Assembly: GCA_033439265.1 (NCBI GenBank)
Contig: JAVTVX010000019.1
Coordinates: forward strand, 7,447,501 to 7,511,500
Source of the DNA: Dillenia suffruticosa
Taxonomy: Eukaryota > Streptophyta > Magnoliopsida > Dilleniales > Dilleniaceae
DNA length: 64,000 bases
Direction: 5' to 3'
Below are positions 1 to 64,000 of the stretch, piece after piece. The stretch's first letter is position 1; every line of letters starts with the position of its first letter. Position numbers and translations under genes: made by a program. The notes beneath the pieces were generated by a model. The model made no database searches. It saw only the letters and a program-made list of their open reading frames with translations, and was not told the DNA's origin.

Positions 1-952
1 ATGGCTATATTGGGGATAAAGGTACTATTTTAGTCAGTTTTTGCTTTTATCCCCCCTAAGTTTACATTTTCAAGTATTCACAAAAGAGAAAATTTCTTCC
101 TTCCATTGTAGCCATTTCCTTTGCTTACTTGTTGTCTTGCAAATTTAATAAAGAGGAGTGAAAGGGGTAAACAAATAGGACAAAATTTTATCAATTCATC
201 TATTTGTAGAAATAAGTTTTATAAAGAAATATGCTGTCATTTTTGGAGAGGCTGATAGCACTTATTATTAACAAGAAACCACAAATTAGTTGCATTAGCT
301 GTTTACCAGAAATTAGTTGCATTAGCTGTTTAGATAATTGTTAAGAAATGTGTCCCATGTATACATGCAAGACTTAAAACATTAGTTGCTGTGTTTTTTC
401 CATCCACATCCTCCTATGACCCAGTTTTCTTCCACACCTCCCCAGTGAAGGGGATAGCTTCTTAAGAGCGCCTTTCTGGTGTGGAAGTCTTTACGATAGT
501 TTTTAAACAAGACACAAATTGGGAGATTGAATATGATTGCAGTCGACATATTAGATAGAAATAAACTTGAAAATAGTTCAAGTGGTTTGCCGAGTCGGTG
601 CAACCCATGTCTACAAGGGAAAAGTGTTCAGAGGGAATGGGAATTCATAAGCTAGAAGCTGTTAGTAGCAGGAAGGGCTTTCAGTGGCTTTGAGTTTGAA
701 CAAACTATATACTGTTGTTGAGTAGTTAAATACATGTTAAGGTAGTTGATGAAGAAAAAATGAACTTATTACCTTCAAATTGAACAATAGCTTAGTTCAT
801 TATCATATGATAAGTTGAACCAAGAGTGACCATTTTTTCTTTTATATTGCATTCTGTTGCAGATGGCAAGTTGGAATATGGAGGGTCTTTTCTCTCTTTA
901 GTCAATTTGTATGTGTGTATGTGCATGCATAAACTTATTTATTCATTGTGCA
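1..952. other. non-coding DNA, no recognised gene
   Basis: No coding region or element terminus is recognisable here. The sequence is AT-rich with scattered stops in all frames. It ends at a good splice acceptor (ttgtgcag) that begins the armadillo-type exon fragment, so it could be old intron sequence or the interior of a transposon. Confidence 0.4.
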
Positions 953-1039
953 GGCAAGAAGCTGCTGGTGCATTGTGGAATCTATCATTTGATGATAGGA
1001 ATTGCTAAGCAATTGCAGCTGCTGTTGGCGTTGAAGCTT
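953..1039 (+). pseudogene. ARABIDILLO-like armadillo-repeat exon fragment
   Basis: The translation reads QEAAGALWNLSFDDRN, then Cys and a TAA stop, then AIAAAVGVEAL. This is the armadillo repeat found in plant ARABIDILLO proteins (F-box plus armadillo proteins that promote lateral root branching), where the residues after DDRN are normally Arg-Glu. Both splice signals look intact (tgcag acceptor, gtatgg donor). The in-frame stop and the absence of any other armadillo repeat on either side show that this is a relic. It is either a dead gene fragment or an exon captured by the CACTA element whose transposase exons begin about 2 kb downstream. The family match comes from the sequence; the capture is inference. 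Confidence 0.7.
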
Positions 1040-1754
1040 TGGTATGGGCAACCTTGCTGCTGTTTTTTTTTTTTTTTTTTCTGATTTATCTTATGGGCAA
1101 GCATGTTTGTACATACTTTCATGACTTCTCAATGAAAGTATTGTGACAAAATTTAATTGATTAGTGCTACACTTCATTTTCTTCATCTGGGATACATAAA
1201 ACATAATCTTTACTGCTTCAATCATTGGACCTGTTTTTATGCCGTATACATGATTAGTGCTAGAAGGTTGCTTTACTTTGTGAAACTTCTTTTCTCCGGT
1301 AATTTTGAGTTTGTTTTCTTATTGCCAGTATAGTCTACAGTTAATGTTGCTTATCTTTGAACATTCTTCAGCTTCAACCTAGAACACTTCAGGTTCGTCC
1401 ATCAATGATCAAAGTTGAGGCAGATCCAAGGCTTTCAAATAGACAATCTTGATTACCCCGGCTCCTTTTATTTTTGACGTTGGGACATACCAAGTTAGGT
1501 CCATCACTTTGGTTAGCAAATGCTCTTAGTTCTTGTACTGATTTTCATGTGTCCTGTGTAAGCCACGAAGTATCTCAAAGATGCATGGAATCGCTGTTAA
1601 CTAAAGTATTTGTTACCTTGAACTCTCTTGCTTTGACCATTATATGTACGATTTAGTTTAATCCCACATATTTAATTACGATGTAATTGTGTAAAGTATA
1701 TGCATGTGTTTGTGATTAAAGAGATTCAGAAATGGTTCTCCCCTTTGATTTGCA
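1040..1754. other. non-coding DNA between two exon-like fragments
   Basis: AT-rich sequence with a poly-T run at about 1063-1080. No recognisable coding segment or element terminus was found. It may be residual intron sequence. Confidence 0.35.
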
Positions 1755-1839
1755 GGGTTTATTCTCCGAGTGCTCGAGTATTAAAACTATACAGACAATC
1801 ACTGTGCATTGCTCAAAGGGTTCCTTCCTGCACTAGAGG
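1755..1839 (+). pseudogene. possible LYR-motif protein exon fragment
   Basis: A short open stretch between an acceptor (tttgcag) and a donor (gtgagg) reads approximately YSPSARVLKLYRQSLCIAQR followed by VPSC. Leu-Tyr-Arg placed near the start of a short helix-forming segment is the signature of LYR-family mitochondrial assembly factors (Complex1_LYR). No following exon with the rest of the roughly 80-residue domain was found. The identification rests on one motif of about 25 residues and may be chance. If real, it is a truncated copy beside the ARABIDILLO fragment, consistent with gene-fragment capture. Confidence 0.3.
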
Positions 1840-2999
1840 TGAGGTTTCCGATTCTTTGCATTGCTTTGATTGAAGAGTATTTCATTGTTGAACCAACAAG
1901 GGAGGAAAAAGAATCTTTTCCAGAATTTACTCATTTCTGAACACGCAGAAACTCTATCCATTCCTAAGTCACTCTATGTTGATTATGTTATCTTCTCGTG
2001 TGAAGCCACTTATTTGTTTCACTACAATTTCAGAATATGCCTGTTGTTGGAAGCTAGTTGCAACTTTAACTTTCCTTTCAATTTCCTTTTCTTGCTGCTA
2101 GGGTCTATCACAATGCTTGTGTCTTTATAGCATGGAAAAATAAATTTTGAAAGAATAAACGTTGTGTTTAATGGGTAGTCTTTATTTTTTTTTCTTTTGG
2201 GAACATAAAAAGTTCTTTTTTTTTTTTTTATGTGAGCTAGTGTTGCAAAGCTAATCAATTGAAAATGAGATTCGAATCACTTGACTTTATATTTGTGACT
2301 CAAATGTAATGACAAAATGATGAATTTTACTATTACAGATGTCTTAAATTTGGTAAACCTGCTCTCTCTAAATTCTACATTTCATAAATCGAATGCTTTC
2401 ATAATGCAATAATTCTTTTTGCTTGTCACAAGTGCACTCACTAAATAGTGCCTGCTGTATTCCAATGTCAGTCAAATGATTTTATCAGCTAGATGATACC
2501 ATTGCTTTGTGCTTACTATTCAAATAGAACACCTTTCGAAAGGGGGTTTCTCCTTCACTAATTATTGAACGGTAACTGCTGATGTGTACTAAGAACTAGT
2601 AAAAAAGGCACTTTTCATATTTCTGTTAGCATGGCAGGCATATTACTGAATTTCTTTTGAAATTGCAGTTAATAAACTGTGAAGTTGATGTCTTAAGTTA
2701 AAGTCCACACATGGGTTTCATTTACTGCATTCCGAAAAGAGACAAAATACTGGCTTGCTCTAAATTATTGGGCCTAGCCTTATGTTAATACTTCACCTGA
2801 AATTCTTATTTAGTTGATTTACTATAATGGGTTGCTTGGATATTCAGGTTGAGGCTAAGAGGGCTTTATCTAGAGAGGAGTAGTATTTCTCCGGTACAAC
2901 CACAAACTCTTTCAGCTACAAAAGTTAAAACATGTTAAGCTTCTTAACGCACATTCTTATCAATTCCTAAAACATGTAATTGTTGTTTTCCTTATTTAT
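1840..2999. other. non-coding DNA upstream of transposase exons
   Basis: AT-rich with no clear domain. A short open stretch after an acceptor at about 2848 (VEAKRALSREE, then stop) cannot be assigned. No CACTA-type left terminus was found here. Confidence 0.35.
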
Positions 3000-3019
3000 C
3001 TAACATTTCTAATTTTTAG

Positions 3020-5876
3020 TATAAACGTGGGGGACACGCTCAACATTCACAAGGACGATCTACCACTGCCCCTTCCCTTTCCCCTTCTCCTTTGCCATCC
3101 CCATCCCCCTCTACTTCTGAATCTGCTGCAGCCCCATCTTCTTCAGTTGCACCTTCAGTGCAACATTCAAATGATGCGCAAGACATATGCAAAGAAGATA
3201 CACAACATATCATAACCGCATGTTGAGATTCGTTAGTATTTTATTTTATAATTTTATTTAATATGATTATTTTTATATATATAGTTCTTTTAATTATATT
3301 TGTTATTTACCATTGCTCTTTTGTAAATTCGTATTCTTTAGATTCTCAAATTCAGTATATATGGTTCGTATTCTTAATAGAATTGTAAATAATCATTGGG
3401 GAGGGATATCGACCACTTACACAAGCACTTGGAATGAATCGGAGGACCATGAAATAAGACGAATTTTCAACAAGAAAGTTGGTGATCACATTTGCAATGT
3501 GATTAATAAAGCGAAAACAAGTTGGACAAAGCCACATTGTATCACAGACGATAATTGGATGAGAATATTGGCCATTTGGGAGTCCGAGGATAGTATAAAG
3601 AAAAGCGAGCAGAACAAGAGGAACAGATCATGTAATTTTGGCCAAGAGTCTGCAACTTATGTGAGGGGTTGATCAATATCGATAAGCATCGAAAAAGATT
3701 GGTAACTCAATGAAAATACCTATATTTCTTTAAATCAATTAATTTATGTTCTTACTTTTTCATTAATCAAAACAATGAGTGGTTTTTATCTTTATAATTT
3801 TTTTAAATAGGCTAAAGAAAAGGGTTCTGAGCCTTCATATATGGACACTTTTGAGCGTACATTTCAGAAGAAGGACAAAACCTGGAGTGGGGAGAGAGCA
3901 AGAGCTATATCGGTATGTGATTGACCACTTTTGTAGTTTAGTGTTTTATATATATTGAATTTGAATTTTGACAACTCCTCTCTCACAGATTCATAACTTG
4001 CATTGCGCTCATTAGATAATATGATGTCTTTTATTTTTTGGATAGACTTATCAAATGTTGGTTATGTATGTTAATTGATGCCCATATTGGCTGGATTGAT
4101 TGTAATTCATTAAGGTGATTAGTATTCTGCATACTATTGGGATATGCTACTTTTACACTTAGGATGTTCTTTGGGTACATTACCTCTGAAGGCCCTAATA
4201 AAGTTTTCGCTGCAAGCTGCACCTAATTACTTACTGAAGATAATTTGGTGAGAGAATTAGTTGTATTGAGGGGGTTAAATTTCTATCCTTGGGATAAATC
4301 TTCAGCTCTGAAAGCTCTTGTTGAGTAAACTTTGATATCCGGATGAATTTGAATTTCTTTCTTCAATTCTCTTTATTGGGTGGCATTATCTATCAAAGAA
4401 TAAATAAATTAAAAAACCAGGACTAGAATGGCATCCCTCTTCATATTTTGGCTGATTTAATGACATATTCTCATCTATGATCCTGTTGACTTTTTTATTG
4501 GAGAAGGGTGTTTAATAATTGGATTAAAAATTGATACCTTGTTCTGGATACCTCTTGTAATGAGTTTGATTGCTCCATAGTCCATTCATGTTCCAGCAGT
4601 GTAATGGTTTGGCTCCAACTCAATATTGTATTAGGTTACTGGTCAATATAGACTAAGACTAATGAAGAATCAATTTCCTGTTAGCCTCTCATAATTGTGT
4701 ATCCCATAGCAGTGCATTGATTTGCCTATGACACGATCTATTAATATGTTAGACAATGTATATGCTCTAATGTGGTATTGTACTTAATACACACATGAAG
4801 GAAAGCAAATGGATGCAAAGAGAGCTCAATACACATGATGCTATATAATGCCAATCTCTCTCTCTCTCCTCTCTCTCTCTCGTATGTGATACGGGGATAT
4901 GCCATTTGTTTCACCACCTCAAGATTTTTCTTTTCAGAATCAATCACTTCTGGCATGTGTTTTCCTCTTTGAAAGAGAAAAAGAACAAATCATAATATGA
5001 CTCGAAAATTGTTGTCATGTGCATCCCAGCAGGAAAGTATATCCTTGATAATTTGATTGCAGTACTACTTGCATGGACTTTACATGAGGATTTGGGAAAA
5101 GAAATATTTATTTTCCAATCCATAAACAGTATTTCCATTAGATATTAATTTAACTATATAATAAAATCAAATTAGCATAGGGTAAGAATGTGAGAATGCG
5201 ATTTTGACAATCCAATCGTCATCACTATTTGTTTTTTATTTGTTTTAATAATTTCATTCTAATTTCATTCGGTTGGTTTATTGTTAATCCAATTGTCATC
5301 ACTATTTGTTTTTTTGTGTTTATTTTTTTCTTTTCTTTTCTTAAATTTTATTGGACTTATTTTCTTGGACTCATTTTGTATGGTATGATTTGGTAGATAT
5401 ATTCTACTTCACTTTATTATTTGTGCATACTTTTTTGTCTTCTTCATATTTTTATGAACTTGTAATTCTTCATTCTTATTACTTTCTTTGACTTTCCTTT
5501 TGATGTCCATCATTAAAATGCAGGAGAAATATAATGAACTACTACTGGCTAATTTGAGTGGTGGTGATGATGGTACATTATCTGAGCAATCTGTTGATAA
5601 TATGGCAGCGTGGTTAGAGGCAATTGGTGGGGGTAAAGAAAGGAAGAATATTTGGCATGGGATCCTTGCGCGAAGTGTACACACCTATTCCTTCATGCTC
5701 CACTGCGGCCATTACAATGAAACAAGTCCAACTAGACGAAGAAGTGCTTGGTCTCAAAGTAGAACTTGCAAAAAAAGATGAACAAATGAGTCCAACTTAT
5801 CCCCTCGTTGAGTCAGGTTCCACCTTCTATGCCTCCTACTGATGACCTCGATGCTAACAACCAACATGATGATTGA
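3020..5876 (+). pseudogene. CACTA (En/Spm) accessory transposase, Transposase_24-like, decayed
   Basis: Several exon-like blocks in order resemble the plant Ptta/En/Spm transposase family (Transposase_24), thought to be a DNA-binding, TNPA-like protein of CACTA elements. Block 1 (3020-3225) begins KRGGHAQHSQGRSTTAP and is Ser/Pro-rich. Block 2 (about 3313-3702) carries the W/K-rich core (WNESEDHEIRRIFNKKVGD ... WESEDSIKKSEQNKRNR) and ends INIDKHRKRL before a gtaact donor. Block 3 (3811-3912) continues AKEKGSEPSYMDTFERTF. Block 4 (5524-5876) has EKYNELLLAN and, in another frame, GRIFGMGSLREVYT, ending PPTDDLDANNQHDD-stop. Frameshifts are visible near 3664, in the G-run at 5629-5634, and around 5790, so this copy is not functional. 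No DDE-type TNPD catalytic gene is present. The downstream repeat array at 6360-6893 belongs to the same element. Confidence 0.7.
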
Positions 5877-6359
5877 TGGTTGTTTGTTCGATATTATTCG
5901 CATATTGTTATTGGATGAATATTGGACGATATTTATTTTGTTATTACTATCTTTGATGTTGAACATTAGACTATATTTACATTTGTTTGATTTTGATTTT
6001 ATTCACATTTTGTTCGATGTACAAACTCTTATTCGATAGTTGTTTGTTGATTGCAAAATTTGTAGATTTATTATATGAATGTTCGTTGGCTGAACATTTA
6101 TGGTTTTTTGGCTCCGCTACATATGAATCGAATATTTGGTTGGATATGAATGATATTGGATTGGATAGTGATTGATGGAATTTTTTTGTTCAATTGGATA
6201 TTTGAATGTTGGTTGCACAGGTTTTTTTATTTATTTTTTACAGGGAAAAATATTAAAACAAACGGAATTTTTTTTTTCCTAATTTCACATTTATGTCGCC
6301 AAAGAATTTACATATTCGTCAAGTTCGTCACTAAGTTAGGCACGAATTAATATCGGTAA

Positions 6360-6893
6360 ATATTGCCTGAGGTTAGAAATGGATAGAGTAGGCCGTTGCT
6401 GAGTTTAATGATGGATAAGAGCGCTCGTTGCTGAGTTCAGCGACGGATAAGAGCGCCCATCACTAAGTTTAGCGATGGATAGGATGTTCATCGCTAAGTT
6501 TAGCAACAAACAAAGATGTCCGTCGTTGAATTTAGCGACGGATAAAGTTATCTATCGCTGAGGTGAGTTACAGATAGAACGGTCTGACGCTTAAGTTAGC
6601 GACAAATAGGGATATCCGTCACTAACCTAAGCGATGAAAATCACCATCCGTCGCTAAAAGTTAGCGACGGATTCATTTCTTCGTAGCTAATTTAGTCACG
6701 AAATTTTCCGATGAAATTTTTTTCATCACTATTTTGGTGAAGAATTTCATTTTTCCGTCGCTAAGCTTTTGCGATGCCGTATTAGCGATGAAACAATTTT
6801 CGTCGTTAAATCCATAGTTGATATATTTAGCGATGAATTTTTCTAAGATTTTCATCGCTAAATCCGTCATCAATGCCGTGTTTTCTTATGGTG
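6360..6893. repeat. CACTA subterminal repeat array and degenerate right end
   Basis: A run of imperfect, roughly 35-45 bp units built on tttagcgacggat and its complement, alternating in orientation (for example at 6440-6650). It ends in ttttcttatggtg at 6881-6893, a degenerate version of the ttttcttgtagtg terminus of CACTA elements. In En/Spm the TNPA protein binds multiple short subterminal motifs. By analogy the GCGACGGA motif is the likely binding site for the protein encoded upstream, but that link is inference. The same motif fills the four short CACTA copies downstream. Confidence 0.65.
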
Positions 6894-6989
6894 TTTATAA
6901 GAGTCAAATTATTGATGTCAGATTGTTCTAATTTTTCTTCCACAAACTATTTAGCTGCTTGGTGTCCATGCTTATGTTCAAAGACCTCT

Positions 6990-7219
6990 AAGTCAGTCAC
7001 AACTCACTTCAAGGTTTCCTTTTATAATTGGATAAGTTGTTCATTACAATGCTTGAAAAAATTAGAGTTTTTAAAACCGAACTAATAATCAACTTGGCCA
7101 ATCTAAGTCGATCACAACTCATTTCAAGATTTCCTTCTACAATTGGATAAATTGTTCATAACAATACTTGAAAAAAAAAACTAGTGTTTTTAAAACCAAA
7201 TCAATAATCAACTCAGCCA
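6990..7219. repeat. 115-bp tandem duplication
   Basis: Two units with a period of 115 bp (6990-7104 and 7105-7219) share agtc-gtcacaactca, an aattggataa-ttgttcat-ac block and gtttttaaaacc. The second unit runs into the left end of the probable MITE at 7181, so the duplication includes the MITE's left tip. Confidence 0.7.
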
Positions 7220-7556
7220 ATCTATCAGTTCATTAGTTCATTGATTGAACCAGTCAAACCATTTTACGAATCAGATGATATTATGATCATGTCATATATA
7301 TAATTTGCGTATTATATATTTTAAAATAAAATAAAATAAAATTCATATATTTATATGAAAAAAAGAATTTGTATAAAAAAACAATGACTGCAATGAAAAA
7401 TCAATCGGACCGGTTTTAACGGTTTTGATCGATTTTAAACGATTTTGACTGGATTTGATTTTATTCGATTTAATAATACAAACTGAATCGAACGATGGAA
7501 TGATTCATAATCGAACCGGTTGAACTAGCCGGTCCAGTCCGATTTTGCAAACCCTG
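7181..7556. mobile_element. probable hAT-type MITE rich in AACCGG motifs
   Basis: The left end (ctagtgtttttaaaacc) and the right end (gattttgcaaaccctgg) are imperfect inverted repeats. The interior is dense in fuzzy ccggtt/gaacc motifs (7410-7545) and has no coding capacity. This composition is familiar from short hAT-like plant elements with terminal ~AGGGTTTTxAAAACC repeats. I could not find a clean 8-bp target duplication, so the boundaries are approximate and the class is an inference. Confidence 0.4.
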
Positions 7557-8191
7557 GAAAATAGGTAATAAATGAATTTTTAGAGTTGAGAAGAAATGTA
7601 GGACATATGTAATCTCCAAAATAATTATAATATAATATGTTAATCTAGTAACTGTATTAAAATTATTTTATCTCTAATTAATTCTACTAAATAATTAAAA
7701 CTATATTTCAAAATAAATATTATATTATTTATAGAATTCAATAAATAGAATCTATTATTTTATTCTTGGCATGTATATATTCCTATGTGCCATCCCTCTA
7801 TAAAAGACCCGTAATTGTGATTCAACAAAATATATAAATAAATGTATTATCTTCTCCTCAATTATTTAATACTATGAATCCCTTATCTAAAGTAGATGTA
7901 CAAAATATTTAATTTATTTTCCATTAGGCAATGAAACTTGACAAATTTTATAAATATTCGACATGATAAAAAATTGTATCATTAGATTTAGTTTCTGGAT
8001 TGTCGACTAAGGCGAATCAAGAGGGCGATTTTTAATACAATCAACATAGTTCTCTATTATTTATGCATATCCCAATAAACCAATGCCGTATATCCAACGT
8101 ACGATGGCCTTTACCATAAAAGATTTCAATTATAATACCTTAAAGTATATAATAATGATTTCATAGATTCATTCACATACACTCAAGATTA
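7557..8191. other. AT-rich spacer
   Basis: No gene or element terminus is visible. The last three bases (tta) are the candidate left target duplication of the following CACTA copy. Confidence 0.4.
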
Positions 8192-11100
8192 CACTACAAA
8201 AAAATATGGTTTTAGCGATGGATTTTAACGGCGGAAAAATTTTGTCGCTATTTTGTGATGGATTTAGCGACGAAAAATTTTTTCGTCGTTAATTTGCAAC
8301 GAAATTAGTGACAAAAAATTATTCATAGCTAAATTTGCAACGAATAAATTATTCGTGACTAAATTTGTCACTAATTGGCAACAAAAAAATTTTTATGGCT
8401 AAATCCGTTGCTAATTGGAGACGAAAAATTTTTTGTTGTAAAATTTGTCGCTAATTAATAACGAATAAAAATTTTGTGACTAAATTTTGTCACGGAAACT
8501 GTTATCCGTCACTAAATTTAGCGACGAAAATATTTCATCATTAATTAGCTACAAAAATTTTCCGTCACTAATTAGTCACGGCAAAAATATTTGTCACAAA
8601 ATTTAGCAACAAATTCTAAAATTCGTGGCTAATTTCGTCACTAATTAGCCACAAAAAAATATTTGTGGCAAAATTTAGCCACAAAAAAATTTTCCGTATC
8701 TCTTTTTTTAACATATTCTAAATAATGAAATCGAATTTAATACATATTAAATATTACAATTCTCACCAATTTGATAATTTTTAACAATAAATAATTCAAC
8801 CAATTTGTAACAAATAATTTTCAATTAGTCGCGGCTATCGATTTCACTATTTGTGTTTTTATCTTCTACGTCCATTCGCTTCTCTTATATAGTTCAATTG
8901 TCTATGAAAGTTCAATTATTCATTTTCATTTGTTATTGCCATTAGCAATGAACACAATATCTCATACATTCACTTCCGATGATCTATCTCGTCTGACAAG
9001 TAAATCAAACAGTATAGTTTTGGAGGATGGCGGCAATGAGACGGATAACTACGGATAAACGGTAATTCATTTATTTTATTTTATTACACTTTTATTTTAT
9101 TAATTTATATTAACTACTCATATTTAATATTTTATAATATCTTAAATAAGCATTTAATTTTATTATTTTATTATTTTTTTTTATTTTTTAAAGACTAATA
9201 TTATTTTATTTTTTAAATATTTTATTATTTAGCAATGGATTTAGCGACGAATTAGAAATTTGTCGCTAAATTTAACGAGACATTCAAGAACCGGTCTCTA
9301 AGTTAACGACGAATTAAAAATTCATTGTTGATTTAGCGACGGATTCCACGATCCATCGTTAAATTTAATTTTTTTAATTTAACATTTTATATTATATTTT
9401 ATTTTGTTATTTTATTATTTTATTCATTTATATTACCTAAACATATTTATTCGGAATCCATCACTAAATTTAGCGACGAATTCAAGAGTCCGTCGCTAAG
9501 TGAGCGACGGATTTACAAATTCGTCACTGATTTAGTGATGGATTCCACAATGCGTCGCTAAATTTATTTTTTTTTTAATTTAACATTTTATTATTTTATT
9601 CATTTATATTACCTAAACATATTTACTATTTTATAATTATTTTAAATTCAATTTTTTATTATTTTATATTTTTATTTTTTAAATAATAATATTATTTTAT
9701 TTTTTAAAATATTTTATTATTTAGTAATAGATTTTGCGACGAATTCGGAATTAGTCACTAAATTTAGCGACGAATTCGGAATACATCGCTAAATTTAGCG
9801 ACGCATTCAAGAATTCATCGCTAAGTTAGTTACGGATTTAAAATTTTGTCACTAATTTAGCGAGTGATTCCACGATCCGTCACTAAATTTAATTTTTTTT
9901 AATTTAACATTTTATATTTTATTTTATTTTGTTATTTTAGTATTTTATTCATTTATAGTACCTAAACATATTTATTATTTTAAAATTATTTTAAATTCAT
10001 TTTTTTATTATTTTATATTTTTATTTTTTAAATAATAATATTATTTTATTTTTTTTAATATTTTATTATTTAACGATGAATTTAGCGACAAATCATGCGA
10101 CGAATCATCATTTTATATTATTTGATTAATTTATGTTAACCAATCACATTTATTATTTTATAATATTTGAAATTACTTTATAACAAATCATCATTTTATT
10201 TTATTTTATTATTATTAATAATATTTTATATCATTGGTCCATTAGCTAATTTTGTATTTTATATTTTATTTTATTTTATTATTTTATATTAACAAATCAT
10301 ATTTATTATTTTCTAATATTTTAAAATTAAATTTTATTTTTTATATTTCTTTTTTAAAGAATACTATGATTTTATTTTTTAAAATCTTTTATTATTTTAT
10401 TCTAAATTAGTATTTTAATTTTTATAACAAATATTATCATTTTTTATTATTTTGTTATTATTAATAAAATATGATAGTAAGATAACAAATTAAAAAAAAA
10501 CCATATTTTAAAATAGCATTTTATTTTATTTTTAGGAATAAAGCTAATATATTTTTTATTCATTTATTATTTTATTATTTTACAAAAAATTATCATATTT
10601 ATTATTTTTAATTAATATGTTATATTTTATTTTTTAATTCATTTATTATTTTATTTTACGTTAGTCTTTTATTATTTGATAAAAAATTATTATTTTTTAA
10701 TTAATTTGTTATATTTTATTTTATTTTATCATTTTAAAGAGTAGAATTATTTTTTTAAAACTAACATTTTGTTATTTTATAATAAAAATATCATTTATAT
10801 TATTTTATTATTTTTTAGAAAATTATTAGAATAAGATAATAAGTAAAACAAGAAAAAGGAACAAGACCAAGTAAGACAATTGGTCTGGTGGTCGTGTTTT
10901 CTAACCATTTTACTTCTGCGAAGGTTCGATCCATGGGAAAAGCAAACGGAGGCAATTTTGAGGGATTTTTCACAAGTCAAGGCCGCAGATGTGGATGCAG
11001 GCCGGGTGCGGACGTTGGTGGGCCGCGGACGCTGGCAGGCTTTATAATTAGAGATGAGTTTAAATCTATCGCTAAGTAAATATAAAATTAAATAAAATAT

Positions 11101-11326
11101 AATATTAATATAATAATTAAATAAATTATAAATTATAAATTTAGTGACGAAAATTAAATATCCGTTGGATCTGGAAAATTTGTCGCTAAGTTTAGCATCA
11201 AAAAAGTTTTCGTTGCTAAATCTATCGTTATTTTAGCAACGAATTTCTCATTTCGTCGGTAAATTTTTACGACGCGTCGTTAGTAACGAAAAATTTTTCG
11301 TCGCTAAAATAGTGTTTTTTTTAGTG
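8192..11326. mobile_element. non-autonomous CACTA element, 3.1 kb
   Basis: Begins cactacaaaaaaatatgg and ends in agtgttttttttagtg (reverse complement begins cactaaaaaaaacact). Flanking triplets are tta and tca, a 2-of-3 match to a 3-bp target duplication. Both ends are packed with tttagcgacga / tcgtcgctaaat repeats in both orientations (8210-8690, 9230-9540, 9735-10100 and 11145-11310). The centre is long (A/T)n sequence. A tRNA-like module sits at about 10840-11050. There is no transposase gene, so movement would need proteins from a related element such as the one at 3-6.9 kb. Confidence 0.8.
10840..11050 (+). other. tRNA-like (pol III A/B box) module inside CACTA element
   Basis: After gataataagtaaaac comes tggtctggtgg at 10881-10891, close to the A-box consensus TGGCNNAGTGG. 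It is followed by aggttcgatcc at 10922-10932, matching the B box GGTTCGANTCC, 41 bp downstream, which is tRNA-like spacing. Then come ttttcacaag and GC-rich sequence. The same order recurs in three other CACTA copies of this window. No cloverleaf closes, so it is not a tRNA gene. Confidence 0.6.
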
Positions 11327-11616
11327 TCAAGAGCACATAAATTGCATGCAACTATAGAGTTCTAATTTTTACTCATAGTACATTTTAAAAAATTACTATA
11401 TATGTCATGTTGCACTTGCTTGTCACCTGCACTAACTTCAATTGAGTATGGATCTTATTCAAATCTAAACATTTATTGATCAACAAGATAAATCATTTTT
11501 GACAATTAAAAGACTCACAAGTTATATTTTAAATCTTGATAAAGTGTCTAGTTTCTTCAATTAACTATGAATCATTTACTTTAAGTTGATGTAACCATGC
11601 CTTATACCTTATGTAT
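11327..11616. other. spacer between CACTA and LTR elements
   Basis: AT-rich sequence with no recognisable gene. Confidence 0.4.
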
Positions 11617-11621
11617 GTATC

Positions 11622-11912
11622 TATAACAACTATAGTTAGTGGTTAATCATAGTTAGAAATATTAGGTAGTAGTTAATACATTAGTTAGTAGTTAATAGAA
11701 ATAGTTAAATAATTAATAAAAATAGTATAAATAATAATGTTAAGACATGTATTGGTATGGAATTGAATGTAATAAAATGAAATCTCTATTTCTCTCTTTC
11801 ACCCTCTCTATCTCTCTATAGTCTTTCTCTCTTTATCTCTCAATTCTTTGTCTCTCTCTCTCCCTCATTCTATCTCTCTATACATTTTTATCCTCTGAAG
11901 AGGATTGTTACA
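11622..11912 (+). repeat. 5' LTR of the short retroelement
   Basis: A 291-bp direct repeat of 12666-12959. It begins tataaca (mutated from tgtaaca) and ends tgttaca, three bases before the Met-tRNA primer-binding site. Confidence 0.88.
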
Positions 11913-12291
11913 AATTGGTATCAGAGTATACATTTCTTGGTGAATCTTTGTCTTCAAAGAACAAATGCAAGAATCAACCATGGAAATCAAAGGAAATCAT
12001 TTTCGGTTGGTACAAAACATGGATGAAATCAATCAAAAAATTGATGAACGTGGCAAAAGGATGGACGCTCTCATGACACGTATATTGAAATATTAGGTAT
12101 CAATGAAGATATCAACACTTTGGTGAAAATGAAGCAAGAAAATAAAAAAAAATGGAAAGCAATGAAACAAATCAAGTGGTAAGTGACATAATATCAAAAC
12201 CCAGGGAAGAACAAGGTATAGAATCATTTTCTAAACCTCTCATTTTTCTACTCCTAATGAAAAAATGTTGAGAGTAAAAATATTTCAAGTG

Positions 12292-12387
12292 TCTAAGAAA
12301 GAATGGTCTTGCATGTTCAAGAAAGAAGGGTCTTGTATGTCCAAGAAAGAATGGTTTTGCATGTCTAAGAAAGAAGTTCTTGATGGT
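12292..12387 (+). repeat. 24-bp coding tandem repeat in the retroelement interior
   Basis: Four units of tctaagaaagaatggtcttg-catg type with a period of 24 bp. They encode SKKEWSCM, FKKEGSCM, SKKEWFCM and SKKEVLDG in the open frame 12265-12567. The function of this open frame is unknown. Confidence 0.8.
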
Positions 12388-12665
12388 GGATTCTTACCAA
12401 ACTCTCCAAAAATTAAATTTCTAATGTTCGTCGGGAAAAATCAGTCACCAAAAAGAAATTCAAGAAATGTCTCTATCAAGCTCTCTCATTTCTATTTTTC
12501 TCTCACTACTCTTCATATAACTCAAGTTATATCGATTATTCTTTTTTTTTATCATCTTATCTTTTAATACAAATGCAAGTCATGGTTCCAAATTTATGGA
12601 TTCAAATTTCAATTCTTGATTTTTTTCTATTCTTGAGAACAAGGATGTTTTCAAGGGAAAAGTAT

Positions 12666-12959
12666 TGTAACAAACTATGGCTAGTGGTTAATCATAATTA
12701 GAAATATTAGTTAGTAGTTAAAACATTAGTAGTAGTTAATAGAAATAGTTAAATAGTTAATAAAAATAGTATAAATAATAATGTCAAGACATGTATTGGT
12801 ATAGAATTGAATGTAATGAAATAAAATCTCTATTTCTCTCTTTCTCCCTCTCTATCTCTTTATAGTCTTTTTCTCTTTATCTCTCAATTCTCTCTCTTTC
12901 TCTCTCTCCCTCTTTCGATCTTTCTATACATTTTTCTCTCTCTAGAGAGGATTATTATA
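12666..12959 (+). repeat. 3' LTR of the short retroelement
   Basis: A 294-bp direct repeat of 11622-11912, beginning tgtaaca and ending attattata, followed by the target duplication gtatc. Confidence 0.88.
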
Positions 12960-13253
12960 GTATCGTCAATTTGATCACGTCCACAAGTACAAATATTGAC
13001 CTTCGGACCTTGTACATGTATAAATAATATTTAAAACTACTTTAATAACTAAACACAAACATTATCTTAAAATAGAAATGTCAATATAGTCTTTTGTGCA
13101 TACTAAATAATAAAACTAATAAATAATTAGGACCTAATCCCAAAAATATCATGGGTAGACAATGGAGGTATACATGTTAAAATTAATTGTGAATAGGTAT
13201 ATGAGTGAGGACCTAGCAGATTAGCAATTGAGAAAAGTTTGAGATGATACATT

Positions 13254-14208
13254 CACTACAAGAAAATACGCTATCAGCGACAGAAAATTATTGACGAAAA
13301 AAATCTGTCGGTAATAGTGACGGATTTGCGATGAATTAATATCGGATTAAATTAGTGATGGAATCCGTCGCTAATGTGGTAAACAGTAATAAAAAAAATC
13401 GTACAGTTATCAGCAACGGATTACCGACGAAAATTTTACCGACAGATTACGGACGAAAATTTTACCGATGAATTTTTTATTTTTTAATTTTTTAATTTTT
13501 AAATTTTTTAATTTTTTAATTTTTTTAAAAAAAATTCTTTTTCTTTTTCTTGTTATTTTATTTTGTACAAAAATAATATAATTTTAAAAAAATATATTAT
13601 TTTATTTTAAGCTAATTATTTATTAATTTATTATTTTATAATAAATTATCATTTTATATTATTTTATTATTATTAAAAAAATTGTGATCTAAAGATAACA
13701 AATAAAAAAAAACAATATAAGCAGATGTGTAGGTGTGGTCTGATAGTTGTAATGCTGTTGAACTTTTTCCCAGTGTTGGAGCAAGGAATTTTCACAAGTT
13801 AAAGGAGGCAACACACGGTCGGGCAGGCACGGGCCAGGGAGGGCGTGGAGTGGGCAGGGGCGCGGGGTGGAGGTGGGTAGGTCAGCGTGCTGGCCAGGGC
13901 GGGCGTGGGGCCGCATACATTCTCCTTATAACTCAAAAATCAGCGATTGATTGAAATCCGTCGCTATTTTTTTTTTTTATCAACGATGGATTTTTTTCTG
14001 TCGCTAATCATCACTGATGGATTTTTTCTGTCACTAATTCGTTGCTAATTTTAGCGACGAATAGTATTCCATTGTTAATATTTAGCTGGATGGCTTTCAA
14101 CGACAGATTTTTTTCCGTCGTTAATTTATTACTGAAAGATATCAGCGACTGATTTTTTATTTTCAGCGACTGATTTTTCCATCGTTGAAAATATATTTTC
14201 TAGTAGTG
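13254..14208. mobile_element. non-autonomous CACTA element, 0.95 kb
   Basis: The left end is cactacaagaaaatacgc and the right end is gaaaatatattttctagtagtg, giving good CACTA inverted termini. The flanking triplets att and atc match at 2 of 3 positions. Subterminal repeats are of the agcgacagaaa / cgtcgctaat type. The centre carries a tRNA-like module (A-box-like tggtctgatag at 13736-13746, with the B box degraded) followed by GC-rich gggcaggcacgggccaggg-like sequence to about 13910. There is no transposase. Confidence 0.82.
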
Positions 14209-14913
14209 ATCGTTAAAACAACTACTTTGGACTTAACACATATGGAGTTACGTTGTGTGGAATCAGGAAAAGAACTAAAAATATGTGATATGATGGGGAG
14301 GGGGGACTGGTTGGATAAGTGGTGATGAGATTCAGAATATATTAGTTGAGAAGCATTAGAGCACTCTTGATTACAATAAAAAAACATAAAACCACTATTG
14401 ATCAATCTACAAAGGACAACACACGATAAAAATTGTAGCTATTAATTTTCAAAAGGAATCTTGAAACGAGGTCTTCAAATGTACGCATAGACACTATTGC
14501 ATAGTTTGTGGACGAAAAATCAAAAAGAAAAAAAAATCTAATGTTAGTAATTGATCCATTTTTACATAATACTTCGTCGCACTTTAACGGATAGATGAAA
14601 GGTGAACTAATACATTTTATCTAATTCAAAAATAAATACTAGCCAAGATTGTTGGAATTCATTCATTCATGTTACCTTTTTTATGTGCATTTTACCACCA
14701 AAAATTAAACTCTAAATTCATCATTTTTGGGAGTAATTCCTCGACATCTTCAGATGAATCGAATCAGTTGCCTCTCTATACACCTTTTTCTTGCTTGAGA
14801 ATTTGCATTAAAAGCTATCAAGGGAAAACAAAAGCACTCGAGTAAACTCATAAAATTTAGAAATCCTTATCACTCATAATACCAATAAGACGCATACCTT
14901 TATATTAAAGCAA
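14209..14913. other. spacer between CACTA copies
   Basis: No gene is recognisable. The final triplet caa (14911-14913) is the left target duplication of the next element. Confidence 0.4.
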
Positions 14914-15391
14914 CACTACAAAAAAATACGATTTTATTCATGGATTTTTGCGACGGAAAAAATTCGTCGTCATTTTGCGACGGAAAAAATTCGTCGTCAT
15001 TTTGCGACGAATTTAGTGATAAAAACTTTTTCGTCGCTAATTTGTCACAAAATTTGCGACGAAAATGAACTCGTGGCTAAATTAGTGACGGACACATCAT
15101 TCGTAGCTAAATTCGTCGCTAATTAGTGACGAAAAAATTTTCGTGACTAAATTCGTCGCTAATTGGCGACAAAAAATTTTTCGTTACAAATTTTGTGGCT
15201 AAATTTTACCACGGATTTAAAATCCGTCACAAAATTTAATCTTTTTTAAATAAAATTTTATTTTTTCTATTTTACTTTTTATTTTATCAATATATTATAT
15301 TTAAGTTAAAAATATTATTGTATTGATAACTTTAATTTTATTTATATTATTTTATTCAATAATACAAAATTTTTAATTAAATATTAATCCG

Positions 15392-15540
15392 GATATGCTG
15401 GGCGCCGGGCATAGGCAGGGGCGCGAGCCGGGGATAGGCAGGGGCGCGCGCCTGCGCGGGCGCCGCGCATGCACGCACGGGCGCCTGGCGCAGGCAGGGG
15501 CGCGTACCTGCCTGGGCACCCGCGCCCTGCTCGCGCCCTT
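15392..15540. repeat. extreme GC island of ggcaggggcgcg repeats
   Basis: About 150 bp of very high GC made of degenerate repeats of gggataggcaggggcgcg and gggcgcc, embedded in DNA that is mostly A and T. It lies inside the 14914-16410 CACTA copy. It has no convincing coding content. Confidence 0.85.
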
Positions 15541-15644
15541 TTAATTAATATTATTTTAGGTTGGTGGTTTAAATAAAAAAGTTATTATATTTATTATTTA
15601 AATTGTTATTATATATTATTTTATTATTATTAGAAAAATGTGAA

Positions 15645-15952
15645 TGAAAGATAATAAGTAAAAAAAAAATTTATATCACATAATTTATTTGGTTTGGTAG
15701 TTTACAGGTTTATGCGTGTGCGTGTAGGTGCAGGTGTGCAGGAGTTCGAACCACGGTGGCCGCAAAGCGGCATTTTCCAGCAATTAAGTGAGGAGAGCTG
15801 GAGCAGGGGTGCTAGCTCGGGCGGGCGGGGGTGTTGGCTCGGGCGGGCGGGCAGGTTGCAGGTTGGTGCTTGCTCGGGTGGGGGGGTGGGTGGGGCCTGT
15901 CCAGGCACGTGGCTCCAGGCTTGTGCTGGCTTGTGGGCAGGGCATTTGGAAT
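15645..15952 (+). other. tRNA-like module plus G-rich tail inside CACTA element
   Basis: After agataataagtaaaaa comes the A-box-like tggtttggtag (15690-15700) and then gagttcgaacc (15742-15752), a near-perfect B box, 52 bp apart. The attached tail is cattttccagcaattaag, then gctcgggcgggcgggg repeats. A long open frame here (15694-15999) follows only from high GC and lacks any recognisable domain. Confidence 0.6.
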
Positions 15953-16410
15953 CAGCGACGGATTTGAATTCAGCGACGGATTTTTTTATTCGTCGCTAAA
16001 TTAAGGACAGATAATTTTTCGACAGATTTTTATTTTCCTAAATTAATAACGGATTTTAGCGACAAAAATTATTCGTTGCTAAATTTAGCAACGAATTTTA
16101 GATTTTCGTCGCTAAATTTAGCAACGGATTTTTTTATGTCGCTAATTTAGCGACAAATAATTTTTCGTCGCTAAATTTTATGACGAATTTTAGCGATGAA
16201 AAATTATTTGTTCTAAATTTAGTGGCAGATTTCAGATTTTTGTCGCTAAATTTAGCAACGGATTTCTAATTTTCGTTACTAAATTTTTGTGACGCGTTAT
16301 TAGCGAAGAAAAATTTTTCGTCGCTAAATCCATTGTTAATGTTTTTAGCGAAGAATTTTTTTTAATTTTCGTCACTAAAGTTGTGGCTAAAAAATTGCTT
16401 TTTTGTAGTG

Positions 16411-19163
16411 CAAGAAGAAAACAAATAGACAACGTGTGCAAAGATAATATAAAGAAAAAAAATAAGAGAGAAATAGTGACACAACTTTTTAGATAAAAAC
16501 TCTCTATAGTTGTTTGAACCAGGCTTCCACATCTTATCCTTTTTAGGATAATTATGTTATTACAGTAGGATCTCTATGAAGACTATCTATCCATGTCTTT
16601 ACTTAACTGGATTGTGTTATGCTTTCTCCTAACTTAAACTTAGTTGAATAGCTCTCCCTTACTTAGTCATTAGATTCAAATTATCAAAACAAGGAAGGAA
16701 GATCTACTACTTTTATTTGATTTTTCAACAAATTTCAACCTATTTTTTTATTAGTATGATTTTGATGTAAAGTACTAAAAGCCGGAGGGCCATTAACTAG
16801 ATGTTAACTTTATGCTATAAGCTTATGCTATGATAGAGAGTGAAAAATTATAAAGTTTAAGTATCAAAGTGAATTTAATCTTCACGTTGGATTGGCTTTT
16901 AGTCTGATAGGAAAGATCAACTCTATTTGATTAAAGGGGAATCGAGGCTTTTAATTGCATGTGTAACCAAAACCATGTTCCCTACTTTCAATCAAGACTT
17001 TGAATACATCAAGAACAATAATCAAAACTCACGACAATTGACCTATAAGAACCCCTTACGCGCAAGGGAAAAATTAAGAAAGAGTTGTAATTGAAAGCTT
17101 AATAAATTATATGGTAATGGTTTTAGAGTCAGAGATCGATCCCCAAAATCTTTCAATCGAAAAAGAAAAACTTTTTGGTTGTGGTTATCTACCCATCGGA
17201 AAAGACAAAGTCTTCACTTTTCAATTGAGTATAATCTATCTCTTCCAATCAATTCTCACTTTGATCCTCAATCAGGGATATATTAAAATTTTATTCTAAT
17301 ATTAGTAGCAGTGATGGCGACATCTATCTTTCTTTCGAAGGTGATAGGCATTGCCAAAGAAAGAACTCTAAACTCAATCTTCTACATAAACCTCTATATT
17401 AGCTAAGCCTCTTACCCTTTGTCCATTCACTTCTTTAATACGGGAAATGGGGATAAGCTTGATTGAGGAAATTTGCCATACTTTGGGTGCAAAACAATCG
17501 ATCTCTAGCTTTTGACTAAGTTAACTAAGCTTAGAAAGGATCAATCTAACTAAAAGATATATTTCTTATAGCAAGGTATCCAAAGAAAGAAAATTTAGAA
17601 ACAAAAAAGAACTAAAGTTTGTCTAAAAATTGAGGACAAGCAAACGACTTTCTGGAATCGATAACTCCCATTACAAGTAAAAAGAATCTAATCTCAATCC
17701 CTAGTGGCACGAGGTGGCTAGATGTATTTTTTTTTGGCTCAGCTTATATGCGATTACCACAATCATGAGTTTGAGTAAGACAGTTCGATATCTCAGTCAT
17801 GACCTATGAGCTCTGCCCGATGAACTTAAGCTTTCTTTAGAAGGAAGGCTTCCCCAACTTATATCATTCATATCCAAATGTATTAAAAAAAAGGTAAGAA
17901 GGGCCCTTAGAGTTAGCTACTTTTTCTATGATCATACTTTGGTCTCCCATTGGTCACCTCCTTTCCTGCTCTATCTTCATCGGGATTCAGGACGTTTTTA
18001 AGGTTCCATTTTTTATGCACCTACTCTTGAAGTTATTTATAACCTATCTTCTGTTGGTTCAATCCCTCATCATTTTGTCTTGAGTAAGAGGTCGAGTAGT
18101 ATCAAATAGTACTTTCATGGATGACTTGCTTACTCTGAATTGGGATGTATAATTAGAAAATAAAGGAAAAAAAAGATAAATTGTGCAAAAATCTATACTT
18201 TTTTTATTTCTTTCATGGGGTTAATTGTTTAGATTCTGTTAATCATTAAAAATTAGCATTCTTCTTTCAAAACAAGGCCATTTATTCCTTTTTTGTTTAG
18301 TATTCTTGGTCGTGCTTCTATGTATATATGGGGTAAGCTCTACGTTGCTGCATAATACACAATATGGGAGGGTAGATCTCTTAATGGACTATTGTAAGTT
18401 CTAAATCGTATTAGTTAGAATATGGTTTCGGATATTGATTGGTATAACACAAAAAAAATAAGAGCACTTATTAGAATTGCCTTTAATACACATTATGTGA
18501 ATAGTAAGCTTAATTTTTGTACGATATCTCTCCGTTCTGTAATTTGTCCATGAAAGATGAAAATTGCTAGGCTCTCTCTTTAGGATGGAACCTTAGTTTA
18601 GTATAGGCTAGCGCCTTATTTCAATTCTTTTTTGTAGAGCACATACATGTCAACTCCTTTTATAAGAGGACTCTTAGTTCAACTTTAAGGGTCCAACCTT
18701 TTTTCTTTTATTTATGCAATTTGTCATTTGCTTCATGAAAGCATTTAGAGATATGTACATTGCTAAAGCTCTCTCTACTATATCATAGGATACCTTCCAC
18801 TTAGTAAGAAAATGTTATACTATTGCTCAATCTTAGGCAAAAATTGACTTTTCAATTCTTGATCTCTAATAGTCCAAATTTTTCTTAGATAACCTAAGGG
18901 ATGATTGAAAAGTGGATGCAAATGTAATGGTTCAAGATACCGAAGTTTAATAACTACAATACGGTCAACGACTTAGATCACCTCTTGTCATCCTTTTTTG
19001 GGGATTGTCGATGTCTTGACTTCCGACCTAGCTTATTAATCCATCTTTGTGGTAAGTTATAGAAAGAGAAGCATTCAGGTGGAACTCATCTTTCCCCTTT
19101 TCTCCGTTTAGCCTAATCTTACTTTCACAAAAGGAAATAACTAACTTTAGCTTAGTTCTAATA
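16411..19163. other. old repeat-like intergenic DNA
   Basis: 2.7 kb with no identifiable gene, LTR pair or terminal repeat. Phrases such as gaaagaactctaaactc suggest the remains of an old retroelement, but nothing can be assigned. It appears to be continuous with 24675 onward once the hAT element is removed. Confidence 0.35.
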
Positions 19164-19974
19164 CTTGACACTCGGGTGACGGGGGTTCGGTTTGAACTGT
19201 GAACCGAACCGGAACCAGTTGTCCAAAAACCGAACCGGAATCATTTTTTTGGTTCTGGTTAAAAAATCGAAATCGAAACTGGAGACTTATAGCTCGGTTC
19301 TAATTTTTGATTTTTAAAAATCAGGACCGGAACCAAAACTGAATCTTTTTTTATTGAAATTAGAATTGAATTTTTGAAAACAAGTGGTTTTTGTTTTTAC
19401 GAGAGCTAAAGTCACTTTAAAAATCGAATTAGAATTCATTGTTTTTATACAAGGATCTAATTTATTTAAAATTCAATTTTTTTTATTGTTCTATCCCAAC
19501 AATGAGCATACACAAGAATCAAAATCATTTAAAATTCAAAATTTTTATTATTGTGTCACAACAATGAACATGCATAGGGATGAAAGTCATTCAAAATTCA
19601 AAATTTTCATTGTTGCGTTACAGTCATAACATTGAATAACACCATTGTTGTGTCATAAAATTCAAATTTTAAATTTTTTGTAATTACATTTATACCCTTC
19701 AAAACTAGTTGTTATATAATTTTTAGAAGAATAATTTTAATCCTAAAAAGTGTAAAACATTTATAAATACCACTACAATTTCATTTCCCTTCATAAATCA
19801 ATTCTCATTTTTTACTTCTTATTATTAATATACTCTCGGAACTTTATTTTAATTCACATTTTTAATTTCTCCACTCTCAATTGATATTTTGAATTTTTCA
19901 TTCTCTCTTATATTCAATTGCACATTTTTTCGATTTCTAATTCTATTCGATTTCATTTATCAAAAAAGTATATT

Positions 19975-20729
19975 GAGTGGTAGAGATTAGTGATAGAAAT
20001 TTTAACGACAGATTACAGATAGAAATTTTACAAACGGATTAGCGATGGATTTTTTTAATTTTTTAATTTTTTAATTCTTTTGATTTTTTTAATTTTTTTC
20101 AATTTTTTAATTTTTCTTCTCTTTTACTATTTTATAATTCTTTTTATTTTTTCTTTTATTTATTTTATTTTTTCTTTTATTCTATTATTTTATTCTTCAA
20201 TTTAATGGATAAATCAAAAAAATAATTTGCTATTCTATCTTAATTAATCAAAGAAATATTTTATTTTTTTATTTAGCGCAAATTTAATCAATATCGATTT
20301 CAAACGGTTAGAAAAATTTAATAAGAATATCCAATGAAAAAAATTACCCCAAGGTAAAGAAAAAAAAAAGATGAGAGAGAGATAAAAAAAATGTAAGAAG
20401 TTAGTATTAAAAAAATAAGTGAGAGTTAGATAATAAATTAAAAAAAAAGAGAAAATATCACAACAGGGATTGTGGCATAGTGGTTGGAGATCTCATCATC
20501 CATGCGGGAGGTGTAGGTTCAATTCCAATAGGTGACATTTTTCACAGTTCTGCAAGTTCGACGAAATTTTTAATGATGGAAATAATGTATCGTTGATAAT
20601 TTAGTGACAGATAAATTCCATCAGTAATATTTAGTGGGATGATTTTTAGCAATGAAAATTTTCTATCGTAATCCGTCGCGATTACTCTTTAGCGACGGAA
20701 TCTTTACTATCAACGATAGATTAGTAGTG
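19975..20729. mobile_element. non-autonomous CACTA element nested in the hAT
   Basis: The left end is degenerate (gagtggtagagattagtgat, from cactactag-like) and the right end is gattagtagtg. A perfect 3-bp duplication att flanks it (19972-19974 and 20730-20732). It holds agcgacggaat-type repeats near the right end, ttttttaatttt runs and a tRNA-like module at 20425-20560. Because it lies within the hAT, it inserted later than the hAT. Confidence 0.75.
20425..20560 (+). other. tRNA-like (pol III A/B box) module inside nested CACTA
   Basis: tggcatagtgg at 20475-20485 is an A box, and ggttcaattcc at 20518-20528 is a B box one base off consensus. They are 43 bp apart, which is tRNA spacing. It is followed by atttttcacagttctgcaag. 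This is the best-preserved A box of the four modules. The acceptor stem does not pair, so it is tRNA-derived rather than a tRNA gene. Confidence 0.65.
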
Positions 20730-21732
20730 ATTTTTCTACACAATAACTCAACACATAAATATTGAAGTTGAAAATGATGATGATGAAGAGATATGTACAA
20801 AAAAAATATTGAAATCCTATTTTTAAGGTACATTTTAAAAAAGATCGTTTGCCAATTAGTTCAATACAAATTATTTGCAATTAATATGGGAAATAATTCA
20901 AATTCAAAAAACGTGGACGATATGGGATATTTAAAAATCATTTGAATAACAAACATCCAACCGAAGTTTTTTCGTGATAGATCACAAACTCAAAAATTCA
21001 GATTTGTATTTTCTAATTCTTCTTCTCTTTTTATCTACTTTGATGAAAAAAATATGAAAGAATTATATAAAATGATTGCTATTAAATATTTATCTTTTAG
21101 TTTTGGTGAAAAAATATGATTCATTAATTATTACCAAAATGTTTTAAATTTTTCCATAAAATGTGTGTCTAGAACTACTGTTATACATACAACTCTTAAA
21201 CTTTATAAAAGGGAAAAAAATAATTTACAAAAGTTTTTCCAAAAATTTTAATGATCAGATTTCTATATATGTGATACTTGACGTTATCATTGGCAAAAAC
21301 ATCCGTTTATGACTATTACATGTTATTGGATTGATAATAATTGAAATATCCATAAACATACAGTTGAAAATATTTATAAAATCATTAGTTCAATTTTACA
21401 AGAATATTACTTAGTGAATAAAATTTTTTCTATTGGTTTTGATAATGTTTTTGCTAATACTGTTTTTGTTAGACATTTAGAAAATATTTGTAAATCTTGT
21501 TTTGGTGGTTAATTTTTTCATATAAAATGTTTATGTCATATATTAAATTTATGTGTTTAAGATGGATTAAGATATCTTGAAATTATCTTACCCCTATTAA
21601 AAATATAATTTTTTATTTATGGAATCATCCATAACTAACGAAAGATTTGTAAAGAAAATGGAAAAAGTCTAAAAATGTTCCAATACTTTGGAATTCAACT
21701 TATGAATTATTAAATGAATTATTTTCTTATAG

Positions 21733-21844
21733 ACAATTATTATGTGTTTTTTTTTTTATTACATGAGATTCGAATACTAGATCATGAGTTAGGAGAGGGA
21801 ATTCTGACCTTAGACCGTCCCCTTGGGGACACAATTGTTATATG
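21733..21844 (-). mobile_element. tRNA-derived SINE insertion with target duplication
   Basis: An 84-bp insertion (21747-21830) splits the hAT transposase relic. On the minus strand it starts ggggacggtctaaggtcag (A-box-like), has tattcgaatctc (B-box-like) and ends in a poly-A of about 11 (the T-run at 21747-21757). It is flanked by imperfect 14-bp duplications acaattattatgtg (21733-21746) and acaattgttatatg (21831-21844). Poly-A, pol III boxes and target duplication together define a SINE. Confidence 0.72.
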
Positions 21845-22277
21845 CTTTTATTGCAAATATTGTTAATTCTATTGTTGTATATTCACAATAATGGAATGCT
21901 TGTGAAAAAAAATTTAAATTTAATAAAAGTGTTTAACGATGTTACATATACATTGTCCAGAGTTTATTATCCTATATTTTCATTATTTTTACTAGAAATT
22001 ATTAATATTGTAAATGCTATGCAAAAGTGTGAAAATGATAAAAATTTAGAAGATACAATTTATCTAATGAAAATAAAATGGTGCAATCATTTTTATGAAA
22101 TTTCTGGCATTTATCTTGTTGCTATTGTTTTTTGTCGTAGATGTAAATTAGATGGCTTATTTAATTATTTAACTTTCTATGTTGATTATTTAAGAATAAA
22201 TGATTTTGATGTTGCACAAAATATAAATTATATTAGAAAATTAATTTTTGATATATATGTTGAATTTAGTGTGACAT

Positions 22278-24337
22278 TTGATAATTGTAATCAACAATAT
22301 TCTCACTCTATAAATAATGGGGAATTTTATAAATTGAATAAAGCTGAATAATTATTATTTCAAAAACAAAAGAGACTAAGTGCCCATTTGACAGAGTTTT
22401 TTTTTTTTTTTTTTTTTTTTATCTTCTCCTTTTAAGGAGAAGTAAAAATTGATTCATTTAAAAAAAAAGTTTAAAATTGTTTGGATTTTTTACTTTTGAA
22501 ATAAAGTAGTTAACTTCTTTTTTACTTTTCACTTTGAAGTAAAATTAAAAATTAAAAATTAATAAGTATATTTAAAATTTTGTATCATTTAAATGATAAT
22601 ATTAATTGAATAAAACTAATTATATCAGGATATAAATAAAACAAAAAAAGATAAATTTCCGGAAAAGCTGAAAGATTAAAAAAATGAGAAGAAAAAGCTC
22701 CTCTTAGGAGATTTTTCTTAAAAGCTACTTTTTAAATTTTTTTCATGAAAAAAAAACTCTTTTTTATGAACTTTTAAAAAATTTCGTTTGATAGGATTTT
22801 TTTTTTATAAGAAGAATAGAAACTGAAAAAAAACCTACCAAATGGGTACTAAGAGTTTTATTAAATTCTACTTCTGAAATTGATATATATCTAATAACTT
22901 TTTAGTTTAGTGTCTATCTATTTTTGAAAAATTTTCCAGTTCTAAAATGATGGAAAGTGCAAGCAAACAATTTTCTTATATTATCACAAATTGTTAAATA
23001 AATTTTAGCAACTATTGTCTTAACTGTGATAATTGAACAAGCATTTCGTATGAAAGGGAACAATTTAGATGAGACGATCATATATGACTCCCGAATCGCT
23101 TGAGGCACAAATCTGTTTGAATGATTGGGGTAGAACAAAATGTAGACAACAAGAGATAATTAAGAAGAATAATGAAAATTTATGCGATATTACAACAAAA
23201 GGCACATCAACCGCAACCTCCGATAATATTTCAGATTAAATTAAGATAAGAGAGTTACAAATTCAAATGGTAAGTGAACTATGAAGGTTTTAATTCCTTT
23301 AAACCTCAAAAGAATACGTAGAAAACTTAATTTATATAAATTAAATTCAAGCTCTTTTTTTATTTTTCCTTTTTTTAATTGTAAAATCAAAGAATTAAAT
23401 ATGTGATATATTGTAATTAAAAGAATGATAATATATATTTTTGTTTGGTAATGGGAATTTGTTGACCAAATATGTTTCGATAAGGATGTTTTTATGGTAG
23501 ATATTTGATTTAAAGAGTTATATAGAACAAATAAATGACCTAAACTTGATAATTTTACTCAACAATATTCTCAATCTATAAATAATGAGGAATTTTTTAA
23601 AATGAGAAAAACTGAACAACTAATATTTCAAAGACAAAAGAGACCAAGAGCTTTATTAATTCTACTTCTGAAATTGATATATATCTAACAACTTTTTAGT
23701 TTAGTGTCTACCTATCTTTAAAAAATTTTCTTGTTCTAAAATGATAAAAAGAGCATGCAAATAATTTTCCTATATTATAATAAATTACTAAATAAATTTT
23801 AGCATGTCTTAACTGTGATAATTGAACAAACATTTAGTATGAGAGGGAATATTTTTGATGAGACAATCATGTAGGACTCCCGAATCACTTGAAGCATAAA
23901 TTTGTTTGGATGATTGAAGTAGAACAGAACTTAGACAATAAGAGATAATTAAGAAGAATAATGAAAATTTATACGATATTACAATAGAAAACATATCAAC
24001 CGCTACCTCTGACAATATTTCAGATTAAATTAAGATAAGAGAATCATAAATTCAAATGATAAGTGAACTACGAGGGTTTTAATTCCTTTAAACCCCAAAA
24101 GAATACGTAGAAAACTTAATTTATATAAATTAAGTTCAAACTCTTTTCTTTATTTTTTTCTCTTTTCTAATTGTAAAAACAAAAAATTAAATATATGATA
24201 TATTGTAATTATAAGAATGATAATATATATTTTTGTTTAATAATGTGAATTTATTGACCAAATATGTTTCGATTAGGATGTTTTTATGGTAGATATTTGA
24301 TTTAAAATGTTACATAGAACAAAAAAATGACCTAAAC
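22278..24337 (+). repeat. tandem duplication of the hAT 3' coding region
   Basis: Unit A is 22278-23545 (1268 bp) and unit B is 23546-24337 (792 bp). They align from ttgataattntantcaacaa to aatgacctaaac and share the dimerisation region. The length difference is the 465-bp MITE present only in unit A. Divergence between the units is moderate, so the duplication is old, but the MITE came after it. Confidence 0.85.
22374..22850. mobile_element. MITE with paralogous empty site
   Basis: About 465 bp (22380-22844) with termini tgcccatttgacagagtttt and, on the reverse strand of the right end, acccatttggtaggtttttt. It is flanked by actaag on both sides (22374-22379 and about 22845-22850). The interior is AT-rich with a T-run of 24 bases and no ORF. 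The unduplicated target survives in unit B of the surrounding duplication (agagaccaagagctttatt near 23640). Terminal sequence of the CCCATTTGG type is common in hAT-like MITEs, but the 6-bp duplication leaves the superfamily open. Confidence 0.78.
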
Positions 24338-24674
24338 CAAAAGTCTACATACAAAACTTAAGTTTAAGCAAAATTTATATACAAGACAACTTAAGTTAAC
24401 ATAAGTCAACCGGATTAATAAGTAAAAAAACAAAACAGTCAAGTCAACCTATTAAAGGGATGAGAGAATTAAAAATAAAGAATTTAAATTTCAGTTCCAA
24501 ATAGTTCAAATTGGAACCAAATCGAAGTTGTAGGTAAGCGGTTCGGTTCCTGGAATCGGAACCGAACCATAAGGAACCAAAATTGAAGCCATCAATAAGC
24601 GGTTTGATTCCAGTTCTAGTAGATGATGAATTGGAACCGGTGGTTTCGAAACCGTGGTCACCCCTACTTGACAC

Positions 24675-26150
24675 CATAGCATTGTTAAGTTCTGTCAATG
24701 CTATGCTATGACAAAATTAGTGAAAGGTATGACAAAATTAGTGAAAGGTATTCACTCATGATGGAACTAATTATAGGATATGTGCAACAACACTACCACT
24801 TAGAATTTACTAAATAGGTATAAAATTAGGATTTTGTTTAATAACTCTTGAGGTGCCACAAAAGTGATGAAAAATGTAAGCCACACGGGATGTAAACAAT
24901 TTTTTACAATTAGAGAAAGGAGAGTAGCTAAAGCTTGAATATGATCGAAGAGTTAACAATTATATTGCCCTTGTATAGAAGCTAAGTAATCACACCCTTG
25001 GTGGTTGACCTTCATTTAATACTAGTTCTCTCTATTATTCTAAAGTAGAGATGAGTTTACCAAGGCTGCTCTTTTATGTCATTCTTAAAAGTGGATTGAT
25101 AAAGAGCTGATAAAAATTTGGCCCACTATCCTATAACTAAGGACAACTCGTTTATAGGAAGGCTTGAGAAAAAATCGGATTAGTAAATGATAAAAGCCTT
25201 TTAATGCTTTATGATTGTAGTAATGAAGATTCATCTTCGCTTAGAAAAATTAAGGGGATATCTATATAGTTTTTTGAGTCTCCCTCTCTAGTTGTGTTGT
25301 TTATATGTTCCCTGTATGTGATAAGTTGCGCCTTAAGATGTGGACCATCTCTATTACCCAATCCATGGTGAAAAACTTCACCATGAACCATTACAGACTT
25401 TTACACATGTTTCGCTCTCTCTATAGCTTTGTCCCTCTCTCTTTTTATCTCTTACTCTCTTCTCTCTCTAACGCTTACTATTGCTATCTTTTTCTCATTC
25501 TCATTCTTTCCCTTTTGTCTTCTCTTTCAAACTCACTTTGTCTTTCTCTCAATGTCTTTCGTCAGAGACAACTCCTAAAGGCAAACAATGATTAATTGAG
25601 GGAAAAATATTTGGGTATCGAGAGTAAAATGTGAACAGTGGTAGAACAATTAACATTGTCGAGGAGGCTAGATAAATGTGATTGTAAAAGTTTGGTGTGC
25701 TACTTGATTATTAATATAAAACGAGAGTAGATCAACATCAAGATTTTATTTCCAACTTCAAAGGTTGATTTTTTTTAGATCAAACTTAAGGTCTACAAAG
25801 GATCAAGAAAGGATTTGAAGGCACAATAATGGACACCGCACTATGATGCTACTCCTTTTGTGAGAAGGCGATGTGGTGCCTCAGCAAAGAAAGGAACAAG
25901 ATTTGTATTTAATTTGCTATTTTCTTTTTGTTGGTCTCTAAGGTTTTAAGAACTCTAGTCAATGTTGTAATAGGACTTTTTATTTATTTCTTATGGTACA
26001 TGGCCCAAATTGTATAGGGGCCTAGAGGTCAATCACGCTTGTAGCCTATCGATAGACCCTCATTGGTATACGTTGAGCACATCTCTCAATGGTCAATTCC
26101 TAGACCCCCTCAGTGTTCGGTGCAAATTGTTCCGTCAAGTACCATGATAT
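24675..26150. other. old repeat-like intergenic DNA
   Basis: No gene is recognised. A short tandem duplication (gacaaaattagtgaaaggta, two units near 24712-24752) and a long pyrimidine-rich stretch at 25400-25560 are visible. Confidence 0.35.
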
Positions 26151-26154
26151 TTGC

Positions 26155-26695
26155 TCTCCCTAAAAAGACGGAGAAAATTCTACGTAAATAGGAAGGAAAT
26201 CTACATCTATACCTTCTGAGAGAAAGAATCTTAGTGTCAATTTAGATTTTTCAAAACCGATAAAATCTATAATTTTTGAGAGTCCTACGATATGATTGCC
26301 CGAAGATTTTGAGACTTTCTCATAAAGAAATTAGATTTTTATCACCCCGCTTACACACGGCTTTTATACCTAAAATCTATATAAGTTCCAATATGCCTAC
26401 TGCCCAGGTAAGTCCTCTTGACCCATGCAGAGCAAACAAATATACAGAGTCTCCTCGCTCTCTTTGGCTATCTATTTCCCTTCTTTTGAAAATTGCTTTC
26501 TAACTTGAGTGTCGGAACTTTTTCTGTCGGAGTACCCTCTGGTGGTTTTTTGTAGGTTTCATCGTTCGAGATCACCACATGACCATAGCATTCCGTTCAA
26601 GTTAGTAAATCCATTATCTGTGGAGTCAGACCCACTTTCAATAATTTTCTTATTTTCTTGTTTGACTTGTATTAAGATCATTTACCCTTTTTAGA
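26155..26695 (+). mobile_element. possible Ty3/gypsy LTR relic
   Basis: The segment cttgagtgtcggaacttttt followed by ctgtcggagtaccctctggt, then gttttttgtaggt and gatcaccacatgacc, resembles the R/U5 part of plant Ty3/gypsy LTRs, where 'acttgagcgtcggag...gttttgcaggt' is recurrent. No partner LTR, primer-binding site or target duplication was found, so it would be a solo or truncated LTR. The assignment rests on remembered motif similarity only. Confidence 0.4.
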
Positions 26696-29455
26696 TGGTT
26701 TGCTTAAAAGTAAATATATCATTTTTCTTAATCCTAGAAGAGTTGGATTAGGCTTGAACATTTAGTTTTTATTTTGTGTTGAACTATTAGGTTATGTAAA
26801 CTATCTTACGGCTATTGTAATATACAGTTTCAAGTTTTTTGATTAATAATATACTTTTGAGTTTTTTTTTTCTCAATTTTAAACTAGGTTTTTTGATTAA
26901 TAATATACACAATTTTAAATATATTTGTCTACATATATATAATATTACATTTTTCTATTTTACAATTTATTTGGTTTGGTTCTCTTAATTTTAAAATTTT
27001 TTTGGCTTCAATACTCTTTTTGGTGATAAGGCTAGACTTGTTATAGTTATAAATGGTATAACTTTAAATGATTTACACAAGTACTAATAAATCTCTTTTA
27101 TATAGGATATCTTGTTATATCGATATAACTCATCCTAGATTTACATTGTCTTTTTAATTATAAATTAACTATAAATTTGACAATATTGATTGATCACAAA
27201 ATTAATTAAAATTTTCTCTTTTTGATTTTGGAAACTTCATAAGGAAGATCTTTTTCTTGCCTTTCCTTGGTTTTACCTCCATAAACTAACTTTCACCTTC
27301 TATTTTTGAGTGCCTAACTTTTATTTTTTTATTTTTTTTATTATACAAAATTTTGAATATGAGATATCCAGATTGGAAAAAATAGTTGTAATCACTAGTT
27401 TGTCCCATGCCTAACTTTTACTTATATTTTTGTAACTAAAATACATCTTTCTCTCACACAGACAAAGTTTAATGTGCAAGGTTGGTTGCAATGTGTGGTG
27501 ACGATTAAGGGAGTATAAGTGATCTAGATATGTAATAAGAAAAGATTACGAAACGGATATTGCAAAATAGTCTAATAGAAGATTTAAGAGTGGTTTAAAA
27601 AATTTCTAAACAAAAGGGTAATATTGACAATTACATGCACGGCGTGGACCAAACAAACATACACACAAACAAAAGAAGATTTAAACAAGGTGTAAACAAT
27701 GTGATTGAAAGTTAATTAAGCACAAGACAAAAAGGTGGTAAGTTTAGTTTTATGGTTTCTACCATACAACCAATTTTCTTTTATTTACTTTTTAGTATTA
27801 CACAATTTTTCATTTTGTTTGATTAACTTATCTTGTTGTGTATTATTGGTTCAAGGATATTTTTTTTATTAAATTAGCAAAAGATATAAAATCTATTGAT
27901 AATTAGTGCAATGGAGTTTCCACCGGGCAATAGGCTTCCACACTGAATATATATAAATATATATATGAACTATTAGTATATAAAAATTACATTTAATTTG
28001 ATTAAATTTGTTACGAGAGAAATTGATTCTTAAAGAGTAAATTCTTTAGACCTTAAATTCAAAATTTTACATAAAAAACTATCAATACTATTTAACCAAA
28101 CATCGATAACTTCCGCACTCCTGTGTTTCGTTTAATTTGCCACTCCCTCGATAGCCCATATACTCCGTATTTGAAGCCAATAAGACATTGAAATTGCACA
28201 TCTAGATGACTTTGCTTTAAACCAAAAGCAAGATTTAACCTTGAAACTGTCACAAAACACTTTTCATTGAATGTGTCTTCGAAGATACAACCATTTCTCT
28301 GTAGTTAGATGGATCATATTATTGTGAAAATAATACATATTTTTTTAATTAAAAATTTCGAATCTGAGTCTTGAAAATAATAAAAAAGAATTTAAAAAAA
28401 TCAATTTCTAAAATAAATTTTATAATATTTGAAATGAATTAATTAAGTAAAATTTGGATATAAATAATGAAAATAAAAAAAGAAATAAAAGAAAATAACG
28501 CATACCCATGCCTACTCTGCAATTTTTTTTTTTTTTTAGTTACTTCTAACCGACAATAGTACTTTCCACTTTTGTAGCATCTCTCACAATGCCACGAAGT
28601 GAAGATTCACTCCTCCCACCATTTCATATATAGTCCATCCAAATTGGGCACGTTTTCATGCAGGCGAGAAATAAATGATCAATTAATTCTTTTGCATCGT
28701 CGTATAAAGGATATACCTTTTCAGGAATTTCTATTCCTTGTCTTAGTTAATTTAAGTAAAATTTAATTTAGAGTTTTCAATGCAAAAAATATCATAATTT
28801 GTGAAAGTCGAAAATAGATTTAATTAAAATTTATTTTAGAAATCATCATTATTTTAGTCCCATTTTCAAAAAATTTGACCCATACTTACGAAATTCTGTA
28901 TTTCTTGTAATTTTTTGTTAATTGAAAAATACTATAAATAATATAATAAAATAAAAATAATTCAATTAAATTAAGACAAGTTAAAATTTCTTAAAAAAAT
29001 CTTAATGATTTCCTAAAATTTCATATTCTTGTAAATACTGCACCAATCTTGCCTAGCAAATAACAAGAAGCTTTTTTATCAATCACAAAATCTTTTTCCC
29101 ACAAACTTCTAGCAAGTAATCTCACCTACCATTTTTATCTTTACACCCCAAAATTGAGAATCGATCAAACATATCTTTTAAATGATATAATGTTTCAAAT
29201 TGCGATTTTCGTCTAATTGCCTCACCTAAATCAATAGACAGATCACCTAATAAAAAATATATTAAATTTTTTAAAATAAGATTTAAGTTTAAATCTTAAT
29301 AATAAAAAAAATTATATTCGAAGTGTTTTTTTTTTTTTTAAATCAGACGGTAATTTGAATCAATTAGCCGTAACGTGTAGCTCCAGAGACAAGTGGATCT
29401 AAAATATTAAAAAAAAAATATCACCTCACTGAGTGGACTCCTCCCACATACAATG
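26696..29455. other. AT-rich intergenic DNA upstream of the kinase gene
   Basis: No coding region or element terminus was recognised across about 2.7 kb. The last part would hold the distal promoter of the kinase gene. Confidence 0.4.

Positions 29456-29459
<4 letters not shown>

Positions 29460-29497
<38 letters not shown>
29460..29497 (+). repeat. (CT)n microsatellite in kinase promoter region
   Basis: About 38 bp of uninterrupted CT, roughly 550 bp upstream of the predicted start codon. CT/GA tracts are frequent in plant core promoters and 5' leaders; a regulatory role here is inference. Confidence 0.85.
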
Positions 29498-29500
<3 letters not shown>

Positions 29501-30017
29501 GTTACGGAATAATAAAAAGTCGGTCGTACGTAGACCTGTGGGGCTGTTTGGTCAACTTCCACCGCTCACTTGTGACTTGTTTCTCTCTCCCATCAGTCCT
29601 CTACTTAAGCATAGGAAAAAATGATTATCATCAAAGGTCATTTTTTCTTAAACACTAATAAATCAATTCCGTTATTTTATTTTAAAGCTCCACAAGCTTT
29701 CTTTCTAGATCTAACTATGGTGTTTGGTCAGAGGCATTTCTAATATTTCCATTTTGGAATTTCTAATTTCCTGGAATTCAACTGAAATCCCAATGATTTT
29801 GATTTTGCCCATTGGATTTGAATTCAGTTTCCATTTTCGGTAGGTCATTCAGTTCATTCACATGGCCTTGGGCTCTCCAAGATCACAAGAAAAGAGAATC
29901 GTTCGGAATTGGAGGATTTGTCATTTCGTCCTTTCCTTCAAATCCAAACTCTAGGGGTTTTTTTTTTGGGAAAATTTTACCGGTCAGTCTTTATTATATG
30001 GGGTGAAGTGAGCGGAG

Positions 30018-30193
30018 ATGGTTGTGCTGCAGAGGAGGAGGAATTCGCGGAAATGGAAGAGACCAGAGAAGATGGAGGAGCAGGGCCTTCGAATTCGAAT
30101 TCAAATTCGACGACGACGGCGACATCGTGGCCTTCGGAATTCGTTGACAAGTTTGGATCTGTTTCTTTGGGTTCCCAACAAGATGAGGGATTG
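30018..30193 (+). promoter_or_regulatory. upstream ORF overlapping the kinase start codon
   Basis: An ATG at 30018-30020 lies 35 bp before the main ATG in another frame. It opens an Arg-rich frame (MVVLQRRRNSRKWKRPEKME...) that runs through and past the main start. An overlapping upstream ORF of this kind would reduce initiation at the main ATG if it lies within the transcript. The transcript start is unknown. Confidence 0.45.
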
Positions 30194-33100
30194 AGTAATA
30201 ACAACAATAGCAGAAAGTCATCGAAAATCAACAGCGTTGCCAATCACAATAATCATCAACATGAGTTGTCTGCATCGCAGACTCTTTGGTCTACCGGAAT
30301 GCTTTCCGAGCCTATTCCCAATGGCTTCTATTCTGTCATTCCGGTGAGTTGATCCTTTTTTTTTTCTGTATTTTTTATCCAGCATTGTTATTTGCTTGAG
30401 ATTTCTTATTTGGATCAAAACCCAGTATTTTGACCTAGCCCTAGTGACTCATAGTCCCAAGTCGTTGTTTACGATGTGACTTGAACTGGGTCTTCCTGAT
30501 TTAGGGTCTTCATTAATCCGGACACCCTTTCGCTGGTTAAATTCATTGTTTGAACTAGCCCACTGATGTTACCTGTGATAATCATATCATAGTCCTCCAA
30601 TGTTTCTTCGCAAATCCTCCTGCAGTGTAAGGTGAGAAGAAAACTGTTAGGTTAACAGGTAGTTTACAAAATAATAATAATAATAAAAAAAAGACAGATG
30701 GAAGATGATTACTAATATCCCAAAAAGCCCCATTTAATTCAGCTTTGGGGAGATATTTTCTCTCTGTCATATGCTGCAATTCTTATTCTATTGAGGAACC
30801 CATACGAAAATAGACAACTGATCTTTGAACAAGCCCCATACTTTGATTTATATATGTTAATAACTGGACATCTTGCTAGCATGCCAAAAGTTCTAACTCG
30901 CCATTCTCAGAACAGCTAGTAGACTTTGATGTCTAGTTATCAAAATTTAAAAGAGGATTAGCCACCAGTTCTTGAGATTGCCTACATAACAGAAAAAGGG
31001 TGAAAATATGAGCCATCGTATTGTTACTTCATTTGCTGTTGCACTCGAGTGTTGTGAGCAGGTTCTCACCATTACTTACATTTATTGGGTGATCGCCAAA
31101 ACTGTGGACAATAAGTTTTGTGCATGATTGGTATGAGCCTCTGCACAGTAAGATAGCAAAGGTTTTTATAGTGGTTCCTCTAGCCATTTTTGGGGTGTGT
31201 GTGAAGGGGGCACAATTGGAGGATTTATGATGAGTATTGAGAATCTCTTAGCTAGTTTGTAAATAGCTTGTTGAAAAGCCTTTGCTTTTGGTTTCCTCCA
31301 AGTCTTTTTCATTCTTTGAAGAAAATGCTGACTTCACTGGTACTCTTTCTGTTTGGCTGCACCGACTTTTGGTGCCTTTGTTATTCAATAATATATTTCC
31401 TTTTCCTGTCAAAAAGAGAAAAAGAAAAAATGAAGCATCACATTATTGCTACTAGGTAATGAAACAAGTGAACCTATTATTTTTCAGTACAACTGCTCAT
31501 ACTTGGTCCAATCATAACCGTCATTTTTTGCCCCTTAAGATAGGAATTTTAGAAATCTTTACTATTTCCATCATTCAGACAAATAATTCAGCTTCGTTGA
31601 AGTACTCTACTTCCTGCACATTTTTGAGGAATATTTCTCTGAAGCGCTTTGGAAAGCATAAAATTCTGACTATTAATAACATAGTCCCTCTTTAAATTTC
31701 CAAAGTAATGTAAACAATTGCAGAATTGGCTTACTGTGAAGCTTGGAAGGTTATTACCAAAGGATCTTGATGAAGTACAATCTGAAAGAAAAGGATTTCT
31801 GGTGGTGGATAGATGGCCTGGCCAGCAGTTGTTCTTATGTTATGAGTAGACTAAGGTGTTACACAAGCTTTTACATTCTAGTTGGCATATTTCATGTTGC
31901 TCATGGTATTTTGAGGTATGGGATTGAAGATGTGTTCGCCAGTGTACACTTAAGAGGAAGATGATTCTTTAATTCTGGGGATATTTTTAGTTGATTGGGC
32001 CCTGTTGTAATAGTCTCTAGGGTGACTACTAACTGATTTTCTTGTCCTTGCACTGCTTTTTGTTTCCAACTTCAAGTAATAACTTGTGGTTATTTGTTGT
32101 GTATCTCAAAACACGACTACTTTGATAATGATCTTTGGCGTTGCCATGGTTTGTAACTCAAATTTTATGAAGCAACCATTCACTTCAAAAGTTCAAGTTT
32201 CGGGGGGTGGTGTTTATATTGTTTTTTATAACAACACACTCCCACACACATGGACCCATCACTACTAAGGGGGTCCCATCACGTAGAACATTAAATGGGG
32301 ATAAACTGAGTTTGGTTGGATTTGAATTCGAATTTTGATACCATTTTAGATTTTATGAAATAAACATCTACACCAAAAGAAACATTAAATGCTTGCTAAA
32401 GATGCGTATATTGGGTTGCTGGTTTGGAGGGATATGAAGTGTTTTACAAGTAAGAGGATGATTGTTGGTTTGATGTCTTTAGCTATTTTTTGGTTGGTTT
32501 GGATGGGAGAGGAGTACGAGGATCTGTGAGGGGATTGAATGTAAAGGTCCCTTTCTAGCTTCATGGATCTTTGAACTTGTAATTAGTCATTTTGCATCAA
32601 CTTCATTGATGCTTTGTTTCTTATCATAAAAAATAAATGCTCACATGCTATATATTTAGCCTAAGGTACAAGTTATTTGGCTTACTTTATTTTATTTTTA
32701 TATAGAATTTTTACTTTTCAAGGTTATTTTCATTTCAAGAATCTAAGCTTTTATAGCATGCTCCTTTCTTTTTATAATTATGCTGACACTTTCTTTTGAT
32801 TTCAACTCTTTTCCAAGTTGTCCAATCCCATTACATTTTCACTGGACTTTCAGTATCTGCATCTAGCAATGCCATTATCAGTTTCTTCATGAGCATAATC
32901 ATGCACTATTATATCTATCCATAATTCCCTGTTTGGAGCCGTTGTGCAACTTTGCTTTTGTTCTTTTGGATATAGAAAACACTTTTCCCTGCTGTCTTAC
33001 GTTATTGGTAGAAGTGCTACTGAAGGACATTAAAGTGACTTGGTGTTAAAGACAAGAAAGAATTTACAGAACTCAAGACACTTATTGCATTATATTAATG

Positions 33101-36100
33101 ATATGGTCTAGAGCCTCAAAGCAGCCATCTATATATTATGCAAAAGATAAGGTGAAACTCAAAATATCCAAAGAAAAATCAATCCTCTGAGAAAATTTTC
33201 TTTTCTTTCCCTTCACACTTCATAAATGGCCGTTAGAGCAATAATATATTGCCCTCTAGGTCCCCTTCAAGCTCATTTTGGCTCTAGTAGTCTCTGGATT
33301 TTGAAGAATCAAATCATGCAGTCTTTTTAATGCTTAAAGATTTAAAATCTTTATCTATCTACTTTCTGAATATATGCAGGAGAAAAGGCTCAAGGAGATG
33401 TTTGATAATATTCCCTCTCTGGATGAGCTCTATGGATTGGGTTTTGAGGGTTTCAGAACTGATATCATCCTCGTGGATGCAGAGAAAGATAAGAAACTCT
33501 CCATGTTAAAGCAACTGATTGTAGCTCTCGTGAAAGGATTGCACTCAAATCCAGCGGCAATGATAAAAAAGATTGCGGCATTGGTGGGAACCTGTTGATT
33601 CTCGTTTATTTTGCCAGCTTAGTTTTTGTTTTATCTGTTCACAGTTTTCATTTGATTTCACTGGTATTTATTGGTCTTTTGTTTGTGATCCAAATCATTT
33701 GCTTAACTCTCTCTTTTAGCAATCTTTGTCTCCATTTATCAAAGTATCTTGGTAAATTATCCACTAGATAGCTATGAAGCTTAATCCTAGAGGTTTATTG
33801 CACATTTTTACTTATTCCTAACAATTTATGTTTTTCTAAATGCTTTAGAAGTTTTAGCTTCGATGCCAGGCTTCATCTATTATAAGATGACATTTTTGTT
33901 TTGTTTCTTCCTCCTCAGTAACTAAATTATTTAATTCTTCTGTTGTGACCTTGGTTTTTGTAAAAGGGAAATTTGATATGTCAATAGAACAACTTATGCT
34001 AGGAGGATCAGTTCATTACTTGATTTTAGGCTTATTCTAGATATCTTGACCATAATCACCGAACCTTAAGGTGGTCTTACCTTTACAAACTATAAGGCGC
34101 ATTGAAGGATGTGCGACGGAGGGAAAATAGAAAGGGAGAGAAAGGTATTTGAGAAGTGTTAGTGTTTTAACTTTTGATTGGTTAAATTAGCGTATAAGTT
34201 TATATCTATCTTCTCTCTTTTACTATGCACTAAATAATCTTTATGCAAGATTAGCAAGTTTACATGTATAGGATTTATTGTCTTATTTAAGCTACAGGTA
34301 GCATTGACATTATCTACTGGTGTTTCTGTGACTACTGTTGAGTTTGATTAGCTGCTGAGGAACTTAGCAAGTGTATGTCTAGTGTGCTCGCTAGTTTTCT
34401 TGAGCAAATAGATGTTGTTAATCCATGACATGAAGATGCCTTTATCTCCAAGAGACTAAACAACTTTCCTAAGTCCATGGTTACAATCCTCTTGGCTAAT
34501 CAAAGAAATCTGAAACATTTTTGGACATTGTATCTTATCTTTGTCACACTATTTTGTCAACATATACATTGAGAACTCCAACCATTTTAATGATTGATGA
34601 ACTTATCATGGTTAGAATTATTCTGCGTTCATCTTGAAAGTTAAACAAATATTGACTGATGACATGGACACAACCTGACACAGCATGACAGCTATGACAA
34701 TTTTTAAAAACTAGGAGGTGACACGACATTAAAATAACATATATTAATTTTATTCATCGTACATTTTATACTTAACAATCATATTTGCACCAGAAAGGTT
34801 CCAAAACTAGAAATTTGTTAGAGAGAAACTGAGAGATGTGTAACCCTCCTTTCCCTACATTGTTTTCTGGTATGGTTATTATGGCTTTGTCTTTTTAATC
34901 TTCTCAGGGAGACTAGGTTGGTTATGGTAATCCTGTGAAATTCTTATTCACATATGACAAAGCTTTTGGTGTTATACTAAGATTCTTTGGGTATGTTTGT
35001 TGTATCATGTTAGAAAGAAATTCTTGCATTTTCACAAATCATGTCATTTAAGTTTGAGCTTGGAGTAACTCTTTTTGAGATGTTAATAGGGATTTGAAAG
35101 CTGTGTTGACTTGATTGATTTTCTCTCTTTTCTATATGTATGTATTTTCCATTTGGAGGATGCCTCGTTCTCCTGTGCATTTTGATATATTGCCTATTAA
35201 AATAATTAAAAGAACTATAAAATTTGTTATTTATTTCAATTCTAAAATGTTTATTGGTTAATTCAGCTTAACTATAATCCTTTTTCTTGGCAAAGTTTCC
35301 TCGAACATACATGGCACAAACGGATGTACTTTTTGTATATTATGGCAATTTTTATTTAATTAATACTTTTGTTATTACAAGAGTTTCAAACCCAGAGAAG
35401 CCTTAATCATTTTTTTATTATGTTAGACTAACTCAACTCTAGCCCTTGCTTTTTTTTTTATTTTTATTTTTTCCCTAAGAAATAACCCTAGGTTTTTTCT
35501 TTTTGAAAATAAAGTTCTAATGACATTTATATATTTTTTTCCTTTTTATTTAAGCTCTTGCATTTGTTCTTATACCTTGTGCCACTCCATGTCCCTCCTG
35601 TGGTTTCTGCATGTTGATTCTCAGCCATTTTGAATAAAACACATGATGACTGTGTCACTCTCACTGCCAAAGCATCTAATTCGAATTGTTTATATTTCAT
35701 TGCTTGCAAGTAAGTGTTGTAACAAAAATCATGTTTGTGTCATTGGATTCATCCTGTTTTTCAGAGCCTTGAAACTCAGGAATCAAAATAGGTGTGGAGT
35801 ATGGTACCTATAAATACCTCGTCTCAAAAGTAATAGGTCTATTAAGACCATTACTAGGATCTTTATCAAGAAGTGGAACTAGAAAGTGTGTAAATAAAAA
35901 TTGAGGCTATGGGTCAATTGTGCTCGATGGCTCAATTCCCATCTCTTTTCTCATAAGGCATTTTAATGTATTATTCCTTTCTTCTGTCAATAACTTCATA
36001 CACATCATTTTTCCCTATTTAGTTCCCTCAGCTGCTTCTAATGTCCTCTTTATTCTCTGTCGATAAGCTGTAGTAAATTTCTTGTACCTAATGTCGTTGC

Positions 36101-39100
36101 TATTTCCTATCGATAAGCTGTAGTTTTCTAGTTCTAAGTTGTGCTTTTCTTGTCCTCTCAAGGTGATACAAGTGAGATGGTATCAGTCAGGTCTTCCCTA
36201 AATTACACACTCCAAAAGAAAATGACTATGGTTTTGCCGTTTACATTAAGAACACCTTTGTTAATAATTGACTTGATTATGCAAGTGCTAGCATCCCTTC
36301 TCTATAAGACAAAATATCTAATAATCACGTTGCTTTAGAGCTGTATGATCCAATTTCTTAATGCTTCTCTGATAAGTATGATTGAAGCACTTGAATAAAT
36401 ATAGTTCAAAGGGGTTTAAAGTTGAGTACTGTCAACTTTATTTCTGCAATAAGGGATATTGCTGTAAGAGCTGTATTGGTCTTAATGCTTTCATAATGAA
36501 CTTCAACTATCAAGCCTTCTCCAGATAGTGCATTTTCTCCTTTTGATTATTTCTTGCGGAGCAATGGTGTTTTTGGAATTCATTTTCTGAGTAATCAGTG
36601 ATTGTCTTCTCCCTTCTTATTTCTAGGCAGATTTTGGCGTGAAATTTGTAGATATCATCTTGTGATATTTTTGAAAACATCTCACATACTGTGCAGAATA
36701 ATAGGCCATTACTCTTTGATTGTAGCAATCAATAAGGGCAATAAACAATCAAAATCTAGGCCATATAACTATTTAACTCAGAATCCGATTATCAGAATGA
36801 AAATGAACAATTAATAAAGGAACAGTGGTTTCATAATTATAGAAAATAAGTATATATGCGTAGAAAACTCATGAGAATTATATATTAACATCACAATTAA
36901 ACTATCTAAATAAAGGTGGAAACAACTTCCTTAAAATTATACATAATGAATGGCATAATTGTTCATGCCACTAAACCAACTTCATTACAACTAGCCATTG
37001 CTGTGGCAAACAAAAGGGGGAAGAAACATCTGCATGTCTCCTCTACTATAACCTAGTTCCCCAAACATACATTGAGAAGAACAGATTTCAGTTTACAGAT
37101 TTGTCCCTAGTAATGACACTAATGGACAAAAACATGTTAATAAAATTGAGAACATGAAGAACACAGTACATAATTAAGAGAGAAATATGACATACAAGAA
37201 CTTTTCCTGGGGATAGAGAACAATCTGCCACCTGATCTTTGTCATTGCCTGAACCATATATGGGAAAAAGCAGCCTTAAGAGTGGGCCATGGAATAAAAA
37301 TGTCTAGAGTCTATAATCCATTATTGATAATTAATAGAAAAAGAGGGATTCAAAATCAAGGAGGGTGCACTTGAATGAGAAAAATTAGAAATTGAAGATG
37401 ATGCTTGGTCCAGGATTTTAATGGCGCTTGCACAACAGTATTTGGGTTAATGGGCATTAAGTCTATAATCCATAATTGATAATTAATAGAAGCGGAGGGA
37501 CTAAAAACCAAGGAGCATGCACTTTGAATTAATTAGAAATTGAAGATGATGCTCGGATTATAATGGCGCTTGTACAACAGTATTGGGGATAACGGGCATT
37601 AAATAATGGAATTTGCATTTAGGGGGGCATTGTCATGTTGATAAAGTGGCCATATGTGATAGTGGTATAAATCCAATATGAGGGTGGACCTCCTGTTCTT
37701 TTGTTTTTATAAGTTCTCAAAAGAGTGATGCTTTTGCCAAATTACATAGAACCTGGGTTTTGGCTATTTTAGTTTTTTTTCCACTTGGAGTGGGTTTTTA
37801 AGAAATTTTCTCTATTCAGTTTGATGATCCATATGATCATATTACTTCACTGATAATTCTTTATCTTTGGTTCCCCTTACGAGAAAGTTGCTTTCTTTTC
37901 TTATTCACAATTCTTGCACTATGGTTAGCAAGTCTGAAAGGCTGAAATTCTTGGATTTCTTCTGGTGCTTCTTTGCTTTGATTACCTGGAATTGGAGTAG
38001 TTTCAGAACTTCTACAAAAAAATCAGTTATTGCTGTGTTCTTGGTAATTGATTGTGGTTTAAAATGATAGAAGGATGAACACTATTATTCATCAGGGGGC
38101 ACTTAATCATCCTACATGGACAACAAATAGAAAGCAATAATATCACTATTAGAAAGATAGGGATATAATTCAGAAACTTAAGCTCTGAGATTGACATGGT
38201 TATTACTATGCTTAAACTTGATTATAATTTTCATTTTGTCTATAATATGTTTCTTTGATGCTTGATAACTTTAACTGCTTGAAAAGAGCACTCCTGTATA
38301 TTTAGTAGGATTGAGTAGGGGATGTTCTCTGCGTATATATGTATTTGACTTTAATAATTTATGGGACCTCACTAACTGGTTTTGATTCTTATACTGGTTG
38401 GTGTGAAAAGGATCATCTTGTGTGTGAATGAGTGTAAACAATCTATTTACTTCTCTGTTTACTATATTACTATTGAAAAAGTACATTTAACTTTAAGTTT
38501 TTTTCAGGTTCTCGTTGAGTTTTTAGTTTAGTCTTTGACTATTCTCTCCTTGCTTGCGGCCAGGTCTCTGATTTCTATAAAAGGCTGAATTTAGATCTAA
38601 GTCCAGCAAAAGCTGCACTAGAGGAATCGTCTCATGTTTCAGAGAATCGAGGCATACAATTGTTGGGCCAAATTAAACATGGGTCCTGCCGTCCTCGTGC
38701 AATCTTATTTAAAGTTCTTGCAGATAGTGTTGGTCTTGAAAGTAGGCTCATGGTGGTAAGCTTCACCTTCATTGAGAAGGGTGAATTGCTGTGAAGTTTT
38801 TCACTGTTGTTTTGTGTTTCATTATTGTGCAGCTTCCATTTTGCTGGAGGAAAATATGTTCTACAAATGTGATTACTTGCCACACCTGATGATCTCTAAT
38901 AATGTGAATGTAATTCCACTTCTCTTTCTCTATCCCTTACAGGGTCTACCTAATGATGGTGCTACTGAGTTTGCAGACTCATACAAGCATATGTCTGTTT
39001 TAGTTGTGTTGAATTCGGTGGAACTACTGGTTGATCTAATGCGATTCCCTGGCCAGCTGATACCCCGATCAACCAAAGCTATTTTTATGACCCATGTTTC

Positions 39101-42100
39101 TGCAGCAGGGGAGAGTGATTCTGCAGAAAATGACTCATGTGACTCACCACTAGAACCAAATAGCCCTCTATATGGATTTTCAGAGCGAGTTGATCCTGAC
39201 AGGTGAGGAAATTGTTCTAGGATTAAATATCCTGAGCATTCTGCATATAATCGATCTTGCTCCATAATATTGTGGTCCTTGTTAACAGGTGAGGAAATTG
39301 TTCTAGGATTAAATATCCTGAACATTCTGCATATAATCGATCTTGCTCCATAATATTGTGGTCCCTGTCAAAGTAAAATTTGGCCTTTAGAGATCACATA
39401 GTATTGAGTTTTCTTGTGATTTTGCGGAGTCAATTGTGTAGTCAATATTCTTGTTCTATGTTCTGCAGTACAGAGAAAGATGACAGCCTTCAGTACTCGA
39501 GAAAATTTGATGCCTCTTCAAATGTGTCAGGCCCTTCATTGAGGAATATAATGTCAAAATCGAACACATCCATTGACAGAAAACTGAGGTAGTAGCAAAT
39601 ATCACGCTAATGCCATCTTTGAATGCCATCTACTCCTACTTTTTCTGTTTCTGTTCTTATTTTGAATAGGTTGTTTAATTGGCTTCAGCATTTTTACAGA
39701 TGTATTCTATGTTCAGCATTTTTACAGATGTATTCTATGTGCCAATTGTGTTTTATACTTTTCTTATTGGTTGCCTCAGTGTATCGCACAGTGAGCCCAA
39801 CATTGCGAATACATTTTGGCGGCGGAGCCGCAGAAGAGTCATTGCTGAGCAGAGGACAGCGAGTTCAAGGTTTTTGTTAAAATTTTATGCTTGTAGTATT
39901 AGCCTGTATGATGCGTCTGCATGATACTTCATTCTAAGAAGGCCAAATACTTATGAATATTGAGGGCCATGTTGTCTATTGCCTGTCTTTTCTCCCTCAT
40001 TTTTTTTTGGTGGTTTGGATTAGAGGCCATTAAGTACCCTTTGCTGGTCTTGTTCATATGAAAGGTTGAATTTAGTACGGATGTATGATTTTTTAACTTC
40101 ATTTTTTTTTTTTTTTTGCACATGGTGTTACTCTTTTTGACCAGAGCCTCAACATTGCTTATGTCAATTACAGACATTTATTTTTTCCACGGGACTATCT
40201 TAATACCTTTAAAATTGTGCCTATAACTTTTTGGTTTTCTCAATGGCTTATTTGATTTATGTCAAATACTGTGACTTCTAAGTTGTGCTTAGAATTGGAT
40301 AACAAGTTTGATGTTTGATTTTGAGGTTTTTTATGTTTTGACAATCTGTTGGATTTTGTAGTCCGGAACATCCGTCACTTGGAGCACGTGGAAGGTCCAT
40401 GCTTAGTGGTGATAGAAAATCTCTTGGTGATTATCATGATGACATGGCTACTTCAAGGTTGTAACTTTTACTTATACTACTTTGATCCTTGCATGTAAGA
40501 ATTTGAACACCTTCTAATGTCCCAGTGGACTGATCTGTAAATATTTAAGTAAAAAAGTGCCTTTGCTATGCTATATCAGTGACTGTTTATAAGGTGTTGC
40601 AACTGTCAGCTCACCACAGTTATGTCACACTTAAAAAGGAAAGTCAGCCTAAAGCCAGGTTCATCTAAACTGAGGTGTTTATGATGTCACAAGAAGCGCT
40701 TAAAAATTTTAACAGGATTAGGAGTCGCTATTGAGTTGTTACATAATTTTGGCATGACCTTGTATGGCTATTATCTCATTTGCTCATATTATTGTGGTTG
40801 TACATGAATGTTCTCTCTTCAACTTCCTCTTGAACTTGAAACTCTTTCCTCCCTATCTTGGATCTCTCTCTAACAATCCTCCACCATTGTCCCAAGATTT
40901 CTATAGGAAAGCTGCAAGTTCTCAAACCAATAAGGAGGAGGACTTGAAAGAAGCTAAGTATGTGACCCATACAATTTAGTGTGGTAAATGATGAAATGGG
41001 AGATTAAATGGTTTTAGAGGTGGTCTATGGAGTTTTGGGGATTGGATGTTGGGAATTCTGGTGTAGAAAATGGAGAAGTCAAGATTGAAATCCTTGGTTG
41101 AGCCTGAAAATGAATTTGCACAGAACATTTCTACCTGTAAATGAGATTAACAAGGCAAAGACGGGAGAAATTTTTGTTGGAGCCTTTTTTTTCCTTGTTT
41201 ATTTTTTTTTGTGTTTTAGTGGGTGGGGAAGGTCTTACTCTCAAGTCTCAATAGCCATTTGTCACTTGGTATTGAGGATACTTGGGTCAAATAATGGTGG
41301 GAAATGGGGGAGAAGGTATATCATTTGCAAGCGATGTTAGATTGTGTGAGAAGATGAGGGAAGGTGCTAGTTCTGAAACGGTAAGGGTTGGAAGGTGGTG
41401 CAATGATAAGGAATGACATATGGCTGAGGTGTGGGGAGAGAGTATACATCTCTCTTATTCTCAAGGCTCAGTCAAAATAGTTGCCACTTGGTTTCTCTAG
41501 GGACGAGGGAGGCTGGAAATGTTTTTTCATGAACAAGATCTAGGGTTGTGGAATTTTTTCTTTCCCGCACTTTGAGGATGATGGGACAACAAGATTCTTT
41601 GATGATGATATACAACGACAGGGTATCTTTTGGGGTTTGGAGTAAGGAATTACTATTACTTTCCTGAAAACCTTTAATTGTTTGTTTCTTTTTAAGTCCT
41701 TACTCATTTTTTATGGAAGTTTTTGATTTTGTGGACCTCTTCTCATGTAGTTTGTTTTGCTTGCAACTCATTGGTGCTTTTTTAGTTGTTTAATGTGTTC
41801 TTCACTTTTTCTGTTGAAAAAAGAATTCATGCCCCTCCCCCGCCAAAATATCTCGTGCAATCAGCAGTTAAAGTTTGTGTTAGGCCATGGATTTATATAT
41901 TTACATGACCTAAAACTCTTTTTGCAATACTTGTCCCCCTATTTTTTATTATTAAGTTGAATTATGTTTATGGTTTTGTCATTTATGTCCATTAGTTGTA
42001 TGCCTATTGCCAAATGCACAGGTCAGAAGGGGCGTCAACGTCAGAGACTCGCAGACTAAGAAGAAGAAGCATAAGCATTACTCCAGAGATTGGTGATGAT

Positions 42101-42951
42101 ATCGTAAGGTTGATGTTTGCTTCAGTATGGCCATATTATCTTTCATTAGATCCTTTCATTTCATGCCGCTAAATCCCATGATAAATCCTTTTTTTTTTAA
42201 TTACCTTATTTGTATTACTGTTCTGTTTGTATCCTTCTTGTTTGTCATGTTAAACTTAAGCATTGTATATGCTTTTAATCAAGTATTGAACTTTGCAAGT
42301 CTAATGTGCCACCTTGGTTCCACACCTTATGTTTCTTTAGAAATTATAGTCATGCTAATTTTCACTTTCATAAGATTTATTCTTGTTTCTTACCTTATAT
42401 TTACAACATTAAGAAAGATTGGACATTTTTGGTTTTTCATTTTTCTTTCTTGATAGGAAACAAGGAATTTATTTGATGAGAGAAGGGGATAAGACATCCT
42501 TATACAAGAAAAATAAGAAAATGAAACATTAAAACAAATGATTTGCAGCTGGCGAGTCATACCTTTCTTCTATTTCAGGGCTGTACGAGCTATGAATGAA
42601 ACTCTAAAGCAGAACCGCCTCCTGAGAGAACAAAGAACTGATGGTTCAGATGTGCAAAGAAATGTAAGTTCTCTTCTACTTGCTAGTTGCTACTTTGTAC
42701 TGTGTAAGTGCAGTAATGTGATATTCTGAATCTAAATATCTAAGTAATGCTTCTGATCACAACATGTTTCCATTCGAATCATTCATTGGGTAGGCCAATA
42801 TTTCCTCCACTGCCCCCTGGGGAGGTTCTCATGCCCCTTTATAGATCCGCCTCTTTTTGCATGTAAACAAGTAATTAATATAGCCCTTTGCCCATCGAGC
42901 CCTTGATTATGGATAGTCATAGTTCTCAAACTTTGACATCATATTTCCAAA

Positions 42952-42992
<41 letters not shown>

Positions 42993-45166
42993 ACCTTTGA
43001 AGCACATTAAGTCTATCCACAAAACCCATCCTTTAGTAAGGTGTCTCTTGGGATGATACCATATCTGGGAGTGTAATCTTGCTTGCAATAGGTATGCTTT
43101 CTCTTTTGGGAGGCTGGGGGGGTTGGGGGTGGGGGCTCAGTTTATGAATGGGGGGAGGCCACTATCTTCCGTGGGTCATCGCCTTTAGATGTAGGGGTGA
43201 GTATTTTAAGGCATCTCTACAAAATATTCAATGCATAAGCAGAACTATCTCCACATAACCTTCTAGGCATGGCCAAGGTGGAAGAAGCTATGGAAAGAAA
43301 GCATCTAAATTATGATGTGGAAAATACAGCAATTAAGAAAAATAACCTCCTAGTCATGGCAAGCAGCAGAATAATAACTACATAGTAATCAACCAGCTTC
43401 TTGGAGGAAGAGAGAAGCCAGTCATCAACCAATGTCATTCAGCCTAAGAAATAAATAAGCAAAAGACTATTCCTAGTAGTATTGATAGAATCAACGTAAA
43501 GGGGAGTTTTGGACCTGCAGTAAGACAAGCAATGCTCATGGTATGGAGTGTTGGACTATTAAAAAATCAATATACATATAAGATGAGTGTAGCGAGAATG
43601 AGATTGTTAAGATGGCTCAGCTGAGTAATTAAAAAAGAGAGAATTAGAAATGAGCATTTTTAAGACAAAAGTTAGGTGTAGCCCTAATCATAGATAAGAC
43701 GAGAGAATAGATTAATATGGTATGTGCATCTTCAAATAGATCATCTAATGCTCCTCTTAGAATAAATGAGAGTATGAAAGTTGAAGGTACACAGAATGAG
43801 AGGATGACCTAAACAACACTACAAGAGGTGATAAAATATGATAGGGTAACTACAGATTTGATTAGGGACATGAATTTTGATTTAATTGAGTGGAAAAGAC
43901 ATATCATATGGTCAATCCTAACTAAATTGGGATAAAGATTTTGTTTTGTGTTGAATTATAAAATTGTCTCATTTAAGAGTTAAACTTTCATCTCATTTAA
44001 TTTGAGTCAAAGGTAAAACCCTTTTTTTTTTGCTTTATGAGTAGTGGTGACAGGTTTTGTAAAAGAGATTGGAGGCATATTGCTTGTTGACTCTTAAGTT
44101 CTTTTTTATTATATTTTCTTTCTTTTAAGGATGTGTTATGCTCATTGTTGTATATTCTCTCCTTGTTGATATATTAAAATTTTCCGTTTATGGTAAAAAT
44201 GAAAACTGGCAATATTTGAACCAAACACTTAATCCTATGGTGGCCACAGTCCAGTCCCTTTCAAGTGGTTGGTCTTGCTGTCCATAGTTCAATCGATGGT
44301 GCTCTCTCTCTCTCTCTCTCTCTATCTCTGACAATAATGATCATATTTGAGGTAGATAAATTGATTGTGTGTTCATTTTGCTATACTTGTAGGAAAACCT
44401 TATTTAGGTTGTTTAAATTATTGACATATATCCTACATAAAAAATCTTTTCTTTTTTGTAGTGTCCTAGTTGTCTCCGTGTACTAATTTTTAAAAAGTTT
44501 GCATGATTGGTGTGTCCGCAGCCCTGTCAGTGCTCATGCTTCTTAGATCCCAGGTAGTGCTATGGTACGGTAGGGAAGCCAGTTTAAAGCAAAACCTCTT
44601 GCCTCTGTTCTGGTTTTCCTTCAAACTTGAGGTTGTTTTTTTTCTTTAATTCTCAACTAACGCCATAAATTGAAAGTTAATATGAATCTTAACCTTTTCG
44701 CCTTTTCATTTAAAGTTTTTGAGCGTTATTGTAACTATTGTGTGCATATTAATGAGATGGTTGTCGTTTCAACTTTCTGAACTTAACCAAAGCACGAATA
44801 GATTCTTTCTCTCTCCAACCTTGTTCTCATCGCCTTTTTTCTTTTCTCCCCATTGTTTGCCTAGCATGCCCACTAAGTTTTGTCAGGGGAATTATTTGTC
44901 CTTATGCAGTCTGTTCTTGATAAAGGCTTATTTTGGCATGTCAGACTCCATTACACTCACACCTTGCATTGCCTATGTCTTAAAACCTGTTGGTTAAGAT
45001 TTCAAGTTAAATGCGAAAAACATTAGGGATGGGATGGACTTTTCAACTCAATGAGGCAAAATTTTTACGAGCAACAGAATGGCATCCAGCTGGATTAGTT
45101 CTCACCTTCAATAAATATGGACAAACACTCTTTCTTTCTGGTCTGGTTTCGCTTCTTATCTGTCTT

Positions 45167-45246
<80 letters not shown>

Positions 45247-48200
45247 GTTCAGGGCAAAAGGAAGCGGAGGGTCAAAAAAATGGAGCAGCTGATGCCGATG
45301 GCAGGTCCTTCCAATCTAGAGGTGTAACACTTCTTGATTTTGTTGACTTCAGCATTGGCTTATGTATTTCGTTTGCGTTTTGTGCATTCAACTCAGAATT
45401 AAAAAAAATTGATATTACATTGTGATGTGTACTAATAGATATGATATTACATTTTCTAGATCGGATCAAGGTCTCACTAATTATCCTTTTTGATCCAATT
45501 CCTTGAAGATATATACCTATGTCTGTGCATGTTGTTCATTTCCTGGCTATATGAGTTTGAATCTGATTTTGTTCCTCATATAACTGTAAACTATTGATTT
45601 GTTTGAACTTTTGAAAATTTTGAAAATAGTAGAATTGTCTCAAAATTTAATACCTTCTCATGATGACCATAGAAAATATTAAGTTACAAGTTTTCCTTCA
45701 CTGTACATAGCATGCCTTTTTGGTCTTCATCTATTAATTTATGCTTCGATGTTTCTGTCATTTTTTTTACCCTTATTCATGTCTGCAATTCTACTTGCTG
45801 CATGATTTGCTGTCTGATGATATTTTATTTATTCACTTATTTATCTTCTTTTATCTTTTTTTGGGGGGGGGGGGGTTCAGAAAATCTGCGAGCAAAGATG
45901 GTTACTTTTGAGATTCACAATTCCATTTCTTTCTTTAATATTATATCGTGTTGCATTGCATATCTAGATTTGATGAATGAAATGTTTTAAGTTCTAACAT
46001 CCTCCTTTGGGATGTTGAGCATAGAAGTTAAATTAAATATTTTGACTCACTGGTAAGATTGCAAAAGTGAATATTCCCAGAAAAAGAAAAGCAACCATAA
46101 GATAGAAAGTAGAGACGTGCCTCACAATGAGTATGGATGCAATAAATTTATGGAAAAGCATGAATACACTGGTCTTTCCTTTTTTTTTTAATGCTTTCTA
46201 GAGAAAGTTCATTTCTCCATTTGTCATTTTTAAGACTTGTCTACCCATGGATTGTATCTTTTCACTTCTTTCTTTGTAATTGTTAGTTCTTGTATTCTGT
46301 TTTAGGCATCTGATTTCCCTCTTGATGGTCATGATGAAGTATCTGGTGGATCTGGTTTACGTTTGCTCCCCAGAGAGCAAATAAGTTCTCAGAAGGCAAT
46401 ATCACTACCTTCATCTCCTCATGAATTTAGAAATCAGACTCCTGATGCAAGTGGATCATCAGGTTTCATGCGAAATGATGAAATGTTTGCTACTTGGAAC
46501 AAAATCCTGGAGTCACAAATATTTGATGGAAAGCCTCTATTGCCATTTCATGAGTGGAATATTGATTTCTCAGAATTAACTGTTGGTATTCGTGTTGGGA
46601 TTGGTAAGCGTTGCTCTTTAAACTACTCCCTAGAAATTTTTGCTTGTAAAACCTTTTAGTTATTGTTTAGCCTAAGTATGCGTTTGGCTTTGTGCGATTG
46701 CTATTTTTGTTTCTTGATTGATGTTGACTGTTGGTTTCAATATACTTTGGCAATATCTACAACAAGGAAAAGATCTTTTCACTTTCATTTTTCTTTCTTT
46801 CTTGTCCCCTTCTTTTCTTTACAGTTCCAACATTGAATCTGTTAAATGTAATGAGAGTATATCCTCCCCTGTACTTGGTAGAATTCCATGATTCAGAATG
46901 ATTGGGACCAATTTACTGGAAATAAGTAAAAGCTTTTAAGATGACCCGGGGGTGTATTCAAGCATACAATGCAAAACTAGATATGAAAAGAAAAAGGAAC
47001 TTTTAGTATATGCTACAATGGTCTTATCTGCAGTATATATTTTGGAATGAAGGAACTAAGTACCTTAAGCATGGCTGCAGAGCTGCACAACAAGAGGATC
47101 CCCATAAGATTCTGGCTCCCCCTTTTACTAATCAGATTGTTTTATCTGAAGGAATTTAGTTTCCCCTCTTGCCATTTGCAGGGTTTTTCGGAGAGGTCTT
47201 CCGTGGAATTTGGAATGGGACGGATGTTGCCATCAAGGTTTTCCTGGAACAAGATTTGACTGCTGAAAATATGGAGGATTTCTGCAATGAAATATCCATC
47301 CTCAGGTTTCATCTTATTCATGTTGTCATTTTTTAAAACTCCATTTGCTTTTTCTTTTATTTGTTTTCCTTAGGTCTAATGTGCTCTTATTTCACTTGTG
47401 GTGCATCCTTCCAGCCGTCTTCGGCACCCAAATGGTATTTTCCCTTTCGCCTGCTCTTGTTTTAAGTAGTTATTACTGCATGAAATATGTTTATGTAATG
47501 TCTTCTAGTTCTCTTTTTATGCTTACTAGACTCTTTCACACACACTATGTGGATGCTTATGATAATCCAATATCAAAAGTTTTTACTGGCCAAATTAAAA
47601 CTTCCAAAGAGAAGTTATGAGAACATTCCTTTAGATTAAAGTTATGAGAAGTTATTGCTTTCCCACTTTCTATGGTTGTTTATTGCTTCAAATGTAGTTA
47701 TGCAGAGAGAGCTTGGCACCCAAAAGTTTGACACTAAAGCCTTATCCTTTTACTTATGTATAGATAACATTGCTTGGCTTGTTTGAATCTAAGTAGAATT
47801 TGCATTTGTTTATTCGACTAGATCCCAGAATATTGAATGTTTAAACATCCTCCCTTGAACTCTCTCAGCAGGAACCTACTGCCTCTCCCCCCCCCCCCCA
47901 AAAAAAAGGAGGCAAATCAATTTTTTTTCTCCTTGTTCTTTACAATTAATTCTCCTTGTTGCAGTTATTTTGTTTCTTGGTGCATGCACAAAGCCTCCCC
48001 GCTTGTCCATGGTTACTGAGTATATGGAGATGGGTTCGTTGTATTATCTGATTCATTTAAGTGGTCAAAAGAAGAAACTTAGCTGGAGGAGGAGACTAAA
48101 AATGCTGCGTGATATATGCAGGTGCAATCAACTTTCATACTTCTTTAAGATATATATTTTTCTATAAAATAAGTCTGAATGATGCTTCAGTTTTTCAGTT

Positions 48201-51200
48201 GATTGTCATGCTTTCAAATTTTGGTTTGATATATATATTTTTTTGGTTACGTGGTTTGATATTTTTTGGTCTGTCACTCTTTTGTCATCTTTATCGCTTT
48301 TGCTTTGTACTAGTTGTGATCCCGTGCCATGCATGATTCTATGCTCTAATTTCTATTTTTTTTTTTTTTTAAATTGTACTAAAATAGATGACAAGGTAAA
48401 GTAATAGGAAAAGGTCCTGATGAAATCTCATGATTAAACAGATAATGACATGCAAATTGAGTTTTATGTCAACATTCCCTTGTTTTTGCATTGATGCAAT
48501 TATTAATACTTTAATAAAACAGTTATTTAGTGTTTTGTTGCGTCAGGGCTTTTAGCAGAGGAGTAATTATATATTGTCTATTTTGGAGGGGCTATATATA
48601 ATTATTTTGTGTTGGCTTCTTAGAGAAGCCTTATCCTTTGGCTTGCTGGAAAAGCTTGTGTATGGCTTGTTATGGAAGCTTGGCTTTAAGTGGAGAAGGG
48701 GGTGATTGTTCCAGAAAAGCTCCTGTTGTTTTCAGAAAACTTAGATCTAGTTTGTCCTCCCCTTTCTTGGCTAGGGTTTGTAAGCATGGGAGTTTAGGGT
48801 TTTGAGAAGTCTACGCTACAGCATCATCTGATCCCTCTTAGTCTTTGCTACTATTTTGCGCAAGAGGCCAGCCTACTGCTGCATGTCTTTCCACTTCTTT
48901 TTTAGTTTCGTTCGAATGTTTGCTTCTGGTTCATATTATACTTATAATATATGAGATTTAGTTGTTGCACTCTTAAATACAAAGCTTATTAGTGTTAAAT
49001 ACCACTTTCAATTTTGGGGTTTACATCGCTGTACCAAAGTTGAATGATACGTCCTGATCGTGACCACCCCGGGGGGGGGGGGGAGGGGATTTATACTGCC
49101 ACTCTCAGTGTTATGTGCCTATCTTTTTCTCAAGCTATCCAAGGGCGTTTGGCTAATTCTTGTAATGTGGAAGTGCTTTTGTTATGCGGCGCTTTGAGTG
49201 TAAAGAGATTGAGCGATAGAATAATGCAAATCAAATAAACAAGCAATGCATGATTGAAGGCAACAATAAGCTTTATTAATTAGTAACAATAGTTACAACT
49301 TGCTTGAGACGGGGCTCTTTGTAAACTACATGAAGGGTCAAGGAGTCTTTTTTTCTAAGTTACGAATAATTGTCCCACTAAAGAGCTATCTAAGCCCTTG
49401 TTGGCTCGACATGCAGAAACATTGAAATAATTGAGGAGCCATTCTGGGATTTTCTATGTTAAGGCGTTTTACCTTGTTCCCAAACTTCGTAAACTATTAC
49501 AAAGAGGCTATGGGCTACCTTTTACCATTTTTCCCTGACTTTTACAAACTCTTCTGGCTCTCTAAAAATTCAGAAATTTAAATACCACGAAAGACAGAAA
49601 GTAACCAAGCACATGGCTTTCTTCCAAACTAAGCGTACCACCGTAAAGACCTACTCCTAAATAGACTATGGCCCTAGTTTCGAGACAGAACACCTTGCGG
49701 ATGAGGTGTTACCGCTTGTCAAAATTGATGTAAAAATGATTGATTGTGACATTCTCCCTTAATCTGTCAATGTCATCAATGGCAAAGCTTGGCGTTGACC
49801 TTGAAAGCTATTGTCTTCAAAATTGATCTTGTCAATTGTATTCTCCCAATAAATCTTTGCTCCATGGATCTTCTCCTCAATTCGTACTGTCAATGTGATC
49901 TCACTGACTTTTGTTTTTTAACCCACACAACTTTTTGATGCGATATGATGTGCTAAGTGAAATAAATTTTTTAATGTTTCTGGAGGCTTTACGTCTCTTC
50001 TAACCTTGTTGGTCACTAGTTTCGATTCTCGGTATTGCTGAAGCCGTCATGTGACTCTGCAGTGATCTGCTGCTGTGGTGTAATCTTCACAATTACCCGA
50101 CTGCCTTCCTTGTATAATGTGCCTGCTCCCCCCTGCCATCAAGAACGCACCCGTTTTTGATGTAGCAGTGCTGGCAAATCTTCCCCACCTCTGTGGTGCA
50201 TCCCGCCTTCAGGTTTTCCCGAAGGCAAACTCTGTTGTGCTCGCTTCCTCATGAAACGACTGTCATGTCCAATGTCATGAGCATTGAGTCTCTCCCCAAC
50301 TTGCTCCCTCTCGATCTTGTTGTTCCCATCAAATAACTCAATTAGCAGTGTAATATTCCTCTCTGCTACTACTTGGCCTATTCCATACCTCTCTGGATCC
50401 AATCAGGTCCTTTGTGCCAACCAATATTCTCCTAAGCAAGGGAGTATCCCTCCATCCTTTGACGAAGTTGATATGTCTAGCCCTCTTTCAGAGAAGTGAA
50501 TTCTTATTCTTAAGAAGCAAAAAATGTTCCCTTTCTCCACTAGGTGTTGGTTGCCACAATGAGTAACACGCCTTTTTGAACCAAATAAGCTTGATTGCCT
50601 TCTAACCCTCTGTAGCTCAAAAAATCATGATTGCCATCTAACCCTCTGTAAGCCTTTTGAATTATCTCTCCTTCAACAACTAATCCTAATCCTGCTGTGT
50701 GAAGTAGTGCTCTTTTCATAGTCGACAGGCAAATTCAAGCTCAATTACTGGGTACCTGACCCCAGCTTTCTTATTTTGAACCAATACCACCCTCTGAACA
50801 GGGTTCTAGATAGCCATCTCGTAAAGTATCTCTTCACCATCAAATACCCTCTTTTGAAGTACCTCTCTTTCAACAGGGCACCTCACCAAACTTGCTTCCC
50901 TTGAAGCTCCACCAACCCTCTGTATAGTGCCTCAAATGGCCTTGTGGATCCAGCTTTCAATAACTTATCCATCCCACTGACTCCATAGTTCTCGTAACTC
51001 TGATGGGACCATCCTGTATGGCCCTTGTGTTTGTGGCTCCCCACTTAACACTAACTCATCCTCATCTTCCACAGTTTGGTCTTCTGCCCCCATAATAACA
51101 CCACAGTTGTGCTCTGACATGAGTCCGCTTTTACTCCAAGTTGAGGCATCAATCCCCTCTATTGCGCTTTCTTTGATATGCCAGCTTTCTAATCCCACAT

Positions 51201-52694
51201 AAATGGCAGATGGTCCTTAATCATAGTACAAATTCCTTACTCTCATCCTTTGATGATAGTGAAGCTTGTGAAGCACTTGGTGCTTGTTTCTGCAGACACT
51301 CTTGCTTTGTGTGGTGCATTGCACAAGGAGCACCCTTTCTTTACAAACTTGTTCACATTCCAACCTGAAGTCAACCGTTTTGACGATGCGCCGTCGATTT
51401 TAGCATTATTTGCATTATCTGATGCACCTCCACTCATCAATTTTCCACCGTTACTGAACTTTGCTTCTCATCCTTGATGATGATTGTGGATATTCTTATC
51501 GCTGGCCTCTGGAGTATAGCCTGTCATATGTTCCATGACCGCTTGAGCTTTCCCCGGTGTCCCTAACCTTCTGGTGTAGAAGTTTTGCTTTAACCCAAGG
51601 CTTCAATCTTTTGAGAACTACAATGCTTTGTCCCTTGCTGACATGTCTATTATGTCAACATCAGTGTCGAGAACTCCATGTACTCATGGGCGATATCTGA
51701 CTGTTTCAGACTCCACAGGGAGAACTGAACCTTCAACTCGTTCTTCAAGTCTTCCTAGGAGCAAACATCTGCCTTATTGCATTTCCGCGAACTTGTGGGA
51801 GAGTAACTGGATGTCACTAAACAAATACATCGAGGCCATTGAGACCCCATGTGTCCTAATCAATCCTTATTGGCTCATAAGCATTGCTTAACATGAAACA
51901 AAATGTTCTCCAACTCCGTGGTGTTGTGCGCACCACCTAAGTTCAGGGCACTAGAACTTGCGCCTTTGCCGGCACAAAGGTGTTGCGGTCAGTCACGTCC
52001 ACTGTGCACATCAAGATGCCAACCTTCATACTCAACTCTCTTACCTGGTTCCAAAGCGCCTCAATCGTTAGTGTTATCCCCTCTTCAATCTCGTCACTCG
52101 TTAGTGTTATCCCCTCTTCAATCTCGTCAACTCATTCAACGTGTTTCAACATGTTTGGTGTGTTCAATTTCTAGAGCCTCTACCCTTTTTGCCACATGAT
52201 CCACCTTAATGATGGTTTCCTCCCGAGGCAACTTTGAGCCTTGATCCGCTCTCTTTTGAAAGACATGCTTGCTCCTTCCAAAGTCTCTTACCCAATTTGA
52301 GAGGCCTTGTTTAAGGCTCAAATACCAACTGTAATGGGCGTAGCTCTTTTTCAAACTAGAGACATACAACACGCATTTGGATACAACAATACTAGGGCAT
52401 TCAGCCAACTCTCATAATCTGGAAACACTTGTTGTGCGGTGTTTTGAATGTAAAGAGATGGAGTGATATAATAGTATGCAAATCAAATAATACAGCAACA
52501 TGTCCCAAGGTAGCAATAAGCTTTATTAACTAGTAAGAGTTAGGGGTGTGCAGTATTCAAAAAGTTCTACATTATCCAAACTAATTCGGGCAAAGAATTT
52601 TGGACAAATTCAGAGAATGGGATTCAAGGAATTCCTCCAAATTATTTTGGAAAATTCAGGTGAAGAAAAAAAATTGGGAATTCCCAAATTTTCC

Positions 52695-52738
<44 letters not shown>

Positions 52739-55700
52739 GTATTTTAATTATGATGCATAATACACAAATTAATGGGTATACTTCTGGTCTCAAATGTGTT
52801 TAACTATATGTCTCTATTTATTTTGGGCCATAAGTATGCTAATTTATGTCTTTTTTTTGTCATTAGTACTCGCTGATTTATCTATTAATCTTTTTTTTTT
52901 ACTTATAATTGGTATTCAAGATTTCTGTTATCAAAAGTTGAAGTTGTTTATATTAAATCGGAATTAGTAAACTTTAACCTTTAATGGCATGCTCAAAGCT
53001 AAAAACTATTTTTGACTCTGGGCTACACACAATGCTTTTGTGTTGATTTTAAGGTAAGAGTGATAGCTATGTTCTACCCAAAGAAAAAGAAAAGAACAAT
53101 AAACACATAACACCAACTTCACCAATTGCTAGGACACCAAACAAGCTAACCAATTTAGTTAACAAAGTTCATTTAATCTAATAAAATTAGAAGATAAAAT
53201 AGAGGAGAATAAATTAGTATAAAAATAAGGAATATAATGAACTATTTTTTACTTGGGTCAAAATATTACAAAATGGATTCAGGTAATTTGGAATTTTCCA
53301 AGTAATCCAAAATATAATTTGAAGAATAAATAAAAAATTTTTGGTGGAAAAATTAAAAACTTTTTGGTTAATTCAAAAACAATTTCTGAATTGTCAACTT
53401 TTTCTTCAAATTACCCGAATGCTCACCCTTAATAAGAGTAGTCATAACTTGCTAGTGGGGGGACCTTAGATAAGCTATACGAAGAGTGAGGAGTCTGTTT
53501 TTCTATGTCACGAATCTTCTCCTAGTAAGAGTAGTTACAACTGTCCAGTGAGTAGAAAGCTGCAACTAGGGTCCAGAGTCTCTAAGTCGCTAATTCTTGG
53601 CCCCTAGAGATTTATAATCATTTCCAGCCTAGCAGGAGGAAACATTAAAATGTTTGAGGAATCATACCAGGATTTGAGTTGCGCATTTTTTCCTTCCCCC
53701 CCCCCCCAAACTTTGCACGTTATCACAATACATTATGAGCTACCCATACTATTTTTTTTTTTCAGATTTTTACAAGCTCTCCCCATTCCCTCTAGAAATT
53801 ACAGGAGATAAAATACCACCAGAAATACAAAGTATCCAAGCACATGGTTTTCTTCCAAACAAGTCCTACCACTACAAAGACCTCCTAAATAGACTATGTT
53901 CCTAGCCTCGGGATAGAACTCCTTGCAAATGTGGCCTGGCCACTTCTTAGAGTTGAGAAACGGCAGACTCTGACACAAATGGATTATCACATTGCCCCCT
54001 TTTTGACCCTTCCTCCTCTTGTTCGATCTTGTATGTTACAATATATATTTGCATTTACCACCCTATTCTCTCCTTTTATCTCCCAGCCCACCCCCACCTG
54101 CTTCCCTTTGCCTTTCTTTCTTCCAAACATCTTGGTCCATATTGATCTTCTAAATGACTAGGACCTTTACATGTTTGGACTTCTTTAATCAAAGATGTGG
54201 TGTTCTGTCCTTCAATTTTATGATTGTTGAACTCCCATGGCCAAATTTTGCCATAGATCTCATCTGAAGCTTCATAAAACTCTGAAATGTTTCCCATCAA
54301 ACGAAATCTCTGAATAATTTAGTTCCTTGGCTAACTTTCTAGTTTGATTTCCAAACTACCTATGGCCAAGCTCAATAGCTTAATATTATTAGAATAAGCT
54401 GGGATATGAGGATTAGTGAGTGACAAACCGGAGGTTTTATAACCTGTATCCTGCTTTCATTCTCTATATCTGACAATAATTTGTATGCTCAGATGCATAC
54501 ATATGCACATGCTCATAGTGGTGGAACAGTGTGCAAACCAAAATGATTACAATATCATTAATAAAACTCAAAATACTAAACCGATGATAATACTAGCCAT
54601 GCCAATACTTCCTTTATGGTTAGGTGCAAAAACTTGATCAGACTTATTACTAATCTCGAGAGAAGGAGAATGCCATTAGTGATTAAATGAGAGAATTACT
54701 CCTTCATACTTGACATCTTATGGGGGGTTTATCTTTTAAGTGATCAGTGAAAATGCTGTTAGTAGTCAGGTGAGAGAATGAGATAAATTTGTTGACTTGA
54801 AACTCTATTTTCTGAAGAGAGGGATTTTCAGAAGAGAGACGATCAACTTAATACCAACATACATGAAAAATAATTTTGATGGAAATGAGGAAGTCCAAGT
54901 GTATGTAGGGTGAAAGCAAAGCATTCGGTGCTAGGGAATTATAAGGAAATTGATTAAGATGCCCATCTGTGAGGTCTTATGGGGGGATTTATCCTTTCAG
55001 TGATCAGTGAAAATGCCATGAGTTGTTAAATGGAGAATGAGATAAATTTGTTGACTCAAAACTCTGTTTTTAGGAGGTCAACTTAATACCAACATACATT
55101 GAAATATAATTTCGATGATAATCAGGATGTGCTAGTTTATGTATGGTTAAATCAAAGCATTCAATGCTAGGGAAAATATAAGGAAATTGATTAAGATGCC
55201 CTAGAAGCGCCTTTGAGTGTATGGAACATTGATAAACAGTTTTTTAGAGGCCATGAGAGCAGAGGTATGGCAATAATACAATAATGATCAAGTATTAAGC
55301 AAAATATGAAAGAATTGTTCAATGGCTAAACCTTCCCAAATCATGGAAAACAGTTAGTTGAGTTGAGATCTTTATTTGTATCGATTCGCCATATAAATCT
55401 AAATCTATGTGTCTATGCTCTAGTTTAGCAACAGAGAGATGTAAACAAGGCTAATTGTTTACCAAGCTGCCCATCTGTTAGTGTTGTTAATGAGTTTGAG
55501 CTTATTGGCTTCTCCGAACGAGACTCTTTTATGCCTCAAAAGATTTTTGTAGTTGAGAGAGTGATAGTTTATTGTAAATAAATAAATAAATAAATAAACA
55601 ATAAATAATAGAATATGTAGTTACAGATGTGCAGGAAAACATAGACTTTTTGGATGAGGGCTTTACAAATTTGTGAGAAACTCTAATATATTTATAGGTC

Positions 55701-57852
55701 TGAGGATTTGCCAGGATGCAATATTGAAACAGAAAGAAAGATTCCAGCTCTTAGTAGAAATTTTAGTATCATATCCATCTTATTGCTATTTCATACAGTG
55801 AAGCCGCTGTAGATAGCCTCTGAAGAATAGGTTCCTAATTTAACGGCTCATTCACTTGCCTTTTAAGCTTGGCTTTTAGTATGTTTCACTTGCTAAGCTA
55901 GTAAATTAGGGAAGTTAATTATACGAGAAGTGTATAACATTGTACATCTTTCTCTGGGCATAATTCATTAGGTAGCTCCTATGGAATCAAATTGGTTATT
56001 TTTTAAAGACCAAAACCACAAATACTCCCTCGAACTTCAGGCCTACTTTCAGTTAAGCCCCTGAACTTCTAGTTAATCATTCACCAAAATTTTTAAAATA
56101 AAAGTCAATTGGCATCATAATTGAGTGAAATTAAGATTTTGTCCGGTTAAATATCACGTGAAAGGCAGTTGACACTGTCTTTCTTGTCAAAACATTTCAA
56201 GGACAGGAGAGAGAAAGGGGAAGGATTTATTTGGAGACCAAAATGAAATTCTTGTGAAAATTTCAGTTGGGGGGAGTTAAATTTAGTGAAAAATTATCGT
56301 TGAGGACAAAGAAATAAAAATCCAGAAAGGTTTAAGAAAATGTTGGCTATTGTCAAAAATTTTGTAAAAGAAGATTTTATGAAGGAGCCATGCAAAATTT
56401 CCAGATAAAATTCAGATTCCTCATGACAAATCGTGGAAGTGGAATTTATATATAATCTTAATTGCATCCATTATTAAGGCACATTTAAATTTATTTCAAA
56501 ATTTTTTAGGAGCAATTGGCTATTATAAAAGCTATGGGGGGATTATTTAGAAGTATGTTTAAAATTTAGAGGGTTATTTGTGGTTTTGGCCCTTTTCTAA
56601 ATTGAAACTTGCCTTTTTATGGTTATTTAGAATTGTGTAATTGGAAGATCTCCATAGTTTGAATCCGTACCAAAATGTTGCTCAAAGAAATATATAAATT
56701 GCACATGCACAGTAGGGTTGTATCCAGTAGGTATTAGAATGGGTAAGTCTCTTTGGAACTGTTCATGCATGATGACCGAAAGGAAATAGCTCAAATAGAT
56801 CGCACCTTAAGATTTTTTTTTTTTTTAATTATTATTATTATTTTAATTATGCATGATGGCCTTAAAAATTGGCCTTGTAATAAATCTGTACCAACAGTTT
56901 ATTTATTTATTATCTGTTTACATACCAAGTCTTTTTCTTACTTCTGATTTTATGATGAGGAATCTTTGGTCAATCGTTGCAAAAAGAACAGTTCAATTTG
57001 CTGAAGGGAACTCATAACACTGTTTCAAACATGAAAGTGTTTTCGATATCAAAACTTTTCTTATAAGTCAACTGATATACAGACCGAGTCGGCTAACCTA
57101 AAGGCACTCTCACATTAGAATTATCCCCGGGTTTCAACTTCCTGCATGAAGTACACCTTCTTTTCTATCTTATGTTTTGAGGTACTGAGAAATGGCATAC
57201 GTAGTGACTAATTATGATTCCCCACTGCTTAGGGGCTTGATGTGCATTCACCGGATGAAGGTGATCCACCGTGACCTAAAAAGTGCTAATTGCCTTGTGA
57301 ACAAACATTGGACTGTCAAGATCTGCGACTTTGGGCTCTCCCGAGTGATGACTGACACACACATGAGAGATTCCTCATCTGCTGGAACCCCAGAATGGAT
57401 GGCTCCTGAACTTATTCGAAATGAGCCCTTCACAGAGAAATGTGACATCTTCAGCCTGGGGGTGATAATGTGGGAGCTGTGCACTCTTAATAGACCATGG
57501 GAAGGCATTCCACCTGAAAGGGTAAAAGCTCCTTTTGTTAGACTTAATTGTTTGGGGTGAAGTCTGATCTTTTCACATCATTGCAAGTCTGAAACATTTT
57601 TCACACTTTTATAGGTTGTTTATGCTGTTGCTAATGAGGGCTCTCGGCTAGAGATTCCTGACGGACCCTTAGGGAGGCTGATTGCGGGTCTGTGTTTCAT
57701 TCTATTCTGAAAGCTTAATTCTCGTTTGAATTCCCAGAAGATGACACCTTTCCTGTATTTTGACCGCAGACTGTTGGGCAGGACCAAATCAAAGGCCAAG
57801 CTGCGAGGAGATTCTTTCCCACCTTCTTGACTGCGAGTACAACCTGTGCTAG
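30053..57852 (+). CDS. Raf-like MAPKKK with EDR1 domain (B1 subgroup, AtRaf13/14/15 type), 18 exons
   Basis: Exons: 30053-30343, 33380-33583, 38564-38755, 38943-39202, 39469-39588, 39792-39869, 40362-40457, 42022-42108, 42579-42663, 45243-45321, 45881-45900, 46306-46603, 47182-47305, 47415-47434, 47965-48121, 57233-57521, 57615-57687, 57770-57852. All are GT-AG and the phases join to an open frame of 851 residues. Residues ~75-315 are the EDR1/CTR1-type regulatory domain (IPNGFYSVIP, GIQLLGQIKHGSCRPRAILF, PRSTKAIFMTH). The kinase domain (~590-845) has the Gly loop GIGFFGEV, VAIK Lys ~622, helix-C Glu ~640, HRDLKSANC (Asp ~718), DFG ~736-738 and APE ~761-763, so it should be active. It ends LLDCEYNLC. 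The start is the first ATG in the conserved frame (MEETREDGGAGPS). Exons 10-11 are the least certain. Plant B-group Raf kinases act in stress and hormone signalling; the exact role is not deducible. It converges on MAX2. Confidence 0.88.
30344..33379 (+). other. kinase intron 1 (3.0 kb)
   Basis: GTGAGT donor and tatgcag acceptor in phase 0. No recognisable element was found inside. Confidence 0.8.
33584..38563 (+). other. kinase intron 2 (5.0 kb)
   Basis: Donor gtggga, acceptor cggccag. It contains a 151-bp tandem duplication near 37.3-37.6 kb. No TE terminus was recognised. Confidence 0.75.
37309..37604. repeat. ~150-bp tandem duplication in kinase intron 2
   Basis: Two units of about 150 bp share gtctataatcca-tattgataattaatag, an aattgaagatgatgct block, and aatggcgcttg-acaacagtatt-ggg ending gggcattaa. 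The copies differ by small indels. Confidence 0.8.
39200..39371 (+). repeat. 86-bp tandem duplication spanning the exon 4 donor site
   Basis: caggtgaggaaattgttcta occurs at 39200 and again at 39286, and the 86-bp units are nearly identical. Each carries a cag|gtgagg splice donor, so a second potential donor lies 86 bp into the intron. Use of the first donor keeps the conserved reading frame. Confidence 0.92.
42954..42991 (+). repeat. (AC)n microsatellite in kinase intron 9
   Basis: About 38 bp of perfect AC dinucleotide repeat. Confidence 0.95.
45172..45242 (+). repeat. compound (CT)n(CA)n microsatellite forming the exon 10 acceptor
   Basis: About 43 bp of CT, then about 26 bp of AC, then the ag that serves as the predicted acceptor before agtagttcaggg. 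The CT part is positioned as the polypyrimidine tract. Confidence 0.85.
52315..52328 (-). other. retrotransposon primer-binding site
   Basis: On the minus strand this reads ttggtatttgagcc, a mutated form of the Met-tRNA primer site tggtatcagagc, one base inside the 5' LTR. It fixes the element's orientation. Confidence 0.65.
52533..53439. mobile_element. non-autonomous hAT nested in the gypsy LTR
   Basis: 891 bp (52541-53431) with termini taggggtgtgcagtattc and, on the reverse strand of the right end, taagggtgagcattcggg. It is flanked by gtaagagt (52533-52540) and ataagagt (53432-53439), an 8-bp duplication matching at 7 positions. The interior has repeated ggaatt/aattcc motifs and a (TA)17 microsatellite, with no transposase. 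The LTR sequence on the two sides joins to match the other LTR. Confidence 0.8.
52699..52732. repeat. (TA)n microsatellite
   Basis: About 34 bp of TA dinucleotide inside the nested hAT element. Confidence 0.95.
54712..55205. repeat. ~255-bp tandem duplication in kinase intron 15
   Basis: Two units begin at tcttatggggggttta (near 54715) and tcttatggggggattta (near 54973). Each proceeds through gtgatcagtgaaaatgc, gagataaatttgttgact, cttaataccaacatac and gcattc-gtgctaggga to ggaaattgattaagatgccc. Confidence 0.85.
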
Positions 57853-58190
57853 TGAGAAGTCATTTTACTGTATAGAAGCAGCAAAGAGTTGAGTGGTTAC
57901 GTTTGTGCCTCAGCTCAGTTGTAAAACTTCTACAAGATGATTTTTAAGAACATTTCGCGTATCATGTGATGAATCAATTCAGCTTTTAAGTATCTGAAAC
58001 TCTCTCTTAAGTGCAATGAGAAAAAAACTTAAATGTTGCAACAAATTCTAACTTTATTTTCTGCGAATTGAAAACTCACTTGAAAATTGAGCAGAGAAAG
58101 AGGAGAGAGAGAGAGGGAGAGAAACAAAATGACAACTTCGATTGTCTGTGTAGAACTCAATATCTCAGTAATTACATGCCTCCACTCACT
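57853..58190. other. 338-bp convergent intergenic region
   Basis: Separates the kinase stop (57850-57852) from the MAX2 stop (58191-58193 on the minus strand). It must contain both 3' ends, so the 3' UTRs probably abut or overlap. No separate gene is seen. Confidence 0.7.
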
Positions 58191-60380
58191 TCAGTCAACC
58201 ATAATTCTCCCATTCAAGGCGTCTTCAAAGCGACTGCACGAGTCCGCTCTCATCTCTGTACTCATATCATCCTCTGGTGCAGGATAATAATCTTCTCTCA
58301 GTTGAACATCTCTTAGGTTTGGGATCCGGAGCAGGAACCTCATGAAATGCTCGTGGGCGGTCCCATGGATAAAAAGCTTCCTTAGTGTAACGCACTCTGC
58401 AAGCAATCCTGCTCCTGGAAGCGAAAGACTCCTCTGGTTAACATCCCTATCTTGAGGTGGCCAATAATCAAGCTCATTTAAATTCAGATTCCCAATTCCA
58501 TTGAGGTAAAATCTCTCCCAGAGACTCAAATCCATTAGCCCAGATGGGGCAGTCAGGGCATAACCTAGTGTTTCTCCACAGTCTAGTTGCATCTTTGAGA
58601 GCCGAGGATACCGTGCAAGCGAGCTCAACCCGAATGCGGGCATCGAAGGTTTTGGTCTTTCCCTACAATCCCCTTCAACCCGGATACGGATCTCCTCAAG
58701 ATTCGGACAATTCTCAAGACCCACCATTGCCAATGGTGTCAAAAGCTCACCAACAGCAATCCAAAGCGAAAGGTATCTCAGCTTCTCCCAAGTCTTGCAC
58801 CAGAACCCATTTCTGTTGATCTGCATAGAAGAACACTCTCCCTCCATAGAATACTTGCATTTCTTCCTCATCCTAGCCTCAGCCTCAACATTATCTCCAG
58901 TGAAGTTCATGATCCCTGTTCCATCCATCTCTCCCAAATCATTAAGATCAAAATCATGAACAACTCGCCCTCGACTCTCATCCATTTCCAAACCATCCCA
59001 CACACAATCAATGTGAAGCCGCTGAATTTGCTCCACAATTGGCTCCATAGCCTGCAAAGATGAGGTTGCATTCAGATTCTTACAGAAAGATATCTTAACC
59101 TCAACAAGACTCTTCCAAAGAATGGAAGCCATTGTCCTAATTCCCCTCCCTGTAATCTTATTGCATCCTATAACCTCAAAGTTAGCCAATCTCGAACACC
59201 CTCTAGAAATCGCAATCAAACCCATATCGTTCAAATCCGCACAATTCTTAAGCGACAAAGACTCAAGCCCTTCACAAAGAGCAATCCCATCTAACTGAGA
59301 TCCAGATGCCAAACAAATCCCATGAAATTGCCCTAATTTAAGGGCTCTCAATCTAGGACATCTGGACTTAATCACCTCCAAAGCAACCCCACTATCCCTA
59401 ACATTCACCCCAACATCCAACACCAATTCCTCAATCAACGGCAAATCAGAGAAGAACTTCACCAATGTCCCAACCCCAACTCTCGCATCCTCAGAAGCAT
59501 ACCCTTCCTCGTCCGGATCCGCCCCGGCAGCTGCTGCATTCGACACCGTACTCGTATCCACCAGATGCAACAACATTAATTTCGAACAATTCGAGGAAAT
59601 CGCTAACATCGCTTCATCACCTACGAAATCACTAAACCTTGGATCAAACATACAAGCAGCAAGAAACTCGTTCAAATTCGGACAGGCCGAGGTAATTGCC
59701 TTGAGCTCCTGCGACTTAAACCCTTCGGCAAACGATAAATTCAACAAATTCAATTTCGTGATCCGATTGGCAACCATCGGATTCGATTCCAACGCAGGTA
59801 AAATATCATCAGTCCAGCAGTAAAAGGTGGAGAGATCAAGAGAGTGAACAGAAGTAAGAGATTCGAACAACGCCTGCAAATCCGAACCGGGAGGTTGAGA
59901 AGGACAACGTTGGTGCCACCGAGTGAGCTTGACAGATGTCAAATTCGGCCACTGGGAAGCTAAGAGCCGAATAACAGTCGAGGTTCGAGCGTAGACAGTG
60001 AGAGAGGTGACCAAGGGGAAAGCTCGGCGGAGAAGATGAGGAATTAGGTGGTGGTGTTGGTGGAAGTCGTTGGATGAGGAGAGAGAAAGTGGAGGAGAGA
60101 GAAAAGGATGACCCCAAGGAGAGAGAAGAGAGAGATCTAGGTTTGTGATGGATCTGAAACATGTTGGAATCATGAAGAGATCACGCACGTTACCTCGGAG
60201 GGTCAGCGAAGTGCGTGTGTTGCGTTCCAGTATTAGCCACTTGTGGCAGACAAGTGCGGCGGCGTTCCGGGAACGTGTGTCCGAGATTAAGGATATTATG
60301 TGGGACAGTATCACGTCGGGGAGGTCGTGGATTTGTGCCTCGGCCCCGGCGGCCGCCGTGGTCGTCGTGGTGGCGTTCAT
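58191..60380 (-). CDS. MAX2: MAX2/D3-type F-box leucine-rich-repeat protein
   Basis: One uninterrupted 729-codon frame, as expected for the intronless MAX2 gene (Arabidopsis protein 693 residues). Residues ~17-60 form the F-box (HDLPDVILSHIISLISDTRS, then RNAAALVCHKWLILE), which binds the SKP1 subunit of an SCF E3 ligase. The next block (LTLRGNVRDLFMIPTCFRSI, then LDLSLLSPWGH) and the leucine-rich repeats through the rest match MAX2/ORE9/D3. The C-terminus (MRADSCSRFEDALNGR) is the conserved terminal helix known to switch D3 conformation. The protein recruits strigolactone- or karrikin-bound D14/KAI2 and targets SMXL/D53 repressors for degradation, controlling branching, seedling light response and senescence in the nucleus. 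The N-terminus has a Thr/Ala-rich extension and there is a His-rich insert near residue 107. No defect is seen. Confidence 0.95.
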   Translation of the reverse strand: MNATTTTTAAAGAEAQIHDLPDVILSHIISLISDTRSRNAAALVCHKWLILERNTRTSLTLRGNVRDLFMIPTCFRSITNLDLSLLSPWGHPFLSPPLSLSSSNDFHQHHHLIPHLLRRAFPLVTSLTVYARTSTVIRLLASQWPNLTSVKLTRWHQRCPSQPPGSDLQALFESLTSVHSLDLSTFYCWTDDILPALESNPMVANRITKLNLLNLSFAEGFKSQELKAITSACPNLNEFLAACMFDPRFSDFVGDEAMLAISSNCSKLMLLHLVDTSTVSNAAAAGADPDEEGYASEDARVGVGTLVKFFSDLPLIEELVLDVGVNVRDSGVALEVIKSRCPRLRALKLGQFHGICLASGSQLDGIALCEGLESLSLKNCADLNDMGLIAISRGCSRLANFEVIGCNKITGRGIRTMASILWKSLVEVKISFCKNLNATSSLQAMEPIVEQIQRLHIDCVWDGLEMDESRGRVVHDFDLNDLGEMDGTGIMNFTGDNVEAEARMRKKCKYSMEGECSSMQINRNGFWCKTWEKLRYLSLWIAVGELLTPLAMVGLENCPNLEEIRIRVEGDCRERPKPSMPAFGLSSLARYPRLSKMQLDCGETLGYALTAPSGLMDLSLWERFYLNGIGNLNLNELDYWPPQDRDVNQRSLSLPGAGLLAECVTLRKLFIHGTAHEHFMRFLLRIPNLRDVQLREDYYPAPEDDMSTEMRADSCSRFEDALNGRIMVD

Positions 60381-60471
60381 GGCGGTGGTAGCTTGCTAGA
60401 TTTGTCGACTCGGTTGCCTTGTTTTTGGTCCCGCTTCTTTTGTTTCTTGGTTGAGCGGGGGGATTCCGGTA

Positions 60472-60474
<3 letters not shown>

Positions 60475-60517
<43 letters not shown>
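60475..60517. repeat. (GA)n microsatellite in the MAX2 5' leader
   Basis: About 43 bp of GA on the + strand, i.e. (TC)n in MAX2 sense orientation, some 95-137 bp upstream of the MAX2 ATG. Confidence 0.92.
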
Positions 60518-60519
<2 letters not shown>

Positions 60520-60623
60520 CTCGTGCTGATGAGAGAAGTGGGTACGGGAATTGGGAGAGAGAGAGTGTGTGTAATAACTACAATACGGTAACGGGTTAAG
60601 ATCGTCGTGCAGTGAAGAAGGCC

Positions 60624-60702
60624 CACGTGATCTGAAACCAGCTGCTTCTTTCACGCGCCTACCATGTTCTGGGAAATAGCTTACATCATGTGGTTACGTG
60701 GC
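60624..60702 (-). promoter_or_regulatory. G-box and ABRE-like sites upstream of MAX2
   Basis: A palindromic G-box cacgtg at 60624-60629 and a tacgtggc (ABRE core acgtggc) at 60695-60702 lie 245-320 bp upstream of the start codon. These are binding sites for bHLH/PIF, HY5 and ABF-type bZIP factors in general. Function here is unproven and single short motifs can occur by chance. Confidence 0.35.
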
Positions 60703-60737
60703 GCTTCTTCCTTTACCTATACTGTAAAATATCATTT

Positions 60738-60740
60738 ATA

Positions 60741-60757
<17 letters not shown>
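60738..60757. repeat. short (TA)n tract
   Basis: About 20 bp of TA followed by poly-T, 360 bp upstream of MAX2. It might include a TATA-like element, but it is long and low in complexity. Confidence 0.6.
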
Positions 60758-60771
<14 letters not shown>

Positions 60772-63190
60772 ATAAATCACTCTGTTAATCGTATTTATCC
60801 GAAAACTTTTTAAAATACAAAATTTTCACGATATTTATTTATTTTTTATTACACGCAATACTTATTTTTAAATAAAAAAATAAAAATAGTTTAAGAGGTA
60901 ACTAGAAATTGTTAAAAAATTGAATTTTGGCCCATAAGAATTTGGCTCCTCAAGTTGCATTACTTTTTTGTATGCAACTAGAAATTGTTACCAATATCTA
61001 CCCGGCGACTTAAGATTTGTTATATTATTAGATGCTATCTGGTTGATTTGTGTAAATTAAGAAAATCCAAACTTACCTTTTTAAAGTCGTCATTACAAAT
61101 GACGATTTTATAAAACCTTTTAAGAGCACAAGATAACTTAGACACTTCTTCTTGAATTATTATTGCACCAATGGTTTTAGTTATTTGGGATAAAAAAAAA
61201 AAAGGTTATGATGTGTAAAACTAGAATAGAAACCTAGTTCTCACTTCCATGAACTTTGAGATTACGATTATCCTTTGAGTTATTGGAAGTTTCATCTTCT
61301 TTAGTTGCAGATTCATCGACGAACTACAACAAACGCTGTCGATTTCCTGTGGAACATCTCTCTGAACCCTCAAAGATTTATTATTTGAAAATGTTCACAT
61401 CTTCAAATTCTCTGAAATCTGAGGAGCAACACAAATTTCTTGCAAAGTGTCATCTTTATCATCATCAACCTCCTCGAAATGCTTGATCTGTGGTTGACAA
61501 GATATAATTTTCAAAAGAAGAATTCGCTGTGTGATCGATATTTGCACCAATGGATAGGGTATTTGTTTTGTGGTATCTATTTTTCGTCCCCAAGAGATAG
61601 GTTAATAGTACAAATTCGCTCCCTCAACCTGATGATTTCGGATACAAATTTCTATACGATAAAAAAAATATATATTTGCAAAAATGGCTCCAATTAAGTC
61701 GGTTGAAGTTACCATGTGAGGATAATTGAGCTTCTTAGACTTATTTTCTCCTCATTTTAGGAATTCGTAAATGAGACATGAGTAAAAAAAAAAAGAAAAC
61801 ACTATCGTTGAGAATGGTTTTAAGGAGATAAATCTATTAAAAGAAAAATTACAAATTAAATTCTATCACAGAGAATGAGAAAGTATGAGTGTATGCTTAT
61901 GCTTCTGATTTGTTTGATATGCATGGACTATATGTCTATAATTGAAAAACCACCGAATCAATAAAATGATGTAATTGAAAAGTTACCAAACTAATTCATA
62001 ATGTGATTAGAAAGTCACCAAACTTAGGATTTGGATACCTTCACCTTTACATATACAACTGATGTTTTAATTAATTTTATTAATTAAAAACTCAAATAGT
62101 CATTACATAACTCACTTGAAACTTTTCACCCTTTCACAAAAGTGAGGTACCCTTACCATTCAAACTCATAGAAAATTCTTACACTTTAATAATATGCAAA
62201 AATTTCTTAATTTTTCTACATGGGAATTTAATAAAACTTAAAAGAAAGAAAGAGAATAAGAAGTGGAAGATCACGCCTCAATTGTTTGAATAAACACCGA
62301 GGATAAGCTTTATCTCGTCCCTTAACAACCTCCTTGATTTTAAGGTTTAGGATTATCATCATTCTTTCTCGGCTCTCTCTAAATTGAAAGAGGAGGTTTT
62401 ATTAAACCAACCCTATAAGCTGCGAAACTTAAGACTCTTCATGCCCCCATTCATTTATTAATGTGTCTCAATTAAATTGGCTTCCCAAATTGTGGCACTA
62501 GCAACCATAATGCATGTTTAATCTCTTTATGGGGTTTTTATTTTTCTAAATTTAGGGTATGCATGTTTGGTGTATTTCACAAAAATCATTTTCCTTCTCT
62601 CTTCTCATTCTTGAAAATTAAACATCCTATCTCTTTTTCTCAAAACTCTTAAATAAATACCAAATCGCTCTAATGAAATGGAGTATTAAATTTCTTAATC
62701 AAGTTTTGAATTTGAAACTTGAAAATGAAAAGAACCATATTAGTAGAGCTGCCTCTAAATAGAACTTTACAGATACTCAAACCGAATTAGTTCCGGTGGT
62801 GAAACTTAAAATCAAAAAAAAAAAAAAAAAAAAAACTCATTAAACAAGCAGACCTTAAGGTTATTTTGAAAAGGACAACTAACTCTATATATAATTTATA
62901 CATAACTCTGTTATGTTTGAGTAAGGTTGTGGAAAATATTTTGGCATACGAGATGTATTTTGTGTTTGAGTGAGTTATCAAACAATTAATATATGCATTT
63001 TTTTCTACTTTTCTTTATTTGATTTTCCTCTGATTCTATTGTTTGATTTTCCTTGTTTTAGCTTTTTGTAGTGATTAAATGTTTGCTTCTCATGTTCTTA
63101 TTGATAGTTCCCTTTTAATAAATTTTAATTTCATAAAAAAAAAGGTAAAACTCTATTAAGTTCTGTAGAGAGGTTAGCAAATTCAGGTAG
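60758..63190. other. AT-rich intergenic DNA upstream of MAX2
   Basis: No gene was recognised. Open stretches at 61256-61486 and 61440-61697 show no known domain. A short repeated phrase (gtaattgaaaagttacca / gtgattagaaagtcacca, near 61970-62030) is visible. Confidence 0.4.
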
Positions 63191-63193
63191 TCC

Positions 63194-63197
<4 letters not shown>

Positions 63198-63237
<40 letters not shown>
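63198..63237. repeat. (TA)n microsatellite
   Basis: About 40 bp of TA dinucleotide repeat. Confidence 0.95.
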
Positions 63238-63239
<2 letters not shown>

Positions 63240-64000
63240 TAAAAGTTAATATAAAAATAAATAAACACATAAATGGACATGCACACCCACCATTCTTTTT
63301 CTAAAGATTGCAGAGAAGATTTATCCCTTTTGTAGATGTCATTGTCGCCATGGACTCTAGTCTTTGGAACACCTTTGAGTTTCAAAGACATGTACAGACA
63401 CATTGGGGCCCTTTTTGCCGAGGTGGGAAGGGCAATATTTCTATTTTTCCTTTTCTTTTAAACCTCAAATTCCAAAAGTGCTCCTCAGTCACTTATGGGA
63501 CAATTTTTTTCTTTCTTTTTTTTTTTTTGAGTTTCTTATTAATGGAGATCACTTTAAATCCCAATAGTCCTCAGTTATCTATCATATAAGACAATATGAG
63601 ATGGAAAAAAAATGACTTCTACAAGGGAGAAATGGTATGGTTTACCAGTCATTGGTAAAGTGGGCAATGGGGTTCGGAAATGTTAGAATGAATATTTAAG
63701 GAGTTTAATATTCATTCGTTTTGAGGGGTTTGCAATTCCTTTGAAAAAAATGCATTCGTGTCGAAAATGTCTATTTTATATAATAAATATATATGTGAAC
63801 ATAGGAAAAGAAAAATTATCATATAAAATATTATTTATATTATGACAATATATAATTCTACTTTATTAATCTTTATTCTGTTTTATTACATTTGTAACAT
63901 TTGTCGCTAAAAATAAAAATATATATATATTAACAAAAAAATATACAATTTTATAAATTAAAATTTTACGATTTTTTATAATAAAAATATTAATTTCTTG
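63238..64000. other. AT-rich intergenic DNA to window end
   Basis: No recognisable gene. An open stretch at 63308-63589 has no known motif. The last 250 bp are almost purely A/T. Confidence 0.4.

Follow-up and report, generated by a model that had tools for sequence, protein, structure and literature searches.

A putative type-2 pol III promoter at one homologous position in non-autonomous CACTA elements of Dillenia suffruticosa

In a 64-kb stretch of DNA from Dillenia suffruticosa (hereafter "the window," meaning the whole stretch that we analyzed), four related non-autonomous CACTA elements, E1 to E4, carry a module at one homologous internal position. The module has a shared lead, then an A box, and then, in three of the elements, a B box, in that order. 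Its layout, with an AT-rich lead, an A box, a B box, and a T run 11-22 nt further on, resembles that of a plant type-2 pol III gene. On balance, the sequence inclines us slightly toward the view that these elements belong to a CACTA lineage that carries an ancestral type-2 pol III promoter, of the tRNA or SINE type, at that position. The promoter reading is based on four copies from one window. The four elements are as follows:

8192..11326, + strand: E1, a non-autonomous CACTA element of 3135 bp; ends CACTACAAAAAAA ... TTTAGTG, flanks TTA/TCA
13254..14208, + strand: E2, a non-autonomous CACTA element of 955 bp; ends CACTACAAGAAAA ... TTTTCTAGTAGTG, flanks ATT/ATC
14914..16410, + strand: E3, a non-autonomous CACTA element of 1497 bp; ends CACTACAAAAAAA ... 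TTTTTTGTAGTG, flanks CAA/CAA, exact
19975..20729, + strand: E4, a decayed CACTA element; 3' end TAGTAGTG, 5' end not recognizable

Inverted CACTA...TAGTG ends are present in three of the four elements (E1, E2, and E3). An initial annotation of this DNA had described the termini of all four as CACTA, which is correct for these three and does not extend to the 5' end of E4. The 3-bp flanks are fully identical in E3, agree at two of three bases in both E1 and E2, and are undefined in E4. Subterminal repeats are a trait of CACTA elements, and by BLAST, the ends and subterminal repeats of E1 are homologous to those of E3. E4 has internal homology of the E2 type at 19997-20135 (BLAST, E = 2e-20). 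Given their ends and internal BLAST matches, we would sort the elements into two groups, E1/E3-like and E2/E4-like; the module occurs in both, as it should if it travelled with the elements. The window also contains a large relative, which ends at 6893. A subterminal stretch of E3 (16262-16379) is matched by BLAST to the large element at 6744-6862 (78% over 119 columns; E = 1e-22), and each of these stretches lies 31 bp from its own element's 3' end. The large relative includes a transposase remnant (3262-3669) that resembles Transposase_24 with E = 0.0017, below the Pfam cut-off.

The leads of the four modules are as follows:

10773..10854, + strand: lead of E1, AT-rich, with GATAATAAGTAAAA at 10835; BLAST match to E3 15588-15669, 78.8%, E = 1e-11
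13625..13712, + strand: lead of E2, with GATAACAAATAAAA at 13694; BLAST match to E3 15579-15668, 83.5%, 91 bp, E = 2e-20
15588..15669, + strand: lead of E3, with GATAATAAGTAAAA at 15650; exact motif and BLAST
20401..20448, + strand: lead of E4, with GATAATAAATTAAA at 20429; BLAST match to E3, 79%, E = 1.7e-5

The motif GATAAYAARTWAAA has five exact matches on the + strand of the 64-kb window (10481, 10835, 13694, 15650, and 20429) and none on the - strand, and all five are inside these CACTA elements. The distance from the motif to the A box is 46 bp in E1, 42 bp in E2, 40 bp in E3, and 44 bp in E4; the copy at 10481, also within E1, is not followed by an A box. All four A boxes are preceded by the lead motif at 40-46 bp and all are on the + strand, in agreement with the earlier claim that the modules share their context and orientation. 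The leads align by BLAST in four of the six pairs of elements, with the strongest match between E2 and E3; no BLAST match of the lead was found for E1-E4 or E2-E4. When the 80 bp upstream of the A box was compared, none of 500 shuffles reached the observed score in five of the six pairs, and 10 of 500 did so for E1-E4. The common upstream DNA and the BLAST matches place the four modules at one homologous site, as had been proposed. The BLAST alignments of the lead end 17-29 bp short of the A box. E1 also contains a second copy of the lead (10269-10506), which BLAST aligns with E2 better than it does the lead of E1's module.

To score the boxes, we used A- and B-box consensus strings that we assumed to be appropriate, with the A box scored on 10, the B box on 9, and the pair on 19:

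10881..10892, + strand: E1 A box, TGGTCTGGTGGT, 9/10
10923..10933, + strand: E1 B box, GGTTCGATCCA, 8/9
13736..13747, + strand: E2 A box, TGGTCTGATAGT, 7/10; 10/12 bases as in E1, and likewise for E3
15690..15701, + strand: E3 A box, TGGTTTGGTAGT, 8/10
15743..15753, + strand: E3 B box, AGTTCGAACCA, 7/9
20473..20484, + strand: E4 A box, TGGCATAGTGGT, 10/10
20516..20526, + strand: E4 B box, GGTTCAATTCC, 8/9

Across both strands of the window, only three A+B pairs score at least 15/19: those of E4 (20473/20516, score 18), E1 (10881/10923, score 17), and E3 (15690/15743, score 15). Their A-to-B spacings are 43, 42, and 53, respectively, so that, against the assumed consensus, three of the four copies have a tRNA-like spacing. 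These boxes are about where the initial annotation had put them, with the A box of E4 at 20473 instead of 20475. It had also described the B box as lost from the copy at 13.7 kb (E2), and indeed, nothing in E2 stands out from background as a B box: its top pair scores 12/19. Between copies, the boxes are identical at 7-10 of 12 bases (A) and 6-9 of 11 bases (B), and E1, E2, and E3 share a departure from the A-box consensus, a G at position 7. The DNA between the boxes cannot be aligned; its similarity is at the level of shuffled sequence (125, 50, and 169 of 500 shuffles reach the scores).

We considered whether the CACTA backbone might resemble A and B boxes by chance. Related copies would then have inherited the resemblance, and the three matches would be one coincidence; since the copies are related, the matches are not independent. 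Dinucleotide shuffles of the window had a mean of 0.87 pairs scoring at least 15, versus the three observed, and 3 of 60 shuffles reached three, which is mildly unusual. With a looser, generic consensus, there were 12 pairs versus 6.2 in shuffles (1 of 60 reached this), and 6 of the 12 were within the three modules; allowing no mismatch to the generic consensus, there were 2 pairs versus 0.38 (2 of 60). In 26 kb from four unrelated bacterial contigs, a score of 15 appeared three times outside a tRNA gene, while a real bacterial tRNA gene scored 16 on the same scale. Because scores of 15 recur in these contigs, E3's score is unremarkable by itself, but scores of 17 and 18 are remarkable. Single-base shuffling of the 114 bp after the lead gave the observed score in 0 of 2000 shuffles for E1 and for E4, in 19 for E3, and in 1164 for E2. 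Furthermore, the three modules are the sole pairs scoring at least 15 in the window, and despite their unalignable interiors, E1, E3, and E4 each retain both boxes at a tRNA-like distance and, downstream of the B box, a T run. The strength of the case is the shared place of the boxes in related elements, and we consider a chance resemblance unlikely.

We also made exact scans of two non-plant collections. In viral_contigs, two lead/A-box patterns, one A/B pattern, and one CACTA-end pattern gave no matches. In genome_contigs, the CACTA-end pattern gave one end-like match in each of four bacterial contigs (L001-L004), which we judged to be chance.

Downstream of the B box, a run of four to five Ts is found after 22 nt in E1, 19 nt in E3 (T4), and 11 nt in E4 (T5). 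E3 and E4 have no T4 run between the boxes; E1 has T4 runs between the boxes at 10897 and 10908, and downstream at 10956 and 10966. A tail had been described as common to the modules, and this is true of E1 and E2 only, which match ATTTTTCACAAGT with at most one mismatch. The tail of E4 has two mismatches, a level that nine places outside the four modules also reach, and the tail of E3 is different (TTTTCCAGC). GC-rich DNA does follow the module in the three upstream copies, as had been noted:

10971..11040, + strand: E1 GC-rich stretch downstream of the module (60-bp windows of at least 65% GC)
13801..13920, + strand: E2 GC-rich stretch, with two G-quadruplex-type motifs on the + strand
15781..15950, + strand: E3 GC-rich stretch downstream of the module, with one G-quadruplex-type motif

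A further GC-rich stretch of E3 is upstream of its lead (15391-15550).

Without the lead, similarity among the modules is weak: 4, 9, 99, 241, 19, and 42 of 500 shuffles reach the scores of the six pairs. On whether the modules are related outside the short boxes, a question on which the initial annotation had made its proposal depend, the four copies give a divided answer: they are related upstream, weakly related downstream, and not related between the boxes. This might suggest that different CACTA copies received different SINE heads, with the A-rich lead as an insertion hot spot: the interiors are unrelated, and the leads that align by BLAST (four of the six pairs) lose homology close to where the A-rich stretch ends. 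However, E1, E2, and E3 have the G at A-box position 7 in common; E1 and E3 are similar from the B box to a point beyond the T run (a score attained in 9 of 500 shuffles); E1 and E2 have their tail in common (4 of 500 shuffles); and there are no flanking duplications. We consider repeated independent insertion very improbable.

The initial annotation attributed the module to a SINE or tRNA head, and our searches for a tRNA match, a fold, or a flanking duplication gave this no support. Rfam reported no tRNA, whether at the gathering score or with E allowed up to 10, including when each module (121-136 bases) was searched alone; ARAGORN (with the bacterial code) found no tRNA; and none of the four modules matched a cloverleaf or the tRNA covariance model. 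Thus, the module is not a recognizable tRNA gene or pseudogene. At E up to 10, Rfam gave 56 matches over 8000-21000, many of them microRNA families on the subterminal repeats and none at the gathering score. A structured small RNA is ruled out as well, as the folds of the predicted RNAs are no better than those of shuffled sequence (z = +1.8, +0.2, -0.2, and -0.9). Similarly, we can rule out a SINE insertion with a visible flanking duplication: the longest exact repeats that bracket the module are 8 bp (E1) and 7 bp (E4), and E2 and E3 have no bracketing exact repeats of 7 bp or more. On reading the sequence, we saw no A-tail.

The module might instead be a passive passenger: a tRNA-derived SINE or tRNA pseudogene that entered an ancestral CACTA element in a single insertion, multiplied together with it, and now decays, having neither a role nor activity. 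E1 and E2 do look broken, and RNA structure has not been kept. In addition, the large relative has no A+B pair scoring above 14 in window positions 1-6893, where its left end was not found either. This rules out the module as a part required by all such CACTA elements, which seemingly do not need it. The earlier statement that the module is built into every copy is contradicted by the missing B box of E2, by the loss of the 5' end of E4, and by the large relative, which lacks the module in the part within the window. An inserted SINE is also the origin that Kojima proposes, in the sections cited here, for comparable LTR elements (PMC10886601). However, both a flanking duplication and an A-tail are absent, although an old insertion could have lost them, and plain decay is not expected to retain the boxes while the interior becomes unalignable. 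We view a passive passenger as possible but doubtful.

If the module is an ancestral promoter, as we prefer, then we infer a tRNA or SINE origin and the following mechanism. The promoter would consist of an AT-rich lead with GATAAYAA 40-46 bp 5' of the A box, a B box 42-53 bp on, and a T-run terminator. TFIIIC would bind the A and B boxes and TFIIIB the lead, and pol III would transcribe a short RNA, of roughly 75-95 nt, that ends at the T run. The element would move as DNA, with the CACTA transposase supplied in trans. The copies in the window are decaying, and only E3 and E4 keep both boxes with no T run between them. The T runs inside the E1 module and the missing B box of E2 leave no more than E3 and E4 as candidates for a working promoter.

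The closest parallel is TRIMp3 (Helenus, Ajax, and Cassandra; Kojima 2024, PMC10886601), which are likewise non-SINE, non-autonomous elements with the pol III promoter of a small-RNA gene. In the sections cited, tRNA-derived Helenus is conserved around the promoter boxes, which is reminiscent of the boxes of E1-E4. However, TRIMp3 are LTR retrotransposons, which need RNA as a template, while a CACTA carrier transposes by cut and paste as DNA and can move without an RNA copy; at their termini, E1, E2, and E3 have short inverted repeats and not long terminal direct repeats of the TRIMp3 kind. The main text of PMC10886601, so far as it is covered here, does not use the wording "DNA transposon." Plant tRNA-derived SINEs are likewise short, non-autonomous, and equipped with A and B boxes (PMC9033089, in part), but unlike SINEs, the elements in the window have CACTA/TAGTG ends, subterminal repeats, and a 3-bp flank (E3), and they have no A-tail or long duplication. 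According to the portion of PMC8825457 that describes its filters, AnnoSINE drops candidates that lack target duplications and those that have terminal inverted repeats, so modules like those in E1-E4 would probably not appear as SINEs in its output. Small non-autonomous CACTA elements (SNACs; named in PMC9033089) share the CACTA ends and the lack of a transposase; no pol III promoter is mentioned for them in the portions of that paper that we cite. Finally, plant tRNA genes share the AT-rich upstream DNA, A box, B box, and downstream poly(T) with the modules, which differ in having no tRNA model match or cloverleaf and a box spacing of up to 53. In the cited parts of two papers, plant tRNA genes are AT-rich upstream, with CAA motifs in most, TATA in 22-32%, and poly(T) downstream in 67-72% (PMC11700998), and with TATA at -30/-24 (PMC7279448). 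In E3, the 60 bp preceding the A box lack a CAA motif.

More broadly, E1-E4 could represent an equivalent of SINEs and TRIMp3 among class II elements. This would be a CACTA family selected to keep a working pol III promoter or TFIIIC site, which might aid chromatin openness or a boundary, and movement, or might yield short RNAs. We offer this idea quite tentatively. Among the matches listed by our search of openly licensed PubMed Central (titles and the starts of abstracts, which is not proof of absence), none described a family of DNA transposons, CACTA or other, with a built-in pol III promoter. For DINE-1, the absence of pol III sites was used, in the cited section, to argue for a DNA transposon over a SINE (PMC2374699). 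If a CACTA lineage carries and keeps pol III boxes, then the rule that an element with no pol III sites is a DNA transposon would be blurred. It would also raise the question of how a DNA transposon might benefit from recruiting TFIIIC or pol III.

Four short non-autonomous CACTA elements on the + strand, E1 to E4, share all or part of an array of A box, B box, and T run (the module), with an AT-rich lead 5' of the A box. CACTA ends are present in three of the four copies, and the module-bearing elements belong with CACTA.

8192-11326, + strand, CACTA element E1
13254-14208, + strand, CACTA element E2
14914-16410, + strand, CACTA element E3
19975-20729, + strand, CACTA element E4

The A-box consensus, TGGYNNAGTGGT, has 10 scored positions, and the B-box consensus, GGTTCGANNCC, has 9. 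We scanned both strands of the whole window for an A box followed by a B box 36 to 60 bp on (maximum score, 19). Just three pairs in the 64 kb scored at least 15: 18/19 in E4 (20473/20516), 17/19 in E1 (10881/10923), and 15/19 in E3 (15690/15743). All other sites in the window scored 14 or less. The initial annotation placed the module in every copy: this holds for the A box (starts at 10881, 13736, 15690, and 20473), while a B box was found in E1, E3, and E4. In the 13.7-kb copy (E2), which has its A box at 13736, the B box was said to be lost, and indeed none above background was found.

Could these pairs be due to chance? When the 114 bp following each lead was shuffled by single bases (n = 2,000 per element), the observed pair score was matched 0 times for E1, 1,164 times for E2, 19 times for E3, and 0 times for E4. 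The pair count across the window is less striking than this local result: dinucleotide shuffles in 250-bp pieces (60 shuffled windows) gave a mean of 0.87 pairs, versus 3 observed, and 3 of the 60 had at least 3. A generic consensus with one A-box mismatch gave 12 pairs, 6 of them inside the three modules, versus 6.2 when shuffled (1/60); with zero mismatches, there were 2 pairs (E3 and E4) versus 0.38 (2/60). As a control, four bacterial contigs (26 kb) yielded one tRNA gene at a score of 16 and three other sites at 15. The strength of the case is the common location together with the scores of E1 and E4, not the number of pairs and not E3 alone.

The lead motif GATAAYAARTWAAA has five exact matches in the window, all on the + strand and within E1 to E4, and four of these sit 40 to 46 bp 5' of the four A boxes. 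The second copy within E1, at 10481, has no A or B box 3' of it; E1 10433-10506 is a repeat of the lead region. The copies are homologous over about 80 bp 5' of the A box: none of 500 dinucleotide shuffles did as well in five of the six pairs, and 10 of 500 did for E1-E4. In a global test with 500 single-base shuffles, the counts were 0 (E1-E2, E1-E3, and E2-E3), 1 (E3-E4), 6 (E2-E4), and 33 (E1-E4). BLAST aligned the lead in four pairs (E2-E3, 83.5% over 91 bp, E = 2e-20), with alignments ending 17 to 29 bp short of the A box, and gave no lead alignment for E1-E4 or E2-E4. Without the lead, similarity of the module is weak (shuffles of 500: E1-E2, 4; E1-E3, 9; E2-E4, 19; E3-E4, 42; E1-E4, 99; E2-E3, 241). 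The A boxes agree between copies at 7 to 10 of 12 positions (position 7 is G in E1, E2, and E3) and the B boxes at 6 to 9 of 11; the interior between them is no better than shuffles (125, 50, and 169 of 500). Outside the boxes, the copies are related in the lead, with the interior at shuffle level. Our reading of these sequences is that a single ancestral module may have kept its boxes and not its interior. We infer the module's origin, selection, and activity from four copies in one window.

The module is apparently not a standard component of CACTA elements, since a larger, decayed CACTA element has no module within positions 1-6893 by the consensus scan. Near its 3' end, this larger element aligns with E3 over 119 columns (78%, E = 1e-22).

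3262-6893, larger decayed CACTA element, left end not found, ends ...TTTTCTTATGGTG at 6893
3262-3669, Transposase_24 remnant in the larger element, match below the Pfam cut-off

CACTA subterminal repeats (16049-16212 and 9456-9543) have sub-threshold matches to plant microRNA families, such as MIR6297 (E = 1.8e-4; score of 39 versus a cut-off of 114), a hint that CACTA ends may in some cases have been listed as microRNAs.

GC-rich DNA had been reported after the module in the three upstream copies, and this was confirmed. The region is AT-rich (15 to 41% GC per kb, 7001-21000). Across the 64 kb, 39 windows of 60 bases (10-base steps) have a GC content of 65% or more, and 32 of them lie inside E1, E2, and E3: 21 directly 3' of the modules and 11 before the E3 lead. 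Five G-quadruplex-type motifs were found, all on the + strand, three of them in this GC-rich DNA. E4 has neither high-GC windows nor such motifs.

10971-11040, GC-rich stretch in E1
13801-13920, GC-rich stretch in E2
15391-15550 and 15781-15950, GC-rich stretches in E3
13821-13843, 13852-13877, and 15876-15895, + strand, G-quadruplex-type motifs

Elsewhere in the window, a 207-bp direct duplication (11686-11892 and 12730-12936; 88%, about 1 kb apart) lies between E1 and E2 and may represent both ends of a further element. A long open frame on the - strand (58191-60395) has an F-box (F-box_5, E = 8.6e-10) and resembles MAX2, the strigolactone/karrikin F-box protein. Positions 29822-30349 match the EDR1/CTR1 N-terminal domain below threshold (E = 0.00095) and may be exon 1 of a kinase gene; a 187-codon open frame (21788-22348) matches Tmemb_185A, also below threshold (E = 0.0028). 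Gene content and the transposase match, which is of plant type, indicate that the window is plant DNA.

In the matched text of PMC11700998, plant tRNA genes have the two boxes and are preceded by AT-rich DNA; most have a CAA motif, 22 to 32% have a TATA motif, and 67 to 72% have a downstream poly(T). The matched text of PMC7279448 places the plant TATA at -30/-24. In the four copies, GATAAYAA starts 40 to 46 bp 5' of the A box; with a transcription start about 10 bp 5' of that box, this position would be about -30. E1, E2, and E4, unlike E3, have a CAA no more than 25 bp from the A box. A T4-T5 run lies 22 nt (E1), 19 nt (E3), or 11 nt (E4) 3' of the B box. The T4 runs between the boxes of E1 and the T5 run 3' of the A box of E2 should end pol III transcription early. 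Judging from sequence, only E3 and E4 could still work.

The family had been suggested to carry a tRNA or SINE head. Neither ARAGORN (bacterial code) nor Rfam reported a tRNA, even when the four modules (121 to 136 bases) were searched singly against Rfam with E up to 10, so the tested marks of a tRNA gene are absent. Predicted module RNAs of 69 to 95 nt fold no better than shuffles. No flanking duplication of more than 8 bp surrounds the module in E1 to E4. The tested marks of SINEs are lacking, as are those of TRIMs.

Among the matches listed, the closest published idea we found is TRIMp3 (Helenus, Ajax, and Cassandra), described in the matched text of PMC10886601 as LTR elements whose pol III promoter derives from a tRNA or 5S gene and is conserved around the boxes. 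The matches listed from openly licensed papers include no such case in a DNA transposon. E1 to E4 look like the same plan, but their carrier is a DNA transposon, whereas that of TRIMp3 is an LTR element.
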